Below are positions 1 through 64,000 of a stretch of 64,000 bases of DNA, piece by piece. The notes beneath the pieces were generated by a model, which had not been told where the DNA came from, did no database searches, and saw nothing but the letters and a program-made list of their open reading frames with translations. Every line of letters begins with the position of its first letter. The first letter of the stretch is position 1. Where the stretch lies: NCBI RefSeq assembly GCF_947501165.1, contig NZ_CANMUU010000001.1:496001-560000 (forward strand). Direction: 5' to 3'. The position numbers and the translations under genes were made by a program. The DNA is from an uncultured Allomuricauda sp. GTDB taxonomy: Bacteria > Bacteroidota > Bacteroidia > Flavobacteriales > Flavobacteriaceae.

Positions 1-90
1 CGTCCATAGTGCTACTTTCATAAGGGTTTGATTGTCTATCAGAATAGACCAGTGCATTAGCGTTAGCTTGATTCTGAAGCGTTTTGTCAT
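1..90 (-). CDS. possible 5' part of a small protein, cut by window edge
   Basis: An ATG at 90 opens a frame of 30 codons that runs off the left edge without a stop. The peptide starts MTKRFRIKLTLMHWSILIDN. I recognise no family. It lies in the same orientation as the next genes, 30 nt beyond the cupin stop. It may be a real small protein or chance; only the continuation outside the window can tell. Confidence 0.22.
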   Translation of the reverse strand, partial: MTKRFRIKLTLMHWSILIDNQTLMKVALWT

Positions 91-119
91 TATACCAATT
101 ATCTATTCATACACTATAG

Positions 120-449
120 TTAGTCCTTAATGGTAGTACAAATCATTTTGAACTTATGATTTGCTTCGATAGAACTAAACGTATATGTAGGAACAATAAT
201 GGAATCTCCCATTTGCATAAAAGTGGAATTATTGTTGATTACCATTTCAGCTTTTCCCTCGATTATGTGAATGAAGCGAGAGTAAGGAGATTCTTCAAAA
301 GATTGAACTTTGCCAAAATCAAATACAAACGCCTGTATGATACAATTATCCTGAACCATTATGTTTTTGACTACTATGTCATTGGAACTGTATTCCAATA
401 CATCTACCAGATTAAACGTTTTTAATTCTTCAAATTCACCTGGTTCCAT
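120..449 (-). CDS. small single-domain cupin protein
   Basis: A 109-residue protein with the layout of a one-domain cupin barrel: a central strand pair around SRFIHIIEGKAEMVIN, then a GDSIIVP turn typical of cupin motif 2. The canonical metal-binding HxH of motif 1 is not evident (FIHIIEG keeps one His), so it may bind a ligand without catalysis. A TTG at 455 would extend it by two residues; the ATG at 449 is the better start. It follows the 45-residue basic gene almost without a gap, so the two are probably cotranscribed. No substrate can be assigned. Confidence 0.6.
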   Translation of the reverse strand: MEPGEFEELKTFNLVDVLEYSSNDIVVKNIMVQDNCIIQAFVFDFGKVQSFEESPYSRFIHIIEGKAEMVINNNSTFMQMGDSIIVPTYTFSSIEANHKFKMICTTIKD

Positions 450-451
450 AA

Positions 452-589
452 TCAAGTCTGTAACTTATTGTTTTGTTCCGCTCTTTTTTTAGCATCCCGT
501 TTTGCTCTTTTTGCGGCTTTTTTCTCTTTCGGCGTGCTTGATGGCGCTGTTTTTCCTGATTTCTGTTTTCCTTCTTTTTCTCTCGACAT
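452..589 (-). CDS. small basic hypothetical protein (45 aa)
   Basis: An ATG at 589 opens a 45-codon frame rich in Lys, Arg and Ala (core KEKKAAKRAKRDAKKRAEQN), ending at TGA 452-454, directly abutting the cupin start. Such short, highly charged, probably helical or disordered peptides are common in Flavobacteriaceae and are usually annotated hypothetical. The composition would suit nucleic-acid binding, but that is only an inference. The tight junction with the cupin gene supports it being a real coding unit. Confidence 0.5.
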   Translation of the reverse strand: MSREKEGKQKSGKTAPSSTPKEKKAAKRAKRDAKKRAEQNNKLQT

Positions 590-1160
590 AATTTTATTTT
601 TTATTGCTTTATGAAAGTGAAATGGCGACCCTTAACATTATTAAAATAAGCGCAAAACAGATAGCGCATTTTCTTATGGTGTTTATTTCATAATTGCTGC
701 TTGCGATATAAAATTGCTTAACCAAAACAATGGTTGCTACAATACCAGCCCATTTGGCTTTTCACAAAAAAAGAGCAGTGTTTTTTAGTTCCTGCTCTTT
801 TTTGGGCCTTTAAATAATCTAAAAGCACTAATCAATAAACAAAATTAAATTCTCTTTCTCCCAGTTTTGTTCAGGCCATGTACTTGAAATTTCCCAAAGT
901 CATTTCTCGATTCTGATTAAATTGGGTTTTAGATTTTTCTCCAATTCCTACCGCATTGCAGTTTCTTGGCTTTCATTATCGAATACAGTTCTAAAGACAT
1001 CTCTTAATTTTTTGAAAATACCGCAAACCAAATTGTCCCTTTCGAATATGTCCATAAATGTTTTGTATTTAGTCTTGTTCATTAACATCATAACAGCAAG
1101 TAAAGATGCGACAGAACCAAGGGAATTTTGCTATATAAATATTTGTGAAACTTACATATA
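590..1160. other. 571-bp gene-free stretch
   Basis: Between the AraC-type gene and the small basic gene, both leftward, I see no convincing coding frame. The one long open frame on the plus strand (922-1245) runs antisense into the AraC gene and has no family features. The only clear structure is the hairpin at 764-804. The rest is AT-rich and unassigned. Confidence 0.5.
764..804 (-). terminator. bidirectional hairpin terminator
   Basis: An inverted repeat AAAAAAAGAGCAG (766-778) and CTGCTCTTTTTT (792-803) with a 13-nt loop. Read leftward, the A-run becomes a T-run after the stem, as in intrinsic terminators, so it most likely ends the AraC-gene transcript. It would also work rightward. Confidence 0.6.
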
Positions 1161-1721
1161 TCACAGGTTTTCAAGATTTTGCTGTCTTCTTTTCTTCATT
1201 TTTTTGAAAAAAGATGGTGTGAGACCAGTAACTTTTTTAAATTGATTTGACAGGTGAGATGGGCTGCTGTAGTGAAGTTTATAGGCAATTTCCGCCAAGT
1301 TAAGCTCATCATATAGCAATAATTCTTTCACCTTTTCGATTTTATGTTTGATAATATAGTGCTGTATGGTGATTCCTTGCACTTCAGAAAAAGTATTGGC
1401 CAGATAGGTATAGTCGTATCCCAGTTTTTCGCTTAAATAACCTGAATAGTTTGTTTTTGGAATTTCATCATGATAATGAACCATTTCAACTATTACATTT
1501 TTTATTTTTTCGATTAATATACTCTTCTTATCATCCAACAATTCCAATCCGGACTTGAGCAGATTATTCTTGAGTTGGACTCGTTTTTCATGGGTAATTT
1601 CCCCTATAGTTTCAACCATGCCTAGATTCAATTTAACGTAATCCAGTCCCAACTTTATCAATTCTTCCTTTACCAACATTTTACAACGAAGACTGACCAT
1701 GTATTTTATGTATAATCTCAT
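1161..1721 (-). CDS. AraC-family transcriptional regulator
   Basis: 186 residues. The C-terminal ~100 residues are a double helix-turn-helix of AraC type: LNLAEIAYKLHYSSPSHLSNQ is the first HTH and FKKVTGLTPSFFKKMK the second. The N-terminal ~70 residues look like a heavy-metal-associated (HMA-like) fold, seen in a common flavobacterial subgroup whose members begin MKLYIKNMVCxRC. Here the metal motif reads MVSLRCKM, so the first cysteine of MxCxxC is replaced by serine and metal sensing is doubtful. It is monocistronic, with the 764-804 hairpin downstream. Target genes are unknown. Confidence 0.85.
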   Translation of the reverse strand: MRLYIKYMVSLRCKMLVKEELIKLGLDYVKLNLGMVETIGEITHEKRVQLKNNLLKSGLELLDDKKSILIEKIKNVIVEMVHYHDEIPKTNYSGYLSEKLGYDYTYLANTFSEVQGITIQHYIIKHKIEKVKELLLYDELNLAEIAYKLHYSSPSHLSNQFKKVTGLTPSFFKKMKKRRQQNLENL

Positions 1722-2000
1722 ATCCTTAGTTTAAAAGTAAAGGTGGTCACCTAGCAGGCACATAACGATCAATGGATTTTTACATTTTAAATCCTGGATA
1801 GTTAAAACAGATTTTCTGCCTGAACAATAGGAATCTAATACCCTTGAGGAAAGTGAAAGTAATTGCTTCTTAAAGGTAGTCAATAAATGGTGTTTTAAGC
1901 ACAAAATCATTGTGTAACCTTTGAATACAACACGAAAAGATATTAGAAAATAAAAAATGGGATATGGTCTTATTGATAAATCGTCTGTTCAAAAACAGAA

Positions 2001-2867
2001 CTATTTCAAATATTCCTTAAGGAAGTCGCACTTTGATGACTCCCTTAAACGTAACAATGCCCTCGTTTTAATCTGTCTTACCCGTTCTGTTGTGAGGCCT
2101 AGTTGGTAGGCAATTTGACCCATGCCAATTCCGTTATTTGTTCCAATCCCGTAATATTTTTTGATCACGTAGGTCTCACGATCCGAAAGGATATTTAGCA
2201 ATCCCTCTAACTCTGTCCTTAATGAATTTTCAATAAGACCCTTCTCAGGGCTATCTAAATTGCCAGAACTTAAAACTTCATACAGCGTAAAGTTGTCGCT
2301 TTCTGTATTTAATCTTTCATCCATAGACATGGGCCACATAGAATGTTTCATACAGAGTTGGACCTCAGCAAGAGAAACGTCTATCAATTCAGAAATATCT
2401 TCGGCATAAGGGAGTCGTTGGTGAATCTGTTCGAAATTGGAGGAAGCTTTGGTTATCTTGTTAATTACGCTTATTTTGTTCAGAGGCAATCTTACCATTC
2501 TTGTGGTTTCCATCAACGCCTGGAGTATCCCTTGACGTATCCACCAAACGGCATAAGATATGAATTTAAATCCACGGGTCTCATCGAATAGCTTTGCAGC
2601 CCTTACCAATCCCAGATTTCCTTCGTTTATCAAATCGAGTAATTTCAAACCCCGGCCTTGATATTGTTTGGCTACGGATATAACAAACCTCAAATTTGAA
2701 TTAATCAACTTTTCAAGCGCCAAATTGTCCCCATTTCTTATTAGAATTACCAACTCGACTTCTTCATCTTCCGTAATCATGGGGATACGGCTTACATCCT
2801 GCAGATATCTTTTAAGTGATTCACCATCCCTATTGGTAACTTGTTTTGCTATTGAAAGTGGCCTCAT
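2001..2867 (-). CDS. RpoD/SigA-like sigma-70 paralogue
   Basis: 288 residues, the length of the flavobacterial primary sigma factor, with the same start (MRxLxIxKQVTNRxxxSLxRYLQ). Regions 1.2, 2.1-2.4 (NSNLRFVISVAKQYQGRGL; DETRGFKFISYAVWWIRQGI), 3 and 4.2 (LGLTTERVRQIKTRALLRLR) are all present. It departs from the usual housekeeping sequence at many positions: in region 2.4, QALMETTRMVRLP where QALAEQSRIVRLP is typical, and in region 4.2, GLTTERVRQIKTRAL where DLTRERVRQIKEKAI is typical. I read it as a secondary, group 2 or 3 type sigma factor carried in the tRNA-Arg-linked accessory region. Its target promoters are unknown. Confidence 0.85.
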   Translation of the reverse strand: MRPLSIAKQVTNRDGESLKRYLQDVSRIPMITEDEEVELVILIRNGDNLALEKLINSNLRFVISVAKQYQGRGLKLLDLINEGNLGLVRAAKLFDETRGFKFISYAVWWIRQGILQALMETTRMVRLPLNKISVINKITKASSNFEQIHQRLPYAEDISELIDVSLAEVQLCMKHSMWPMSMDERLNTESDNFTLYEVLSSGNLDSPEKGLIENSLRTELEGLLNILSDRETYVIKKYYGIGTNNGIGMGQIAYQLGLTTERVRQIKTRALLRLRESSKCDFLKEYLK

Positions 2868-3285
2868 AGTATTTGGTGTTTAATCATAACGAGCTTCAGA
2901 CATAAATTATGGTTCCATTGCCTTTGGGATTGCTCCTCTGTCCAATTTCAATCTCGCCAATTGATTTGACCAAGGGGGCAATGCAAAAGCGGTAAAAAAG
3001 TTAGCCTTTACTATATTTGGCACATTAGTGTTGAAATTTTCAAAAAAAAGCTTAGAATGGACCCCTAGTGATAATTGGAAAATGACGATGGAGGGGTTCT
3101 CTTTTTATTTCAAGACTGGCTCAATTTTCGTGGATAATCTGTAAAGCTTGGTAAAGAAACGGATATTAATTGAATGTAGCGGTTTAAATTCCCTTTATTA
3201 TATTTCGATTAAAACTTTAGTCTAGCAAAACGATAACAGGTTCTCTGATATCTTACATGCTAAGGGGACAATAAAGCAAGGTTTT
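2868..3285. other. 418-bp gene-free stretch between sigma and integrase genes
   Basis: No coding frame of note. A perfect Bacteroidota -7 box (TATATTTG) lies on the plus strand at 3012-3019, but no clear -33 TTTG and no plus-strand gene follow it, so it may be chance. Both flanking genes run leftward, so the leader of the sigma gene and the end of the integrase transcript must lie here. Confidence 0.4.
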
Positions 3286-4515
3286 TTAGGACTGTTCTAG
3301 TTTTTCCCTTAGAAGCTGCATATCATCACAAACCTTTTTTTCTAGTACTTTGGCATATATCTGGGTAGTGGTCAGTTTTCGATGACCAAGCATTTTAGAA
3401 ATGGTCTCAATAGGAACCCCATTGGTAAGAGTAACGGTGGTGGCAAAGGTATGCCTAGCCATGTGAAAAGTGAGATTCTTTCTTACCTTGGCTAGCTCCG
3501 CTACTTCCTTCAAATAGGCATTGATTTTTTGATTCGATATTCTTGGGAAAAGTGTACCGTTAATCATAGACCTTTTATCGTGCCTGTAACGTTCAATTAT
3601 CTCTGATGCTTTGGAAAGCAATGGAATTTTGACTGCATTTCTAGTCTTTTGCCGTTGCGTCATTATCCAATTTGTATTATCCAATCCAAGCACCAAACTT
3701 TTATTCGTTAGTTGCATTACATCTATATAGCTTATTCCCGTATAACAACTGAACACGAATAGATCCCTGACCAATTTTAATCTTGTCGATTTAATTTGCA
3801 GCTCTTCTATGTATTTCAATTCCTTAGGAGTCAGAAAACCTCTGTGAGTTGGGGTCAATTTTTGTTTGAATTTCACGAAAGGGTCTCGGTCAATCCATTC
3901 CAGTTGATGGGCCAAAGACACCATTCTTCGCAGCCTCTGAATATGCTTCATCACGGCGTTGTTACCAATTCGTTTTTTATAATGCTGTGGACTGTAATTC
4001 CTTAGAAAGCTCTCAAAATTTAGTATGAACTTATAGTCAAGACTTGAAAGTTCGAAATCATCTACCTTGTACTTTTTCTTCACAAATAGTAGAATGTATT
4101 TTTGACTTGTAAGGTAAAGTCTAGAAGTATTTCCATGCAGTTTTTCGAACATACTTGCATTGTGGTACTCAATAATGTCTCGTAACGTGTACTGCTCAAT
4201 TTTATCATCACCTGTATACCTCAACTTTATGGTTTGAGGGGTTATCGATTTATTTTCTGACCTAAGCTCTTGATAGCATTGAAACAGTTTTGCGTATACT
4301 TCATCCAAATATTGGTTAATATTTCGAGCTTTTTCACTTGTTCCATTGATTCGTTGTTTTTGGTTGTTCCAAAGATGAGTTTCCACCCGTCGTTTAAGGC
4401 TAATATTGAGCTTTTTTCTGTTTACAGTAATTCTGGCGTAAATCGGTGCTTGGTTGTTCTTAGATCTTTTGGTGTATACCCAAAATAGAATGGAAAATGT
4501 AGAAAGTGTCCGCAT
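3286..4515 (-). CDS. tyrosine recombinase / integrase
   Basis: 409 residues with the three-part layout of Bacteroidota integrases: an N-terminal arm-binding domain (about 1-95, IYARITVNRKKLNISLK), a SAM-like core-binding domain (about 110-210) and the catalytic domain. Catalytic residues seen: Lys in RQKTRNAVK, HMARH (His/Arg II), LGHRK, and nucleophile Tyr in TTQIYAK. The box I arginine is replaced: the segment reads CYTGISYIDV, as in IntDOT-type enzymes. The gene lies 238 bp from the 3' end of tRNA-Arg, the classic position for an element integrated into a tRNA gene; its far end would be left of this window. No repeat of the tRNA 3' end is visible in 1-3285. Confidence 0.9.
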   Translation of the reverse strand: MRTLSTFSILFWVYTKRSKNNQAPIYARITVNRKKLNISLKRRVETHLWNNQKQRINGTSEKARNINQYLDEVYAKLFQCYQELRSENKSITPQTIKLRYTGDDKIEQYTLRDIIEYHNASMFEKLHGNTSRLYLTSQKYILLFVKKKYKVDDFELSSLDYKFILNFESFLRNYSPQHYKKRIGNNAVMKHIQRLRRMVSLAHQLEWIDRDPFVKFKQKLTPTHRGFLTPKELKYIEELQIKSTRLKLVRDLFVFSCYTGISYIDVMQLTNKSLVLGLDNTNWIMTQRQKTRNAVKIPLLSKASEIIERYRHDKRSMINGTLFPRISNQKINAYLKEVAELAKVRKNLTFHMARHTFATTVTLTNGVPIETISKMLGHRKLTTTQIYAKVLEKKVCDDMQLLREKLEQS

Positions 4516-4657
4516 GACATTCGTCTTTTAATTAAACTTAGTTTAGGACGAAAGTCAAATCACCAATGGGTAGTTCGTTTAACACTTTAAACCGGACCGA
4601 TTTCCAAATACGAAAACATTTAGAGAAAAATGTTGACGATTTGTGAACTCGAATGGA

Positions 4658-4685
4658 TAGTTTCAAATGATATCATTTGAAACTA
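4658..4685. repeat. 28-bp perfect palindrome
   Basis: Two 14-nt arms, TAGTTTCAAATGAT and ATCATTTGAAACTA, meet without a spacer. It lies between the recombinase start (4515) and the tRNA-Arg 3' end (4753). No T-run follows, which argues against a terminator; a loop-free palindrome suggests a dimeric protein site, for instance a recombination-directionality factor or regulator of the integrase. Function inferred. Confidence 0.8.
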
Positions 4686-4752
4686 AAAATTCGTAAAACA
4701 TTGAAAATCAATATTTTTTGATTTTTTGTAAACTCCTTTAAAGCAGTAAAAG

Positions 4753-4824
4753 TAGCCCCGGCAAGAATCGAACTTGCATCTAAAGTTTAGGAAACTTCTA
4801 TTCTATCCATTGAACTACGGGGCC
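4753..4824 (-). tRNA. tRNA-Arg (anticodon CCT)
   Basis: A 72-nt cloverleaf read on the minus strand: acceptor GGCCCCG/CGGGGCT, D-arm GTTC..GAAT with loop AATGGATA, anticodon arm GAAGT-TTCCTAA-ACTTT giving CCT, a 4-nt variable loop, T-arm GCAAG-TTCGATT-CTTGC and discriminator A. CCA is not encoded. It decodes AGG. Its 3' side faces the recombinase gene, which suggests use as an integration target. Confidence 0.93.
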
Positions 4825-4890
4825 AACTTAAAATGTGGATTGCAAATTTAATTTTTTTGGAAAGGCTTGCAATACATTCCGGAGACTATG

Positions 4891-5292
4891 TCATGTTCCC
4901 TTTTCCTCTTCGATCAATAGTTTTTGTAAGTGATTTCGAGAAAGGGGTTTATCAAAATACCCCGCTATATATGCGTTTTCCTTGGCTATGGCTCTATCTT
5001 TAGCATTGGTGAAAGCAGATAGGACATAAACCTTGGGCAATTTAACCCCAGTATAGGTTTGCTTAAGCACATCTAGAAAGCTCCAACCGTCCATTTCCTT
5101 CATTACCAAGTCCAAAAAAATAACATCTGGAAGCTGTTTTCTTTCCTCAAAGAATCCTTCACAGAACAGAAGACCTTCTTCACCGCTCTCACATGTGTTA
5201 ATATCCACATCTGAAAAAAACTGTTGCACACAATACCTAGTGGCAAATTGTGAAACAAGATCATCATCGATTATACAAATTGAAAGAGACAT
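4891..5292 (-). CDS. single-domain response regulator (REC)
   Basis: 133 residues, receiver domain only. The acidic pocket is IIDDD near residue 9, the phosphoacceptor Asp is in VIFLDLVM (about residue 61), the conserved Ser is in VLSAF and the Lys in FDKPL. No output domain follows, so it must act through protein contact, like the stand-alone receivers common in Bacteroidota. There is no histidine kinase next to it. It lies just after tRNA-Arg and is transcribed away from the sulfur genes' regulator, so partners cannot be named. Confidence 0.88.
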   Translation of the reverse strand: MSLSICIIDDDLVSQFATRYCVQQFFSDVDINTCESGEEGLLFCEGFFEERKQLPDVIFLDLVMKEMDGWSFLDVLKQTYTGVKLPKVYVLSAFTNAKDRAIAKENAYIAGYFDKPLSRNHLQKLLIEEEKGT

Positions 5293-5382
5293 TGGGCTTT
5301 ACAGAATAAACCCCAAAGCTATATTCTTCTCCATGATATACAAGGAAAACTCGTCATTTTGTAGTAAAATCAGACAAATTTC

Positions 5383-5796
5383 CTAATGGGGAAGTTTGTT
5401 TCTTAAAATTCCATAGACATAAGTTCCAGCTAACGCGGCGATTAAGACAAGGAAAATTGACCAATACCCGGCTCCAATCAAAGTATACATAGGTCCAGGG
5501 CAAGCGCCGGCCAGAGCCCATCCCAATCCAAAAAGTATACCACCAAACATATACCTTTTAAAACTTGGGTCTTTCGGAGAAAATGTAATGGTTTCCCCAA
5601 AAAATGACTTCACCCTAAATCTCCGAATTAGTTGGTTTTGCAAAATCCCCAAGCCCAATGCAGAACCCATAATCCCATACATATGAAACGATTGGAACTG
5701 GAACATTTCAAAAATTCTAAACCAGGAAGCCGCTTCGGACTTAAAAAGTACAATTCCAAAGAAAATACCAATAAACAAGTACGCAACTGTTTTCAT
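5383..5796 (-). CDS. YeeE/YedE-type sulfur transporter, second half
   Basis: 137 residues with about four membrane segments and the signature ALAGACPGPMYTLIGAG; the conserved Cys is typical of YeeE/YedE channels that pass thiosulfate or related sulfur species. In Flavobacteria the two halves of this transporter are often separate genes, and this one starts 2 nt after the stop of the first half (5798-6355). Both are in the sulfur module, next to DUF2892 and rhodanese proteins. Confidence 0.85.
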   Translation of the reverse strand: MKTVAYLFIGIFFGIVLFKSEAASWFRIFEMFQFQSFHMYGIMGSALGLGILQNQLIRRFRVKSFFGETITFSPKDPSFKRYMFGGILFGLGWALAGACPGPMYTLIGAGYWSIFLVLIAALAGTYVYGILRNKLPH

Positions 5797-5797
5797 A

Positions 5798-6355
5798 TTA
5801 AAAAAGAATTGGGAATAAAATGTGTACCATTAACAAACCACCAATGAAAAAGCCAATGACCGCAATTAGGGAAGGTAATTGTAAATTACTTAATCCAGAT
5901 ATAGCATGCCCTGAAGTGCACCCACCTGCATAACGAGCACCAAAGCCTACAAAAAAGCCACCAACTATCAAGAACAAAAGCATTTTTAGGTCTGAAAAAA
6001 CCGCATTGCCGAAGAGTTCAGCTGGCAAATACTCTTTTCCCGCTCCATTAAAACCAAAATCTTTCAATTTAGCGATTGTACTATCACTTATAGCAACTGC
6101 ATCACCATCCGAAAGAAAGAAATGGCCAATAAAACCACCAATAACCACACCTACGACCACCAACAGATTCCATCTTTGTGCCTTCCAATCAAACTTGAAG
6201 AATTCTGCATGTTTATCCGCACCACATAGGGTACACATTGTCCTTAGATTAGACGACATCCCAAAACGCTTTCCCATCATGGTAAGCAGGAAGAGCACAA
6301 AAGCAATCAATGGCCCAGAAACATACCAAGGCCAAGGCTGTAAAATCCAATTCAT
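5798..6355 (-). CDS. YeeE/YedE-type sulfur transporter, first half
   Basis: 185 residues, about four to five membrane helices. The segment GFGARYAGGCTSGHAISG holds the conserved Cys of the family's first repeat, and a cytosolic or periplasmic loop carries two more cysteines (MCTLCGAD). Together with the next gene it makes a complete two-repeat pore. Role inferred from family: inner-membrane uptake of thiosulfate or another sulfane-sulfur donor, feeding the persulfide-handling enzymes downstream in the window. Confidence 0.85.
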   Translation of the reverse strand: MNWILQPWPWYVSGPLIAFVLFLLTMMGKRFGMSSNLRTMCTLCGADKHAEFFKFDWKAQRWNLLVVVGVVIGGFIGHFFLSDGDAVAISDSTIAKLKDFGFNGAGKEYLPAELFGNAVFSDLKMLLFLIVGGFFVGFGARYAGGCTSGHAISGLSNLQLPSLIAVIGFFIGGLLMVHILFPILF

Positions 6356-6460
6356 TTGATATTTTTAAATTAAAAAGGGAAAATCAATTGATTTTCCATA
6401 TTGTCAATAACAATAAAGGTTTTTTGTAGGTTACATCAAACTTTTTGGAGGTCCAAGTGG

Positions 6461-6607
6461 TTAGGATTCTTTAGATTCTCCATTTTTACCACTATTCATC
6501 AATGCAAGCACGCCACCGACAAGTACAATGACAACAACGGCGAAAACACCGATCATCCAAATACCATTTTCCCAAGAAACAAGCGGAATTGTGTGAAGTA
6601 ATTTCAT
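6461..6607 (-). CDS. small single-pass membrane protein (48 aa)
   Basis: From the ATG at 6607 the protein reads MKLLHTIPLVSWENGIWMIG followed by a 22-residue membrane segment and a polar tail ending NGESKES. An upstream ATG at 6643 would add 12 residues (MSVKFDFHKIEK) that do not look like a signal. No family is recognised. It lies upstream of the split YeeE/YedE pair in the same direction, so it may be an accessory subunit of that transporter; this is inference from position. Confidence 0.55.
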   Translation of the reverse strand: MKLLHTIPLVSWENGIWMIGVFAVVVIVLVGGVLALMNSGKNGESKES

Positions 6608-6736
6608 TTTTTCAATTTTATGAAAATCAAATTTAACCGACATGTTTTATAAAAAACATGATATTTCTCAGACAACCATTCTTGATAGCATACACCTCAT
6701 TCGTTTATGTTCAAGACATATTTGAGCAACCTATTA

Positions 6737-6946
6737 TTAACTATTTTTTTTTCTACAAGAGTTGATTCCAAAAAGGGTATATAAGGGGCAAAAACTGATA
6801 AATGAAGTAAGTACAAAAATAACACCCAATGCCAGGAGCACGTAAGCAAAAATTCCACTAACGGTTCCTGTAAAGTACAATACCGCAATGATCGCGGCCA
6901 CAACAAAACGGACTGTACGGTCCAATCCTCCCATATTCTTTTTCAT
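6737..6946 (-). CDS. DUF2892 (YgaP-type transmembrane) protein
   Basis: 69 residues with two membrane helices, starting MKKNMGGLDRTVRFVVAAII and ending in a cysteine-bearing motif (SFCPLYTLFGINSC). This is the DUF2892 domain that in YgaP anchors a rhodanese. Here it stands alone, and the rhodanese domains are encoded in neighbouring genes (8324, 8720), so the functional pairing is probably in trans. A second overlapping frame at 6697-6906 is rejected as a shadow. Confidence 0.85.
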   Translation of the reverse strand: MKKNMGGLDRTVRFVVAAIIAVLYFTGTVSGIFAYVLLALGVIFVLTSFISFCPLYTLFGINSCRKKNS

Positions 6947-6954
6947 AACACGAA

Positions 6955-7050
6955 TTATTTAAACAGATTTATGACAAGTGCTATCAAAACCGCTATCCCT
7001 GAACAAATTAAACAGATAATCACCAGTTTCTGCCACACTTTTAGTTTCAT
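6955..7050 (-). CDS. small membrane peptide (31 aa)
   Basis: ATG 7050 to TAA 6955-6957 encodes MKLKVWQKLVIICLICSGIA followed by 11 more residues ending LVINLFK: a basic N-terminus, one hydrophobic helix and a Lys end. It lies 8 nt upstream of the DUF2892 start on the same strand, so the two are probably cotranslated. No family is recognised; a short accessory membrane peptide of the sulfur module is the simplest reading. Confidence 0.5.
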   Translation of the reverse strand: MKLKVWQKLVIICLICSGIAVLIALVINLFK

Positions 7051-7080
7051 ATTCAAAACTACACCTACCAAGGGGAGGTT

Positions 7081-8019
7081 TTGGTAACCGATGTTACACT
7101 TGAAGCATTAATTTTGAATTATATTGAATCCCTAAACCAATCCATTAGCATGGAGCATTACTTGAAAGCACTGTTGCAAGGCTTTATGGGCACTTTAAGT
7201 TGGACCTGGAAATCCATCCTTTTCCAAGTGCCGTGGTCTTCCAATTATTTCTGGGGACTAATTCTGATTTCACTTGCGGTTTGGCTACTGGAAATTCTAT
7301 TTCCTTGGCGCAAGGACCAATCCATCTTTAGAAAAGACTTTTGGTTGGATGCCTTCTATATGTTCTTTAACTTTTTCATTTTCGCCATAGTCATTAGCGG
7401 TATTTATAAGATGCTTGAAGTTCTTTTTGCACAAGTAGGCATTACCGCCAAAAGCTTTGCCTTAATTGACACTTCTTCTTTACCAACTTGGGCGCAGCTA
7501 GTTATATTTTTTATTCTCTTGGATTTTGTTCAATGGTTTACACATATCTGCCTCCATAAGTTTACTGTACTTTGGCAATTCCATAAAATCCACCACAGCG
7601 TAAAGGAGATGGGATTTGCGGCACACCTTCGCTATCATTGGATGGAAAATCTTTTGTATAAACCCCTCAAAACTTTTGGTGTAATGCTTTTAGGAGGGTT
7701 TGAGCCAGAACAGGCATACATTGTTCACTTTGTAGCTATAGCCATTGGCCACTTGAACCATGCCAATATAAAGTTGACCTATGGTCCTCTGAAATATATT
7801 CTCAACAACCCGGTAATGCACTTATACCATCACTCTTATACTCTTCCCAAAGGGAAGTTTGGTGTAAACTTCGGTATTAGCATGAGCCTGTGGGATTATA
7901 TTTTTGGAACTCATCATATTCCTGAGGATAGCGGAACAATACCATTGGGATTTCCTGGCGAAGAAACCGTTCCTAAAAACTTTTGGGGCCAGTTAGTTTA
8001 TGGATTCCGAAAAAAGTGA
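7081..8019 (+). CDS. membrane fatty-acid hydroxylase / sterol desaturase family
   Basis: Integral-membrane di-iron oxygenase with the family's histidine boxes: HICLH (HxxxH), HKIHH (HxxHH), HLNHAN and HLYHH. About four to five membrane helices precede and surround them. Family members hydroxylate or desaturate sterols, fatty acids or carotenoids; in Flavobacteria the substrate is uncertain. Start: TTG at 7081 follows a good GGGAGG at about 4 nt, giving 312 aa; an in-frame ATG at 7150 would give 289 aa. It is convergent with the thioredoxin gene (5-nt gap) and is the only rightward gene in the sulfur module. Confidence 0.85.
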   Translation: MVTDVTLEALILNYIESLNQSISMEHYLKALLQGFMGTLSWTWKSILFQVPWSSNYFWGLILISLAVWLLEILFPWRKDQSIFRKDFWLDAFYMFFNFFIFAIVISGIYKMLEVLFAQVGITAKSFALIDTSSLPTWAQLVIFFILLDFVQWFTHICLHKFTVLWQFHKIHHSVKEMGFAAHLRYHWMENLLYKPLKTFGVMLLGGFEPEQAYIVHFVAIAIGHLNHANIKLTYGPLKYILNNPVMHLYHHSYTLPKGKFGVNFGISMSLWDYIFGTHHIPEDSGTIPLGFPGEETVPKNFWGQLVYGFRKK

Positions 8020-8024
8020 AACGG

Positions 8025-8321
8025 TCATTCCATACTTTTTAATTCGTTTTCTAAAGATTGGGCCTGTACCACACCAGATTGTCTCCAAACTGGTTTTCCC
8101 TCTTTAAAAATGATAAGTGTAGGAACTCCCCGTACTTGATATTGAGCAGCCAGCTTTGGGTTCTTATCTACATCAATCTTTACAATTTTGGCCCTATCCC
8201 CTATTTTGGATTTAACATCCTCCAATATTGGACCCATCATCTTACAAGGTCCACACCATTCCGCAAAAAAGTCAACTAGAACTGGTCTCTTGTCCGAAAT
8301 AATATCGTTAAACTTTGCCAT
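8025..8321 (-). CDS. thioredoxin
   Basis: 98 residues from ATG 8321 (an earlier in-frame start at 8345 would overlap the rhodanese gene). The active site is [14 protein letters not shown] and the cis-Pro is in RGVPTLIIF. There is no signal peptide, so it is cytoplasmic. It is the last gene of the leftward run crp, sulP, MBL-rhodanese, rhodanese, trx, and starts 2 nt after the rhodanese stop. Likely role: reducing persulfide or disulfide intermediates made by the rhodanese and persulfide dioxygenase proteins. Confidence 0.92.
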
Positions 8322-8323
8322 AC

Positions 8324-8701
8324 TCAATCTTTGTTTTCTTTCCAATCTTCATATCCTCCTGAATAGTCGAAAACTGTGGAGAAACCTTCCTTTTTTAACA
8401 ATTCAGCCGCTTTTTTGCTCCTAACCCCGCTTTTACAATACAAATAAACAGGTGTTTCCTTACTTAAGGATTGTATTTGTTCCAAGAACTTTTTTTTATC
8501 CTTAACGTTGAAGTTAACGGCGTCATCAATATGTCCGTCTTCGTATTCCTTTGGAGTCCGAACATCAACCAATTGAACATCTTTTCCCAAGACCTTGTCA
8601 ACCATTTGTTGATGGTCAATTTGCACAACCTTCTTATCAGAATCAGAATTGCAGGATAGACAAAGGGTGAATGCTATCAATGAAATACGAAGACCTTTCA
8701 T
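8324..8701 (-). CDS. rhodanese-domain lipoprotein
   Basis: 125 residues: a lipoprotein signal with lipobox LCLSC (Cys about 16), then one rhodanese domain with [14 protein letters not shown] and catalytic loop YCKSGVRS, so the active-site Cys is present. It should sit in the periplasm, attached to a membrane, and transfer sulfane sulfur between thiosulfate or persulfides and acceptor thiols. It lies between the MBL-rhodanese gene and thioredoxin in one operon. Confidence 0.9.
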
Positions 8702-8719
8702 TTGTGCTATAGTTAAATT

Positions 8720-10129
8720 TTAATTGGACTTGCTCTGACAGGCAAAATCCGTTGTGGGAATATTGGTTTTAGCAATGGCCCCAAATCCACCCGCTATGTC
8801 GATAAGGTTGTGTATTCCTCTACTTTTTAGAATGGAGGCTGCAATCATGCTTCGATATCCCCCGGCGCAATGGATGTAAAAATTTTCTTCGGATGGGTAT
8901 TCTGCAAGATGATCATTTATAAAATCCAAAGGGGTCAGCTTGGCATCCGCTACATGTTGGGCATTGAATTCAGGTTCTTTTCGTACGTCGAACACCAAAG
9001 AATCTTTACCAAATTCATTGGCAAACGTTGAAGCATCAATACTTGTTACGGTGTCCACCTCAAAACCAGCCTTGGTCCATGCTTCAATTCCTCCTTTTAA
9101 ATATCCAATGGTTCCATCAAACCCAACACGAGACAATCGCGTAATGGTTTCTTCCTCTTTTCCTTCTGGGGCTATCAGAAGAATAGGTTGTTTCACATCT
9201 GCTATCAAAGCGCCCACCCAAGGAGCAAAACTTCCATTCAGACCAATAAAGATGGAACGAGGAATATGTGCTTTGGCGAAATCATCTTGATGTCTTACAT
9301 CTAGAACTACCGCTCCTGTTTCGTTGGCGGCCACTTCAAAAGCTTCAGGGCTCAAAGCTACTGTTCCCCTTTCCAATACCTCATCTATATCATCATACCC
9401 TTCTTTGTTCATTTTCACGTTCAACGGAAAATATTGAGGTGGTGGCAGAAGACCATCCGTTACTTCTTTTATAAACTCTTCACGGGTCATGTCTGCTCGT
9501 AATGCGTAGTTCATCTTTTTTTGATTTCCCAAAGTATCCACCGTTTCTTTCATCATGTTCTTGCCACATGCGGAACCTGCTCCATGGGCCGGATACACGA
9601 TAACATCATCTGCCAAAGGCATTATTTTGCTGCGCAGACTATCAAAAAGAGTTCCTGCCAGTTCTTCTTGGGTCATGTTTGCTGCTTTTTGGGCTAAATC
9701 CGGGCGACCCACATCGCCAAGAAAAAGGGTATCTCCACTAAAAATGGCATGGTCCTTCCCACTTTCATCCCTAAGAAGGTAGGTGGTGCTTTCCATAGTA
9801 TGGCCGGGTGTGTGCAATACAACCAGGGTTATATTGCCCACCTTAAACTCTTCCCCATCCTTTGCAGTAATGGCCTCAAAACTTGGATTGGCGTTGGGAC
9901 CATAAATTATGGGAGCACCAGTTTCTTTGGAAAGTGTAACATGACCGCTCACAAAATCGGCATGGAAATGGGTCTCAAAAATGTACTTTATCTGCGCATT
10001 GTCTTTCTTTGCACGCTCCAAATAAGGAGTAACTTCTCGAAGTGGGTCAATAATGGCCACTTCGCCTTCACTTTCAATATAGTAGGCTCCTTGAGCCAAG
10101 CATCCGGTATATATTTGTTCAATCTTCAT
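8720..10129 (-). CDS. MBL-fold persulfide dioxygenase fused to two rhodanese domains (CstB-like)
   Basis: 469 residues from ATG 10129 (21 bases inside the longest frame). Residues about 1-240 form a metallo-beta-lactamase domain of the ETHE1/persulfide dioxygenase kind: ETHFHADFVSGH is the HxHxDH site, with HTPGHT and SGDTLF. Two rhodanese domains follow. The first (about 265-360) has VVLDVRHQDDF but its active loop reads LLIAPEGKEE, with no Cys; the second has VFDVRKEPEF and an intact loop HCAGGYRS. This order, with a dead first rhodanese, matches the CstB pattern known from Staphylococcus aureus, which oxidises thiol persulfides to thiosulfate. Cytoplasmic; operon with SulP upstream. Confidence 0.88.
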   Translation of the reverse strand: MKIEQIYTGCLAQGAYYIESEGEVAIIDPLREVTPYLERAKKDNAQIKYIFETHFHADFVSGHVTLSKETGAPIIYGPNANPSFEAITAKDGEEFKVGNITLVVLHTPGHTMESTTYLLRDESGKDHAIFSGDTLFLGDVGRPDLAQKAANMTQEELAGTLFDSLRSKIMPLADDVIVYPAHGAGSACGKNMMKETVDTLGNQKKMNYALRADMTREEFIKEVTDGLLPPPQYFPLNVKMNKEGYDDIDEVLERGTVALSPEAFEVAANETGAVVLDVRHQDDFAKAHIPRSIFIGLNGSFAPWVGALIADVKQPILLIAPEGKEEETITRLSRVGFDGTIGYLKGGIEAWTKAGFEVDTVTSIDASTFANEFGKDSLVFDVRKEPEFNAQHVADAKLTPLDFINDHLAEYPSEENFYIHCAGGYRSMIAASILKSRGIHNLIDIAGGFGAIAKTNIPTTDFACQSKSN

Positions 10130-10187
10130 GGGTCTATAATTTGCTTTCAAAGATAAGATAGCTAAAAGAGCCGTACTGTGACCAAAG

Positions 10188-11921
10188 TCACATATTCATC
10201 TTCGTTTTTGATTGTAATGCTATTTTCTGCTGTATGCTATTTTTTGTTTTAAGGCTTTCACAGTAATCAACGGCTTCATGAGTGCGCACAAATAGATTCT
10301 CCCGTCCAAGAATTTCAATCAATCCGCTACTGTAAAAAATATCGCGAGTGGGTCCGATGGCCCCAGCAATCAAAAATTGAATGTCTTGTGCGTGAAGTTC
10401 GCTTATAAGCTGTTCGAGTGAAGCAAGTGCACTACTGTCTATGTAGTTTATGGCTTCTGCATTTAGAATAACATACTTTAATCCTGGCTGCTTTTTTTTG
10501 ATTTGATTTAGCAACTGCCTTTTAAAATAATCTTTGTTCCCGAAAAAGAGTTGGGCATCAAAGCGAAGAATAAGAATATTGTGAAAAGACTCTGCTTCTT
10601 CCTCAAAGCGTTCCACATTCCTAAAATAATCTGTTCCCTTTATTCTTCCCAAAACAGCAATATGTGGTCTGGATATTCGGTTTACCAGTAGAACCAGAGA
10701 AAAGAGAACGCCAAAAATGATTCCTTGGGTTATTCCAATCAAAAGTGTGGTTAAAAATGTTAGAATGAGCAGTATAAACTCGTCCTTCCTTTGTTTGAAA
10801 AGTTCTACGGGGAGTTTCAAGTCAATCAAACTGTAAATGGCCACTAGAATAATAGCGCCCAAAACTGCCTTTGGCAAAAAGCTGAAAATAGGGGTAAGAA
10901 AAAGCAACGTAAGTCCCACCACAATAGCACTTACTATAGAAGATAAACCTGTTTTAGCTCCCTCATTCACATTTACGGCGGTTCTTGAAAGGCCAGCGTT
11001 CGCAGGATACGACTGAAAAAAGGAGCCTATTATATTGGATAAGCCCAAAGCTTTGAGTTCTTGATTCGCATCGGTAAAATATTCATTGCTCTTTTCCTCT
11101 ACAGCTTTGGCCATTGTCATGGCTTCCGCAAACGAAATAAAGGCCAAGGTAAATGCTATTGGAAATGCGGAAACCCAATGCATGGAATCAACTTTGTGCA
11201 TAAAAAAGTTAGGTAATCCCTTTGGGATATCTCCAACCAAAGAGACTTGACCCATGTAATCAGCAAAGAAATAAATTCCTAAAATGGACAAGACCACAAC
11301 AAGCATAGCCGCTGGAAGCTTTTTGTACAACCACTTAAAGAAAAGAATCAGGATGATGGCAACTATGCCTATTACCAAATCCCAAGTATTCGTTTGATTT
11401 AGTTTTTGACCAATTTCAAGAATTGTTTCAAGGGTTCCCAGAGCTTTTATATCCAATCCTAAGATATATTTCAACTGACTTACCCCTATTACCAATGCTG
11501 CTGCTGATGTAAATCCGCTTACTACGGGACGGGATAAAAAGTTGGCCAAAAAACCCATTTTAAAAAACCCCATTGCCAATTGAAAAAGACCAACAAAGAG
11601 GGCCAGAAACAGAGCCATTGTAATGTATTCTTGAGTTGTGGCCAATTTCATGGCAGCCAAACCTGAAGCCACAATCAAAGAATCCAATGCTACTGGACCA
11701 ACGGCCAATTTTCGGCTAGAACCGGTAAAGGCATATACCAAATTTGGAATCAAAGCTGCATAAAGTCCATATACTGGTGGAAGTCCAGCAATAAGCGCAT
11801 AGGCCATACCTTGCGGAATAAGCATGATTCCCACGGTGAGTCCTGCCGAAATATCTCCAGAAAGAAATTCTTTTTTATAATTGGGCAGCCAATCCAGTAT
11901 GGGAAAAAAGCGCTTAAGCAT
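10188..11921 (-). CDS. SulP-family anion transporter with STAS domain
   Basis: 577 residues from ATG 11921; the longest frame (to 11972) would nearly touch the regulator gene. The SLC26/SulP core shows SAGLTVGIMLIPQGMAYA and ALIPNLVYAFTGSS, with about 12-14 membrane segments; a C-terminal STAS domain carries EAINYIDSSALASLEQL. SulP proteins move sulfate, bicarbonate or other anions. The placement directly before the persulfide dioxygenase suggests sulfur-oxyanion traffic, either sulfite/sulfate export or uptake; bicarbonate cannot be excluded. Confidence 0.88.
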   Translation of the reverse strand: MLKRFFPILDWLPNYKKEFLSGDISAGLTVGIMLIPQGMAYALIAGLPPVYGLYAALIPNLVYAFTGSSRKLAVGPVALDSLIVASGLAAMKLATTQEYITMALFLALFVGLFQLAMGFFKMGFLANFLSRPVVSGFTSAAALVIGVSQLKYILGLDIKALGTLETILEIGQKLNQTNTWDLVIGIVAIILILFFKWLYKKLPAAMLVVVLSILGIYFFADYMGQVSLVGDIPKGLPNFFMHKVDSMHWVSAFPIAFTLAFISFAEAMTMAKAVEEKSNEYFTDANQELKALGLSNIIGSFFQSYPANAGLSRTAVNVNEGAKTGLSSIVSAIVVGLTLLFLTPIFSFLPKAVLGAIILVAIYSLIDLKLPVELFKQRKDEFILLILTFLTTLLIGITQGIIFGVLFSLVLLVNRISRPHIAVLGRIKGTDYFRNVERFEEEAESFHNILILRFDAQLFFGNKDYFKRQLLNQIKKKQPGLKYVILNAEAINYIDSSALASLEQLISELHAQDIQFLIAGAIGPTRDIFYSSGLIEILGRENLFVRTHEAVDYCESLKTKNSIQQKIALQSKTKMNM

Positions 11922-11975
11922 CGGTGCAAAGGTAATCAGCAATACCGAAATCCTGAGTAACCCAAGTTGCAAAAG

Positions 11976-12608
11976 CTAGAGGTCAATAATTGTGATATGG
12001 TTTCTATGCAGTTCAATCTTTCCCAAGCCTTCGAGTTTTTTAAGTAGTCTGGAGATTACTACCCGAGACGTGTGCAGGTCATACGCAATTTCTTGATGGG
12101 TACTTTTTACGTTCTGGTCCTTTGCGATTTCTGCCTTTTTTTTGAGATAATCTACCAAGCGTTGGTCCAAATTTTTAAATGCAATGCCATCCACGGTAAC
12201 AAGCAATTCGTTCAAGCGGTTATGATAGCTTTCAAAAACAAAATTACGCCAAGAACGGTATTTGGATATCCATTCTTCCATTTTCCGAACAGGAATCATA
12301 ACAAGCTCCACATCTGTTTCTGCAATGGCTCTAATCTCGCTTTTTGTATCGCCGAAACAACAAGCCATGGTCATGCTACACGTATCCCCAGGTTCCAAAT
12401 AGTAAAGCAATAACTCATCTCCATTATCATCTTCCCTTAAAATTTTAATGGCACCTGAAAGTAATAATGGCATTCCTTTAATGTACTGCCCGATTTCAAT
12501 GATTTTATCCCCAGATTGAAATGAACTGGATTTGCCTACTTGCTCTATTTCGGTAATGAGAGGTGTTTCAAAATAGACTCCAAAGCTTTCTTTCAAATTA
12601 CTTTCCAC
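11976..12608 (-). CDS. Crp/Fnr-family transcriptional regulator
   Basis: 210 residues: an N-terminal cyclic-nucleotide-binding beta-roll (about 25-140, with GDKIIEIGQYIKGMPLLLSG) and a C-terminal winged HTH (STHQEIAYDLHTSRVVISRLLKKLE). Cysteines at SMTMACCFGD could act in sensing, though that is inference. The start codon is GTG at 12608. A -7 box TAAATTTG (12620-12613, minus strand) ends only 4 nt before it, so the transcript may be almost leaderless. First gene of the sulfur operon and so its likely regulator. Confidence 0.9.
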   Translation of the reverse strand: MESNLKESFGVYFETPLITEIEQVGKSSSFQSGDKIIEIGQYIKGMPLLLSGAIKILREDDNGDELLLYYLEPGDTCSMTMACCFGDTKSEIRAIAETDVELVMIPVRKMEEWISKYRSWRNFVFESYHNRLNELLVTVDGIAFKNLDQRLVDYLKKKAEIAKDQNVKSTHQEIAYDLHTSRVVISRLLKKLEGLGKIELHRNHITIIDL

Positions 12609-12802
12609 AAAACAAATTTAGTATTATCCAAGATTAAAATGTATCAAACACAATTACCAATTAATCCATAGATTACCTGTTTCAATAACAATTAAGTTGA
12701 AAGCATTTTCATGAATTCACAAAAATGATTCGGAGGCAAACCATTCAAGAGCAAGAAATCAAACAAAAAGCTCTTTTCTTACCTGTCTCATTATCCCACT
12801 AC

Positions 12803-12961
12803 CTAATTTCCCCCCTGTCGAATTTTGGAATATTTATTGGAAGCTGTATTTGGAGGTAATATGTGCTTCCCCTTTTCTGAACTAGCCGTTTGTTGCGTAT
12901 TTTTCAGTGAAGTACATCCAAAAATCGAAAAAACAAAAATTAATGCTACTATTTTTTTCAT
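12803..12961 (-). CDS. small lipoprotein (52 aa)
   Basis: ATG 12961 to TAG 12803-12805. The sequence starts MKKIVALIFVFSIFGCTSLK, a complete lipoprotein signal with lipobox IFGC (Cys 16), followed by 36 polar residues. No family is recognised. A longer frame on the opposite strand (12825-13136) is less plausible because it has no signal or domain features, while this one has a textbook signal peptide. Confidence 0.6.
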   Translation of the reverse strand: MKKIVALIFVFSIFGCTSLKNTQQTASSEKGKHILPPNTASNKYSKIRQGGN

Positions 12962-13172
12962 ATTCGTAAATTTTGAACACTTAAAAATACGAACACTTCA
13001 TCCTAAAATAAAGGAATTCTTAAATTTTGGGGTTATTATTACATCTTTTACAAGGAAATTGAAGAAAGGATTAAAAAATGACACTCTTTTCCTCCTTCTT
13101 ATTTCGAAAACATTCCTTTTGTTAAAAAAATGCTAATAGCCTAAATTCTCCGCAACCTAATGATTCATATCT

Positions 13173-13180
13173 TATCTTTG
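13173..13180 (+). promoter_or_regulatory. -7 promoter box for the 73-aa gene
   Basis: TATCTTTG matches the Bacteroidota consensus TAnnTTTG and ends 30 nt before the ATG at 13211. No clear TTTG lies at the -33 position, so support rests on the -7 element alone. Confidence 0.4.
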
Positions 13181-13210
13181 TTTAAGTATTAATAATAATT
13201 ATTAAACAAA

Positions 13211-13432
13211 ATGGATGTATTGCTAAAGGCTGAAGAGTTTGAGAAAAGACCGATGAGCCACATGTCTACAAGTGACCGGGTAAAAGCATCTAGAGAAGCT
13301 AAAGACCTGGTTTTACGTATCAATGAGGTTTACAAGAAAACAAAGGACTCAAGGCTAATGGAGGTTATGAAACGTATCACCATTAAAAAGAAAAAAATAG
13401 ATAAGCGATTAAAGGGCAACCCCCTAGTATAA
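13211..13432 (+). CDS. conserved small charged protein of Flavobacteria (73 aa)
   Basis: 73 residues, strongly charged and probably helical: MDVLLKAEEFEKRPMSHMST, then a lysine-rich C-terminus with ITIKKKKIDKRLKG. I believe close homologues occur widely in Flavobacteriaceae as hypothetical proteins, but no function is known to me. It has its own -7 box and a very stable hairpin with T-run directly after the stop, so it is probably monocistronic. Confidence 0.7.
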   Translation: MDVLLKAEEFEKRPMSHMSTSDRVKASREAKDLVLRINEVYKKTKDSRLMEVMKRITIKKKKIDKRLKGNPLV

Positions 13433-13441
13433 ATTACAGAT

Positions 13442-13538
13442 GGGGCGTTTCCATGAAAACCGCACTCCTCAAAATTGCTGTGAGATGGAAAACGTTGGAT
13501 TCATTTTGAGTGCGAGCAGATTGGAGCGTCCCTTTTTT
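13442..13538 (+). terminator. long two-stem hairpin followed by T6
   Basis: Outer stem GGGGCGTTTCCA (13442-13453) with TGGAGCGTCCC (13522-13532), 11 pairs and one bulged T. Inner stem CGCACT..CAAAAT (13461-13475, CCT bulge) with ATTTTGAGTGCG (13503-13514), 12 pairs. TTTTTT at 13533-13538 follows. It can act as intrinsic terminator of the 73-aa gene, but at about 90 nt it is much larger than a normal terminator and may be a structured RNA. Confidence 0.65.
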
Positions 13539-13578
13539 ATAAAATACAGTTTTCAAAAAACTTTTAAATCATTGAATA

Positions 13579-13740
13579 ATGTTTGGTCTGTTCAAGAAAA
13601 AATCTGAGAAAGAAAAATTACAGGAAAAATATGCGAAGCTTCTAAAAGAAGCGCACACACTTTCTACAACGAATAGGAAGTTAAGTGACGAAAAAACCTA
13701 TGAGGCCGAACAGGTTATGAAGCAGATAGAAAATCTTTAG
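13579..13740 (+). CDS. Lacal_2735-type small protein (53 aa)
   Basis: ATG 13579 to TAG 13738-13740. Starts MFGLFKKKSEKEKLQEKYAK and continues LLKEAHTLSTTNRKLSDEKT, which I recognise as the pattern of the flavobacterial Lacal_2735 family: a short amphipathic, probably coiled-coil protein of unknown function. It lies just after the long hairpin at 13442-13538, so it needs its own promoter or read-through. Confidence 0.8.
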   Translation: MFGLFKKKSEKEKLQEKYAKLLKEAHTLSTTNRKLSDEKTYEAEQVMKQIENL

Positions 13741-13781
13741 GTTAAAAATAGTCTTTCTGGAACCACCACTTTAGAAACAAA

Positions 13782-14198
13782 CTATACTCGCAAGCAATAA
13801 AAGCAGCTTACAACGAAAAGTAAAGACCAAAGAGTAGTCCGAATCCAATTCTTTGTTATCAGCTCTTTTAGTAATGTGCCGCTAACTTGACCTTCTGATA
13901 TTGCTTGATGCCTAGGAACAAACTGGAAAAAGGTAATTAGCCAGGTTCCCAATACCAAAACCAAGGGCAAAACAGTTGACATGCTGGGCTCATCATACAC
14001 GATTTTCAGATAGATTCCCAATTGAGACAACATCAACGGAGCTACAATATAGCCCATTGCTCTGGTGTATTTTTTATGCCACTCAATCAGATTTTCTTTT
14101 GAAAAAAAGGAAAAACTCGGATAGATAATCAACTGTACCATCCAAATTAGCACCAACAATCCAAAATCAACTGAAAGCCGAAGTAGACAAATTGTCAT
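13782..14198 (-). CDS. four-helix membrane protein of unknown function
   Basis: 138 residues with four predicted membrane segments (about 5-27, 47-66, 75-94, 117-136) and a short amphipathic link. No catalytic motif is seen. Its ATG overlaps the stop of the glutathione peroxidase gene (TAATG at 14197-14200), so translation is coupled and a shared role in oxidative stress is possible, though only by association. Confidence 0.75.
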   Translation of the reverse strand: MTICLLRLSVDFGLLVLIWMVQLIIYPSFSFFSKENLIEWHKKYTRAMGYIVAPLMLSQLGIYLKIVYDEPSMSTVLPLVLVLGTWLITFFQFVPRHQAISEGQVSGTLLKELITKNWIRTTLWSLLFVVSCFYCLRV

Positions 14199-14719
14199 TA
14201 CAAGTGTCTAGTGATTTTTGAACTCTTTGGTTTAGTGAAGGATAGAAAATAGTCCACTAGTTTTCCTTCCTTATCAACCAAATACTTTTGAAAGTTCCAT
14301 TTTACACTTGAGTCCTTCTTTCCATTTAAATTCTTATTGGTAAGCCAGGTATAAAGTGGATGTTGGTTTATTCCCTTTACATTGATTTTTTCCGTAAGCA
14401 AAAATGTAACTCCAAAATTGAGTTCGCAAAACTGCTGAATTTCATCTGCATTACCTGGTTCTTGTTTACCAAACTGATTGCACGGCAATCCTATTACAAC
14501 CAGTTTTTCATTGTAATCATCACTCAACTTTTGCAGTTCTCTATATTGAGGAGTAAATCCGCAAGCTGAAGCAACATTTACAAACAGTACGTGCTTACCC
14601 CTAAATTGGTTCAAATCAATGGAAGAGCCATTTAAGGATTTGATGGCTATGTCATAAATAGAGATTTGCTCAAACTCTTTTGTATCAATCCCAGTTTTTA
14701 TTTTGTTCGTAATGTTCAT
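14198..14719 (-). CDS. glutathione peroxidase-family thiol peroxidase
   Basis: 173 residues from ATG 14719 (the longest frame starts at 14758). Conserved elements: peroxidatic Cys in NVASACGFTPQY, GLPCNQFGKQEPG with Gln and a second Cys, and WNFQKYLVDKEG with the Trp and Asn of the catalytic tetrad. As in most bacterial members it has Cys rather than Sec and probably uses thioredoxin as reductant. There is no signal peptide. First gene of a two-gene operon. Confidence 0.93.
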   Translation of the reverse strand: MNITNKIKTGIDTKEFEQISIYDIAIKSLNGSSIDLNQFRGKHVLFVNVASACGFTPQYRELQKLSDDYNEKLVVIGLPCNQFGKQEPGNADEIQQFCELNFGVTFLLTEKINVKGINQHPLYTWLTNKNLNGKKDSSVKWNFQKYLVDKEGKLVDYFLSFTKPKSSKITRHL

Positions 14720-14887
14720 ATCACCAAAATCATTTGTTGTAATAATACTAAGAAACAAAAATACAATTTGTTTATATTTTTTTAATTATTGTTAAACAAA
14801 AGTTTAATTTATTTTTGATTTTTCTTTTTTCCAAGCATCTACAGAAAATACATGTAATGGGTTTGCCTACAATTCGACTCTTTCACC

Positions 14888-15754
14888 ATGCAACAAAGAT
14901 TTCCTTTACTTTTTACACTTATCATTGTGCTGATTGTTCAAAGCTGCAAGATTGCTGATTTACGAACTTCTGAACTAAACCCAGATTTACCTCATCGTGA
15001 AGACAAGGCAATACAACTTTTGGATGGTGTCATTAAAAAGTATCGACTAGATATACTTGAAACCTCTAAAAACTATTCATTTAAAGCCAAAGATGACTGG
15101 AAAGGGCTATATGCAATCGCCAATCCTTTTCCCAAGGACAATGAACTCATGCAAATGCGATTCAGGCCCTTCTCTTTTGACGGGCAGTTCAATTATCTCG
15201 AGACAAGAAATAAAACCATTTATGGTGTTCAGTCTTTTAAGCACTATAGGATAAATGAAGAGGGAAAGGTAAGCTTCAGACGAAAAAAAAGCATCTCTTT
15301 TACCTTACCCGCGATTCAGTATTTTTTCGAGCTTCCACTGCGCCTGAGGAATGCCCCAATCCTAAAATACGCAGGAGTCCGAGAGTTTGAGAACAAAACC
15401 TACGACTTGGTTTTTGCTACCTGGGATAAACTGAAACCTCATAAAGAGCATGACCAATACTTATTATATATAGATAGAGAATCTGGTAATCTTTCCTTTG
15501 CCAGTTACACAGTTCGAGGAATGTACCTCCCCGTACCTAAGAGCGTATTTGGGTCCATCCGTTTTGATGGACTGAATAAAAATGAAAATGGTGTTACCTA
15601 TCCTGAAAAACTATACATACAATTGAACAAGTTGAAAAAACCAAAACGGGCACTGCATACCATTACTATAAGTGACCTACGCCTAAACAGTTTTCCCTTG
15701 CCCTTGCTATATCCTGATAAAAATATCCAGTATAAAGGTGACTCCAAATTTTAA
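14888..15754 (+). CDS. hypothetical lipoprotein (288 aa)
   Basis: A signal peptide with lipobox IVQSC (Cys 20) leads a 268-residue beta-rich body without recognised domain. The run of short strands (about residues 65-150 and 190-280), ending in SDLRLNSFPLPLLYP, resembles outer-membrane-attached LolA/LolB-like half-barrels, but I see no specific motif. It starts 168 nt from the divergent peroxidase gene and is followed after 65 nt by an SGNH hydrolase on the same strand. Confidence 0.7.
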   Translation: MQQRFPLLFTLIIVLIVQSCKIADLRTSELNPDLPHREDKAIQLLDGVIKKYRLDILETSKNYSFKAKDDWKGLYAIANPFPKDNELMQMRFRPFSFDGQFNYLETRNKTIYGVQSFKHYRINEEGKVSFRRKKSISFTLPAIQYFFELPLRLRNAPILKYAGVREFENKTYDLVFATWDKLKPHKEHDQYLLYIDRESGNLSFASYTVRGMYLPVPKSVFGSIRFDGLNKNENGVTYPEKLYIQLNKLKKPKRALHTITISDLRLNSFPLPLLYPDKNIQYKGDSKF

Positions 15755-15819
15755 AGAACCTTTGCGTAACCACTTGTCGAAGCAAATATTCTATCTTGAG
15801 CATCAGCTTTTCATGTAGC

Positions 15820-16434
15820 ATGCTTAAAAAGGGTATCTGTTTATTGATTTTTGTACTTTCCGTGATTCCTGTAAAATCCCAAAAAGCAGGAGTAAACTCC
15901 AAGCACGCCAAAGTTTTGTTTATTGGCAATAGCCTTACCTACTATAACAATTTACCAGAATTGGTAAAAGGAGAAGCACTCCAAAAGGATATTCGCTTGG
16001 ATGTTGATATGATTGCATATCCCAACTACGCCCTTATCGACCATTGGGAAGATGGTAAGGCGCAAAAGATGATAAAACAAGAAAAATATGACTTCGTTCT
16101 AATACAGCAAGGACCTTCATCTCAGCCTTATGGTAGAGAAGTTTTGTTTGATTATGGCAGACGCTTTAAAAATCTTTGTGATACCTATGGAGGTCAGTTG
16201 GTATTTCTTATGGTTTGGCCCTCCCAAAACCACTACTCTACATTTGATGCGGTAATAAAAAACCACGAAGATGCAGCAAGAGCAATCAATGCTGGTATAT
16301 GCCCCGTTGGTAAAGTCTGGAAAAAGCATTTTGATAGTACCAACGACTACTCTTATTATGGGCAGGATGGGTTTCACCCTTCCCTTAAGGGAAGTCAAGT
16401 GGCTGCTGAAATAATTGTATCCTGTTTATTCTAA
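15820..16434 (+). CDS. secreted SGNH/GDSL-type hydrolase
   Basis: 204 residues from ATG 15820 (a TTG at 15796 would add eight). A signal peptide (LLIFVLSVIPVKSQ) precedes block I FIGNSLTYY, where the nucleophile Ser sits in GNS, block III QQGPSSQP, and block V DGFHPSLKGS with the catalytic Asp and His. Probably a periplasmic esterase or lipase; the substrate is unknown. Family length is usual. Confidence 0.82.
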   Translation: MLKKGICLLIFVLSVIPVKSQKAGVNSKHAKVLFIGNSLTYYNNLPELVKGEALQKDIRLDVDMIAYPNYALIDHWEDGKAQKMIKQEKYDFVLIQQGPSSQPYGREVLFDYGRRFKNLCDTYGGQLVFLMVWPSQNHYSTFDAVIKNHEDAARAINAGICPVGKVWKKHFDSTNDYSYYGQDGFHPSLKGSQVAAEIIVSCLF

Positions 16435-16571
16435 AAACTTACCCTTTTTCGGTTCCATATCATACAAAAAAACACCCTAAAAATTTAAGTAAATACTTGT
16501 TAATTAATGGATTCAAAACTTGTAGGAACGGATTTTTTTTGAAACCTTACATGATGTAAACACTATACACC

Positions 16572-17216
16572 ATGAAAAAACCAACCATCATCGCAGGATT
16601 TCTATTTCTTTTTTTACTTCAAGGATGTTCATCCTATTTAACGAGTTCGGAAAACGTTAGCAAAACAAAGAATGACTATGAGAAGTTTCTAGTAGTAGGT
16701 CGTTCTAAAGACAATACTGCACGAATCAAGTTTGAAAACAGTGTTGTCTCTCAATTGGCCGAACAGGGTTTAAACGCGGTGTCTTCCTATTCTGCTAATG
16801 CCATGGTGGACATCAATAAAAAATATTCGGATAGTGAGTTGGCTTCACTTAAGAAAAAACTAATGTCCAATGGGTACGACGGGGTTATTGTGACCAACCT
16901 TATCAATACCGAAGCATATACGGATGTTGTTCCAGGTAGTACTTCAACGGCCTATGTGCCTGCCCGTGTGGGCAGATTTGGACGGTATCTCACATATTAC
17001 CCAATCACAACATGGGAACCTGACCAGTTGAAAAGTGGCACGAAATACATCTTTGAAAGTAGCTTGTATCGTTTGGCAGAATCTTCGGGAGATAACTTGC
17101 AATGGGTAGGTCGTTTTGAGGTCAGGGACCCCTCTAGTTTGGAAAAGACTGTTAGCAATTACGCATTGGACTTGACCAAGGCTTTGGTAAAGAACAGCGT
17201 GTCAAACGCAAAATGA
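16572..17216 (+). CDS. hypothetical lipoprotein (214 aa)
   Basis: A signal with lipobox LLQGC (Cys 19) is followed by a DUF4136/CsgG-like arrangement: a strand with FLVVGRSKDNTARIKFENSV, a segment AEQGLNAVSSY, and SNGYDGVIVTNLI. Such folds are found in lipoproteins that resemble the nucleotide-binding-like N-terminal part of TolB or CsgG. The family assignment is tentative. The gene is monocistronic. Confidence 0.7.
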   Translation: MKKPTIIAGFLFLFLLQGCSSYLTSSENVSKTKNDYEKFLVVGRSKDNTARIKFENSVVSQLAEQGLNAVSSYSANAMVDINKKYSDSELASLKKKLMSNGYDGVIVTNLINTEAYTDVVPGSTSTAYVPARVGRFGRYLTYYPITTWEPDQLKSGTKYIFESSLYRLAESSGDNLQWVGRFEVRDPSSLEKTVSNYALDLTKALVKNSVSNAK

Positions 17217-17379
17217 AATAACTTATTTGGCTTTTAAAATATTGTAATGCATCCCTAAAGCCAAGTAATTTCTAAAATCAAAATCACTCTGGGCACCCGG
17301 TTTAACCATTAAAAGTAAAAAGCATAACAACAACAATTTTCTAAAGGCATGCAAAGCTTATAGTTGTTTTTGTTAAAGT

Positions 17380-17745
17380 TCACATCAACTTAGGATTTGG
17401 ATAATTATCGGACTGATCTTCCGCGGTTTGATCCATACAGACAAAATCCTTTTCCAGGGTCAAGATTAATTCTCTACCATTGGCAAGAAGCTGATTGTGG
17501 TAAAATCCAACTTTTTCATTGGTGTCCCAATGGCGTAATAATACATTTGAAATATGCAGCATAATTCTGCCTTCTGAAAAGGAGGCATGTAAAGCTTCTT
17601 GTTCATCTGAAGCTACTACCGAATACGAGAAAAATGATTCGTCAAACTCTGTTTTCTCTTCCACACTTCCTTCCTTGCATAACCTATGCACCTCCGATTT
17701 TGTCAATCTAAAACGTACTGAATTTCCCTTGATTCTGATTTTCAT
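17380..17745 (-). CDS. DUF7009-like protein
   Basis: 121 residues from ATG 17745 (TTG 17751 is also open). The start MKIRIKGNSVRFRLTKSEVH is characteristic of a conserved cytoplasmic flavobacterial family, from memory DUF7009, of unknown function. It has strand-rich sequence, one Cys near the end (DFVCMDQ) and no membrane segment. It lies 38 nt downstream of the potassium channel gene and may share its transcript. Confidence 0.7.
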   Translation of the reverse strand: MKIRIKGNSVRFRLTKSEVHRLCKEGSVEEKTEFDESFFSYSVVASDEQEALHASFSEGRIMLHISNVLLRHWDTNEKVGFYHNQLLANGRELILTLEKDFVCMDQTAEDQSDNYPNPKLM

Positions 17746-17782
17746 GATCAATCCGTATTTCGGTTATTTTGGGTATTGTACT

Positions 17783-18448
17783 TTAGGAATGATTATGTCT
17801 GATAAATTTTTCTATAACCACAGCAGTAACAATTACCAAATAAAACTGTCCAACCAGTCCTACCAAAACCGCAGCCTTCTGGGCTAAAGGAATCGCTGGA
17901 ACTATTTCTCCATAGCCGATAGTCATTAAAGTAATAAAAGCGTAATACAATATCGCTTCACTGAATAAACTCATATCGCTTGAGTTCAATAAAGCGCCTT
18001 GGAAAGCCCCAGGATTTGTCAATTCTATGGACATGAACAAAAAAAACGCCAAAAAGCCCAACGAAATGTATCCGCTCATCAATCCCAATATCACATTTTT
18101 GCTCACAAACTCCGCTTGCCAGACCTGTTTTATGATATTCCAAGTTACTACAATATGAAAAATAAAATAAATCATCAGTCGAATCAGAACATTACTTTGC
18201 GATTCTTGACGGTTAATCATGGAACTTCCGAAAATAACAGCGGAAATCAAGAATAGTGTCACAAAAAACCAGGCCATAGGCTTATGTTTCGATATTACCA
18301 AGATTCCGCCTAAAATGCTTATCAAATAAAACAATGGCAACAAGGTAAACTCAAAAAACTCTGCAGGAACAATCAAAGAACCAAAAAGAATGGCAACTTG
18401 AATGACCAAAAAAATCTCAAAGCGAAACTTGTATAGTCTTGCAATCAT
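17783..18448 (-). CDS. potassium channel (pore-loop) protein
   Basis: 221 residues with six or more hydrophobic segments. The last two flank a pore loop with selectivity filter TIGYG (LMTIGYGEIVP, about residues 182-192). There is no RCK or cyclic-nucleotide domain, so gating is not evident. Filter TIGYG is close to the classical TVGYG, making K+ selectivity likely. It follows the RND efflux operon by 17 nt on the same strand. Confidence 0.82.
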   Translation of the reverse strand: MIARLYKFRFEIFLVIQVAILFGSLIVPAEFFEFTLLPLFYLISILGGILVISKHKPMAWFFVTLFLISAVIFGSSMINRQESQSNVLIRLMIYFIFHIVVTWNIIKQVWQAEFVSKNVILGLMSGYISLGFLAFFLFMSIELTNPGAFQGALLNSSDMSLFSEAILYYAFITLMTIGYGEIVPAIPLAQKAAVLVGLVGQFYLVIVTAVVIEKFIRHNHS

Positions 18449-18465
18449 ATCACTTTCCTATAAGC

Positions 18466-21400
18466 TTAGTCTTCTAAAAGCTCATCATTAAAAGTATACC
18501 CCTCGTAGTTTACCTTAAACAAGGCACTATAAAGTGATGGAATAAAAAGTAAGGTTATTATGGTTCCAAACAATAGCCCAATCATAATACTTACAGCCAT
18601 ACCTTCCCACATTTCCCCTCCTGAAAGGTAGAGTGGCAATAGACCTAAAATGGTAGTGAATGTGGATAGTAATATGGGTCGAAAACGTTGCAAACAAGCT
18701 GCAATGACGGAGTCTTGGTCACTCCGCCCAGCCGCGAGTTCAACCTCCATACGGTCAATGAGCACAATGGCATTATTAATCACAATACCTGCCAACGAGA
18801 TTACTCCTAAAAAGGGCATAAACCCAAAAGCCTCTTGAAACACCAACAAACCAACCACAACACCAATAATTCCGAGAGGAATGGTCAGGACAACCATTGC
18901 CATTTTTCGAACGGAATTGAACTGGATTATGAGCAACAGCACGATTATGAATCCAGAAATAGGAAGATAGCCTATTATAGGCCCCATATTTTCTTCCGTT
19001 TGCTTGGCATCACCCCCTAATTGATAGGAATACGCTTCTGGCCATACCCCATTAATCTGTTCTTCAAGCCATGGATTAACCACTGCCATAATTGCCGACG
19101 CATTGCCCCCATCTCTCAATTCACTGCTAATGACTATGGTTCTTTTTATATCCAGTCTTTTGATTTTGGCGTATTGCCAAGCTGGAACTATAGAGGCAAC
19201 TTGTAATAAGGGTACGCTTTTACCACTGTTTTGAGAATAAATATTTAAGGTTTCCAAAGACGCTAAGGTCTGTTGTTGGCTATCACCGCTTCGCATTAAA
19301 ATAGGAATGGATTTGTCATCCTCCCTATATTCACCTGTTTGGAATCCGTCTAAAACGGTTTGCAAAGATGTGGCAATATCAGAGCTGGTAATACCCGCAT
19401 TTTGAGCACGATTTTGGTCAATCTCAATTAAGAACTTTTTACTTTTTGGTCCCCAATCATCCTTTACATTTTTGGTAAATGCAACTCCAGAAAGTTTTTG
19501 CTTAACGCTTTCCGCAATGCTGGCCAGTTCATCTGGTTCTGGTCCTGAAACTTTAATTTCAATAGGAGTGCCTCCTCCACCTGAACCCAACAGACCTACT
19601 TTTATGTCCGCATTAGGGAAGTTTTGAAAGGCATAGGCATCCAAACGTCGTACCATCTCTGCGTTCTCTTCAAAGGTGGTGGTATTCACCAAAATATGGG
19701 CATAGTTGGAATTGGGTTCATCTGGAGAATATCCCAAGTCGTAGGATTCTGGTCCTTCGCCGATATATGAGGACCAACTTACAATTCCCTTTTCTCTTTC
19801 AGTATTGACTTTAAGTGAATCGGCCATGAAGCCTTCTATCTGATTTACTACTTCGGTGGTGCTTTCAATCTTATTGCCTTCGGGTAGGTTGATATCAATG
19901 GTAACCATATTCCGGTCACTGTCCGGGAAAAAGATAAAGGGAATGTAACCGAAACCATATAAGGAAAGAAAGAAGGCTAAAAAAATACCTGCAATGACTT
20001 TGTACTTATGTCGAAGTGCCAGCAAAATCAAATCCTTATAATATCGCTTGGCCGAGTTGATAATTCTATCTACCAAACTTAGTTTCTTTTCACCCTTTGG
20101 TGCTACTTTGAGAAACATATAGCAGAACATGGTTATGACCGTCAAAGCGATTAACCAAGATGACATTAGGGCAATAGTAATTACAACAAAAATTGGTCCC
20201 ACTATATCCCCCATTGTGGTTGGGGAAAGGTAGAAAGCCAAAAAAGCTGCGGAAGTAGTCAAAGTCGAAATCAATAACGGCATCCAAAGCTCAGAAAAGG
20301 CCTCTATTGCGGCTTTATACTTTTCCATCCCTTGTTCCAATTTAACCATAATGGTTTCAGCTACTACGATGGCATTATCAACCAACATACCTAATGCCAT
20401 GATAAGTGCTGCCAAGGTAACCTGGTTAAGACCCATGTTAATGATACCCATGAGCATTAAAGTCATGATGGTTACAATCGGAATCAAACTTGCAATGACA
20501 AATCCAGTCCGGAATCCTAAGAATACAAGCATTACTATCAATACAATACTAATGGACTCGATCAGGTTCACCATAAAATCGCTGACCTTTACATCAATAT
20601 AGTTATCCAAAGAGGAGACCCTTGTCAATTCCAAACCGACCGGTAATCGCTTTTGCCATTGGTTTACAATCACATCCACTGCTTCACCCAGATAGACGAT
20701 ATTTTTGTCCTCTTTTAGGTTGACGTGCATGGTAATAGCTTCTTTTCCATCAACACTTACAATTTGATTTGGTGGGTCTATATAGCCTTTTGTCACGTTT
20801 GTGATATCTCCCAACTTTACTAATTGAGAACCATTGCCTACGGGAATCAACATGTTTTGAATATCATCAACGGAATCAAAATTTCCTGTGGGTTCCAAGA
20901 TGATACGTTCATCCCCTACATTGATTTGACCTCCGGAGCTTAAAATGTTTGTTGCCCCTATATTTTGTTGCAATTTAGACGCAGATAGGCCATATTCTTT
21001 TAGCCTAGTATTGTCAAACTCAACAAAAACACGTTCTTCTTGAACACCTCCTAGTTCAACTTTGGCAGCATCCGGAAGCTTAATTAAATCATCCTTGATA
21101 TCATCAGCATATTCCTTCATTTCAGCATAACTGAATCCATCCGATGTTAAGCCTACAACAATACCGTACACGTCTCCAATACCATCATCATTTAAGTTTG
21201 GTGTAACCCCAGATGGGAGACCTTGAATTGAACCTAATTTTCTCCGCAACCGGTCCCAGACCGATTGCAAAGTTTCTGGGGAAACTTCGTCTTTTAAAGA
21301 AACACTTACAACAGAAAGGCCTGTGCGAGAGGTGCTGGTCACTTCTTTAAGTTCAGGTAGTTCCTGTGCCACTTTTTCAATTTTATCAGTAACCAATTGC

Positions 21401-21579
21401 TCTACCCGTTCTGGGCTGGCACCTGGAAACTGTGAAACTACAGTTGCCACACGAACCGTATACGGCGGCATACTATCTTGGGATAAACTGAAATACATGT
21501 TGATTCCCAACAAAATGATAGTTGCCAGCACCATAAAGGTGATGCGATTTTTATCGATGGAGAATTTGGCTAAATTCAT
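18466..21579 (-). CDS. RND-family efflux pump, inner-membrane subunit
   Basis: 1037 residues, the normal length for AcrB/MexB-like or related RND transporters. The start MNLAKFSIDKNRITFMVLAT, two large periplasmic loops and twelve membrane segments are evident. In TM4 LIMALGMLVDNAIVVAETI keeps one of the two acidic residues usual in drug pumps (VDN in place of VDD). Exports an unidentified compound together with the adaptor and outer-membrane factor of the same operon, encoded upstream in the order OMF, adaptor, pump. Confidence 0.93.
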   Translation of the reverse strand: MNLAKFSIDKNRITFMVLATIILLGINMYFSLSQDSMPPYTVRVATVVSQFPGASPERVEQLVTDKIEKVAQELPELKEVTSTSRTGLSVVSVSLKDEVSPETLQSVWDRLRRKLGSIQGLPSGVTPNLNDDGIGDVYGIVVGLTSDGFSYAEMKEYADDIKDDLIKLPDAAKVELGGVQEERVFVEFDNTRLKEYGLSASKLQQNIGATNILSSGGQINVGDERIILEPTGNFDSVDDIQNMLIPVGNGSQLVKLGDITNVTKGYIDPPNQIVSVDGKEAITMHVNLKEDKNIVYLGEAVDVIVNQWQKRLPVGLELTRVSSLDNYIDVKVSDFMVNLIESISIVLIVMLVFLGFRTGFVIASLIPIVTIMTLMLMGIINMGLNQVTLAALIMALGMLVDNAIVVAETIMVKLEQGMEKYKAAIEAFSELWMPLLISTLTTSAAFLAFYLSPTTMGDIVGPIFVVITIALMSSWLIALTVITMFCYMFLKVAPKGEKKLSLVDRIINSAKRYYKDLILLALRHKYKVIAGIFLAFFLSLYGFGYIPFIFFPDSDRNMVTIDINLPEGNKIESTTEVVNQIEGFMADSLKVNTEREKGIVSWSSYIGEGPESYDLGYSPDEPNSNYAHILVNTTTFEENAEMVRRLDAYAFQNFPNADIKVGLLGSGGGGTPIEIKVSGPEPDELASIAESVKQKLSGVAFTKNVKDDWGPKSKKFLIEIDQNRAQNAGITSSDIATSLQTVLDGFQTGEYREDDKSIPILMRSGDSQQQTLASLETLNIYSQNSGKSVPLLQVASIVPAWQYAKIKRLDIKRTIVISSELRDGGNASAIMAVVNPWLEEQINGVWPEAYSYQLGGDAKQTEENMGPIIGYLPISGFIIVLLLIIQFNSVRKMAMVVLTIPLGIIGVVVGLLVFQEAFGFMPFLGVISLAGIVINNAIVLIDRMEVELAAGRSDQDSVIAACLQRFRPILLSTFTTILGLLPLYLSGGEMWEGMAVSIMIGLLFGTIITLLFIPSLYSALFKVNYEGYTFNDELLED

Positions 21580-21601
21580 ATTCTGGTCGGTTATAGTGTT
21601 G

Positions 21602-22687
21602 TTATTGCAACCTTACTTCTTGGCCATCCAAAAGGGTTTGCAAGCCAGCCACGGCTATTCGCTGCCCTGAAGAAAGTCCTGAGGTCACTTCAAATCCTTG
21701 TGCCGTCAAATTACCGAGTTCTACTGCCTGTTTCTTCACTTTCCCTGTTTCCCCTTCACCTTCAACTAGAAATACAAAACGTCCATTGCTATCCTCTCCA
21801 ACTGCATGGGGAGGCACTACCAATACATTGTTCGCAGAGTCATAATTGCCAAAATCGAAAGTCACATTGGCCGCCATGCCACTCCTTATGGCATCACTAG
21901 GATTTGTTACGATGACCCTAACCGGATAGGTTGATGTATTAACATCTACCGCAGGAGCCACTTCCGATACTCGACCTTTAAATTGGGCTTCTTCTATTGA
22001 GGTAAAGTCGACAACCACATCTATATCAGGTTTTACTCCGTTGATGATACTTTCCGGAATACCCAAGGTAATTTCCATATCGGTACCCGAATTCAAAACG
22101 GCAACAGCTTGACCTGGGCTAACATTCTCATCAATTTCCGCAGAAACGGATGCAATAGTACCATCTTCCGGCGCATAGATATAACCATAATTAATCTGTT
22201 CTTGCTGAATCTCCACTCCGCGTTTAGCAGATTTATAACTTTCCTCGGCATTTCTGAATGAGTTCTTAGCGGCTTCAAAATCACTAAGTGATGTACTCCC
22301 CTTTTCATAAAGCGTGCGAACCCGATTAAGGCTGAGTTTCGCAGTATTTACTTGAGAAGCTGCACTATTCAGCTGTGTTATGGATTGTTCGTAGGCCAAG
22401 CGGGCCTGGACATTGTCCAATTTAGCCAACAGCTGCCCTTTTTTCACTTTTTGGCCAAGCTTCAAATCAAACTGAGTAATGATGCCAGAGCTTCTAAAAC
22501 TCAAATTAATGATTTTATCGGTCCTCGCGGTTCCGCTAAAGGTTCTTGAATCTTCACCTCCCAAAAAGCCGATTTCCATATACTTTACAGGTCGCAAGGT
22601 GGTTTCTTCCTTTTTTTCTTCACTTCCACAGGAAATTAAAATCAGGCCTAGGGCCAATAGTAAAGCGAATTGATGTGTAACTTTCAT
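21602..22687 (-). CDS. RND efflux membrane-fusion (adaptor) lipoprotein
   Basis: 361 residues from ATG 22687. The lipobox LILISC gives a lipidated N-terminus. Lipoyl-like halves (GQKVKKGQLLAKLD; YAPEDGTIASVSAEIDENVSPGQ) flank a coiled-coil hairpin (about 95-160), followed by beta-barrel and membrane-proximal domains (PPHAVGEDSNGRFVFLVEG). It bridges the RND pump and the TolC-like protein. The stop lies 22 nt before the pump start. Confidence 0.92.
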   Translation of the reverse strand: MKVTHQFALLLALGLILISCGSEEKKEETTLRPVKYMEIGFLGGEDSRTFSGTARTDKIINLSFRSSGIITQFDLKLGQKVKKGQLLAKLDNVQARLAYEQSITQLNSAASQVNTAKLSLNRVRTLYEKGSTSLSDFEAAKNSFRNAEESYKSAKRGVEIQQEQINYGYIYAPEDGTIASVSAEIDENVSPGQAVAVLNSGTDMEITLGIPESIINGVKPDIDVVVDFTSIEEAQFKGRVSEVAPAVDVNTSTYPVRVIVTNPSDAIRSGMAANVTFDFGNYDSANNVLVVPPHAVGEDSNGRFVFLVEGEGETGKVKKQAVELGNLTAQGFEVTSGLSSGQRIAVAGLQTLLDGQEVRLQ

Positions 22688-22708
22688 ATTCCGGGTTCTT
22701 TTGGTCAA

Positions 22709-25069
22709 TTAATTTTGCGCATTTAGAAATTCAAAAAAGCGCTGTCTGAATTCATCATTCTTTTCTTTTGTATTCAGTATAAAATAGTAGCCCATAAAAC
22801 GCTCCAACTGCAGTGCATTGATTAAAAAGTTATACACCGCATTGGTGCGGGCCAATTGCGCATTTAAATAGTTGTTTTGAGCATCCAGTAGTTGGACAAT
22901 ATTTACCGCACCTTCAGAGTACGAAGCTTGGGTTAGCTCAAGAGCCTCAGAAGCTGTTTCTTCTGATATTTTTGATAATTGTATGTTTGACATCTGATTC
23001 ACAAGATTCAACACGCCATTTCGCACGTTTACCGAAATGTTCAATTCCAAATTATCACGATTTATTTCTAACTGGTCCTTTTGGATTAGGGCCGTTTGCT
23101 TGTTTATATTATTCAAATTTTGATTGATAATTGGAATGGAAATACTTGCCCCCGCAGTGTAAGAATTATCCACCAAACCAAACCCTAGGCCTTCGGGAAC
23201 CGTACTGCCAGCCCCAGAGCGGTTAAAGGTAGAGTTGTATTGCCCTTGCAGCGCTATTGTCGGTAAGAACCGACCATAGCCGTTTAATCGAATATTGCGT
23301 TCGGTAGCCTCCAGGTTGTATCCTAGGGCCCTAAGTTCGGGTGCATTTTTATAGGCTTCTTGAATCAAAAAGTCGGTAAAAGCTTCTCGTAAGGTTGGGT
23401 TATCCAATAAGCCGAACAATTCTTCATATTTATAATCCTCAAAAATACCCTCGTCCAATTCTACATCAATCACATCAATTTCCAAGTTGGAAGGGTTATT
23501 CAAAATTTGATTTAAAATCAGGAACCCTTGTTCCAATTGGTTGATGGCCTCTACCATAGCCTGGGTATTTTGCGCCATTTCACTTCGAAAACGAAGCATA
23601 TCCGATTTTCCAGACTGTCCAGCCTCAAAATTCTGTTCAGCTATCTCAAGGTTCCTTTTGGTCAAATCTACATTGCGTACCTGAATTTGCGTATTCGCTT
23701 TTAGAATCAATACATTAAAATAGGAGTTGGCTGCGTCAAAGATTAAATCCAACTGGGAAGCATTGAAATCTTCTTGCTGGGCTTTCTGTAGATTCTTTTG
23801 AATGGATATATTGGCGTTGGCCGCCTCAGAGAAGACAGTCTGATTCAGGGTAATGTTTCCTCCAGTGGAAAACTCCGGATTTTGTCCGTTGCTTATGGCA
23901 GCTAAGTCAGGGTCCACATACTTAGCTGTGCCCGAAGCGGTAAGTGATGGCAAATAATTGCTATTGGCCGACTTTACCTCTTGTGATGCCAAATCCACAT
24001 CCCTTTGATTGGATTGTATGGACAGGTTTTGTTCCAGCGCCTGATTTATCACAGTTAGCAAACCATATTCCCTTTCAGACAGTACATTTTTAAACTCGCC
24101 AACAAAATCGGTTTCTCCAATCAAACTGTATTTGATTGGGAATCCAATTGCGTCAGAGGTATTATAGTTTATCGTTAACCTAGGGTTGTAATCTATGTAT
24201 ATTGGTAATTCTGACATTGGTGTACCGGTGACATAGGCTTCAACGTTTAAAGCGATTCTTCTAAAAAACTGATCCAAATTCTCTTCTGCCTGTAAAGTAG
24301 CCAAAAAGCCCCTTCTTACATCAGCAGGACCATTAACGGTGAAAGAGGGTAATTTTCGTTTGATGAGTTCAGCTATTAAGGTTTCCTTTTCTTCAGTGGT
24401 CATAAAAAAACCACCTGCCATATACAGTGCATCCGTACCATCTAGGTTGTTTACAATATCGTCTACCGACTCAAAAGGAATCAACCGATAACTAGCATCC
24501 AAAGTGGCCAATTCAGCATCAAATATTGTTTTGAGTGGTAAAATTTCCGCTATGGGTGCATCAATGGCAATTGCCAGGTTCTTAAAATCACTGAGCTCCT
24601 TAAAACGATTTAAATCATCTTGGTACGACTCTGATTCAATCAAATAGGTGAAGTTTTCTATTCCTGAACTGGTTTTTGAAAGGTCCAATTGTTGTACATC
24701 CCTATTTACGGCACCAAACAAAATGGTAGGTTTCTGATGTACGGCCAACGGGTTTATCACCTCATTGTTAATTACACCAAACGCCAAAATAATATCGATA
24801 TCACCGTTAATGAATTGATTGTAGTTGTTTCGAGCACTTTCCAAATCGAAATTATTCACCAATAGACCGGAATCGGGAAAAACAATATTGGCATCTTCGC
24901 CAACAACAGCTTTAACTTCATTTATTAGCTTATCAATCAGTGGGGAAAGTTCTGGATTTACCCTATCTACCAAGATTCCCACATTATAGGTTTTTTTATC
25001 CTGGGCCAAGATGTTGGACAAACTTGACATGAAGCAAAATAGGACAACAAAAATTTTGATAGACTTCAT
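22709..25069 (-). CDS. periplasmic-binding-protein domain fused to TolC-like outer-membrane factor
   Basis: 786 residues from ATG 25069, about 350 longer than a normal TolC family protein. After a signal peptide (FVVLFCFMSSLSNILAQ), residues about 25-320 resemble ABC-type substrate-binding proteins of the DUF534/TrpX kind: YNVGILVDRVNPELSPL, DIILAFGVINNEV, PTILFGAVNRD, DALYMAGGFF and FTVNGPADVRRGFLATL. Residues about 345-760 are two OEP/TolC repeats: VINQALEQNLSIQSNQRDVD and ALELTQASYSEGAVNIVQLL. It is first in the efflux operon, 22 nt ahead of the adaptor. The extra domain would lie in the periplasm or at the barrel mouth and could bind the exported or a signalling ligand. Confidence 0.88.
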   Translation of the reverse strand: MKSIKIFVVLFCFMSSLSNILAQDKKTYNVGILVDRVNPELSPLIDKLINEVKAVVGEDANIVFPDSGLLVNNFDLESARNNYNQFINGDIDIILAFGVINNEVINPLAVHQKPTILFGAVNRDVQQLDLSKTSSGIENFTYLIESESYQDDLNRFKELSDFKNLAIAIDAPIAEILPLKTIFDAELATLDASYRLIPFESVDDIVNNLDGTDALYMAGGFFMTTEEKETLIAELIKRKLPSFTVNGPADVRRGFLATLQAEENLDQFFRRIALNVEAYVTGTPMSELPIYIDYNPRLTINYNTSDAIGFPIKYSLIGETDFVGEFKNVLSEREYGLLTVINQALEQNLSIQSNQRDVDLASQEVKSANSNYLPSLTASGTAKYVDPDLAAISNGQNPEFSTGGNITLNQTVFSEAANANISIQKNLQKAQQEDFNASQLDLIFDAANSYFNVLILKANTQIQVRNVDLTKRNLEIAEQNFEAGQSGKSDMLRFRSEMAQNTQAMVEAINQLEQGFLILNQILNNPSNLEIDVIDVELDEGIFEDYKYEELFGLLDNPTLREAFTDFLIQEAYKNAPELRALGYNLEATERNIRLNGYGRFLPTIALQGQYNSTFNRSGAGSTVPEGLGFGLVDNSYTAGASISIPIINQNLNNINKQTALIQKDQLEINRDNLELNISVNVRNGVLNLVNQMSNIQLSKISEETASEALELTQASYSEGAVNIVQLLDAQNNYLNAQLARTNAVYNFLINALQLERFMGYYFILNTKEKNDEFRQRFFEFLNAQN

Positions 25070-25134
25070 ATATTCTTTTCTATTTCGATATAATAATTGC
25101 ATTTATAGGCTTTTGAAAACAACCTAAGGTTTGG

Positions 25135-26388
25135 TTATTCATTTTCTTCAGGTTTTAATTTCAATTTAGCTATAAGTTTTTCGACTGTAAGTCCTTGTAC
25201 CAAAATTGAAAAAATAACAATGATATAGGTAATCACCAGAAATAAGTCTCTTTCCATGGATTCTGTGAGCCCCAATGCTAAGGCTATTGAGATAGCTCCT
25301 CGTAATCCTCCCCATGTCATTATAAGAGTGGTGTTGGGCACAAAATCCAGTCGTTCCTGAAACAGTTTTACAGGAATTATCAATGAAATATAGCGACAGG
25401 CCAAAGCAATGGGTATGGCCAACAATCCGGCATAAATGTAGGTTGCATTCAACTCGAGCACCAACATCTCCATTCCAATCAAGACAAATAGAATAGTGTT
25501 CAAAAGGATATCTATCAGTTCCCAAAACTTATCGACATAGCTTTCCGTAAGTTTTGACATGGCCTGTTCACGAGTTTTGTTCCCACCTACCATCAAACCA
25601 GCAACTACCATGGCCAAAGGTGCGGAAACATGTAAATGCGTAGCTATTATAGTTCCAGACATCACAGTGGCCAAAGTAATAATGACCTCTATGTTGTAAT
25701 CATCAATCCGCTTCATGAAATAGTAGGTCACCCAGCCTAAAAAGAGGCCCCAAAGTAATCCTCCAAAAACTTCAACCACAAAAAGCTCCAATACATTTGT
25801 CAACGAAAAACCATTGGAACCACTTGCCAGTCCAAAAATGGTCAAGAATACAACTACCCCAACACCATCGTTAAACAAGGATTCACCAACAATCTTAATT
25901 TCCAATTTTTTTGGAGCGCCTGCTTTTTTCAAAATTCCCAATACAGCAATAGGGTCCGTAGGTGATATCAAAGCCCCGAAAAGCAGGCAGTAGATAAAAC
26001 CAACTTGCAGCCCCAATAGCTGTAAAAGGTAAAAAACGGCCGTCCCCACTAAAAAAGTAGAGACCAAAACCCCAAAGGTGGCAAAGACCAAAACAGGCCA
26101 ACGTTGTTCTTTCAGCTTTTGTAAATCAGTGTGTAAGGCCCCAGCAAAGAGTAGGAAGCTCAACATTACATCCAAAAGCACCACCTTAAAATCTATTTTA
26201 GAAATGATGAACCTTTCTGCCTTCAGCAAGGTATCATCAAAATAGCTCAAGGCAAAAACCGCTAGGGTAAAAAGAATTGTTATAAGTGTTAGCCCTATAG
26301 TATTGGGAAGTTTAAAGAAACGAAGGTTGAGATAACCAAAGACTGCGGATAAAAAAACAAGGATACTGGTTATGACAAAATAGTCCAT
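25135..26388 (-). CDS. Na+/H+ (cation/proton) antiporter, CPA1/NhaP type
   Basis: 417 residues with about 12 membrane helices. Typical CPA1 segments are [18 protein letters not shown] (unwound TM4 region), [18 protein letters not shown] with the ion-site ND pair, and [16 protein letters not shown]. There is no long cytoplasmic tail. It exchanges Na+ (or K+) for protons at the inner membrane. It is the last host gene before the genomic island, about 195 bp from the island boundary. Confidence 0.92.
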
Positions 26389-26540
26389 TCAGAATCTAAC
26401 TTTGAGGTTGGTTGACTGTTAATCAGTTCAAAGTATGAATTATTTTAGGAAGATTACAGAGAAAGCTTAATAAAATAGATTTTGTTTAATCTTTTTATTA
26501 TGCATGAGATAATCCTGTTTGTACGTTAGTTAGAAACAAT

Positions 26541-26575
26541 AAAAAAGGCTTCAAAGATTTTAACTTTGAAGCCTT
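26541..26575 (-). terminator. original tRNA-Asn terminator, now separated from its gene
   Basis: Stem AAGGCTTCAAAG (26545-26556) and CTTTGAAGCCTT (26564-26575), loop ATTTTAA, with a T-run on the minus strand (26541-26546). It sits immediately beyond the tRNA-Asn 3' fragment, just as a differently sequenced hairpin follows the intact tRNA-Asn at 53022-53053. It is best read as the chromosomal terminator displaced by island insertion. Confidence 0.75.
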
Positions 26576-26582
26576 ACAATTT

Positions 26583-26628
26583 CTGCTCCCCCTCTTGGGC
26601 TCGAACCAAGGACCCTCTGATTAACAGT
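26583..26628 (-). repeat. left attachment repeat: tRNA-Asn 3' fragment
   Basis: 46 bases identical to 53061-53106. They cover the 3' part of tRNA-Asn from the anticodon loop (GTTAATCAGAGG on the minus strand) to the discriminator and three bases beyond. No 5' half follows (the next bases are GTTCACGAATAGG on the plus strand), so this is not a functional tRNA but the duplicated attachment site. Confidence 0.92.
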
Positions 26629-26732
26629 GTTCACGAATAGGACACAATTAAATTTTAAAATTCGCGTATTTTATTGATTATCATAGTTTTAATAAATTTT
26701 GTTGTCAAACAAAATCAATTGAAATCAACTTT

Positions 26733-26753
26733 TTGCGTGCAAATTGCGTGCAA
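26733..26753 (+). repeat. tandem TTGCGTGCAA motif, left end of island
   Basis: Two copies of TTGCGTGCAA 11 bp apart (26733-26742, 26744-26753), so on the same helix face. The inner 19 bases recur exactly at 52996-53014 near the other end. The position, between attachment repeat and recombinase gene, fits arm-type integrase or excisionase sites. Function inferred. Confidence 0.7.
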
Positions 26754-26768
26754 TTTTTTTTATAACTT

Positions 26769-27994
26769 ATGTTCATGAACACAAGTATAAAACTAAGTTT
26801 GGACACTCGAAGAATGATTCAAAATGGATGTTTTCCCATCATTTTAAGGCTAACCCATTTTAGAAAAACTACTTCAATAAAAACTGGGCATTACGTACCC
26901 GAGGAATACTGGGACCATCAAAGATGTAAAGTAAAAAGAAATTTCCCAGATGTTGATTCTGTTCACTTGATGAATACCCTTTTATTAAAAAAACAACTCA
27001 AAGCGCAAGAAGTAATCAATAAACTAGCCGACAATAACCAATTGGATAAACTTACTGCCAAAGATATAGCAGATAAAATAGTAAATAGGAAACGGTTAAG
27101 CTCCTTCTATGAATTTGGCCTTCAAAAAGTTGAAGAACTTATTCAGGAAAAGCGAATCGGCACAGCCAGAAATTATTCGGGGATTATTGGAAGACTAAAG
27201 GTCTTTACCAGCGGTAGAGATTTAAAATTCAATGAACTAAATCTTGAATTCTTGAAACGGTTTGAAAGATACCATTTATCAAACCCTGACAATTCAATCA
27301 ACGGCATTGCATCTTATATGAGAACCATAAAAGCCATATATAACAAAGGCATAAAAGAAGGAATGGTGGATGAATCATTATATCCTTTTAAACACTATGT
27401 AATTAGGACAAAACCTACTGAGAAAAGGGCTATAAAACTGGAAAGTATCAAGAAAATTCTTGAAATGGAAACCAAGGTTGGTTCCAGATATTTTCACTAT
27501 CGAAATTATTTTATACTTTCCTACCTAATGCTAGGTATGTCCTTTATTGACATGGCATTTTTAAGAAGAGATAATATTATCGATGGCCGTGTCAAATTTC
27601 AAAGACGAAAAACAGGTAAACGCTACGATATAGTTATAACCGATCAGATTAAACCCATAATTAAATACTATATGGATTATCCCAATCCATCTGGTTTTTA
27701 TTACCTATAATATATAGAGACACATTAGAGCTACAGTACAAAGATGCCCAATGGGAACTAAGAAGGTATAATATTGGGCTTAAAGAAATAGCCAAAAAGT
27801 GTGGTATCCAAGAACGTTTGACCTCTTATGTATCAAGACATAGTTTCGCAACACATGCCATGTTCAAAAAAGTTCCTTTGGAAGCTATATCTATAATGCT
27901 TGGACACGATAAATTAAGTACTACACAAATTTACCTTAAGTCCTTACCAAGCAAAATACTTGATACCTATCAATTAGAACTGAATTCCTTGTGA
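26769..27994 (+). pseudogene. tyrosine recombinase of the island, broken by a frameshift
   Basis: The first frame (26769-27710) has the arm-binding domain (FPIILRLTHFRKTTSIKTG), the core-binding domain and part of the catalytic domain, including LMLGMSFIDMAFL and the Lys box RRKTGKR. It then meets TAA at 27708 after a run of five T (27695-27699). One extra T would join it to the frame that continues FLLPIIYRDTLELQYKDAQ and ends at TGA 27992-27994 with the rest of the active site: YVSRHSFATH, IMLGHDKLS and nucleophile Tyr in TTQIYLKS. As read, the enzyme lacks His/Arg II and Tyr and cannot recombine. A homopolymer sequencing error must be excluded. Box I carries Ser in place of Arg, as in the 3286 integrase. 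Confidence 0.88.
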
Positions 27995-28071
27995 CTGGTA
28001 CGAGTGCCCCAAACTGTTCGTTTTACAGGACTTTTGTATTTGAAGAATTTTCTAGCATTATGAGGTAAATC

Positions 28072-29478
28072 TTAAACGTTCGTAATAGCCATTACTTTTT
28101 TTTTAAAAAAGTTGGTCAACAATACTTCTTTTTCCATGTTTATCCCCCATAAGGCTTCATTTGACAAAATTCGAGATATGGTGAGTTCCACATCTTTAGA
28201 ACTCCAGGCCTCTTTGAAAAAAGAGGCAACTGTTTCGTCATCTTTAATGGGAATACTTTGGGATGCATGTTCTCCTTTGTAAAACACCATTAAGTAAGTG
28301 AAGGCAACTGCCAGACCTTCGGGTACCTGCTTGTAACTTTCTAAATAGTTCAAAATACTGGGCAAAACCCTTACTCTGAACTTAGATATGGAATTCAGAG
28401 AAATATCCAACAACTTATGCTTTATAAAGGGGTTTTTAAACCTTTCCAATACTTCATACGCATACGTTTCAAGTTCTTCTTTTGGCATATCCAGAGTGGG
28501 TATAATTTCCTTGAAAATGATTTGGTCAAGAAATTTCGCCATCTTTTCGTCCTCCACAACCTCTCGTACCTCTTTGAAACCATTCAAATAAGCAATAGGC
28601 ACCATGGCTGTGTGCGTACCATTCAAAATCCGAACCTTCCGGGTTCTAAATGGAGTCAAATCATTGGTAAATACTACATTCAACCCTGCTTCTTTAAATC
28701 GAAGAAGGTCTTCAAGTTTCTTAGGGCCTTCTATGACCCATAAATGAAAAGGCTCGGCCTTTACAACAAGATTATCCTCATAGTCCAGCTTCTCCTGAAT
28801 AGCCTGAATATTTTCTTTCGGAAAACCGGGAACAATTCTGTCAACCAAGGTGTTATAGAAAATAACACTACGTTCAACCCACTGAACAAAATCTTTTGAT
28901 AAATTCCAAAGTTCAATGTACTTCAGAACGCATTCTTTGAGCTTATCTCCATTTTTTTCAATCAATTCACAAGGAAGGATTTTTAATTCCTTTGGAGGAT
29001 ATCTATCAAAGCTGATAAAATGTTGATGCAACAAGGCAGTAAGTTTTCCGGGAAACGTTTTAGGAAGAGTTTTTGGATTATCATCCTTTTCATCAAAAAC
29101 GATTCCCGCTTCGGTAGTGTTGGACACGATAAACTCTAAATCCGGGTTTTCTGCGAGTTCTAAAAAAGCCTGATAATTCTCAAAGGGATTCAAGACACCT
29201 TCAATGGAAGTAATTAACCTGGTGGTTTGGGTTTTTATGCCTTTTTCTATGCCTTCAAGTAACACATGGTAAAGGCCCTCTTGTTCATTAATCCATGCTC
29301 CCATTCCTTTTTGTAGAGGTTGAACAATCTGAATGTTCCCATTAAAATGGGTTTTCTCATTAAGAATATCTACCATCCAATCCACAAAACCTCTCAAAAA
29401 ATTACCTTCGCCAAATTGAATGATTCGAATGGGCCGTTCTGGCACCATAGGCACCGTTTTTCTATTTAGTTTTTTCAT
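28072..29478 (-). CDS. uxaB: tagaturonate reductase (altronate oxidoreductase)
   Basis: 468 residues of the mannitol-dehydrogenase/UxaB family. The NAD-binding start is RPIRIIQFGEGNFLRGFVDW, followed by FIVSNTTEAGI, PGFPKENI and the active-site stretch RTRKVRILNGTHTAMVPIAY with the catalytic Lys and His. It reduces D-tagaturonate to D-altronate in the galacturonate branch, in the cytoplasm. It lies 12 nt after uxaC and is last in the leftward lacI-uxaC-uxaB operon, so it should be controlled by the LacI protein encoded with it. Confidence 0.93.
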   Translation of the reverse strand: MKKLNRKTVPMVPERPIRIIQFGEGNFLRGFVDWMVDILNEKTHFNGNIQIVQPLQKGMGAWINEQEGLYHVLLEGIEKGIKTQTTRLITSIEGVLNPFENYQAFLELAENPDLEFIVSNTTEAGIVFDEKDDNPKTLPKTFPGKLTALLHQHFISFDRYPPKELKILPCELIEKNGDKLKECVLKYIELWNLSKDFVQWVERSVIFYNTLVDRIVPGFPKENIQAIQEKLDYEDNLVVKAEPFHLWVIEGPKKLEDLLRFKEAGLNVVFTNDLTPFRTRKVRILNGTHTAMVPIAYLNGFKEVREVVEDEKMAKFLDQIIFKEIIPTLDMPKEELETYAYEVLERFKNPFIKHKLLDISLNSISKFRVRVLPSILNYLESYKQVPEGLAVAFTYLMVFYKGEHASQSIPIKDDETVASFFKEAWSSKDVELTISRILSNEALWGINMEKEVLLTNFFKKKVMAITNV

Positions 29479-29490
29479 GTCAACTATGAA

Positions 29491-30939
29491 TCAAAATCCG
29501 AAGTAGTCTTTGGCATTATAGTAGCAAATATCTGATACGATTTTCCCCAACCACTTCTCATCAGTTGGCAACTCACCATTTTGGACATCGGTCCCCAAAA
29601 GGTTGCACAAGATTCTACGAAAGTATTCGTGTCTTGGGAATGACAAGAAACTTCTTGAATCAGTTAGCATACCAATAAAACAACTTAACAGGCCTAAGTT
29701 GGAAAGGCTGTTCAATTGCTTTTCCATGCCATCTTTTTGGTCCAGGAACCACCAAGCAGAACCAAACTGCATTTTTCCTTTAACGCTACCGTCATTAAAA
29801 TTTCCTATCATACTGGCAAAAACTTCGTTATCCGATGGGTTTAAATTGTAGATAATGGTCTTGGTCAACTGATCGGTACTATCCAAAAGATTTAAAAAAT
29901 TGGCAAGGGGTCTGGCCTGTTGAAAATCACCGATACTGTCAAATCCCGTATCAGGGCCAAGCTTGGACAGCATTCTCTGATTGGTATTGCGTAAGGCACC
30001 CAAATGAAACTGCTGCACCCATCCAACCTCGTCATATTTTCTACTAAGATGGACCAAGGTCTCAAATTTGAAGTAAGCTATCTCTTTATAGGACAACTGT
30101 TTACCACTCAAAAGTTGTTGAAAGAGCAAGGAAGCATCAAAATCTCCTAAATCAAAGTTGTGAAACTGTTCCAATCCATGGTCTGCGCTCTTACAACCTA
30201 GTTCAGTAAAAAAAAGTATGCGTTGATATAGCGCTTGAACCAAATCCGAATATGTATTGATTTCGTAATCTACACATTCACCCAGTCGAGTTAGATACTT
30301 TATGTATTCTTCAGGTTCTTCCACCGTATAGGCCTTATCGGGTCTGAAGGATGGGAGTAGTTTTAGAGTAGGCTCTTGCCTCTGAAATTTCGCATGATCT
30401 CTTAAATCATCTACAGGATCATCAGTGGTTGCCACAACATCCACATTCATTTTTTTCAAAAGCCCTTTTGTCCTAAACTCCCTTTCTTGAAGAAGCTCTC
30501 CAGTAGTGTTATATATCTGCTTTGCATTGTTTGAATCAAGAAGCTCCGAAATACCAAAATATCTCTGGAGTTCCATATGCGTCCAATGATAAAGCGGGTT
30601 TCTAAGCGTATAGGGAACCGTTTTTGCCCACATCATAAACTTTTCTTCATCGGTAGCATCTCCAGTAATGTATTTCTCGTTAATCCCCAATGTGCGCATT
30701 GCTCGCCATTTGTAGTGGTCACCTTTTAACCATACTTGTGTACAGTTATCATATTGATGGTTTTCCGCGATTTCTATCGCAGGCAGATGATTGTGGTAAT
30801 CAATAATGGGCAAGAGTTTGGCAAAATCGTGGTAAAGTCTCTTGGCAAAATCATTCTGAAGCAGAAAATCTTCATCCATGAACTTGGAACTTGATTTGTG
30901 CAATCGATTGTACTGTATGTTCTTTTTGGACGATGCCAT
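29491..30939 (-). CDS. uxaC: glucuronate/galacturonate isomerase
   Basis: 482 residues. The UxaC start pattern FMDEDFLLQNDFAKRLYHDF and the metal ligands in PIIDYHNHLPA are clear, as are VWLKGDHYKWRAMRTLG and FLSFPRHEYFRRILC. It isomerises D-galacturonate to tagaturonate and D-glucuronate to fructuronate, so it serves both later branches of this island. The initiator at 30939 gives about 15 residues more than most homologues; ATG 30879 (MDEDFLL) is an alternative. Middle gene of the lacI-uxaC-uxaB operon. Confidence 0.94.
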   Translation of the reverse strand: MASSKKNIQYNRLHKSSSKFMDEDFLLQNDFAKRLYHDFAKLLPIIDYHNHLPAIEIAENHQYDNCTQVWLKGDHYKWRAMRTLGINEKYITGDATDEEKFMMWAKTVPYTLRNPLYHWTHMELQRYFGISELLDSNNAKQIYNTTGELLQEREFRTKGLLKKMNVDVVATTDDPVDDLRDHAKFQRQEPTLKLLPSFRPDKAYTVEEPEEYIKYLTRLGECVDYEINTYSDLVQALYQRILFFTELGCKSADHGLEQFHNFDLGDFDASLLFQQLLSGKQLSYKEIAYFKFETLVHLSRKYDEVGWVQQFHLGALRNTNQRMLSKLGPDTGFDSIGDFQQARPLANFLNLLDSTDQLTKTIIYNLNPSDNEVFASMIGNFNDGSVKGKMQFGSAWWFLDQKDGMEKQLNSLSNLGLLSCFIGMLTDSRSFLSFPRHEYFRRILCNLLGTDVQNGELPTDEKWLGKIVSDICYYNAKDYFGF

Positions 30940-30962
30940 ATGATATTATTATAATGAAGGGT

Positions 30963-31994
30963 TTACGATTTCTTTTTCAAGGATGAAGCCCTAACAATCA
31001 GTTCAGGTTGTAAGACCGTTTTCTTGGTGACGATTTTCTTTTTTTCTGAATTGAGGGCGTTGAAGAAAAGATTGGCAGCTGTATGTCCCATTTCTATAGG
31101 AAACTGATTCACCGAGGTTAAGGGAGGATCGGTGAAAGAGGTAAAAGGTTCATTCAAAAAACCAACCAAAGCTACATCCTGGGGTATTTTGAGTCCTTTC
31201 TCTTTTAAAACCTGCATAGCTCCCATGGCCGCATAGTCACTGGCAGAGAATATGGCATCAAAATCTGCACCACTGTTCAATAGATCTTGTGCATGCGAAC
31301 GCCCATCCTCAAGCTGAAGATTACCGCTAAAAACCAAAGCTACGTCCTGTTCAATGCCATGGTCCTCTAATGCATTCACATATCCACGATAGCGCTCCTT
31401 ATAAATATCTATTTTTCGTTCCGTTGTGAAATGTGCAATTCTAGTACATCCTTGTTCAATCAAATGGGAAGTAGCTAGGTAAGCACCTTGATAATCATCG
31501 ATTACAACTTGACTAGTTTGCAAGTTGGGCGTGGTTCTATCAAACAATACTAGGGGAAGTCCACGTTCCAATACCTGCTGGTAATGATCAAACCGCTGGG
31601 TATTTTTCCCAATAGAGGCAATTATTCCATCTACCCTTGCATTCAAAAAGGCTTTCACAGCGTTCTCTTCGTTATCAAATACCTCATTCGATTGACTGAC
31701 AATTACCCGATAATCCAAGGAATTTGCAACCTCTTCAACACCTCTAATGATGGATGAGAAAAAAGCACGATTTATAGTAGGAACCAACATTCCAATGAGT
31801 TGTGTGCGGCCACTTCGCAAAGCCGATGCTATTTGGTTGGGTTCGTAGTTAAGCTCCCGAGCCGTTTTAAGAACAGCCTTACGGGTGGTGTCACTTATCC
31901 TAGGATTCCCATTTAGAGCTCTCGATACCGTAGAAGCTGTAACATTCAACTTTTCCGCGATATCATGTATGGTAGTTTTTTTAGTGTTTTCCAT
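30963..31994 (-). CDS. LacI-family regulator of the uronate island
   Basis: 343 residues from ATG 31994 (ATG 32003 would add three). The N-terminal HTH with hinge helix reads TTIHDIAEKLNVTASTVSRA and NYEPNQIASALRSGRTQLIG; the rest is a periplasmic-binding-like sensor domain (ASIGKNTQRFDHYQQVLERG; SASDYAAMGAMQVLKEKGL). A degenerate copy of the island's palindrome lies 52 nt upstream (32046-32065), a strong copy at 32194-32213 and a perfect one at 47592-47611, so it probably represses itself and all four cargo operons until a pathway metabolite binds. The effector is not determinable here. Confidence 0.9.
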   Translation of the reverse strand: MENTKKTTIHDIAEKLNVTASTVSRALNGNPRISDTTRKAVLKTARELNYEPNQIASALRSGRTQLIGMLVPTINRAFFSSIIRGVEEVANSLDYRVIVSQSNEVFDNEENAVKAFLNARVDGIIASIGKNTQRFDHYQQVLERGLPLVLFDRTTPNLQTSQVVIDDYQGAYLATSHLIEQGCTRIAHFTTERKIDIYKERYRGYVNALEDHGIEQDVALVFSGNLQLEDGRSHAQDLLNSGADFDAIFSASDYAAMGAMQVLKEKGLKIPQDVALVGFLNEPFTSFTDPPLTSVNQFPIEMGHTAANLFFNALNSEKKKIVTKKTVLQPELIVRASSLKKKS

Positions 31995-32045
31995 TAGGTT
32001 CAACCGAACTTTCTACAAAAATACTTAGCTCTTATAATTATAAAT

Positions 32046-32065
32046 AAATGTAATCGATTGCGCAA
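32046..32065. promoter_or_regulatory. putative LacI operator, degenerate copy
   Basis: AAATGTAATCGATTGCGCAA matches 15 of 20 positions of the perfect palindrome at 47592-47611, with the ATCGATTGC core intact. Located 52 nt upstream of lacI, suiting autoregulation. Confidence 0.55.
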
Positions 32066-32193
32066 TTTATAGATTAATTTGTCTATTTAAAAATATTGGA
32101 CAAAGTTTTTTAAATGTAAGAAAAAGCTCTTATTTATTAATATTTACGCATTTTTTCAATCTATTATTTGTGAATTTAATATTTCTTTATTAT

Positions 32194-32213
32194 TTATGCA
32201 ATCGATTGCACAA
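32194..32213. promoter_or_regulatory. putative LacI operator for the receptor/hydrolase operon
   Basis: TTATGCAATCGATTGCACAA differs at one position from the perfect 20-bp palindrome at 47592; the inner 14 bases (32197-32210) are themselves a perfect palindrome. It lies 29 nt upstream of the TonB-receptor start, where a bound dimer would block transcription. Confidence 0.75.
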
Positions 32214-32242
32214 ACAAATTAACTGAAATTGATTATTAAGTA

Positions 32243-35110
32243 ATGAAGATGCTAACAATCAGAAAAACAATTGTCCCAATCTTGTTTTTATGTTTTGGTT
32301 TTGTCCTTTCCTGGGGCAACGAGCCTGACAAGAATTCTTCCTACGCTTTAGCTTTCCAATCATTTGGTGGCGTAAGTGGACGTGTTTTAGGAGAAGCAGG
32401 AGAACCACTTCCTGGTGCTTCGGTGGTGATTCGCCAGTTGGCTATTGGAACCGGCAGTTCTTTGGAAGGATTGTTCAATTTGCCTCGAGTTCCTTATGGA
32501 TCTCATGAAATTGAGGTTTCCTATATAGGTTTTGAACCTTATCGAACCACAATCGAAGTCAATTCCTCTTCCCTTTCTTTGGGAGATATTGTATTGCAAC
32601 CATCAGTTAACACCTTAGGTGAAGTAATTGTAACGGGAAGTTTGGAAGGACAGCAACGAGCTTTCAATCAACAGAAGAATGCAGACAATATCAAAACCAT
32701 TGTTTCAGCAGATTTAATCGGGCGTTTTCCAGATATTAATGTTGGAGAAGCCATGCAACGCGTTTCTGGTGTTACTATCGAGAGGGATAACGGTGAGGGA
32801 AGTATCGTAAAAATCCGAGGAACCCCACAAAACTTTACCACGGTATCCATAAACGGTGAGCAAATTCCAACTACGGATGAAGGTGGTGGTCGTACAGAAG
32901 GTCTTGCGCTAATTAGTGCCGACCAATTAGCTTCCATGGAAGTTAGCAAAGCGATTACTCCAGATATGGACGGTGACGCCGTGGGCGGTGCTATTAATCT
33001 AATAACACCAACGGCGGCTTCGGCCAAAGGAAGAATTAAAGGATCTATTGGGGGCGGATATAATGACCTTTTTCGAAGAGGAAGTCAAATCGTTAGATTA
33101 AAATATGACCGAAGATTTGCCGATAACAAATTTGGAATATTGTTTGGAGGTAGCTACTACAACACAGTAAACGGTGAAGAGCGGTTTGAAGCAACCTATC
33201 GCAATCGAAGAATCGGTAGCGAAGATGACCCTAATTCATTTAGGGCCAATGTCATTGATGATTATCGGTTACGTCCTTTACTGAATGAAAGGACTCGAAT
33301 AGGTGTAAATGCGACATTTGACTATCGTTTTAACGACAACTCTCAGGTAATCTTCAAAGCCATATACAATAAACTTGAAGATGAGTCTCTAAGAAGAAGG
33401 ACTCGTTTTCGTCCAAGGAACAACTACAATGACCCATTAAATCCCGACGTTGCCGGTCCAGATAATGATGTACGTGTGAGGCGTGACATTAATGATCGCG
33501 TAATTGATAGGGAAAACATCACAATAACCTTTGATGGAAAGCATCCGCTTGGAACTTTTGGACAACTTGATTATGGAATCAACTACACTCGTTCGGAAAG
33601 GGTTTTACGAAGTGATCGCTTTGTTTTCCGGGAACGCGATTTAACCCTACGACTGACCAGAGATGGGGATTTCACCTTGTTCTCTTCTCCAGATTTCGAC
33701 TTTGAGGACTACGCAGCCTATGATTTCAATTCGTTTCAACAAGATAAACCCATATTGAATCGAGGCGACAACACGGTAGCCAAAATAAACCTTACGGTTC
33801 CTTTTAATCTTGGAAAAAACGCGGGAGAATTCAAAACAGGAGGAAAATATCGAGACTTGGATAATATCCGAAGAAGAAACACCATAGAGTACAATGAATT
33901 CAACGGTCCGTACAATCTCACTCAGGTCTTTGACAACAATGAAAGTTCCATTTTTGATGGTCGCTACCAAATGGGGCGTTTTCCAGATCCACAAAGAGCC
34001 ATGCAGCATTTTATGGATAACCAAGCGGCCTATCAAATTGATGAAAATGCTTCTCGAATTAACAGTGAGAGCTTCTTTTTTGATGCGGGTGAAGACGTTT
34101 ATGCAGCTTATTTCCAAGGAAAACTACAGTTTAATAAATTCAGGGTTTTGGCTGGTGTACGTTATGAGAAAACCGATGTGAATTATGATGCATTAAGGCT
34201 GGAAATAGAACCGCCGGCTCAAGATGGAGCTCCGGCTGTTCCAATTTCATCAGAACCAGTTTCTGGAAGTAATTCTTATGACTTCTTTTTACCTATGGTA
34301 CATCTTAGGTATGAACTTAATGACCGAACGAACCTTAGGTTTGCGTATACCCAATCGTATGCAAGACCTGAACTTCAAGATTTGGTCCCATCACAAAATA
34401 TCAACTTTGCAGATCAATTGTTGACCACTGGAAATCCAGAGCTGCTTCCTGCAAGTGCAGATAATCTTGATTTGCTTTTTGAATCCTATTTAAAGGGAGC
34501 AGGGGTTATCTCTGGAGGAATTTTCTACAAGAGAATTGAAAACTTCATTTTTGATCAGATTTCCAATGTCGATTTCAACAATGATGTATTCCTTCAAACC
34601 GAACCGATTAATGGGGATGAAGCTGAGTTGTTGGGTATAGAGTTGAACTTCACCAAAAAACTTGACTTTTTGCCTGGATTTCTATCAGGTCTTGGGGTCT
34701 TTTTAAACTATACTTATGTTGATTCCAATAGCAGTTTCGAGTTTTTTGATGAGGATACAGGCGAAACCCTAGTAAGAGAAGATGTTTCTTTCGTAGGGCA
34801 AGCAGATAATACATGGAATGCAGCCCTTTCATATGATTTAGGCGGATTCAGTGCTAGGGCTTCATTGAACTATAATGGACGTTCGCTTTTAAGTTTTTCG
34901 GATGACCCAGAACAGGATTTTTTCTTGGAAGAACGCTATCAGTTGGATGTAAACGCATCCCAGAAGATTTCTGATAATTTGACCGTCTTTGTTGAGTTCG
35001 TCAATCTTACCAACGAACCTAACTTAGAGTTCCAGTCTGTAAGAAGCCAGGTCACTAATTATGAGATTTATGATTGGTCTGCTCGGTTTGGTCTAAACTT
35101 TAAATTCTAA
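32243..35110 (+). CDS. TonB-dependent outer-membrane receptor, putative oligogalacturonide importer
   Basis: 955 residues. A signal peptide precedes a carboxypeptidase-regulatory-like domain (about 40-120; GEPLPGASVVIRQLAIGTGS), then the plug with GEVIVTGSLEGQ, VKIRGTPQNFTTVSINGEQI and MDGDAVGGAINLITP, and a 22-strand barrel ending in aromatic Phe (ARFGLNFKF). It lacks the classical SusC pairing: no SusD gene follows; instead a beta-helix lipoprotein gene starts 5 nt later. It should move uronic-acid oligomers across the outer membrane, driven by TonB-ExbBD encoded elsewhere. The substrate is inferred from the GH28 genes in the operon. First gene behind the 32194 operator. Confidence 0.9.
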   Translation: MKMLTIRKTIVPILFLCFGFVLSWGNEPDKNSSYALAFQSFGGVSGRVLGEAGEPLPGASVVIRQLAIGTGSSLEGLFNLPRVPYGSHEIEVSYIGFEPYRTTIEVNSSSLSLGDIVLQPSVNTLGEVIVTGSLEGQQRAFNQQKNADNIKTIVSADLIGRFPDINVGEAMQRVSGVTIERDNGEGSIVKIRGTPQNFTTVSINGEQIPTTDEGGGRTEGLALISADQLASMEVSKAITPDMDGDAVGGAINLITPTAASAKGRIKGSIGGGYNDLFRRGSQIVRLKYDRRFADNKFGILFGGSYYNTVNGEERFEATYRNRRIGSEDDPNSFRANVIDDYRLRPLLNERTRIGVNATFDYRFNDNSQVIFKAIYNKLEDESLRRRTRFRPRNNYNDPLNPDVAGPDNDVRVRRDINDRVIDRENITITFDGKHPLGTFGQLDYGINYTRSERVLRSDRFVFRERDLTLRLTRDGDFTLFSSPDFDFEDYAAYDFNSFQQDKPILNRGDNTVAKINLTVPFNLGKNAGEFKTGGKYRDLDNIRRRNTIEYNEFNGPYNLTQVFDNNESSIFDGRYQMGRFPDPQRAMQHFMDNQAAYQIDENASRINSESFFFDAGEDVYAAYFQGKLQFNKFRVLAGVRYEKTDVNYDALRLEIEPPAQDGAPAVPISSEPVSGSNSYDFFLPMVHLRYELNDRTNLRFAYTQSYARPELQDLVPSQNINFADQLLTTGNPELLPASADNLDLLFESYLKGAGVISGGIFYKRIENFIFDQISNVDFNNDVFLQTEPINGDEAELLGIELNFTKKLDFLPGFLSGLGVFLNYTYVDSNSSFEFFDEDTGETLVREDVSFVGQADNTWNAALSYDLGGFSARASLNYNGRSLLSFSDDPEQDFFLEERYQLDVNASQKISDNLTVFVEFVNLTNEPNLEFQSVRSQVTNYEIYDWSARFGLNFKF

Positions 35111-35114
35111 CACT

Positions 35115-36623
35115 ATGAGAATAAAAGATAAACTCTTGCGCACAGGTATCGCAATCATTACCTTGGTTCTGGTCTTTTCTTGCAATGACGATGATGATTC
35201 ATTTGAACCACCAGCCTTCGATTCCCCTGAAATAGAACTTTCCATAGATAGTGGATCATTCCGTATTGGCCAAACCATTAGAGTAACAGCTGAATATGAA
35301 GCATCCGCCCTGTTTAGGGAGTTTGTGGTGCAAAGGGGCAATTCTGTAATAGAGCGTATAACCTATCCAGAAAGAACAGAGGGAGAAGATGACTTCACAT
35401 TGGAGTTCTTAATAACGGATGACCTTTTGGGCACGACCCAAACCTTTACGTTTACCGTTACCGATTCCTTTGGTGAGTCGGAAAGTACAACCTTTACGGC
35501 AACGGTTTCTGAAGTAGAGCCCGCCTTTACTTTTGAGGATGTGGAAATCAACGGAACTACCTTTAGACAAGTAACTGGAAGGATTAACTTTGATGAGACC
35601 TTTGATAAGGATAACCTTTGGTTGCTCAATGGCGAAGTTGAAGTAGACGATATTACAACCTTGACTATTGAAGAAGGTACCACAGTATACGCATTGGATG
35701 AGAATACCGAGTTAAATGTGCGCATTGGAGGAACCCTGTTAGCTGAAGGAACTCTAGAAGAACCTATAGTATTCACTTCTATCAACGCCGCTCCCAATCA
35801 ACCTGATGAGCCTGATAATGGGGATTGGATTGGTGTCGTCCTAAGAGGGGATGATACCCCGGACGGCAACTCGGGAATTTTGAGATATGTGCGCATTGAG
35901 AATGGCGGAAACGGCGATGAGGCACTCCAACTGCGACAAGTAGGTGGCGCAACCACCATTGACTTTGTTCAAGTTCACAATGCAGATGATACCGGAATCC
36001 GTATGCGAGGAGGTTTTGTAAACCTAAAACATATCTTGGTAACCAAACCAGATGATCGTGGTATACGCTACAGTGATGGCTGGGAAGGCAATGGACAGTT
36101 TTGGGTTATTCTTACAGATGTTGATGATAGCGAAGGTATTCTCGGAAGAGACACCGATGAATCCCCTAGAAACTCCGATGCTATAATGTCCAACGTCACG
36201 GTCATTGGTCCACTTATCTTTGGTGATGGAGCTGGAGACACTGATGGGGTCCAAATACGGGATGGAGGCCAAGGAGAATTCCATAACTTTATTGTTACTG
36301 GTTTTGACGATTCTTTTAGAAACAGAAGTGATGACGGCGATATGATTATTAGAAATTCCGCCGTATTTGGTAATGGTCAGGCGGGAGATGAGGACGGACT
36401 GCATAGCAGTATTGATGATGAATACTTAGAGCCAGCAAATCAGAACTCGGTAGACGAAATAACCTTAACGGATACTTTCATTGGGGTTTCTAACACCAAT
36501 TCATCGGATGCTTCGACACTAGGCGATTTCTTCGATGCTGTGAATTTCGTGGGAGCCGTTTCACCAGATGATGATTGGACCTTAGGATGGACCATCAATT
36601 TTAGTGGTACACCGAGAGAATAA
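35115..36623 (+). CDS. surface lipoprotein with beta-helix domain (SusD substitute?)
   Basis: 502 residues. Lipobox LVFSC (Cys about 23) is followed at once by NDDDD, an acidic run like the lipoprotein export signal that sends Bacteroidota lipoproteins to the cell surface. Residues about 35-140 look like an immunoglobulin-type domain (IGQTIRVTAEYEASALF). Residues about 155-480 form a right-handed parallel beta-helix of the pectate-lyase-superfold kind, with rungs such as LNVRIGGTLLAEGTLEEPIV, SGILRYVRIENGGNGDEALQ and DGVQIRDGGQGEFHNFIV. I see no certain lyase or hydrolase triad. It lies 5 nt after the receptor, the slot of SusD, so it is probably a glycan-binding partner. Confidence 0.85.
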   Translation: MRIKDKLLRTGIAIITLVLVFSCNDDDDSFEPPAFDSPEIELSIDSGSFRIGQTIRVTAEYEASALFREFVVQRGNSVIERITYPERTEGEDDFTLEFLITDDLLGTTQTFTFTVTDSFGESESTTFTATVSEVEPAFTFEDVEINGTTFRQVTGRINFDETFDKDNLWLLNGEVEVDDITTLTIEEGTTVYALDENTELNVRIGGTLLAEGTLEEPIVFTSINAAPNQPDEPDNGDWIGVVLRGDDTPDGNSGILRYVRIENGGNGDEALQLRQVGGATTIDFVQVHNADDTGIRMRGGFVNLKHILVTKPDDRGIRYSDGWEGNGQFWVILTDVDDSEGILGRDTDESPRNSDAIMSNVTVIGPLIFGDGAGDTDGVQIRDGGQGEFHNFIVTGFDDSFRNRSDDGDMIIRNSAVFGNGQAGDEDGLHSSIDDEYLEPANQNSVDEITLTDTFIGVSNTNSSDASTLGDFFDAVNFVGAVSPDDDWTLGWTINFSGTPRE

Positions 36624-36666
36624 AAATAAGTTTAAGTTGGTTAGTTTTAGTTTAAAGAAATTGTAA

Positions 36667-37890
36667 ATGAATAGATTAGAATTCATTAAAACGATTTCAT
36701 CGGCAACCTTGGCAACAGGGTTGCCCTTTCCTATCTGGGGCCTGAAATCCAATGAATGTTCGATAGCCATGTTTACGGAGATGGCAAAGGATGATGACTT
36801 TATAATCAAGGACATTGACACTTTTATGCTTCGCAAGGCACTTTTTGTTTCGGTTGAACTCAACAATGGCATCAAAGGATGGGCTGAAGCCATGCCCAAT
36901 GACAAACGTAGTTCCCGTACCTTAATAGAAAAAACCTTAAAGAACTACTTTGAAGGCACCAACATCTTCGACATAGAAAAGACCTGGGACTATTGCATCA
37001 AGTCCGAATATGATTTAGGTCCCGGAGGTCTGCTCACCTATTCATTATCGGGAATTGATTGCGCCATTTATGATGCCATGGGAAAAGCTACCCAGAAACC
37101 CGTTTACGAACTTCTCGGGGGTAAACTGAGGGATTCCGTGGAGATATACGCCAGTTTTACAAGAGATGTCTATCCTACACCAGAGCAGGCAGCGGCCAAG
37201 GCCAAAGCATTGGTCGAAGAAGGATATAAAACGCTGAAATTTCGCATGCGTTGGGGACTCGAAAACCAAGACCCTCCCAACGACAATACCGTTGATTTCG
37301 CTCGGGCGCTTCGCGAAGCTATTGGTGCCGATATTCAATTGGCTATGGATGCGAACATGGGACATACCCAAAAAAGGGCCATTATCTTGGGTAAAGAACT
37401 TGAGGAATTCAACTTGGCATGGTGGGAAGAACCTACAGCGCCTTACGATTACGAAGCCATCAAGGCAATAGTGGATAACGTGAATATCCCCATCGTTTTT
37501 GGCGAACACGCCTATACGGTAGAACAGATTCAGCATTTATTGACCTATGGGGGGTCATGGGCGGTAAATCCAGATTTGCTAAAGTGCGGAGGCTTTACCG
37601 GAGGAAAACGGATTGGTGACTTTATTGCCGAAAAAGGGGTGAAACTGGTAGCCCATAATTCTAGACCCTCTTTGAGCACGGTTTGTATGCTCCATTGGGT
37701 TTGCGCCACAAAAATGGCGACGCTTCCACAGGAGTTTGCGCTACGTGAAAAAGCGCCTGGGGCTTTTGATTGTTTAACCGGTTTTCCGGAATTTAAAAAT
37801 GGTCGTTTGCATATTAGCAATAGACCAGGGTTGGGTGTGGAGGTAGATGAAGATCAGGTGAGGGCTTACGATAAAAAATACACCAAATGA
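36667..37890 (+). CDS. exported enolase-superfamily (mandelate racemase-like) enzyme
   Basis: 407 residues with both enolase-superfamily domains. Metal ligands by alignment are D228 (MDANMG), E255 (WWEEP) and E280 (FGEHAY); a His-Asp dyad may be H330 (AHNSRPS) with D303 (NPDLLKCGG). The usual KxK of the second strand reads K191-F-R193, so one general base is changed. The N-terminus NRLEFIKTISSATLATGLPF looks like a signal sequence of NRRxFIKT (Tat-like) type with the second Arg lost; the substrate would then be met in the periplasm. Relatives dehydrate or isomerise sugar acids (galactonate, galactarate and lactones), so a uronate or aldonate is likely but the reaction is not fixed. ATGA overlap with the GH28 gene. 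Confidence 0.82.
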   Translation: MNRLEFIKTISSATLATGLPFPIWGLKSNECSIAMFTEMAKDDDFIIKDIDTFMLRKALFVSVELNNGIKGWAEAMPNDKRSSRTLIEKTLKNYFEGTNIFDIEKTWDYCIKSEYDLGPGGLLTYSLSGIDCAIYDAMGKATQKPVYELLGGKLRDSVEIYASFTRDVYPTPEQAAAKAKALVEEGYKTLKFRMRWGLENQDPPNDNTVDFARALREAIGADIQLAMDANMGHTQKRAIILGKELEEFNLAWWEEPTAPYDYEAIKAIVDNVNIPIVFGEHAYTVEQIQHLLTYGGSWAVNPDLLKCGGFTGGKRIGDFIAEKGVKLVAHNSRPSLSTVCMLHWVCATKMATLPQEFALREKAPGAFDCLTGFPEFKNGRLHISNRPGLGVEVDEDQVRAYDKKYTK

Positions 37891-39215
37891 GATATGCGGT
37901 ATGGCTGATTCCTGTCTTTGGTTTATTTCTCTTGATATCCTGTAGAGGGCAAAGTCAAAAAGAGCTCAATATTCTCGATTTTGGTGCGGTTCCCGATGGT
38001 AAGACGATGAATACACAAGCCATTCAGTCCACAATTGATAAGGCGTTAAAATCAAAAGGAAAAGTTATCATCCCGAAGGGGACCTTTTTAACCGGAGCAT
38101 TGACATTGGGTCCTGATATCACTTTACAAATTGATGAAGGAGCGACACTCTTGGCCAGTCCCAACATGAAAGATTATCCTGAAAGACATTTCATTTCGGC
38201 CCCTTATGCCGATAGTCTCATAATTAAAGGTAAGGGAACCATTAATGGTAACGGAACCGCTTTTTATGATAAGGATTGGAAGTTTACGGAACGACCGCAA
38301 CCTTGGATTGTCATCAGTGATGCCAAAGGCGTTTCAGTAACCGGAATACACTTTGAAAATAGTCCGTCGCATACCCTTAACTTCAACTTTTGTGATGGTG
38401 TTACCGTGGATAGTATTTCCATAAAGAACAATCCCCAGAGTCCCAATACGGATGGAATAGACATTCGAAATACCAGAAATATTGCAGTAACCAATGCGGA
38501 CATTCGAACGGGAGATGATGCCATTTGTCTTAAAGTAACTTCCAAAGCAGACCTTTGGCATGATCCAAAAGGCAATCCCAGACCTAGGACAGTGGAAAAC
38601 GTTTTGGTAAAGCATTGCTATTTGGAGAGTGATGACTCTGCCCTAAAACTGGGAACGGGCAGTGGCCATTTTACAGAGAACATAGTATTTGAAGATATTA
38701 CCATTCGTAAAACCCGCTATGCGATGGCTTTGTTTATGATGGATGGTGGGGTCTATCGGGACATTCTCTTTAAAGATATTGATGCGGAAACCGGAGCTCG
38801 TCATGCACAGGAATATGGTATTTTTATAGATATTCATCAGCGAAAAGAGGATTCTCCCGTGGGTCAAATAGAAAATATTCGGTTTGAGGATTGTTCCATT
38901 GCCACAAACGGTATTTTTTATATGTCAGGCCATCCAGCGCAAATGATCGATGATATTCAACTGGAAAATGTGAATGTAACTTTCATGGGGCATCTGGATA
39001 ATTCTTCATGGAAAAAGCCAAAGGGAAACAAAAAAATTAAACAGTGGGCCTCGACATCCGATTTTGTTCGTGAAAAGGGAAAGTTCATACTTGCTGATGC
39101 GAAAAAGGTCCGATTGAAGAATGTAACCTTTAACCAAGTCCCGAATGATTCCATCCCTTTGTTTTGGAAGCACAATGTTTCCTTGGATACCCTAAATGTC
39201 AAAATCATCCCATGA
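37887..39215 (+). CDS. GH28 polygalacturonase, lipoprotein
   Basis: 442 residues. Lipobox LLISC (Cys 19), then a right-handed beta-helix. The GH28 catalytic acids are present: D189 in SPNTDGIDI, D210 and D211 in RTGDDAICLK; the downstream substrate motif is GTGSGHFTEN and the RIK-like IRKTRY. It hydrolyses alpha-1,4 galacturonide bonds; being a lipoprotein it probably acts in the periplasm or on the cell surface on oligomers brought by the receptor. Starts inside the stop of the enolase-like gene (ATGA), so the operon is translationally coupled. Confidence 0.92.
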   Translation: MRYAVWLIPVFGLFLLISCRGQSQKELNILDFGAVPDGKTMNTQAIQSTIDKALKSKGKVIIPKGTFLTGALTLGPDITLQIDEGATLLASPNMKDYPERHFISAPYADSLIIKGKGTINGNGTAFYDKDWKFTERPQPWIVISDAKGVSVTGIHFENSPSHTLNFNFCDGVTVDSISIKNNPQSPNTDGIDIRNTRNIAVTNADIRTGDDAICLKVTSKADLWHDPKGNPRPRTVENVLVKHCYLESDDSALKLGTGSGHFTENIVFEDITIRKTRYAMALFMMDGGVYRDILFKDIDAETGARHAQEYGIFIDIHQRKEDSPVGQIENIRFEDCSIATNGIFYMSGHPAQMIDDIQLENVNVTFMGHLDNSSWKKPKGNKKIKQWASTSDFVREKGKFILADAKKVRLKNVTFNQVPNDSIPLFWKHNVSLDTLNVKIIP

Positions 39216-40465
39216 CCCGTAAACTATTCCTTGCTATTCCACTCTTTTGGTGTTTTCTGGGTTGTGCTCAAAGGGAATCCCTCGATTTAGACGAAGCATA
39301 TCAACAAAAAATAGAGATTTCATTGAATCGCGGCATAGAACATGCAGGAAGCGTTTGTTTGGATGCTGCTGGAAAAGCGAAAGGGGATTACGAAATGATA
39401 TCCGGTACCTGGCTGGAGTACGAACCGGCCTGGCACACAGGGCAACTGATTCAAGGACTTTTGGATGCCTACCAAGTGACCCAAAACGAGGACGCTCTAA
39501 ACTATGCTATAAAAGGGGGGAATTGGTGGGTAAGTCTACAATTTCCTGTAGGACACCCCCTAGCCGGTTACATGAATGCTATTCATGGGGCAAGCGTAGG
39601 AAATCTAATCAACACGACTACCATTACCGATGGAACACCGGGACTCTTTGACCTAAGCGAGGTTACAGGAGACACTAAATATGCTGAGGTCGCCAGTTCA
39701 GCAGGAGAATGGATTTTGGACAACCTCTATCTTCCCGAGCATCGGTTAAGCTATAATATTGTGGATCCGGAAACCGGAGAAATCTGGAAAGAAAAAAGTC
39801 CACATGCGCAACACCAAGGTCATGAAATCACCATTAAACAGGTGGCGCGGCCCAATGCCGAGGGGTATTTGTCGAAAGATATGTTTGAGTTTACGGGAGA
39901 GGAACTTTATAAAAATGCCTTTTTGGAGGTTTGCGATGGACTAGTCACCAGTCAAAGTGACAATGGCTTCTGGATGGATTTTGAGCCCAATGACCCAAAT
40001 ACTGGAAAAATCCATGCACGATTCAATACTTGGAATGCGGAGGCGCTAATTGAAGCCTACACCTTGACCGAGAATCAAAAATACTTGGATGCTGCCCTTA
40101 AAACAGGCCATGGACTGGCCTCCATCCAACAAAAAAATGGAGTGATTTTTTACTTAAGCTATACCGATGGCTCTGTGGATGATCGCTCTCCCTGTGGTTC
40201 AGGGACTTCTTTCGCGGGAATTCTTTGGCTACGATTACTGGAATTGGGTCATGTGGATTTCAAGGCCAACATTAAAAAAGCACTGGACTTTACCCTAAAA
40301 AATCAATTTTCAGCTGAACACCCGGATGAAAACTTGGCAGGAGGCTATTACGAGATTCGCCAAAAAGCAAAAGACAACGGAAAAATGAAACTCATCTATC
40401 GCGACATTGCCACAGCTTTTGGATTACGATTTCTAAGTGATGTGCACCAATTTGAATTTCAGTAA
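39212..40465 (+). CDS. (alpha/alpha)6-barrel protein, putative uronyl hydrolase or other pectin-acting enzyme
   Basis: 417 residues from ATG 39212, overlapping the GH28 stop by 4 nt. Lipobox FLGC near residue 15. The body is a series of paired helices with GTWLEYEPAWHTGQLIQGLL, AGYMNAIHGASVGNLINTTT, HAQHQGHEITIKQVARPN, GFWMDFEP and ARFNTWNAEALIEAYTLTEN, which is the layout of six-hairpin glycosidases, epimerases and some polysaccharide lyases. It lacks the clear GH88/GH105 signatures I would expect, so I leave the family open. The context (two GH28, one GH2) argues for an enzyme on pectin fragments or their substituents. Confidence 0.7.
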   Translation: MTRKLFLAIPLFWCFLGCAQRESLDLDEAYQQKIEISLNRGIEHAGSVCLDAAGKAKGDYEMISGTWLEYEPAWHTGQLIQGLLDAYQVTQNEDALNYAIKGGNWWVSLQFPVGHPLAGYMNAIHGASVGNLINTTTITDGTPGLFDLSEVTGDTKYAEVASSAGEWILDNLYLPEHRLSYNIVDPETGEIWKEKSPHAQHQGHEITIKQVARPNAEGYLSKDMFEFTGEELYKNAFLEVCDGLVTSQSDNGFWMDFEPNDPNTGKIHARFNTWNAEALIEAYTLTENQKYLDAALKTGHGLASIQQKNGVIFYLSYTDGSVDDRSPCGSGTSFAGILWLRLLELGHVDFKANIKKALDFTLKNQFSAEHPDENLAGGYYEIRQKAKDNGKMKLIYRDIATAFGLRFLSDVHQFEFQ

Positions 40466-40468
40466 GTT

Positions 40469-41875
40469 ATGAGGTTTTCGAGAGGTATATCACAATGCGA
40501 TTTAAAAACAAAAACAATATTTGGGATTATTCCAATACTGTTCAGTTTAGCATGTAACCTGCAACCTAAGGATGATTTTACCAAAGAAAAGGCCCAACAA
40601 ACCATTGCTAAGGCTTGGTCAGTGACCTATCCGGATATTTTGGAAGCTATTCAAGTGCCTTCCTTTCAGGATACGACAGTAGTTATTAAGGACACCACGG
40701 ATTTTAGAAACAACATCAACAAGACCATCTCCCAACTTTCCGAAGATGGAGGCGGTACGATAAAAGTCAATCCTGGAAGATACAATATCAAGGGAAGTGT
40801 TTTTTTGGCATCAAACATCCGATTGCATCTGGAGAACGGGGCAGAACTTTGGTTTTCGCCGAATCCTTCAGATTATTTACCTGTTGTAAAATCGCGATGG
40901 GAGGGTACCTTTCTCATGAATTATTCGCCACTTATTTACGCAATTGATGTGGAGAACATAGCGATTACTGGAAAGGGGTTGATCAATGGGCAGACCAAAC
41001 AAATATGGTACACCTGGAAAGAAAAACAGGATGCCGATAAGAAACAGCTGAGACAAATGGGTAATGATGAAATCCCTTTGGAAAAACGGGTTTTTGGAGC
41101 GGGACATTATTTGAGGCCCTCGGCCATTGAATTCATCAACTGCAAGAACGTTCTTTTGGAGGATTTCAGTATCAAGGGGTCCCCGTTTTGGACAATTCAT
41201 CCCGTACTTTCGGAAAACATTACCATCCGTTCGCTGAATATTGGGGCAGGCACTACCAATGACGACGGGATTGATCCCGAAAGCTGCAAAAATGTTCTTA
41301 TTGAAAACTGTGTTATAAGTACGCATGATGATTGCGTGGCGCTAAAAGCAGGTCGTGACCAGGATGGATGGCCGTATCCTCCCAATGAAAATATCATCGT
41401 TCGAAACAATAGCTTCAAGACCGAAGTGGGAAGTGGATTTTGTATAGGTTCCGAAATGTCAGCAGGGGTTCGCAACGTTTTTGTGGAGAACTGCGAATTG
41501 GTATCCAGTGGAAAGCATGCTTTTCAGTTTAAAAGCAATCCCGACCGGGGAGGCTTTATCGAAAATGTTTTTATACGAAACATCAAGGTTGAAGCCGTGA
41601 AATATGGATTTGAGTTCACCACGGATTATAAAGGCTGGCGGGGAAACCAATACTTCACCACGTATCAAGATTTTTATTTCCAGAATATTCAAATCGAAGA
41701 AGCCACGGGCAAATCCATTGTCATCAAAGGAAGACCTGAAGAGCCCATTCGAAAAGTATATTTTGAAAACTGTGCCATTCACCAATCTCCACAATTGGAG
41801 GTGGTTTCGGAAGCTTCGCAAATACACTTTGAAAACACCAAAATCAACACGAACATTTTGCCCACAAACGATTGA
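40469..41875 (+). CDS. GH28 exo-type polygalacturonase, lipoprotein
   Basis: 468 residues, only distantly like the first GH28. A signal with SLAC lipobox at about residue 29 follows an unusually long N-terminal stretch. Catalytic acids appear in TNDDGIDPES and STHDDCVALKAG, where the usual GDD is HDD; the motif GSGFCIGSEMSAGVRN is that of exo-acting galacturonidases. Extra loops (GGFIENVFIRN; TTDYKGWRGNQYF) would narrow the cleft, in keeping with release of mono-galacturonate from chain ends. It starts 3 nt after the preceding stop. Confidence 0.9.
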   Translation: MRFSRGISQCDLKTKTIFGIIPILFSLACNLQPKDDFTKEKAQQTIAKAWSVTYPDILEAIQVPSFQDTTVVIKDTTDFRNNINKTISQLSEDGGGTIKVNPGRYNIKGSVFLASNIRLHLENGAELWFSPNPSDYLPVVKSRWEGTFLMNYSPLIYAIDVENIAITGKGLINGQTKQIWYTWKEKQDADKKQLRQMGNDEIPLEKRVFGAGHYLRPSAIEFINCKNVLLEDFSIKGSPFWTIHPVLSENITIRSLNIGAGTTNDDGIDPESCKNVLIENCVISTHDDCVALKAGRDQDGWPYPPNENIIVRNNSFKTEVGSGFCIGSEMSAGVRNVFVENCELVSSGKHAFQFKSNPDRGGFIENVFIRNIKVEAVKYGFEFTTDYKGWRGNQYFTTYQDFYFQNIQIEEATGKSIVIKGRPEEPIRKVYFENCAIHQSPQLEVVSEASQIHFENTKINTNILPTND

Positions 41876-41878
41876 CCT

Positions 41879-43732
41879 ATGAAAAGAATACGTCTTGGCT
41901 TTTTTCTGTTTTTTCTATTTGGAATGCAGTTTACATGGTCGCAGGAACCGCTGCTCCAAAATGCATACAGCAGACCTTCGACCTTGCTTAATGGCAACTG
42001 GAAGTACGTTATCGACCCCTACGATACAGGGTATCGCAACCATAGAAACTGGCTTCCCTTTGATGAGGCGGAATCCACAAAAGCATCCGCAAAGCCCTAT
42101 TACACCGATAAGGTCATAGAAAACCGCTGGGACCGTGTGGAGTACAATTTCAATACCTCCCCAGAGATTTTAGTGCCTGGGGATTGGAACAGCCAATTTG
42201 AAAAACTGGAGTATTACGAGGGTGCTATTTGGTATCGCGCCACTTTCGATTATAACCTAAAAGAGGGGACTGAAGTGTTTCTGTATTTTGGAGCTGCGAA
42301 TTACCAGACCGATGTATACCTCAACGGGGAAAAGGTTGGTCAGCATTTGGGAGGATTCGATCCGTTCAACTTTGAGGTCTCCGAAAAATTAAAATCAAAA
42401 GATAATTCTTTGGTGGTTCGTGTGGACAACAAAAGGGAAAAACATCATGTGCCGAACTTTACGACGGACTGGTGGAATTATGGCGGTATTACCCGCGATG
42501 TGAAGTTGATAGCAGTGCCCAAAACCCATATTCAGGATTATAAAATTCAACTGGACCCTAAAAACGCAGACCTAATCAAGGGCTACATTCAAGTATCGAA
42601 TGGAGCACAGCAAAATGTATCGATTAGAATCCCGGAAGCAAAGATTGAGGAAACCTTTCGTCTGGATGAAACCGGAAAAGCGGAATTTCAAATTTCCGCG
42701 AAGCGTATCAAAAAATGGTATCCCAAACGCCCCAAATTGTATACGGTTGAAATCACTTGTGGTGAAGATATGCTAACGGATGATATTGGTTTCAGAACCA
42801 TTGTCACAGATGGGCCAAATATCCTATTGAATGGAAAATCCATCTTCCTCCGGGGCATTAGTCTCCATGAAGAAAACCCCATAAAGGTTGGGAGAGCAAA
42901 TTCTATGGAAGAAGCTCAAATGTTCTTCGGATGGGCACAAGAGCTCAACTGCAATTTTGTGCGGTTGGCTCACTATCCCCATAATGAACATATGCCCCGT
43001 TTGGCGGATAAAATGGGCATTTTACTTTGGGAAGAAATACCGGTGTATTGGGGCATCGACTATGAAAATCCAGTGGCTTTTGCCCAGGCCAAATCACAAT
43101 TGGAAACCCTGGTACATCGCGATAAAAACCGTGCAAGTGTTATTGTATGGTCGGTGGCCAATGAGACACCAGAAGTTCCTTCGCGATTGAAGTTTTTAAG
43201 GGATTTAAAAAAGATTGCCCTCGCGATTGACGATACCCGATTTATAAGTGCTGCGCTAGAAAGGGATGAAAAAAGCACTGCTGATACTGTTAAGATTCCC
43301 GACCCTTTCGCCGAAGATGTAGATATGATTGCCTGCAATGAATATATCGGCTGGTATTCAGGCTTACCGAAGCGATGTTCGGAAGTGACATGGGAACTGC
43401 CTAGTAATAAACCATTTTTTGTCAGTGAGTTTGGGGGTGGGGCATTGTACAACCATCACGGGGATAAGTTAACGAGATGGACCGAAGAATATCAGGAGTA
43501 TTTGTATGTGGAGCAACTTAAGATGCTCCGGAAGATTCCCGCCTTGCGAGGTATAACCCCTTGGATTTTGGCCGATTTTCGTTCACCCAGAAGAAACTTA
43601 CCTTTAATTCAAGATGGTTGGAATCGAAAAGGGCTAATTTCCAATGGAGGTTTTAAAAAGAAAGCCTTTCGTGTTTTGAAAGCGTATTATGAGGAGATGG
43701 AGAAAATCTATGATTATTCGATAAAGGACTAA
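41879..43732 (+). CDS. GH2 beta-glucuronidase-type glycosidase
   Basis: 617 residues with signal peptide (LGFFLFFLFGMQFTWSQ). The GH2 sugar-binding, Ig-like and TIM-barrel domains are in order. Acid/base E429 lies in WSVANETP, nucleophile E517 in VSEFGGGA, and RLAHYPHNEHM and ILWEEIPVYWG are typical of beta-glucuronidases. N582-R-K584 (WNRKGLI) keeps the NxK motif that in family glucuronidases binds the uronate carboxylate. It thus probably removes a beta-linked uronic acid from pectin side chains. Last gene of the rightward hydrolase operon; a hairpin terminator lies beyond. Confidence 0.9.
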   Translation: MKRIRLGFFLFFLFGMQFTWSQEPLLQNAYSRPSTLLNGNWKYVIDPYDTGYRNHRNWLPFDEAESTKASAKPYYTDKVIENRWDRVEYNFNTSPEILVPGDWNSQFEKLEYYEGAIWYRATFDYNLKEGTEVFLYFGAANYQTDVYLNGEKVGQHLGGFDPFNFEVSEKLKSKDNSLVVRVDNKREKHHVPNFTTDWWNYGGITRDVKLIAVPKTHIQDYKIQLDPKNADLIKGYIQVSNGAQQNVSIRIPEAKIEETFRLDETGKAEFQISAKRIKKWYPKRPKLYTVEITCGEDMLTDDIGFRTIVTDGPNILLNGKSIFLRGISLHEENPIKVGRANSMEEAQMFFGWAQELNCNFVRLAHYPHNEHMPRLADKMGILLWEEIPVYWGIDYENPVAFAQAKSQLETLVHRDKNRASVIVWSVANETPEVPSRLKFLRDLKKIALAIDDTRFISAALERDEKSTADTVKIPDPFAEDVDMIACNEYIGWYSGLPKRCSEVTWELPSNKPFFVSEFGGGALYNHHGDKLTRWTEEYQEYLYVEQLKMLRKIPALRGITPWILADFRSPRRNLPLIQDGWNRKGLISNGGFKKKAFRVLKAYYEEMEKIYDYSIKD

Positions 43733-43803
43733 TTCGGATTCCTAGGTATCATGATATCTTTCAAAGTGAAACCGTCAGTTCTAGTGTGTTCCAAAGGAAA
43801 AAA

Positions 43804-43856
43804 TATCGAGAACAAGGTTTTTTAATTTAGAAATACACTTCTCGATACGATTTTTT
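43804..43856 (+). terminator. hairpin terminator after the GH2 gene
   Basis: Stem TATCGAGAA (43804-43812) and TTCTCGATA (43839-43847), loop of 26 nt, then TTTTTT at 43851-43856. It lies 71 nt after the GH2 stop, in the convergent gap with uxuA. The long loop makes it only moderately convincing. Confidence 0.45.
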
Positions 43857-43920
43857 GTGCTTTGCCCAGAAAAATCACTCGAAGTGACCAATTTTCTTAA
43901 GAGTTGGTGGTAGATTAATC

Positions 43921-45090
43921 TTAACTATTCATCTGTAAAATGGCATGTTCCAAACCGCGTAGTTCTGCCAACCCCTTTAATCGTCCAATGCCCGTATATC
44001 CAGGGTTAGCTTTCTTATTCAAGTCATCCATCATCTGATGCCCATGGTCGGGCCGCATGGGCAGAGACTGATTCCTTCTTTGTTGTAATTGGGAGAGGGC
44101 TTTCATCACCTTGAACATGGGCACATCACCTTCCAAATGATGAGCTTCGTGAAAATTGCCTTGGTCATCCCGTTCTGTGCTCCTCAGATGAACAAAATGG
44201 ATGTGGTCACCAAAGGTTTCAACCATTGCTACCAAATCATTGTCGGCTCGCACGCCAAAAGAACCGGTACAAAAGGTCAATCCGTTATTCGGACTCGGGG
44301 TTTGCGATAAAATGCGTTGAACGTCATCGGCAGTGCTGACCACACGGGGCAGTCCAAATAGGGGAAAAGGCGGATCATCGGGATGAATGGCCATATTGAT
44401 TCCAACTTTTTCACAAACTGGGATTATCTCATCCAAAAAAAGCTTCAAATGCAAAGCGAGTTTTTCTAGGCCTATTTTCTCATAGGTGTCCAATTGTTCC
44501 TGAAATTGCGCTACGGTATACCCTTCTTCACTCCCTGGAAGCCCTGCAATGATGGTTTTGACCAATGCTTCTTGGGTTTCCTTTGAACTATTTTTTAAAT
44601 AGGATTCCCCTCTGACCAATTCTTCAGGAGTATAGTCATTTTCGGCATTGGGTCGTTTCAAGATAAAACAATCAAAAGCTACCAAAGCTGCTTTTTCAAA
44701 CCGAAGTGCTTTAGCACCTGAGGGCAATTCATAGTAAAGATTGGTACGGGTCCAATCCAGAACGGGCATAAAATTATAACAGACCGTTTGAATGCCCACT
44801 TCCGCCAGATGTGCCAGGGAAGCTTTGTAATTGTCTATGTGTTGTTTGTAGTTGCCACTTCGCGTTTTGATTTCTTCATGAACGGGAATGCTTTCCACTA
44901 CGGCCCATTGTAACCCAGCTGCTTCGATTTCTTCTTTGCGCTTGCGGATTTCTTCCCTTGGCCAGATTTTTCCGTTGGGAATATGATGCAAAGCGGTAAC
45001 CACGCCAGTAGCACCGGCCTGCCGAATATCGGAAAGACTCACTGGGTCATTTGGCCCGTACCAGCGCATGGTTTGCAATAGTTTCTTCAT
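43921..45090 (-). CDS. uxuA: mannonate dehydratase
   Basis: 389 residues from ATG 45090 (ATG 45102 would add four). The start [20 protein letters not shown] and [17 protein letters not shown], with [47 protein letters not shown] and [12 protein letters not shown], are the family signature including metal ligands. It dehydrates D-mannonate to 2-keto-3-deoxygluconate (KDG) in the glucuronate branch. Last gene of the leftward uxaA-SDR-uxuA operon; 15 nt downstream of the SDR gene. Confidence 0.95.
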
Positions 45091-45105
45091 CGCTTCATTC
45101 AATTT

Positions 45106-45921
45106 TTAGACTCCCGAATAGGCACCAAAACCTCCGTCCACGGCAAGTACCGTACCTGTTACAAATTTAGAGGCATCACTACACAAATAATGAATAGCTC
45201 CAAAAAGCTCATCCGGTTGACCAAATCGATTCATGGGCGTATTGTCAATAATTTGGTTTGCTCTATCCGTATAGCTTCCATCGGTATTGGTCAAAAGTTC
45301 TTTGTTCTGTTTTGTAAGGAAAAAACCGGGAGCTACGGCGTTAACCCGTAATCCTTCCCCATATTTTTGCGCAAATTCGATGGCAAGCCATTTCGTAAGA
45401 TTATCAATGGCAGCCTTCGCGGAGGAATACCCCATAACCCTTGTTAATGGGCGCTCGGCAGACATGCTGGAGATATTAATGACACTCCCTTTTTTATCAT
45501 CCAGAAAAAGCGGTAAAAACGATTTAATGGAGAGGTAGGTCCCCACATAGTTGAGGTCGATGATTTTTCTTAGGGCCTCTACATCACTATCCAATAATGT
45601 CTGCTCTGGGGTTACAATCGCTCCTGCCATATTGCCACCAGCGGCGTTGATGAGTACATCCAAACTACCAAATTGGGATTTGAGGGTATCCGAAACGCTT
45701 TTTAAGTTTTCTTCATTGGTAACGTCGCAGCCAAAAGGTGTGGCTTTACCGCCATGCTTTCTAATGTCATCAGCTACCATTTGGGCTTCTGCCAGCTTTC
45801 TTCCCAGTACAATAAGATTTGCCCCCTTTGCCGCAAGGTATTTGGACCATTCTGAACCCAAAACCCCAGTTCCACCGGTAATAAGAATGTTTTTTCCTTT
45901 AATATCAAATAAGTCTTTCAT
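45106..45921 (-). CDS. SDR-type D-mannonate oxidoreductase (fructuronate reductase)
   Basis: 271 residues from ATG 45921 (ATG 45930 would add three). Short-chain dehydrogenase with TGGTGVLGSEW, NAAGGNMAGA, catalytic Ser in NISSMSAERP and YSSAK (Tyr-Lys). The pattern RPLTRVMGYSSAKAAIDNLT and RVNAVAPGFFLTKQNKELLT closely follows Bacillus subtilis YjmF/UxuB, so fructuronate to mannonate is the likely reaction, and not the KduD reaction. It thus replaces the classical UxuB of the mannitol-dehydrogenase family. The stop of uxaA lies 10 nt upstream. Confidence 0.9.
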   Translation of the reverse strand: MKDLFDIKGKNILITGGTGVLGSEWSKYLAAKGANLIVLGRKLAEAQMVADDIRKHGGKATPFGCDVTNEENLKSVSDTLKSQFGSLDVLINAAGGNMAGAIVTPEQTLLDSDVEALRKIIDLNYVGTYLSIKSFLPLFLDDKKGSVINISSMSAERPLTRVMGYSSAKAAIDNLTKWLAIEFAQKYGEGLRVNAVAPGFFLTKQNKELLTNTDGSYTDRANQIIDNTPMNRFGQPDELFGAIHYLCSDASKFVTGTVLAVDGGFGAYSGV

Positions 45922-45930
45922 GCAAAACAA

Positions 45931-47571
45931 TTAAAGTGAAATTCCGCGTTTCCAAGGTATAAAATCATCTTGTCCCAGTTGTTGGGCCTTGGTCTTTATC
46001 TTCCCGCTGGCCACATCGATGATATATTCCATCAATTCTTCCCCCATTTGTGGGATTGACTTTTCCCCAGTAATAATACTACCGGCATCCACGTCGATAA
46101 GGTCGGGCATTCGCTGGGCCAAATCAGTATTGGAAGAAATTTTGATAACCGGTGCAATGGGGTTGCCCGTTGGCGTACCCAGACCTGTGGTGAACAAAAT
46201 AATATTGGCCCCTGAACCTGCCAAAGCCGTTGTGCTTTCCACATCGTTACCTGGGGTGCAGAGTAGGTTAAGTCCAGGTTTATGGGCGTATTCTGTATAG
46301 TCAAGTACATCAGTTATGGGCGATGTGCCTCCCTTTTTGGCGGCTCCTGCGCTTTTCATGGCATCGGTAATCAAACCATCCTTGATATTCCCCGGACTGG
46401 GATTCATGTCAAAACCAGAGCCTACCGCAACGGCAGCATTGGAATAGGCTTCCATCATCTTCGTAAACCTATTGGCAATGGCGTCATGAGTACAACGGTT
46501 AATGAGTTGTTGCTCAACACCGCAGAGTTCAGGAAATTCCGCCAGCATGGTTTTTCCACCCAAGGCTACCAATATATCGGAGGCGTGCCCTACAGCCGGA
46601 TTGGCTGAGATTCCGGAGAAGCCATCTGAGCCTCCACATTCCAGTCCAAGTGTCAATTTTTCCAAAGAAGCTGGCTCACGTGTCGCCTTGTTGGCTTCGG
46701 TCAGGCCATGAAAGGTAAGGGTAATGGCCTTGACCAAGAGGTCTTCTTCGGTCCCTTCGTTCTGCTGTTCCAAAATATGTAGGGGCTTATCAAAATCGGG
46801 ATTCAGGGCATGTAGTTTATCTTTTAAAATGGAAATTTGTGCGTTTTGACATCCCAAACTAAGAATGGTACCCCCTGCGACGTTTGGGTTGTTCAAATAA
46901 CCAGCAATCAACGCGCAAAGCGCTTCAGAATCCTGCCGAATGCTACCACAACCTCCCTGATGGGTCAGGAATTTAATCCCATCCACCTGCTTAAAAATTG
47001 GGGATACTTCAATTTGTTCTTCTTCTAACGCTATAGCGACCTTGGCGGCACTCTCATTTTGATAGTGCGTCACCAACTTTCTTACATAACTTTTGTATTT
47101 ATTGGGATGCGTAAACCCTAACTCCTCCAAAAAGGCATCCTTCATAACGGCTACGTTACGGTTTTCACAAAACACAAGGGGAATTACGACCCAATAATTG
47201 GCCGTTCCCACTTGACCATCAGAGCGGTGATATCCTAAAAACGAACGACCCTTAAATTTTGAAATATCTGGTGGGCTCCAATCCAAATCCGGAATTCGTT
47301 TTCCAAAAACATCAGCTTCGTGGGATACATTTTCGGTAGTCAACACTTCTCCCTTTCCAATAGATTGATGGGCCTTTCCCACCACACTACCATACATCAT
47401 GATGATATCCCCCTTATTTAAATCATGAGAAGCAAATTTATGTTTGGCTCTTACGGCTTGTTTTAACTGTAATGAACAATCATTCAACTCTAGGGCTTCT
47501 CCTTGATCCAGATTATCCAGCGCTACCAGCACATTGTCCTGAGGATGAATTTTTAGGATTTTTTGTTTCAT
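45931..47571 (-). CDS. uxaA: altronate dehydratase
   Basis: 546 residues with the two-part UxaA layout: N-terminal SAF-type domain (about 1-100) and a C-terminal metal-dependent dehydratase part with HQGGCGSIRQDSEALCAL, LGLECGGSDGFSGISANPAV and KAQRLWQ-free core TALAGSGANIILFTTGLGTP. It dehydrates D-altronate to KDG in the galacturonate branch. First gene of the leftward operon; its ATG lies 21 nt from the perfect operator at 47592-47611, and a TAnnTTTG-like box (TAAATTTG, 47581-47574) stands between. Confidence 0.94.
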   Translation of the reverse strand: MKQKILKIHPQDNVLVALDNLDQGEALELNDCSLQLKQAVRAKHKFASHDLNKGDIIMMYGSVVGKAHQSIGKGEVLTTENVSHEADVFGKRIPDLDWSPPDISKFKGRSFLGYHRSDGQVGTANYWVVIPLVFCENRNVAVMKDAFLEELGFTHPNKYKSYVRKLVTHYQNESAAKVAIALEEEQIEVSPIFKQVDGIKFLTHQGGCGSIRQDSEALCALIAGYLNNPNVAGGTILSLGCQNAQISILKDKLHALNPDFDKPLHILEQQNEGTEEDLLVKAITLTFHGLTEANKATREPASLEKLTLGLECGGSDGFSGISANPAVGHASDILVALGGKTMLAEFPELCGVEQQLINRCTHDAIANRFTKMMEAYSNAAVAVGSGFDMNPSPGNIKDGLITDAMKSAGAAKKGGTSPITDVLDYTEYAHKPGLNLLCTPGNDVESTTALAGSGANIILFTTGLGTPTGNPIAPVIKISSNTDLAQRMPDLIDVDAGSIITGEKSIPQMGEELMEYIIDVASGKIKTKAQQLGQDDFIPWKRGISL

Positions 47572-47591
47572 TTCAAATTTAATTGCTAATA

Positions 47592-47611
47592 TTGTGCAAT
47601 CGATTGCACAA
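47592..47611. promoter_or_regulatory. perfect 20-bp palindrome, putative LacI operator
   Basis: TTGTGCAATCGATTGCACAA is a perfect inverted repeat with the central CG-type core usual for LacI-family sites. It sits in the short divergent gap between uxaA (21 nt away) and kdgK (98 nt to its ATG), so one bound dimer could control both operons. Near copies stand at 32194 and 32046. Confidence 0.82.
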
Positions 47612-47709
47612 ATTAACTAAAAATCTTTTACTTTTCTTCAAGTAATTTGAAAATAGTAGGTTTCCAATCGATTTTAATTCTTGAAATTAAGACCAAAACA
47701 CACGTAGTA

Positions 47710-48747
47710 ATGAAAAAAGTAATCACCTTTGGTGAAATTATGTTACGCCTTGCTCCTCCAGGATTTCTACGTTTTTCCCAAACCAATTCTTTTGATGTGG
47801 TTTATGGGGGTGGAGAATCGAACGTAGCGGTTTCCTTGGCCAACTACGGTATTCCAGTGGATTTTGTCACTCGATTACCTGAAAATGACCTTGGAAAATG
47901 CGCCATGATGGAACTTCGCAAACGAGGTGTAAATGTGGAGAACATCATTTGGGGCGGAGAACGATTGGGTATCTACTTTTTGGAAACTGGGGCTGTTGCC
48001 CGAGGGAGTAAGGTGGTCTATGACCGAGCTCATTCCGCGATGTCACAAATTGAGAAAGGGATGATTGATTGGGAGGCTGTTTTTAAAGATGCGGACTGGT
48101 TCCATTGGACGGGAATAACCCCGGCCATTTCACAAGGTGCGGCTGATGCCTGTTTGGAAGCCTGTGAAGTGGCAAGTCGAATGGGAGTGACCATATCCAC
48201 CGATTTGAATTATAGAAAAAAACTTTGGAAATACGGGGTTGAACCTGAGACCATCATGACTCCTCTGGTGGAACATTGTGATGTTATTTTGGGAAACGAG
48301 GAAGATGCCGAGAAACATTTTGGTATCCATCCCGAGGGTGTGGACGTCACTCAAGGCCATTCGGTGAGTACCAAGGCCTTTGAATCGGTCTGTAAACAGA
48401 TGATGGAGAAGTTTCCAAAAGCGAAAAAGGTTATCACTACCTTGAGAGGGTCCATTAGTGCTTCGCACAATTCGTGGGCCGGTGTGCTCTATGACGGAAA
48501 AACCTTGTATGAATCCAATACGTATCAAATTACCCATATCGTAGATCGTGTAGGAGGTGGAGACTCTTTTATGGGCGGATTGATTTACGGATTATTGACA
48601 TATCAAGGTGACGACCAGAAAGCCTTGGATTTTGCAGTAGCCGCTTCCTGTTTGAAGCACACCATCAAAGGGGATGCGAATCAAGTTACGGTGGACGAGG
48701 TTGAAAAACTAATGGGTGGTGATGCTTCCGGAAGGGTGTCGAGATAA
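47710..48747 (+). CDS. kdgK: 2-keto-3-deoxygluconate kinase
   Basis: 345 residues from ATG 47710; a TTG at 47647 would add 21 non-homologous residues. PfkB-family sugar kinase: VITFGEIMLRLAPPGFLRF, YGGGESNVAVSLANYG and the ATP/anion-hole motif DRVGGGDSFMGGLIYG with the catalytic Asp. It phosphorylates KDG, where the two uronate branches meet, to KDPG. First gene of the rightward operon kdgK-eda-dctPQM. Confidence 0.94.
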   Translation: MKKVITFGEIMLRLAPPGFLRFSQTNSFDVVYGGGESNVAVSLANYGIPVDFVTRLPENDLGKCAMMELRKRGVNVENIIWGGERLGIYFLETGAVARGSKVVYDRAHSAMSQIEKGMIDWEAVFKDADWFHWTGITPAISQGAADACLEACEVASRMGVTISTDLNYRKKLWKYGVEPETIMTPLVEHCDVILGNEEDAEKHFGIHPEGVDVTQGHSVSTKAFESVCKQMMEKFPKAKKVITTLRGSISASHNSWAGVLYDGKTLYESNTYQITHIVDRVGGGDSFMGGLIYGLLTYQGDDQKALDFAVAASCLKHTIKGDANQVTVDEVEKLMGGDASGRVSR

Positions 48748-48762
48748 AAGTAAAAATCAAGT

Positions 48763-49428
48763 ATGAATCAAATCAATCATCAACAGCTACTGAATTGCAT
48801 GCATGAAACGGGATTGATTCCCGTTTTTAACCATACAGACATCGACGTAGCCAAAAAAGTATTGGATGCCTGTTATGAAGGTGGGGTTCGTGTATTTGAA
48901 TTTACCAACCGGGGCGAAAATGCGTTGGCAGTTTTTGGCGAACTTCTAAAACATGCCCAACAATACAACGACCTTTACCTGGGTATCGGAACCCTTTTTA
49001 CCAAAGAGGATGCGTCCCATTTTTTGGATGAAGGGGCTCATTTTTTGGTTTCACCTGCATTGATTCCCGAGATTGCCCATTTCGCCAATCAACAAGATTT
49101 GCTTTGGGTACCCGGGTGTGGCACGGTAACGGAGATGTATCAGGCCCTGCAACTTGAAGCAAAATTGATCAAAGCATTTCCGGGGAATGTTCTAGGCCCT
49201 GGATTTATCAAATCGGTAAAAGCAGTGTATCCGAAAGTGCCCATTATGCCTACAGGAGGGGTGAAACCTACCGAAGAGAATTTATCCGAGTGGTACAATG
49301 CTGGGGTCCATTGTGTGGGCATGGGAAGTCAACTGTTTAAACAAGAAGTGATTACTTCCGGCCGTTTTGAAGATTTGACCGAGTCCGTTTCCAAAACCAT
49401 AAAAACCATCAAAAAACTCAAAAAATAG
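48763..49428 (+). CDS. eda: KDPG/KHG aldolase
   Basis: 221 residues. Class I aldolase with Schiff-base Lys in IKAFPGNVLGPGF, the Glu of the EVTLRT position in EFTNRGENAL, and PTGGVKPTEENLSEWYNAG as phosphate site. It splits KDPG into pyruvate and glyceraldehyde 3-phosphate, ending the pathway. 15 nt after kdgK and 1 nt before the TRAP binding-protein gene, so clearly cotranscribed. Confidence 0.94.
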   Translation: MNQINHQQLLNCMHETGLIPVFNHTDIDVAKKVLDACYEGGVRVFEFTNRGENALAVFGELLKHAQQYNDLYLGIGTLFTKEDASHFLDEGAHFLVSPALIPEIAHFANQQDLLWVPGCGTVTEMYQALQLEAKLIKAFPGNVLGPGFIKSVKAVYPKVPIMPTGGVKPTEENLSEWYNAGVHCVGMGSQLFKQEVITSGRFEDLTESVSKTIKTIKKLKK

Positions 49429-49429
49429 G

Positions 49430-50404
49430 TTGAAAACCAGACTGCTTTCACTCATAATCCTGTTTTGTTGGTTTCTTTCTTGCGATAGTAAGGAGGAAGC
49501 GAAGGTGTTACGACTGGCTCATGGGCTCGATACCAATCACCCGGTGCATTTGGCTATGACGGATTTGGGGAAACAGTTGGAAATAGCCTCAAAAGGAAAG
49601 CTTACCGTAAAGATTTACCCCAGTGGTCAACTGGGCGCGGAACGCGAATGTCTGGAATTGCTTCAAATTGGAAGTTTGGACATTACCAAGGTTTCCGCGG
49701 CGGTTCTTGAAAACTTCGTACCGGAATATAAGGTGTTGAGCGTTCCCTACCTTTTTCGGGATAAAGCCCATTCCCATGCCGTATATGATTCACCAGTGGG
49801 GCGCCAGTTTTTGGAAAAGGGCGAGGATTACAAGCTTCGCGGACTCTGTTTCTATGATGCAGGAAGTCGCAGTTTCTATACCAAAAACAAGCCCATTGAA
49901 ACCCCCGAGGATTTGAAAGGAATGAAAATCAGGGTGCAAAAAAGCAATATGGCAGTGAGCATGGTGCAGCAATTAGGGGGTTCCCCAACCCCGATTTCTT
50001 GGGGGGAATTGTACACCGCCCTACAGCAAGGTGTGGTGGATGGAGCCGAAAACAACCTACCAAGTTTCCATACTTCAAAGCACTATGAAGTATGCAACTA
50101 CTACAGTTTTGATGAGCATACGGCTGTGCCCGACGTATTGTTGGTGGGCACAGAAACATGGAAACGTTTGAGTGAAAATGAGCGTAAGTGGCTTCAACAA
50201 GCAGCCAATGCTTCGGTAATTTATCAACGTAAGTTATGGGCGGAAGCAGAAGCGGAAGCACTAAAAGTAATAACAGAGGCTGGAGTGAAGATCAACTATC
50301 CGAACAAAGCGCTTTTTGCTGCCAAGACCAAGGAGTTTGGTCAGCTTTTTGAACCGAACTCTGAAGCGTCTCAGTTGATGCAGTCCATAAAAGAAATGCA
50401 GTAA
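49430..50404 (+). CDS. dctP: TRAP transporter solute-binding lipoprotein (DctP family)
   Basis: 324 residues. TTG at 49430 is the only start that keeps the signal peptide (LLSLIILFCWFLSC, lipobox FLSC). DctP features: LAHGLDTNHPVHLA, GELTALQ-like WGELYTALQQGVVDGAENN, and the carboxylate-binding Arg in KGMKIRVQKSN. As a lipoprotein it would be anchored in the periplasm. It binds an acid sugar, most likely galacturonate or glucuronate judging by the operon; family members for uronates are known. The stop overlaps the dctQ start (TAATG). Confidence 0.92.
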   Translation: MKTRLLSLIILFCWFLSCDSKEEAKVLRLAHGLDTNHPVHLAMTDLGKQLEIASKGKLTVKIYPSGQLGAERECLELLQIGSLDITKVSAAVLENFVPEYKVLSVPYLFRDKAHSHAVYDSPVGRQFLEKGEDYKLRGLCFYDAGSRSFYTKNKPIETPEDLKGMKIRVQKSNMAVSMVQQLGGSPTPISWGELYTALQQGVVDGAENNLPSFHTSKHYEVCNYYSFDEHTAVPDVLLVGTETWKRLSENERKWLQQAANASVIYQRKLWAEAEAEALKVITEAGVKINYPNKALFAAKTKEFGQLFEPNSEASQLMQSIKEMQ

Positions 50405-50913
50405 TGAGAAAACGGGTCAATGCAATTCTGGAAAAAATGCTTTTGGTCATCATGACCCTTATGTTGATTTCGGTAATTTGGCAGGTGATATCCCGTTATG
50501 TATTGGGAACTCCCAGTACGTTAACCGATGAGATTGCCAGTTTTTCCCTAATATGGTTGGGCTTGTATGGGGCCGCCTATGCGACGGGGAAAGAATTGCA
50601 TTTGGCCATCGACCTAATTCCAGTCGCTACAATTAACAAAGCACCCATTTTATTTTCGGGCTTGGTGGCCTTTGCCATTATTGTGTTTGCTATATGTGTA
50701 ATGGTAGTTGGCGGCACCAACCTATGTATACTCACTTTTAAGCTGCAACAGAAATCCGCTGCCTTGGAGATTCCGTTGGGGTGGATTTATAGTGCCGTGC
50801 CCATTTCGGGACTTTTTATCACCTATTTCAGTTTGGATACCTTTTTAAAAAGGCGCAACAGTTATTTAAAAAACAAAAATGGACTATACGGAAGCACTCA
50901 TACTGGTGATTAG
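50404..50913 (+). CDS. dctQ: TRAP transporter small permease (DctQ family)
   Basis: 169 residues, four membrane helices, with the family pattern VISRYVLGTPSTLTDEIASF and WLGLYGAAYATGKELHLAIDL. It couples the binding protein to the large permease. The end overlaps the dctM start by 35 nt, typical of tightly coupled TRAP genes. Confidence 0.93.
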   Translation: MRKRVNAILEKMLLVIMTLMLISVIWQVISRYVLGTPSTLTDEIASFSLIWLGLYGAAYATGKELHLAIDLIPVATINKAPILFSGLVAFAIIVFAICVMVVGGTNLCILTFKLQQKSAALEIPLGWIYSAVPISGLFITYFSLDTFLKRRNSYLKNKNGLYGSTHTGD

Positions 50914-52174
50914 CTTTGTCATCTTGATGGGTATAAGGGTACCCATTGCTTATAGCATAGGGCTGTCGGCACTACTCACTTTGGTAGTTTCCATGCCAAC
51001 CATACCTGCCATGACCACCCTGGCGCAGCGTATGGCCACCTCTCTGGACAGTTTTGCACTTTTGGCTATTCCGTTTTTTATTTTGGCGGGTCAAGTGATG
51101 AACCAAGGCGGTATCGCCCGTAGGTTGATTGATTTCGCGAAAGCCATTGTAGGTCCGCTACCTGGGGGATTGGCCTTTGTAAATATTATCGCCTGTATGC
51201 TTTTTGGGGCCATATCGGGCTCAGCCGTTGCTGCGGCCTCGGCCATAGGTGGATTTATGAATCCAATGATGGAAAAAGAGGGATATGACAAATCATTTAG
51301 CGCGGCAGTAAACATTACCAGTGCTACTACAGGGCTCATTATCCCCCCTAGTAACATTTTGATTATTTACTCTTTGGCCAGTGGTGGGGTTAGTATTGCC
51401 GCGCTTTTTCTGGCGGGCTATGTCCCAGGTATTTTGATTGGACTGGCCTTGATGCTGGTTGCAGGTATTTACTCTTGGAGGAAAAAGTATCCCACCGCAA
51501 AATCAATAGGGATCAAAATCTTTTTAAAACGATTTCTGGATGCGCTTCCCAGTTTACTCCTATTGGTCGTAGTGATAGGGGGAATTGTAGCTGGAATTTT
51601 TACAGCCACGGAGGCTTCCGCGGTAGCGGTCGTCTATACCTTTTTACTGGCTTTTGCGTACAAGGAGATTGAGCTAAAAGATGTTTCTTCCATTCTTCTG
51701 GAAACCACAAAAACCACGGCCATTGTCATGCTTTTGATTGCGACCTCCGTGGCGATGAGTTGGGTAATGAGTTATGAAAGCATTCCCCAGGAAATCAGTG
51801 CTGGACTGTTGGGTATCAGCAATAATCCGATCATCATTTTGATAATCATCAATTTGATTCTACTCTTTGTGGGTGTTTTTATGGATATGACCCCAGCGGT
51901 ATTGATTTTTACACCGATTTTCCTACCCATCGTCACCCAAATGGGGATTGACCCCATTCATTTCGGAATCATTATGATACTGAATCTCTGTATTGGACTT
52001 TGCACCCCTCCAGTGGGTTCGGTACTCTTCGTAGGCTGTGGGGTAGCCAATCTCAAAATTCAGCAGGTGGTACGCCCGTTACTCCCTCTGTTTATTATCA
52101 TGCTGGTTGTTTTGATGATAATCACCTATGTCCCAGAACTTAGTCTTTGGGTGCCAGAATTATTTGGGTTTTAA
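50879..52174 (+). CDS. dctM: TRAP transporter large permease (DctM family)
   Basis: 431 residues, about twelve membrane segments. Signature segments are PFFILAGQVMNQGGIARRL, FGAISGSAVAAASAIGGFM, TTGLIIPPSNILIIYS and GIFTATEASAVAVVY. It is the sodium-driven channel of the TRAP system and brings monomeric uronates across the inner membrane for UxaC. Last gene of the operon; hairpins at 52261-52311 and 52562-52591 follow. Confidence 0.95.
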   Translation: MDYTEALILVISFVILMGIRVPIAYSIGLSALLTLVVSMPTIPAMTTLAQRMATSLDSFALLAIPFFILAGQVMNQGGIARRLIDFAKAIVGPLPGGLAFVNIIACMLFGAISGSAVAAASAIGGFMNPMMEKEGYDKSFSAAVNITSATTGLIIPPSNILIIYSLASGGVSIAALFLAGYVPGILIGLALMLVAGIYSWRKKYPTAKSIGIKIFLKRFLDALPSLLLLVVVIGGIVAGIFTATEASAVAVVYTFLLAFAYKEIELKDVSSILLETTKTTAIVMLLIATSVAMSWVMSYESIPQEISAGLLGISNNPIIILIIINLILLFVGVFMDMTPAVLIFTPIFLPIVTQMGIDPIHFGIIMILNLCIGLCTPPVGSVLFVGCGVANLKIQQVVRPLLPLFIIMLVVLMIITYVPELSLWVPELFGF

Positions 52175-52260
52175 CATAATTCTCATGTTGTTTATTGAAA
52201 TTAGCAGGTAGGGGCATTAAGGAGTTTTCTATCGTCCGATGTCAAAAAAAGGCTATTTTA

Positions 52261-52311
52261 AGGGACAGTATGACAAAATCAATTTCTGGATAATTGAAGT
52301 GTCCTTTTTTT
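52261..52311 (+). terminator. weak terminator candidate after dctM
   Basis: GGACA (52263-52267) pairs with TGTCC (52300-52304) and an inner CAATT/AATTG pair (52280-52284, 52292-52296); T7 follows at 52305-52311. It lies 86 nt after the dctM stop. The stems are short, so support is modest. Confidence 0.4.
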
Positions 52312-52561
52312 GATCTCTTTTAATGGTTTTGTTAATTCAACTTTTATGGGATATTTGGATACTCATATTCTGTTTCCTATCATATTTTGATTTCAATTAA
52401 TGTTAAACAGTCACATATGTAATTTATAATAATCTGATTTTCTCTAAATATTATGTATCAATGAAATTTGAATTGTTTTGGTTTAATATGACTAATGTGA
52501 AAGGCACTTTGTGTTTACAGTTTTTGTCCTGCTTGCAGGACGAAGAATGTAAAGCAAGAGG

Positions 52562-52591
52562 GTAACACGCTAACGCGATGTTACTTTTTTT
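52562..52591 (+). terminator. rho-independent terminator in the island's right end
   Basis: GTAACACGC (52562-52570) pairs with GCG-A-TGTTAC (52575-52584), loop TAAC, one bulged A, followed by a T-run at 52585-52591. It is a good terminator, but no annotated gene ends just upstream; it may back up the TRAP operon or end an unseen small RNA. Confidence 0.55.
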
Positions 52592-52643
52592 AGTTGACTG
52601 ATTTTCAATTAATTATATGAATATAAAGTTTGACCCAAAATAG

Positions 52644-52702
52644 TTTTTACAGTAAAAACCTTGGTAGACCCAGTAAACATAGGAATTTTTTACAGTAAAA
52701 AA
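52644..52702. repeat. pair of TTTTTACAGTAAAAA palindromes
   Basis: Copy one, TTTTTACAGTAAAAA, is at 52644-52658; copy two, with one more base on each arm, is at 52686-52702. Their centres are 43 bp apart, about four helical turns. A half-site CAGTAAAC lies between (52671). The design fits binding of a dimeric protein to both, perhaps a recombination accessory factor. Inference only. Confidence 0.65.
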
Positions 52703-52995
52703 TGTTTATTGCCTTAGTTTGTACTCGTTTGTCAGACTGTTTTCATCAAATGAAATTTGAAATTGTTTGGGGTAGTTTTATAGTTCCTTTTTTGATGGGA
52801 AAAGGATATTAGAGATATGATAGGTGCGCCCTATTTCGATTTTATTTTACGCTTATCTTTCGGAACACTATAAAATCAAAACAGGATCCATGCGCAAAGT
52901 TTAAGGGTAAGTATTTGGGACAAATCACAAGTTATTCTAGAAATTTTTAGACTGAAATGTTAAAGTTTAACTCCAAATAAAATTTCTCTCAATCC

Positions 52996-53014
52996 GCGTG
53001 CAAATTGCGTGCAA
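52996..53014 (+). repeat. GCGTGCAAATTGCGTGCAA motif, right end of island
   Basis: Identical to 26735-26753 near the left end and in the same orientation. It lies 46 bp inside the right attachment repeat. Likely arm-type recombinase or excisionase site. Confidence 0.75.
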
Positions 53015-53016
53015 AT

Positions 53017-53053
53017 AAAAAAAGGCTTTAGAGTTTAATTTCTCTAAAGCCTT
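53017..53053 (-). terminator. terminator of tRNA-Asn, brought by the island
   Basis: Stem AAGGCTTTAGAG (53022-53033) and CTCTAAAGCCTT (53042-53053), loop TTTAATTT, T-run on the minus strand from 53023 to 53017. It directly follows the 3' end of tRNA-Asn. Its sequence differs from the hairpin at 26541-26575 beside the left repeat. Confidence 0.75.
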
Positions 53054-53060
53054 ACTATTA

Positions 53061-53106
53061 CTGCTCCCCCTCTTGGGCTCGAACCAAGGACCCTCTGATT
53101 AACAGT
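53061..53106 (-). repeat. right attachment repeat within tRNA-Asn
   Basis: The 46 bases shared with 26583-26628. They begin three bases beyond the discriminator and reach into the anticodon loop, which suggests crossover near the anticodon, as is common for tyrosine recombinases. Confidence 0.92.
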
Positions 53107-53137
53107 CAGATGCTCTAACCAACTGAGCTAAGGAGGA
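53064..53137 (-). tRNA. tRNA-Asn (anticodon GTT)
   Basis: 74-nt cloverleaf on the minus strand: acceptor TCCTCCT/AGGGGGA, D-arm GCTC..GAGC, anticodon arm TCTGA-CTGTTAA-TCAGA with anticodon GTT, T-arm CTTGG-TTCGAGC-CCAAG and discriminator G. CCA is not encoded. Integration left the gene whole: its 3' half is the copy carried by the element. Target site of the 26583-53106 island. Confidence 0.95.
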
Positions 53138-53201
53138 ATAATTTTCAATAAGCGGGTGCAAATATAGCAGTTTCTTTAAAAGACTACAAGCAAAAAATCA
53201 C

Positions 53202-54536
53202 CTAAATAAATCTTTTAATGATATTCCAGATGTCATTCCCAAAAATGACAGCCATAAGTCCCATTAAGATAATAAACCCTACTATTTGCCCACGTTCCAA
53301 AACCTTTTGGCTAGGTGGCCTACCACTAATCATTTCATAAAGTAAGAACATGACGTGACCTCCATCTAAAGCAGGGATGGGCAACAAGTTCACAAAAGCC
53401 AACCAAACTGAGAACATAGCTAAAAAGCTCCAAAAGAATCCCCAATTCCAAGTTGTGGGCATAAGTTCCACAATACCTATAGGTCCTTTGACCTGTTTAT
53501 ATCCTTGTATGATAGGATTAAAAATCAATTTAAACTGTTTAACCTGTCTTACAAGAACATCTATAGTCTCAATAAACCCTCTTGGAATCGCTGAAAGAAA
53601 AGTGAACTCTTTTGTGATGGCAAGTTCACGCTCAGCTAAAGATGCGTTGTGTAAAATTCCAAGTGGCAAGCTGTCTGGCACAACTGTATTAAGGCTCATG
53701 GCTCTTCCATCCCTTTCAATATCTAATATTAGGTTTTTTCCCCTATTAGCCTGAATTTGTGAAGTCACCTCATCCCAGAATTGTAGTTTGTTACCATTGA
53801 TTTTCACCAATCTATCCCCAACTTGAATTCCATATTTTTTGGCATTGGAGCTATCTGCTACGTATCCTATCACCAAAGAGGTATGTCTGGGAATTATAAA
53901 TTGCCTCCCCCTACTTTCCAAGGCTGCTTTCTTGCCTTCATCACTAAGAACTATCAGTCTTTCCTCTCCATCCCTAAGTACCTTGATTTGGTCACCAAAT
54001 AAAATATCCATGGAAAGATACCTATCTAATTTCTCAACGGGCTTTCCATCAACCTCCAATATCTTATCGCCCGTTCGCAAACCAATTTTTTCACTGACCG
54101 GGTCCACATGTAGACCATGTTCAATCTTGTTTACCGGAATATAGGTTTCTCCATTGTTGAAAAACATAAAGGTGTAAATCACCCATGCCAAAAGAAAGTT
54201 TACTGTTACCCCGCCAAGCATGATGATTAACCTTTGCCAAGCTGGCTTGCTACGAAACTCCCAGGGTTTGGGCTCCTCTTTCATCTGGTCGGTATCCATA
54301 CTCTCATCAATCATCCCGGCAATCTTCACATAACCCCCCAAAGGAAGCCACCCAATACCATAGACCGTTTCTCCTATTTTCTTTTTGAAAAGTGAAAACT
54401 TCACATCAAAAAACAAGTAGAATTTTTCAACCTTAGTCTTAAAGTATTTGGCAGGAAGAAAATGCCCTAGCTCGTGTAAAATCACCAAAACGGAGATAAT
54501 TACCACGAACATTACTATCTGTATAAAAAGACCCAT
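53202..54536 (-). CDS. rseP: site-2 protease RseP
   Basis: 444 residues. The zinc site HELGH lies in VLVILHELGHFLPAKYF (about residue 21), PDZ domains fill the periplasmic loop (about 135-290; GLRTGDKILEVDGKPVEKLD and YGIQVGDRLVKINGNKLQFW), and the second metal motif LLPIPALDGGHVMF is in the last third. It cuts anti-sigma factors and leftover signal peptides in the membrane. It has a consensus promoter at 54563-54592. Confidence 0.95.
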   Translation of the reverse strand: MGLFIQIVMFVVIISVLVILHELGHFLPAKYFKTKVEKFYLFFDVKFSLFKKKIGETVYGIGWLPLGGYVKIAGMIDESMDTDQMKEEPKPWEFRSKPAWQRLIIMLGGVTVNFLLAWVIYTFMFFNNGETYIPVNKIEHGLHVDPVSEKIGLRTGDKILEVDGKPVEKLDRYLSMDILFGDQIKVLRDGEERLIVLSDEGKKAALESRGRQFIIPRHTSLVIGYVADSSNAKKYGIQVGDRLVKINGNKLQFWDEVTSQIQANRGKNLILDIERDGRAMSLNTVVPDSLPLGILHNASLAERELAITKEFTFLSAIPRGFIETIDVLVRQVKQFKLIFNPIIQGYKQVKGPIGIVELMPTTWNWGFFWSFLAMFSVWLAFVNLLPIPALDGGHVMFLLYEMISGRPPSQKVLERGQIVGFIILMGLMAVIFGNDIWNIIKRFI

Positions 54537-54562
54537 TCAATCTAAATCTAACAATAAGCCCA

Positions 54563-54592
54563 CAAAAGTAAGGTTTTAGCCCTTTTCACAAA
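54563..54592 (-). promoter_or_regulatory. consensus Bacteroidota promoter of rseP
   Basis: On the minus strand TTTG (54592-54589), 18-nt spacer, then TACTTTTG (54570-54563), 26 nt before the rseP ATG. It fits the TTTG/TAnnTTTG consensus in sequence and spacing. Confidence 0.7.
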
Positions 54593-54651
54593 AGATCATT
54601 TTAATCATAAATGCATTTAAGAAAGTTTTAGCACCTAAAAGATCTTTTTGT

Positions 54652-54683
54652 TTTGAGGATTTCCAGCCTCGGCCGTAATTTTG
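54652..54683 (+). promoter_or_regulatory. consensus Bacteroidota promoter of the SCO1 gene
   Basis: TTTG (54652-54655), 20-nt spacer, TAATTTTG (54676-54683). The -7 box ends four bases before the ATG at 54688, so the expected transcription start falls on or next to the start codon; the mRNA may be leaderless. Confidence 0.65.
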
Positions 54684-54687
54684 CAAC

Positions 54688-55362
54688 ATGGGTTCTTTCT
54701 TTGCAAAATACAAGTTTTTTGGAGCGGTACTTTTGGGTTTGTCGGCCGTAATTGTTTACCTTTTTTACAATGCGCTTCAGCCAGAACAAAAACTACCTGT
54801 TTATCAGCCTTCTATGGTAAGTCAAGAACTGGTGGACAGCACACTACACTACAAAAAAAAATATCATACCATTGCAGATTTTGAGCTGACCAATCAAAAT
54901 GGTGAGTCCATCACCCAAGAAGACTATGCGAATAAAATATATGTTGCTGATTTCTTCTTTACCACTTGCCCCACCATATGCCCTATCATGACTAAAAATA
55001 TGGCCCAGATACAAGGGTCTATTTTAGAAGATTCGGATGTTCTTTTACTCTCGCACTCCGTTACCCCTGATATTGATTCGGTAGCACAGCTTAAAAAATA
55101 TGCTTTGGAAAAGGGAGTGGTGGACAGTAAATGGAACTTAGTCACAGGCGATAAAAAACAAATCTATGAATTGGCCAGAAAGTCATATTTGGCTGTCAAA
55201 ACAGATGGGGATGGGGGACCTTATGATATGATTCATACCGAAAATTTTATTCTGGTGGATAAGGAACGAAGAATACGTGGATTTTATGATGGAACAAACT
55301 CAGAGGACATCGAAAAGCTTTTGGAAGACCTAAAAATTTTACAGGCCAGTTATACAGAATGA
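54688..55362 (+). CDS. SCO1/SenC-family copper chaperone or thiol reductase
   Basis: 224 residues. One N-terminal membrane anchor (FFGAVLLGLSAVIVYLFYNA), then a thioredoxin-like fold with the Cu-binding motif TTCPTICPIM (CxxxC, about residue 92) and the distal His in DMIHTENFILVDK. SCO proteins deliver copper to cytochrome c oxidase CuA or handle its thiols, outside the inner membrane. It precedes feoAB but has its own promoter. Confidence 0.92.
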   Translation: MGSFFAKYKFFGAVLLGLSAVIVYLFYNALQPEQKLPVYQPSMVSQELVDSTLHYKKKYHTIADFELTNQNGESITQEDYANKIYVADFFFTTCPTICPIMTKNMAQIQGSILEDSDVLLLSHSVTPDIDSVAQLKKYALEKGVVDSKWNLVTGDKKQIYELARKSYLAVKTDGDGGPYDMIHTENFILVDKERRIRGFYDGTNSEDIEKLLEDLKILQASYTE

Positions 55363-55394
55363 TTGGACCATCAAGGTTTTCTATTCTTTTTAAT

Positions 55395-55425
55395 CCTTCC
55401 TTCCTTCCTTTTTTCTTTACTTTTG
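55395..55425 (+). promoter_or_regulatory. -7 box of feoA with upstream CCTT tandem repeat
   Basis: TACTTTTG (55418-55425) fits the -7 consensus and lies 30 nt before the feoA start. Seven bases upstream of it, CCTT is repeated four times in tandem (55395-55410), within the promoter spacer. No clear -33 TTTG is seen. Confidence 0.5.
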
Positions 55426-55455
55426 CCTAACTTAAAATGAATCTAAATAATATTA

Positions 55456-55698
55456 GTGGCTACAGTTGCTGATCTCAAACACGGACAGAAGGGTATTATC
55501 ATTGATTTTGATGATAACGTACTACCTATTAAACTCATGGAATTGGGTTGTCTTCCCGGAAATGAAGTTGAACTGGTTCAGGTAGCTCCGCTTAAAGATC
55601 CTATCTACATCAATGTGAGTGGAACCCATATTGCCATACGGCGGATTTTGGCCAAACAAATTCCGGTGGATATCATAGACAATTCCTCTTCCTTATGA
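55456..55698 (+). CDS. feoA: FeoA, ferrous iron transport accessory protein
   Basis: 80 residues from a GTG start. SH3-like FeoA domain: LKHGQKGIIIDFDDNVLPIK, LMELGCLPGNEVELVQVAPL and GTHIAIRRILAKQI. It supports FeoB in the cytoplasm. The end overlaps the feoB start by 4 nt (ATGA). Confidence 0.94.
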   Translation: MATVADLKHGQKGIIIDFDDNVLPIKLMELGCLPGNEVELVQVAPLKDPIYINVSGTHIAIRRILAKQIPVDIIDNSSSL

Positions 55699-57932
55699 GT
55701 AAAAGTATCAATGTAGCCCTAATTGGTAATCCCAATACTGGAAAGACATCCATTTTCAATCAGCTTACCGGTCTTAAGCAAAAAGTAGGGAATTACCCGG
55801 GCATTACTGTTGAGAAAAAGCAAGGGATTTGCAAATTGCCGAGAGGTGTCAAAGCACATATTTTGGATCTTCCTGGAACTTATAGCCTCAATACCACATC
55901 TTTAGATGAAAGTGTAGTAGTTGAGGTTCTTTTGAATAAAAATGACAAAGATTATCCCGATGTGGCCGTGGTCATTACGGATGTAGAAAACCTAAAGCGG
56001 AATCTTTTGTTGTTTACCCAAATAAAAGACCTTCGTATACCCACTATTCTGATCATCAATATGGCGGACCGAATGTCCAGAAAGGGAATTTCCCTGGACA
56101 TTGAGGCCATGGAAAAAAAGTTGGACACGAAAATTGCGCTGGTCAGCACTAGAAAAGGCAATAGTGTTGGTTATATTAAAGAGTTGATAGCCAACTACAA
56201 AGACTTATCGTCGGAACCCAATTTGGATACTTCCAGAATATCTCCAGAATATTTTGAACGGTTGAAGCAGGCTTTCCCAAAAGAAGATATATACAAGCTT
56301 TGGTTGGTAATTACCCAAGACGTCAACTTCATGCCCATCGAAAAGAAACGCATTCAAGATGCGACATCCTTTTCTACTAAATCTAAGGACGAGCTTAAAA
56401 AACTCCAACATCGAGAAACCGTACTTCGCTATCAGTTTATCAATGCCACCTTAAAAGACACCTACAAAATAGATTTGCAGGCTGCCACTGGTTTAAGAGC
56501 TAATTTGGATAAGATTCTGACCCATAAAATATTTGGGTATGTTATTTTCTTTTTGATTTTATTGCTGATTTTCCAAGCGATTTTTGAATGGAGCACCTAT
56601 CCCAGTGATTTTATTGACGAACAGTTTTCTTTAGTGAGTGATTGGATAAAAAATACACTCCCTTCAGGAATCTTAACAGACCTATTAGCAGAGGGGGTTA
56701 TTGCGGGAATTGGAGGTATTGCCGTTTTTATACCCCAGATTGCCTTCTTGTTCCTATTTATCTCGCTCTTGGAAGAGAGTGGTTACATGAGCCGCGTGGT
56801 ATTTTTAATGGATAGATTAATGCGCCCCTTCGGTTTGAGCGGAAAGAGTGTAGTTCCTTTGATATCTGGAACAGCCTGTGCTATTCCAGCAGTAATGGCC
56901 ACCCGAACCATTGAAAGCTGGAAGGAACGTCTCATAACTATTTTGGTTACACCTTTTACCACCTGTTCGGCCAGGTTACCTGTCTATTTAATACTTATCG
57001 CCTTGGTAATCCCTGAGGGAAGTTTCTTAGGACTAAGTTATCAGGCACTTACCCTGATGTTACTCTATCTTCTGGGGTTTGGCATGGCCATCTTTTCGGC
57101 GATGGTTTTGAACAGGATTTTGAAAATAAAAAGCCGTACCCTCTTTATTGCAGAAATGCCTACGTATCGTTTACCTCTTATAAAAAATGTAGGATATACG
57201 GTTTTGGAAAAGACCAAAAGTTTTGTAGTTGGTGCAGGTAAAATCATTTTGGCCATTGCCATCATTCTTTGGTTCTTGGGTTCAAATGGCTATTCTGATA
57301 ATTTTAAAAACGCTGAAACCATTGTTGAAGAACGAATCGAAAAACAAGGGCTCTCACCATACAGCAAAAACTATATCAAAAATAATATTGATTTATATAT
57401 AAAGAGTACCCCACTGAGCATTACTGGTGGTGAAAAAGCCATGGGCATTGGTGCTATTCAAGATTCTGTTCAGGTCATGACCAAAATCCTTACCGAAAGT
57501 GCCATGCAACAGGAAGTGGCCAGCTATCGGCTTGAGCATTCCTATATGGGATACGCAGGTAAAGCGATTGAACCTTTGGTAAAACCTTTGGGCTACGATT
57601 GGAAAATTGGAATCGCGGTATTGACCTCTTTTGCAGCTCGTGAGGTTTTTGTGGGCACTTTGGCCACCATTTATAGCGTAGGGAGTGATCAAGAAGACAC
57701 CATTAAAAACAGAATGGCGGCAGAACTGGATGAATCTGGAAAGAAACCTTTGTTCAATTTGGCATCCGGTATTTCGCTGATGCTTTTTTATGCCTTTGCC
57801 ATGCAATGTATGAGCACACTTGCTGTAGTTAAAAAAGAAACCAATTCTTGGAAATGGCCCCTACTCCAGCTCTTGTTTATGAGCGCTTTTGCGTACCTTG
57901 TAGCTTTAACGGCCTTCCAACTTTTAAAATAA
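55695..57932 (+). CDS. feoB: FeoB, ferrous iron transporter
   Basis: 745 residues. N-terminal G domain: G1 GNPNTGKTS, G2/G3 around GITVEKKQGI and DLPGTYSL, G4 INMAD. Gate motifs of the membrane part are GTACAIPAVMATR and TTCSARLPVYL. It takes up Fe(II) across the inner membrane. Second gene of feoA-feoB and the small Cys-rich peptide. Confidence 0.96.
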   Translation: MSKSINVALIGNPNTGKTSIFNQLTGLKQKVGNYPGITVEKKQGICKLPRGVKAHILDLPGTYSLNTTSLDESVVVEVLLNKNDKDYPDVAVVITDVENLKRNLLLFTQIKDLRIPTILIINMADRMSRKGISLDIEAMEKKLDTKIALVSTRKGNSVGYIKELIANYKDLSSEPNLDTSRISPEYFERLKQAFPKEDIYKLWLVITQDVNFMPIEKKRIQDATSFSTKSKDELKKLQHRETVLRYQFINATLKDTYKIDLQAATGLRANLDKILTHKIFGYVIFFLILLLIFQAIFEWSTYPSDFIDEQFSLVSDWIKNTLPSGILTDLLAEGVIAGIGGIAVFIPQIAFLFLFISLLEESGYMSRVVFLMDRLMRPFGLSGKSVVPLISGTACAIPAVMATRTIESWKERLITILVTPFTTCSARLPVYLILIALVIPEGSFLGLSYQALTLMLLYLLGFGMAIFSAMVLNRILKIKSRTLFIAEMPTYRLPLIKNVGYTVLEKTKSFVVGAGKIILAIAIILWFLGSNGYSDNFKNAETIVEERIEKQGLSPYSKNYIKNNIDLYIKSTPLSITGGEKAMGIGAIQDSVQVMTKILTESAMQQEVASYRLEHSYMGYAGKAIEPLVKPLGYDWKIGIAVLTSFAAREVFVGTLATIYSVGSDQEDTIKNRMAAELDESGKKPLFNLASGISLMLFYAFAMQCMSTLAVVKKETNSWKWPLLQLLFMSAFAYLVALTAFQLLK

Positions 57933-57933
57933 T

Positions 57934-58080
57934 ATGGAGTTGCTTCAAGACATATTGGCCTATTCAATTCTTGCCATAGCCGTGGGGTATTTGGTGTGGA
58001 AATTTTTTCTGCCCAAGTCATTGCTACGCTCCAAAAGTTCTGGTTCAAAGTCTTGTGGACAGGACGACTGCGGTTGTTAA
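57934..58080 (+). CDS. FeoB-associated Cys-rich membrane protein (48 aa)
   Basis: ATG 57934, one base after the feoB stop. A single membrane helix (DILAYSILAIAVGYLVWKFF), then a cysteine-rich tail ending SKSCGQDDCGC. This is the familiar small protein found after feoB in many bacteria; the tail cysteines may bind iron or help assemble FeoB. Too short for most gene finders. Confidence 0.88.
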   Translation: MELLQDILAYSILAIAVGYLVWKFFLPKSLLRSKSSGSKSCGQDDCGC

Positions 58081-58189
58081 TGTTTCATCATTACCTAAAT
58101 TGTATTACATTTTGGTTATGAAAAAGAGTGTCTTTTTTGTAACCCTTTTGTGATTCTTGGCTATATAAGGTAAACCAAACCTTTAAAAA

Positions 58190-59587
58190 ATGAAACATAA
58201 AGCAAGCTGCCTTATTCTAGGCTTAGTAACCCTTTTAGCCTGCCAAGAGCAAAAAAATGAGAATCAACCCAAAGTCCTAAAATCCAATCAAAATCAAGTT
58301 AATTGTAAAATTGGCAATAATACCAATCGGATTTGGGGAGTTGACCCCAGTCTAAACCCAGATAGAATGCATGTGGACACCAAAAATGGAAATCCAACCA
58401 AAGTGGTGTTCACCTCAGACATTGACACAGCTGTTTTTCATATCAGATTACATGACACCATCAACTTTCAGATAAATGTTCTTGGAATGGAACCAGCCGC
58501 TACACAGCTTGTGGGTGTACCAAGAAATGTAACATTCAGTCAAGAATACATAAAAGCGAACAGAGGAAAGCTGAGAGTGGAAATTCCCGAAGTTCACGAG
58601 TTGGCCAAAATCATGGTAGCCATCTCGGATGTTGGTAGGATTGATAGTAACATGACCCAGATGAATACTCCCTATCATAAAGAAGTTGTGGAATACTTTC
58701 AACCTTACAAAGAACATGACGCTATTAAATTGATAAATGAGAATATTTCAGAATTACATGATGAGGATGGTTATTGGTTTTATTATGCATTAAAAATGAA
58801 TGCCTGCGGATATTTTTTCAATGCAAAGAATGAGATAACGGATGATGGGATTATTCACAATATGGGATTTGAAAGCCCCAAAAACCCTTTCATTGAAAAC
58901 AAGAAGGTTTTTGAAGATTTTGCAAAAACATCCAACTTCAGGGCATTCTATAAGAATCATCTGCCTTACTATGACAAACTCATAGAAACGTATAAGACTT
59001 TGAACCCTATTGGCCAAATGCAGTACTGGTTAGAAGATAAGTTTGGATTTACCTATGGTAGCTATGCTGTTTATTTCTCCCCGCTATCCGGTGGAGCACA
59101 TAGCGCCCAGAAGTTTGAAGACAACGGGTTTAAGTTATCAGCCATGTTTGTTATGCCATCCAGCAGGAATCCTGAGTATTCGGATGCAATCAACGAAATG
59201 AGATCGTCCCGAGTAGTTTTCACCGAGATTGACCACAATTTTGTCAATCCCGTTTCAGACGCAATGGTTGATGAAATAGACATGGCTTTTCAGGATTTGG
59301 ATAAATGGGTAAAACGCGATAAGTTCAATAGAAACTATAAAAACAGATATGCCGTTTTTAATGAATACATGACTTGGGGTGTATTCTCCCTGTATTGTAT
59401 GGATTTTTTCACCGAAGATGAAGTGTCTGAATTTCTTGAGATTATGGAGTTCCAAATGGAAACCTCAAGAGGTTTTATACGTTTTAAGGAGTTTAATCGC
59501 CAACTAATGTCACTTTACAAAGAAAATCCGGCAATTTCCATGAACCAGCTCTATATTGAAATACTAAAATGGAGTGAGAAACAATAG
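58190..59587 (+). CDS. DUF4932-like lipoprotein, possibly metalloprotease-related
   Basis: 465 residues; lipobox LLAC (Cys 18). Residues about 200-460 match what I recall of DUF4932: YWLEDKFGFTYGSYAVYFSP, VVFTEIDHNFVNPVSDAM and FNEYMTWGVFSLYC. In many relatives the segment corresponding to FTEIDHNFVNP reads HExxHxFVNP; here the first His is Thr, so zinc-peptidase activity is doubtful. It is a stand-alone gene ahead of the ECF sigma operon. Confidence 0.65.
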   Translation: MKHKASCLILGLVTLLACQEQKNENQPKVLKSNQNQVNCKIGNNTNRIWGVDPSLNPDRMHVDTKNGNPTKVVFTSDIDTAVFHIRLHDTINFQINVLGMEPAATQLVGVPRNVTFSQEYIKANRGKLRVEIPEVHELAKIMVAISDVGRIDSNMTQMNTPYHKEVVEYFQPYKEHDAIKLINENISELHDEDGYWFYYALKMNACGYFFNAKNEITDDGIIHNMGFESPKNPFIENKKVFEDFAKTSNFRAFYKNHLPYYDKLIETYKTLNPIGQMQYWLEDKFGFTYGSYAVYFSPLSGGAHSAQKFEDNGFKLSAMFVMPSSRNPEYSDAINEMRSSRVVFTEIDHNFVNPVSDAMVDEIDMAFQDLDKWVKRDKFNRNYKNRYAVFNEYMTWGVFSLYCMDFFTEDEVSEFLEIMEFQMETSRGFIRFKEFNRQLMSLYKENPAISMNQLYIEILKWSEKQ

Positions 59588-59690
59588 AAATACTAAACGA
59601 GTAACCCTAATTTTCATTTTTTTTATCGCCTATTGTAACCTTTTCTTTTTTTCTGACTATACAGAGTAGAAGACAAACAAAACACAACTT

Positions 59691-60215
59691 TTGGAAACCT
59701 GGACAGACGAAACAATAATGCAAAAAGTAGCCAAGGGAAACCTGGATTTGTTAAAGCTACTTTTTGATAGACACCACAAACATGTCTATAACTTTTTGTA
59801 CAAAATGTCTGGTGACCGAATGTTGAGCGAAGATCTTACACAGGATGTTTTTTACAAGGTGATAAAGTATCGAGGTACTTATAAAAACGGTTCGTTTGTT
59901 TCTTGGTTATTTACCATTGCCAGAAACAGTTTAAAGACACACTTCACCAGAAATCAGCGCAATCATGATGATATAGAAGTGTTGGAGTACAAACCTGTGG
60001 AGTCGGAAAACTTGATACATGAAGATTATTCGCACTTACAAAGTGTTTTGAACAAATTGGACCCTTCAGATAGGGAATTGATTATCCTGAATCGTTTCAA
60101 GGAAATCAAATATGAGGAACTGGCAGAAATCGTAGGGAGTACCCCAGGTGCGGTAAAGACCAGAGTGTGTAGAGTATTGAAAAAAGTAAAACAAATGTAT
60201 TTGGAAACCATATAG
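59691..60215 (+). CDS. ECF-type RNA polymerase sigma factor
   Basis: 174 residues from TTG 59691 (ATG 59718 would cut nine residues from region 2). Region 2 shows LFDRHHKHVYNFLYKMSGDR and LTQDVFYKVIKYRGTYKNGS; region 4 EIKYEELAEIVGSTPGAVKT. First gene of a four-gene operon with anti-sigma and two DUF4097 proteins, so it probably activates that operon. Confidence 0.93.
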   Translation: METWTDETIMQKVAKGNLDLLKLLFDRHHKHVYNFLYKMSGDRMLSEDLTQDVFYKVIKYRGTYKNGSFVSWLFTIARNSLKTHFTRNQRNHDDIEVLEYKPVESENLIHEDYSHLQSVLNKLDPSDRELIILNRFKEIKYEELAEIVGSTPGAVKTRVCRVLKKVKQMYLETI

Positions 60216-60217
60216 TC

Positions 60218-61009
60218 ATGAAAAAAGACCGTATTGATGAGTTGTTGCCGGAGTATCTGGACAATACCATTTCTGAAAAAGATAGAGTTGAATTGGAGGC
60301 TCATTTGGCCCAATCAGAAGATGCAAGAAAAGAACTGGAAGAAATGAAGGCGCTTTTTGAAGCTTTCGAAAAAGAGGATATAACAGTTCCTTCAAATAGT
60401 CTGCGAATGCAGTTTGAAGAAGCTTTGGAAGCTGAAAAAAGTAAGTCTGCCAAGGTGATTCCTTTAGAATCCAAAAAGAAAAAGTCGTCTTGGGCATCCA
60501 ATGTGCTTAAAATTGCAGCCAGTATAGCACTTCTGGTAACCTCGTTCCAAATAGGAAGTCTTTTTCAACAAAAAAAGACGGATGGCAGTATTGCTTCCCT
60601 AGAAAGCGAAACCTTGCAGATGAAGCAGACCGTAATGCTTTCCTTAATGGAAAATCAATCGGCCAGTAAGCGTATCCAAGGCGTAAATTACATTGAAGAA
60701 ATACCAAATCCGGATGATGCCGTGGTCGATGCTTTGGCCAAACGTATGCTGAATGATGAAAATGATAATGTTAGATTGACAGCTTTCGAAGCACTTTCTA
60801 GATTCTCTTCCTCTGAGAAGGTTAAGGAAGTATTCATTGAGGCCTTGAGCAAGGAAAAGAATCCCAGCATACAAATTGTTATCATTCAAGTGTTGGTGCA
60901 GATGCAGGAAAAGGAAGCCATTGGCCCCATGCAGCGATTACTTGAGCAGGAGGACACACAACCTTTCATCAAAGAACAGATTAAGACAGGATTACCAAAA
61001 ATTATATAA
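60218..61009 (+). CDS. anti-sigma factor with zinc-finger-like N-terminus and HEAT repeats
   Basis: 263 residues. The N-terminus (LLPEYLDNTISEKDRVELEA) is the anti-sigma domain pattern without the usual His-Cys zinc ligands. A membrane helix (VLKIAASIALLVTSFQIGSL, about 93-113) follows. The outer part (about 165-263) has HEAT repeats: VVDALAKRMLNDENDNVRLT and SSEKVKEVFIEALSKEKNPS. The periplasmic HEAT part probably senses a protein partner. Starts 2 nt after the sigma stop. Confidence 0.88.
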   Translation: MKKDRIDELLPEYLDNTISEKDRVELEAHLAQSEDARKELEEMKALFEAFEKEDITVPSNSLRMQFEEALEAEKSKSAKVIPLESKKKKSSWASNVLKIAASIALLVTSFQIGSLFQQKKTDGSIASLESETLQMKQTVMLSLMENQSASKRIQGVNYIEEIPNPDDAVVDALAKRMLNDENDNVRLTAFEALSRFSSSEKVKEVFIEALSKEKNPSIQIVIIQVLVQMQEKEAIGPMQRLLEQEDTQPFIKEQIKTGLPKII

Positions 61010-61028
61010 ACATCAAAAAACGAAAATC

Positions 61029-61781
61029 ATGAAAAATTCAATTATTCTTTTAGCGGCGTGTTTGATGGCCAGTTTCGGTCAGGCGCAGGACGGTTACACC
61101 AAATCCTTAAGTGGTGTGGAGTGGGTAAAAATCGAATCCAAAGCTGACATTATAGTCAGAACCCACAGTAAAAATGAGCTTTTAATCAAGGCCAATAACA
61201 GCTCGGAAGTTTCAGAAAGAGCTAAAGGACTTAGACTGGTCGGAGAAGGTGGAGAAGATAACACTGATGTTGGTTTTTATGTGGTGCAGGATGGCAACAC
61301 TCTTCTTGTAAAAAATCTCAGGAAAAATGAAACTGCACGAATCTTTCTTCCCAAAGACCAAAACGTTTCGGTAAAAAGCACATGGAACGGAGATATTGAT
61401 GTAGACGGTTTTTCTGGAGAGGTTGAAGCGAATGCTCGTCTAAATGGAAGCGTAGATCTTCGAAATGTGAATGGCCCAGTTACGGCAAATGCTTTGAATG
61501 GTGACATAGACGTCTTTTTCAATACGGTTACCCAAGATTCACCCATTTCAATTTATACCACAAATGGCGCTGTGGATGTGTCGATGCCTTCCGATACTCC
61601 TGCACAACTTTCTATAAGCTCCACAAATGGAGAGATTTATAGCAATTTCGATTTAAAACGCGAAGAAAAGGACGGGTTGAAATCATACTCCAGAAAAAGT
61701 GTAAAAGCTAGTATCAACAATGGAGGAGTGAACATTTCACTCAAGTCTACCAACGGAAACATCTACTTGAGAAAAAAGTAA
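61029..61781 (+). CDS. exported DUF4097-type beta-helix/adhesin-like protein
   Basis: 250 residues from ATG 61029. Signal peptide (IILLAACLMASFGQAQ), then a left-handed or irregular beta-solenoid of repeated NG turns: STWNGDIDVDGF, ARLNGSVDLRNVNG, NALNGDIDVFF, STNGEIYSNF and STNGNIYLRKK. DUF4097 proteins are often cotranscribed with ECF sigma/anti-sigma pairs; biochemical role unknown. 20-nt gap to the next, related gene. Confidence 0.85.
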   Translation: MKNSIILLAACLMASFGQAQDGYTKSLSGVEWVKIESKADIIVRTHSKNELLIKANNSSEVSERAKGLRLVGEGGEDNTDVGFYVVQDGNTLLVKNLRKNETARIFLPKDQNVSVKSTWNGDIDVDGFSGEVEANARLNGSVDLRNVNGPVTANALNGDIDVFFNTVTQDSPISIYTTNGAVDVSMPSDTPAQLSISSTNGEIYSNFDLKREEKDGLKSYSRKSVKASINNGGVNISLKSTNGNIYLRKK

Positions 61782-61801
61782 CAATCAAAAAACGAACAGT
61801 C

Positions 61802-62506
61802 ATGAAAACAAACATCCTCTTCTTGGCCATGACATTATTGGCACTTACCGTAAAAGGTCAGAAAATTATTGAAAAAAATATCAACTATACCGGGCAGACC
61901 ATAAACCTTGATGTAAAGTTTGCATCGGAAATAGAAGTAAAGACCTGGGATAAGTCCACCATATATTTTAAAGCGGACATCCAAACGGACCAAGGAAAGT
62001 TTCTTGATCTTTATTCATTGGATGTGAACGAAAGCAACAGCTATGTTTCTATAACTTCTGATGCAAAACCAGTTTTTAAAGCTTTCCATAAGGAAAGAGA
62101 ACAAAGTGGAAGAAAACGATATTATTATACCGACGATATGTATGAGTTCAACTATGTGCTCTATGTGCCCAAAAATGCCACATTTATGGTAAAAAGTATA
62201 AATGGCAGCCTAAATGCTGAGATTATTAATGGGAATTTTACTGCGGATTTGATTAACGGCGATATTGATATCAAAAAGTACCAAGGGGATATGGAGCTCA
62301 AGACCATCAATGGAGAAATCGATTTGTCCGTAGGAAAATCCAATTTAATGGCGGAAACCGTTCATGGACAAATCTATGCGGATGAGAAAATAGACTTAAA
62401 AGTCACGGACAGACATGTGGGCCAGAAGGTTATGGCTAGTGTTGCTAATGCCACTAACTCACTTCGATTAAACACCGTTAATGGCAATATGTATTTACGA
62501 TTGTAA
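61802..62506 (+). CDS. second DUF4097-type exported protein
   Basis: 234 residues, signal peptide (FLAMTLLALTVKGQ). Repeats KSINGSLNAEIINGNFTADL, INGDIDIKKY, KTINGEIDLSV, HGQIYADEK and VNGNMYLRL make the same NG-turn solenoid as the gene before, so the two arose by duplication. Last gene of the ECF operon; its stop overlaps the convergent DUF423 gene by 12 nt. Confidence 0.85.
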   Translation: MKTNILFLAMTLLALTVKGQKIIEKNINYTGQTINLDVKFASEIEVKTWDKSTIYFKADIQTDQGKFLDLYSLDVNESNSYVSITSDAKPVFKAFHKEREQSGRKRYYYTDDMYEFNYVLYVPKNATFMVKSINGSLNAEIINGNFTADLINGDIDIKKYQGDMELKTINGEIDLSVGKSNLMAETVHGQIYADEKIDLKVTDRHVGQKVMASVANATNSLRLNTVNGNMYLRL

Positions 62507-62881
62507 GACTTCGAACAAAAGTAAAGCCCAACCAACTACCAATAGTAGGCCTCCCAGCGGGGTTACCGGTCCAAGGAATTTAAGCTTTCTCCCTGTTGAA
62601 GAACTTAAAACCAAGCCATAAATACTGAATGAAAACAAGAAAGTTCCCAGAATGAAGCATAGTGCCATATAATTCTGAAGTGTTTCACTAAAGTTTAGAA
62701 AAAAACCAAGGGAAACCAACAGAATGGCATGGTACATTTGATATTTGACTCCGGTTTCAAAACTTTGAAGTTGTTCCGGGGTCAATTTCTTTTTTAAGGC
62801 ATGAGCGCCAAAGGCGCCAAGAACGACAGCCAAGAGTCCATACAACGCCCCAAAGAATTGAACAAATTCAGCTGAGACCAT
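62495..62881 (-). CDS. DUF423 membrane protein
   Basis: 128 residues with four membrane segments. The start GALYGLLAVVLGAFGAHALK and the motif QSFETGVKYQMYHAILL, and later LGPVTPLGGLLLVVGWALLL, identify the DUF423 (YgdD/YwdK-like) family of unknown function. It starts 3 nt after the stop of the DUF2141 gene and converges on the DUF4097 gene. Confidence 0.93.
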   Translation of the reverse strand: MVSAEFVQFFGALYGLLAVVLGAFGAHALKKKLTPEQLQSFETGVKYQMYHAILLVSLGFFLNFSETLQNYMALCFILGTFLFSFSIYGLVLSSSTGRKLKFLGPVTPLGGLLLVVGWALLLFEVLQS

Positions 62882-62883
62882 AT

Positions 62884-63291
62884 TTAAAAATAAACACTGA
62901 TTTTTCCATCAGAAGTGACTTCAAAAGTACAATCTTCATACTTTGGTGGGCCAAAGGTTCGCATCTTTGCCTTTGAAAACGCCACCTTCTCTTTGGGGAT
63001 TCCCAGCCAATTCGTGTCAAGTACATCGTTGCCATTCTTATCATGAAAAAGGGCTATCGCATATTCCCCTTCGGGCACATCTTCTAGTGTAAGTACGGTC
63101 ATTCCTTCTTTTGCCGAAGCACTTCCGCTTTTGGCAACTTCATCAAATTTCAGAAAAGAAGAAGCGGAATCATACATGGCCACGCTTACCTTACCCTGAG
63201 AAGAAGGAACATTGTATACCGTAACCGAAAGTGTATGTTGTGAAAGAGCAAAAACAGGAAGCAGTAAGAAAAACAACAAAAGGGTTCTCAT
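62884..63291 (-). CDS. DUF2141 exported protein
   Basis: 135 residues from ATG 63291. Signal peptide (LLLFFLLLPVFALSQ), then the family pattern GKVSVAMYDSASSFLK, PEGEYAIALFHDKNGNDVLD, GIPKEKVAFSKAKMRTFGPP. Periplasmic beta-sandwich protein of unknown function, very common in Bacteroidota. Confidence 0.92.
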   Translation of the reverse strand: MRTLLLFFLLLPVFALSQHTLSVTVYNVPSSQGKVSVAMYDSASSFLKFDEVAKSGSASAKEGMTVLTLEDVPEGEYAIALFHDKNGNDVLDTNWLGIPKEKVAFSKAKMRTFGPPKYEDCTFEVTSDGKISVYF

Positions 63292-63337
63292 AAATATTGA
63301 ATTACTTGATGGGACAAACACATATACAATGCCAAAA

Positions 63338-63772
63338 TTACTTTTGCTGCTCAAATTTAAGTACTAGTTCTTCATTTAAATCCCCATATACTTTTTGTGT
63401 TAACAAACTATCACTGAAATTCAGGAATACTTTTAGCGAATCATTATGTACCAAGCGTATTTTTTGCTGCCTTAAATCATCTACAAAAACATATACTTTG
63501 GATTGAGTTAGGGAATCCTGAAAGACCCCTTTTTCTTTTTCCATCCAAGAAAAGCCATGTGAGCGCTCCATTTCCGGGATTCTTTCTACCAACGAAATGC
63601 TATCAATCTCTGAAATGGAAATTTTTAAGTGATAAATCCCGGAGGTAATGCTTAGCTCTCCCTCCTCAATGGAATGCCAATTTTTATAATGCACCACAAA
63701 AGCAGATGCACAAAAAACAAGGGTAAGAACAATCAATACGTTCCACAACCAATGTCTTTTCTTTCTACTCAT
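63338..63772 (-). CDS. membrane-anchored hypothetical protein (144 aa)
   Basis: From ATG 63772 (8-nt overlap with the peptidase gene end): basic N-terminus SRKKRHW, one membrane helix (NVLIVLTLVFCASAFVV), then about 110 soluble residues, strand-rich, resembling a PH-like or lipocalin-like small barrel: GIYHLKISISEIDSISLVER and QSKVYVFVDDLRQQKIRLVH. No family is recognised. Confidence 0.65.
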   Translation of the reverse strand: MSRKKRHWLWNVLIVLTLVFCASAFVVHYKNWHSIEEGELSITSGIYHLKISISEIDSISLVERIPEMERSHGFSWMEKEKGVFQDSLTQSKVYVFVDDLRQQKIRLVHNDSLKVFLNFSDSLLTQKVYGDLNEELVLKFEQQK

Positions 63773-64000
63773 TTTCTTTATCGGTCCTGTATTTGTCAAA
63801 CCAAGCAACCGTGTTCGCTATTTTGGTAATTAAGTTACTTGGCCTGCTGGCTATTCCATGGCTTGCACCTGGAATCTCCACCAAAACTGTTTCAATTTTT
63901 CGCAATTTCAAGGCATGGTACAATTGTTTTGCTTCACTTGGCGGGGTTCGCAAATCGTTCATACCGACCATCACCATGGTAGGTGTCTCTATATTACCAA
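63765..64000 (-). CDS. S9-family peptidase (prolyl oligopeptidase-like), C-terminal end only
   Basis: The frame runs off the right edge. The visible 78 residues read GNIETPTMVMVGMNDLRTPP followed by SEAKQLYHALKLRKIETVLV and PGASHGIASRPS: the last part of an alpha/beta-hydrolase of S9C type, with the catalytic Asp in MNDLRTP and His in ASHGI. The Ser nucleophile lies outside the window. Confidence 0.88.
   Translation of the reverse strand, partial: GNIETPTMVMVGMNDLRTPPSEAKQLYHALKLRKIETVLVEIPGASHGIASRPSNLITKIANTVAWFDKYRTDKENE

Follow-up and report, generated by a model that had tools for sequence, protein, structure and literature searches.

A TonB-dependent receptor and its beta-helix lipoprotein partner in a flavobacterial hexuronate locus

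In the 64,000 nucleotides analysed here (the window; uncultured Allomuricauda sp., contig NZ_CANMUU010000001.1, positions 496,001 to 560,000), the gene of a TonB-dependent receptor (P0001) is directly followed by that of a beta-helix lipoprotein (P0002), which raises the question of what this pair imports and whether the lipoprotein serves as its capturing partner. A first-pass annotation of the DNA had given both reading frames, their coordinates and their close spacing correctly, with 4 bases from the stop codon of the receptor to the start of its partner. Here, we propose, with a probability of roughly 60%, that P0001 and P0002 form an outer-membrane importer for uronic-acid oligosaccharides, in which P0002 captures the substrate and processing follows in the periplasm.

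Table 1 Features of the P0001/P0002 locus (positions within the window).
Feature	Position	Strand	Basis
Tagaturonate reductase (UxaB) and uronate isomerase (UxaC)	28072..30939	-	profile search
Operator-like site near uxaC start, 1 mismatch	30899..30912	.	motif scan
LacI-family regulator, divergent from receptor	30963..32003	-	profile search
Second operator-like site, LacI-receptor gap, 2 mismatches	32049..32062	.	motif scan
Operator-like palindrome TGCAATCGATTGCA, 0 mismatches, upstream of receptor	32197..32210	.	motif scan
TonB-dependent receptor P0001, TIGR01782 type, 955 aa; CarboxypepD_reg domain, plug, barrel	32243..35110	+	profile search, trees
P0002, surface-type lipoprotein, 502 aa; Ig-like and right-handed beta-helix domains	35115..36623	+	profiles, alignment, model
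Lipobox Cys23 and acidic run NDDDD, putative surface-export signal	35181..35198	+	sequence, orthologue alignment
Ig-like domain, residues 39-131	35229..35507	+	AlphaFold2 strand assignment
Beta-helix, residues about 137-420	35523..36374	+	AlphaFold2 model, fold comparison
Arginines on successive coils: R296, R315, R318, R345 (common type E296, D315, D318, mostly D345)	36000..36326	+	alignment
Enolase-superfamily sugar-acid dehydratase	36667..37890	+	profile search
GH28, polygalacturonase PglB-like, under equivalog cut-off	37887..39215	+	profile search
Unclassified alpha/alpha-barrel enzyme, fold like cellobiose 2-epimerase and GH88/GH105	39209..40465	+	profiles, fold comparison
GH28, nearest NCBIfam model alpha-galacturonidase BT4155, under cut-off	40469..41875	+	profile search
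GH2, AqGalA homologue (7vqm, 1109 bits)	41879..43732	+	solved-structure sequence match
Operator-like site between uxaA-like and KdgK-like genes, 0 mismatches	47595..47608	.	motif scan

The receptor and its lipoprotein partner

NCBIfam profile searches assign P0001 to TIGR01782 (517 bits, cut-off 310). An identity as SusC/RagA was rejected, as TIGR04056 reached 66.1 bits and stayed under its cut-off of 368, and comparison with solved structures gave zero sequence matches at E 1e-5. P0002 had been described as standing where SusD should be. This holds in that the partner carries no SusD family, which is not among its Pfam matches up to E 1, but the receptor is of the TIGR01782 type and not a SusC, and thus SusD is not strictly missing at this locus. 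In the receptor tree, P0001 groups with receptors that adjoin 3-phytase genes in 4 of 10 sampled regions and an alkaline phosphatase, a tyrosine phosphatase or a response regulator in one region each, the ten regions having been hand-picked from 61 matches, with the window and G119 not counted. As the nearest other relatives often lie beside phytase or phosphatase genes, the partner gene in this receptor subfamily is often an enzyme, which counts against reading P0002 as a capture partner.

The acidic export signal proposed for P0002 is present, with the residues LVFS ahead of Cys23 and the acidic run directly behind it. Across P0002 and its 12 orthologues, the lipobox pattern catches 11 of 13 sequences and the next six residues average 3.8 acidic ones; L040 and L043, which the pattern misses, show CSDDDD and CSDDDL in the alignment. 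In Bacteroidota, an acidic run after the cysteine is a surface-export signal. Among the lipoproteins of the operon this run is unique to P0002 (mean of 3.8, n = 11, vs. 0.4-0.6, n = 5 to 10), and we infer that P0002 is displayed at the cell surface.

The pectate-lyase-like solenoid suggested earlier is supported by an AlphaFold2 model (mean pLDDT of 75, residues 423-502 being unreliable) and by fold comparison. Residues 133-450 resemble AlgG (Z 22.5) and polygalacturonases (Z of about 19) at about 10% identity, and the adhesin PfbA has the same fold (Z 19.6). A Foldseek search of the whole model against the PDB returned mostly Ig-like matches, none at E 0.001 or better, and 13 matches of low quality at E 0.001 came from a viral library, some of them to tailspikes or pectate-lyase-like phage proteins. 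No family in Pfam or NCBIfam passes its cut-off for P0002, and its sequence obtained two chance-level matches only among solved structures (E 0.13 and 0.45).

P0002 might itself be a surface enzyme with a beta-helix, such as a divergent lyase, hydrolase or epimerase, and trim uronan before import through conserved Arg and Lys residues. It shares its fold with alginate epimerases, GH28 enzymes and polysaccharide lyases, receptors related to P0001 pair with phytase or phosphatase genes, and the operon, with no second lipoprotein bearing the acidic surface-type run, would otherwise be without an obvious surface depolymerase. Moreover, R260, E262, K305 and R402 are invariant in 9 sugar-branch sequences and could be catalytic. 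However, the common type of this family often has R260 and E262 as well (87/107 and 89/107 domain segments, respectively; see below), and these two may be structural. The earlier remark that there is no obvious catalytic triad stands as far as tested: P0002 passes no enzyme-family cut-off in Pfam or NCBIfam, and profile-profile comparison gave a GH28 relationship a probability of 2.9%. A GH28-like active site was rejected; the Asp pairs 291-292 and 313-314, which we take to resemble GH28 motifs, are similarly spaced but absent in the Aquimarina orthologues. An enzymatic role is thus unlikely, and P0002 presumably acts without catalysis.

A hexuronate locus with operator-like sites

The pair lies in a hexuronate/galacturonan locus (Table 1). 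Both GH28 genes of the genome sit in it, the single, weak PL1 match of the genome lies away from it, and a PDB search at E 0.01 found no sequence relative for the alpha/alpha-barrel enzyme. Pectic oligomers had been suggested as the ligand, and the locus is indeed built for uronate/galacturonate oligomers. However, the GH2 protein matches a structure named GH2 beta-galacturonate AqGalA, so that ordinary pectin may not be the substrate.

The operator-like palindrome has four matches in the window against 0.23 expected, a number reached in 0 of 100 shuffles, and the gap between the LacI and receptor genes holds two such sites in 12 of 12 loci. No such site was found in the gap of the genome's own paralogue locus L049; among distant gaps, L118 has none and L119 one with 2 mismatches, which counts against the argument from these sites. 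The LacI-type sites tie the receptor/P0002 pair to the uronate genes. The order of receptor and beta-helix lipoprotein is kept in all 12 close loci, exceeding chance, and these loci contain LacI (12), uxaB (11), uxaC (10) and at least one GH28 gene (11). A 95% identical orthologue is carried by Flagellimonas meridianipacifica DSM 25027. The same clustering of GH28 genes with the pair is seen in two further lineages that are distant, namely L118 (G399) and L119 (G168); the L119 cluster also has LacI, UxuA and a mannitol-dehydrogenase-family gene.

The nearest PF07980 (SusD) match in the same genome lies at C1:421952-422707, about 105 kb from P0001, and the 10 proteins scanned from five of its six SusD regions included no GH28 or pectate lyase. 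In two of six orthologue genomes, however, an additional GH28 gene lies less than 9 kb away from a SusD gene; part of the work may fall to SusCD in these genomes, which counts against our reading.

In the mechanism that we propose, P0002 would capture uronic-acid oligosaccharides, probably galacturonate oligomers, at the cell surface on a basic face of its beta-helix and pass them to P0001, a role taken by SusD or BtuG elsewhere. The oligomer would then be cut in the periplasm by the two GH28 enzymes, the beta-galacturonidase-like GH2 and the alpha/alpha-barrel enzyme, all of them probably exo-acting, before a TRAP transporter delivers the products to the hexuronate pathway.

Family membership and the acidic site

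A survey of Bacteroidota found the receptor/beta-helix pair in 42 of 46 loci, 12 of which are the orthologues; beyond these, the receptor adjoins a beta-helix lipoprotein in 30 of 34 loci. In L209 and L216 the beta-helix gene was missed during ORF calling, and L211 has only a weak receptor call. The earlier view of P0002 as a distinct class of importer partner is thus overstated: such pairs are common in Bacteroidota and have been published for phosphate scavenging (PMC8115612, PMC2996285). P0002 was matched in 103 of 120 genomes of the host family at E up to 1e-5, its own paralogue included, and a joint alignment and tree establish its homology to the common-type proteins. The P0002 type itself occurs in just 7 of 71 genomes of the genus, which counts against our reading. 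In both the receptor and the beta-helix tree, which are quick reconstructions with midpoint rooting and SH-aLRT as the sole support measure, the uronate group is split off; L119, L050_7745 and L135 have long branches. The beta-helix tree leaves L050_9321, L118 and L135 between the two groups without resolution and pairs L119 with L050_7745. P0002 is a diverged member, on a sugar-locus branch, of a family of beta-helix lipoproteins that is widespread and paired with receptors, and many of whose members lie in phosphate-scavenging loci.

P0002 could also be a mere surface accessory, such as an adhesin or polymer-binding protein, with the receptor importing alone or with a remote SusD. For many TonB-dependent receptors, import proceeds with no lipoprotein partner; the beta-helix fold also occurs in the adhesin PfbA, and the genome holds other SusD genes. 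The direct adjacency in the 12 orthologous and 30 of the 34 other loci and the separation of the uronate group in both trees argue against such a role, which we regard as quite improbable.

The common type carries a stacked acidic site, defined in this analysis and not in the published papers as DDxxE, DDxxD and E. Positions D292, D293, E296, D314 and D318 are present in 107 of 107 domain segments, followed by D315 (106/107), E343 (102/107) and D345 (85/107), and two relatives on proteobacterial plasmids (L227, L228) have all eight in each of their 4 domains. In P0002 the site is not intact, reading D292, T293, R296, D314, R315, R318, L343 and R345, i.e. four arginines and two remaining Asp among eight positions. 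Among P0002 and its 12 orthologues, R296 and R318 are found in 13/13 and R315 and R345 in 11/13 sequences; R402 and R404 are likewise fixed (13/13). R382 is common to both types and hence no switch. D292 and D314 are retained in 11 of 13 sequences, so the acidic site is replaced only in part, which counts against a complete exchange. According to the model, the arginines would be stacked on successive coils.

Segments with acidic residues at 296 and 318 were classed as acid type and those with R/K at 296 as basic type; only the choice of letter is therefore informative in these columns, and the charge comparison was repeated without them. The three-coil net charge then averages +1.1 in 16 basic-type and -4.9 in 107 acid-type segments, and the adjacent sheet is similar in both (+0.4 and +0.6). 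Each of the 131 rows represents a domain segment; some rows share a protein, others come from near-identical species, and 8 fit neither type, including L091 (the L119 gene of a GH28 locus). The first residue alignment had left out L068, L076, L078, L079, L083, L084, L135 and L136 beforehand and placed L050_7745 in neither group; a later fresh search lists L078, L079, L084, L135, L136, L033 (the L076 gene) and L008 (the G119 cluster) as other, and L083 and L035 (the L068 gene) as acid type. Three observations count against a basic face or its necessity: P0002 is strongly acidic overall (pI 4.05), the orthologue L048 has a three-coil net charge of 0, and the distant GH28-locus relative L119 carries L296 and H318, so that a locus of this kind can do without the complete set of arginines. 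The loss of a site that is near-invariant in relatives fits a binding protein. A binding-only P0002 is plausible, and its arginines could grip acidic sugars.

The broken acidic site also bears on the proposal that the two proteins serve phosphate or organophosphate import, lie in a uronate locus by chance and take up phosphate-bearing uronic glycans. Such a role is favored by the family membership of P0002 and by the clustering of P0001 with receptors beside 3-phytase, alkaline phosphatase, tyrosine phosphatase and response regulator genes. However, the P0002 locus, with uronate genes and LacI-type operator-like sites upstream of the receptor, differs from a phosphate-regulon context, and another pair in this genome, of the acid type, adjoins a response regulator and a histidine kinase. 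Moreover, a Pho marker is absent from all 14 loci bearing a uronate/GH28 marker; Pho markers were called by crude identity cut-offs and 32 of 74 loci have neither marker, so "phosphate-type" is a group label and need not hold for every member. We consider a phosphate role highly improbable and prefer the importer of uronic-acid oligosaccharides.

More tentatively, the beta-helix may be a further fold of lipoprotein lids on TonB-dependent transporters, with one family comprising an acidic, probably cation-binding form for phosphate compounds and an arginine form for uronic glycans; by a switch at the same coil positions, a protein that possibly depended on metal would have become a direct binder of carboxylates. 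We hold this extension to be rather doubtful. The near-invariant acidic site of the common type would offer a residue-level handle and an obvious target for mutagenesis in a large uncharacterised family, to which P0002, with arginines at half of the site, is a natural counterpart.

Comparison with known systems

SusCD importers presumably do the same job, capturing oligosaccharides and taking them up as part of a utilisation locus; P0001, in contrast, is of the TIGR01782 type and P0002 is without SusD homology. If our reading is true, glycan import in Bacteroidota is not always SusD-based, and our reading also suggests that locus finding by SusCD would overlook how some marine flavobacteria take up galacturonate oligomers. 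Among the matches listed in the open-access literature we found no published uronate/pectin receptor/beta-helix pair, which is a weak negative. The pectin locus of Gramella flava is a marine flavobacterial galacturonan/hexuronate locus with uxaABC-type genes and, unlike the P0001/P0002 locus, with SusCD; this SusCD was reported to be neither up-regulated nor detected on pectin, although one susC-susD system was up-regulated on pectin overall (PMC5306329).

A non-SusD lid has a precedent in BtuG, discussed next. Its fold is a beta-propeller. In the Bacteroides BtuBG system, this surface lipoprotein forms a lid on a TonB-dependent transporter (PMC10404256); the ligand there is vitamin B12, and P0001 and P0002 may form a corresponding lid complex.

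Phosphate-related pairs also resemble P0001/P0002. We take IPR011050 to denote the pectin-lyase fold. In the Pho regulon of Flavobacterium johnsoniae, the FI, FII and FIII lipoproteins adjoin low-phosphate TonB-dependent receptors, FII is assigned to IPR011050, and its authors remark on a weak resemblance to polygalacturonases (PMC8115612). Judging from context, these F lipoproteins would belong to the same broad family as P0002. Their system is phosphate-induced, with FII beside phoBR, in contrast to the LacI/uronate locus of P0002 (PMC8115612); the sampled Pho-context relatives bear the acidic site, where P0002 has arginine at half of the positions. Caulobacter ElpS (cc0170) is a surface lipoprotein encoded beside the TonB-dependent receptor cc0171, and a functional interaction of the two was put forward in 2010; its link to phosphate starvation and its T2SS-dependent release are unlike the uronate context of P0002 (PMC2996285). 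In our data, the ElpS side is represented only by the plasmid relatives L227 and L228, which both keep the acidic site. Taken together, receptor/beta-helix lipoprotein pairs are already known from phosphate regulons, and P0002 is a diverged variant in a uronate locus.

The receptor/lipoprotein pair and its locus

The pair comprises a TonB-dependent receptor (P0001) and a partner lipoprotein (P0002), with coordinates as the first-pass annotation gave them; the two genes share a strand and are separated by 4 bases. P0001 passes TIGR01782 (517 bits, cut-off 310) but reaches just 66 bits against the SusC/RagA model, far under the cut-off of 368, and is thus not a SusC. P0002 is acidic overall (pI 4.05) and has no above-cut-off family in Pfam or NCBIfam. 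An AlphaFold2 model built on 13 sequences (mean pLDDT 75; residues 423-502 unreliable) predicts a signal helix followed by an Ig-like domain at residues 39-131 and, at about 137-420, a right-handed β-helix, in agreement with the solenoid proposed earlier. In VIA-align, residues 133-450 matched the alginate epimerase AlgG (Z 22.5, 3.5 Å, 266 residues), AlgE modules and GH28 polygalacturonases (Z about 19). Identity is near 10% for all of these, and the modelled likeness is one of common fold, with no family assignment.

Features of the locus, with positions in the window
Feature	Position	Strand	Basis
Site-specific recombinase-like gene adjoining uxaB	26769-27710		by eye
Receptor ORF (P0001), 955 aa	32243-35110	+	ORF call
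Partner lipoprotein ORF (P0002), 502 aa	35115-36623	+	ORF call
Enolase-superfamily dehydratase	36667-37890		
α/α-barrel enzyme	39209-40465		

UxaB, UxaC and a LacI regulator flank the pair on one side; the other side has an enolase-superfamily dehydratase, two GH28 enzymes, an α/α-barrel enzyme and a GH2. The genes beyond the GH2, which we take by sequence to resemble UxuA, SDR, UxaA, KdgK and KDPG aldolase, are followed by a TRAP transporter with a confirmed DctP component. The GH2 has a close homologue in 7vqm (1109 bits), a structure named GH2 beta-galacturonate AqGalA. Together with this GH2, the locus enzymes suggest that the most likely substrate is an oligosaccharide rich in galacturonate, α-linked and perhaps β-linked as well. 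The α/α-barrel enzyme (model pLDDT 71) is close in fold to cellobiose 2-epimerases and GH88/GH105 (Z about 25-27). Its Pfam matches are modest and conflicting: GH127 and PL10 exceed their cut-offs, and GH88 falls just short. No sequence relative was found among PDB entries, and mean column identity is 82% across 11 orthologues; the enzyme may represent a new family of glycoside hydrolases or epimerases. By eye, the dehydratase has a signal-like N-terminus, which would be odd in a cytoplasmic enzyme. The place next to uxaB may be an insertion spot, as one orthologous locus (L037) carries a different recombinase-like gene near it, 27% identical to that of the window.

Conservation and regulation of the uronate-type locus

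A scan of genome contigs yielded 12 orthologous loci (41-95% identity over the best segment) in Flagellimonas/Allomuricauda, Croceivirga, a Flavobacteriaceae strain and Aquimarina. Receptor-then-lipoprotein order and the LacI gene are kept in all 12; uxaB is present in 11 loci, uxaC in 10, and one or both GH28 genes in 11. Missing are uxaC in L040, the first GH28 in L048 and the neighbouring enolase-superfamily gene in L046-L048; contig ends account for other absences (L038, L044). The lipoprotein, counted alone and irrespective of receptor adjacency, occurs in 7 of 71 genomes of the genus (E up to 1e-60) and, judged by these matches, is an accessory trait there. Two more distant relatives share a cluster with GH28, namely L118 in genome G399 (LacI, receptor, SDR, two enolase-superfamily genes, lipoprotein, GH28) and L119 in G168 (LacI, mannitol-dehydrogenase-family gene, receptor, lipoprotein, UxuA, GH28), each with two genes separating receptor from lipoprotein.

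The palindrome TGCAATCGATTGCA has four matches in the window at up to two mismatches versus 0.23 expected, a number never reached in 100 shuffles. One lies near the uxaC start, two between LacI and the receptor, and one between the uxaA-like and KdgK-like genes. As the LacI-receptor gap holds two operator-like sites in 12/12 orthologous loci, these shared sites indicate that the pair probably belongs to the uronate regulon in this species group. The L119 gap has one site (two mismatches); none was found in the L118 gap or in the own-genome paralogue locus L049. The site at 30899 falls within the called uxaC start (30879-30939), which suggests that translation begins at a downstream ATG (MDEDFLL).

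Arginines in the acidic site of a widespread family

P0002 has matches in 103 of 120 genomes of its taxonomic family (E up to 1e-5), and profile searches reached at least 88 of 296 genomes of the phylum (1e-20) and at least 217 of 295 of the class (1e-28). A survey of receptor/β-helix pairs in Bacteroidota, proposed in the first-pass annotation, bore out the pairing: a same-strand TonB-dependent receptor lies directly beside the lipoprotein gene in 42 of 46 loci (12 of the 46 being orthologues), receptor-first in 37 and lipoprotein-first in 5, and the other four are relatives without a lipobox. The receptor is adjacent in 15 of 20 phylum-level regions, in the same gene cluster in 2 and not flagged in 3; among 10 class-level regions it is adjacent in 7 (one weakly flagged) and not in 1, the lipoprotein gene being missing from the ORF calls in 2. 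Related proteins in L076, L078, L079 and L084, with neither lipobox nor adjacent receptor, have N-termini with QQE[KR]GI[IV]G and make up a separate subgroup. Relatives of 700-1000 aa with at least two β-helix domain matches occur in L055, L056, L058, L061, L068, L083, L120, L227 and L228.

A PhoB, PhoR, PitA or porin O/P marker is present in 28 of 74 lipoprotein loci and a uronate or GH28 marker in another 14; no locus has both, and 32 have neither. The window's genome carries both forms, P0001/P0002 and, at L049 (C1:1220500-1238500), a pair of the acid type with a response regulator and a histidine kinase next to it.

The two forms differ in a stacked acidic site. Of 131 β-helix domain segments, 107 are acidic at positions 296 and 318 (P0002 numbering), 16 carry R/K at 296, and 8 belong to neither group. 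Across the 107 acid-type segments D292, D293, E296, D314 and D318 are invariant, with D315 in 106, E343 in 102 and D345 in 85; two tandem-helix relatives from proteobacteria retain all eight residues in 4/4 domains. The window and its 12 orthologues instead have R296, R318, R402 and R404 (each 13/13) and R315 and R345 (each 11/13). D292 and D314 are each retained in 11/13. Arginine stands at four of the site's eight positions, a partial replacement. L050 and L118 also have R296 and R345. R382, found in both types (84/107 acid-type segments), is no switch. Three-coil net charge averages +3.1 (0 to +5) for segments of the basic type (n = 16) versus -6.9 (-9 to -4) for those of the acid type, and +1.1 (-2 to +3) versus -4.9 (-7 to -2) without the two class-defining columns; the neighbouring sheet is alike in both (+0.4, +0.6). 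Against the pattern run L048 (net 0) and L119 (L296, H318). The broken site suggests that any metal or catalytic chemistry it may serve in relatives is absent from P0002, which is not thereby proven inert.

P0002 could instead be a surface lyase, hydrolase or epimerase, a reading kept alive by enzyme genes beside related receptors. In the receptor tree, 16 rows (window, 12 close loci, L050, L118, L119) stand apart from 44 of the common type (SH-aLRT 100), and in a larger tree the window's clade lies inside a 20-row group (SH-aLRT 100) that includes receptors beside 3-phytase (4 of 10 sampled regions). Neighbours in the other regions were alkaline phosphatase, tyrosine phosphatase and a response regulator (one each) and, in the last three, a second receptor, no Pfam family or an FAD oxidoreductase. 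The subfamily of P0001, as far as its gene neighbours tell, pairs with enzymes too; in L200, L201, L202 and L205 the receptors directly adjoin the 3-phytase genes, which reads as partner swapping within one receptor subfamily. In the β-helix tree, the 13 orthologues form one group (99) and 46 rows of the common type another (95); L050_9321 and L118 fall in neither with support, and L119 is on a long branch. In L050 (G119), the receptor is followed by two tandem β-helix lipoproteins, the first in the arginine form and the second very divergent, and by purple-acid-phosphatase-like and melibiase-like genes; a SusCD pair adjoins.

A proposed capture route and known systems

Among the operon's lipoproteins, only P0002 has an acidic run after the lipid Cys. 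The hydrolases are probably periplasmic, since they are lipoproteins without this run or have other signals. P0002 would catch oligomers on the cell surface, P0001 would pass them across the outer membrane, the hydrolases would trim them in the periplasm and the TRAP system would carry the products over the inner membrane. Both GH28 genes of the window's genome lie within this locus. Rhamnosidase, LacZ-type, sulfatase and GH65 proteins are among the ten scanned from 5 of the genome's 6 SusD regions; no GH28 or pectate lyase is. Of six orthologue genomes, three have GH28 genes only as the two in the uronate locus. A fourth has a third gene, and the closest SusD match listed for that contig lies about 48 kb from it; in the other two, a further GH28 gene lies less than 9 kb from a SusD gene. 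A Gramella pectin locus includes a SusCD that its authors report as neither up-regulated nor detected on pectin; overall, one susC-susD system was up-regulated on pectin (PMC5306329).

The earlier observation of the pair is borne out, and of its interpretation a SusD-free partner, probably of binding type, in a uronate locus stands; the general kind is not new. No earlier report of uronate-locus use of such a pair, or of the arginine replacement, was found in the literature searched, and as far as that literature shows, the pair in a uronate locus and the arginines within a near-invariant acidic site are new. A "distinct class" of importer partner is not upheld, as receptors with β-helix lipoproteins are described for phosphate scavenging in PMC8115612 and PMC2996285. 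In the former, the F. johnsoniae Pho regulon includes FI/FII/FIII lipoproteins, two low-phosphate lipoproteins are encoded downstream of low-phosphate receptors, and likeness to polygalacturonase and a Caulobacter lipoprotein is remarked; in the latter, ElpS adjoins the receptor cc0171, with a functional interaction proposed. These published pairs agree with the Pho-marker loci found here. Likewise, a non-SusC receptor capped by a lipoprotein is already known from BtuBG (PMC10404256).
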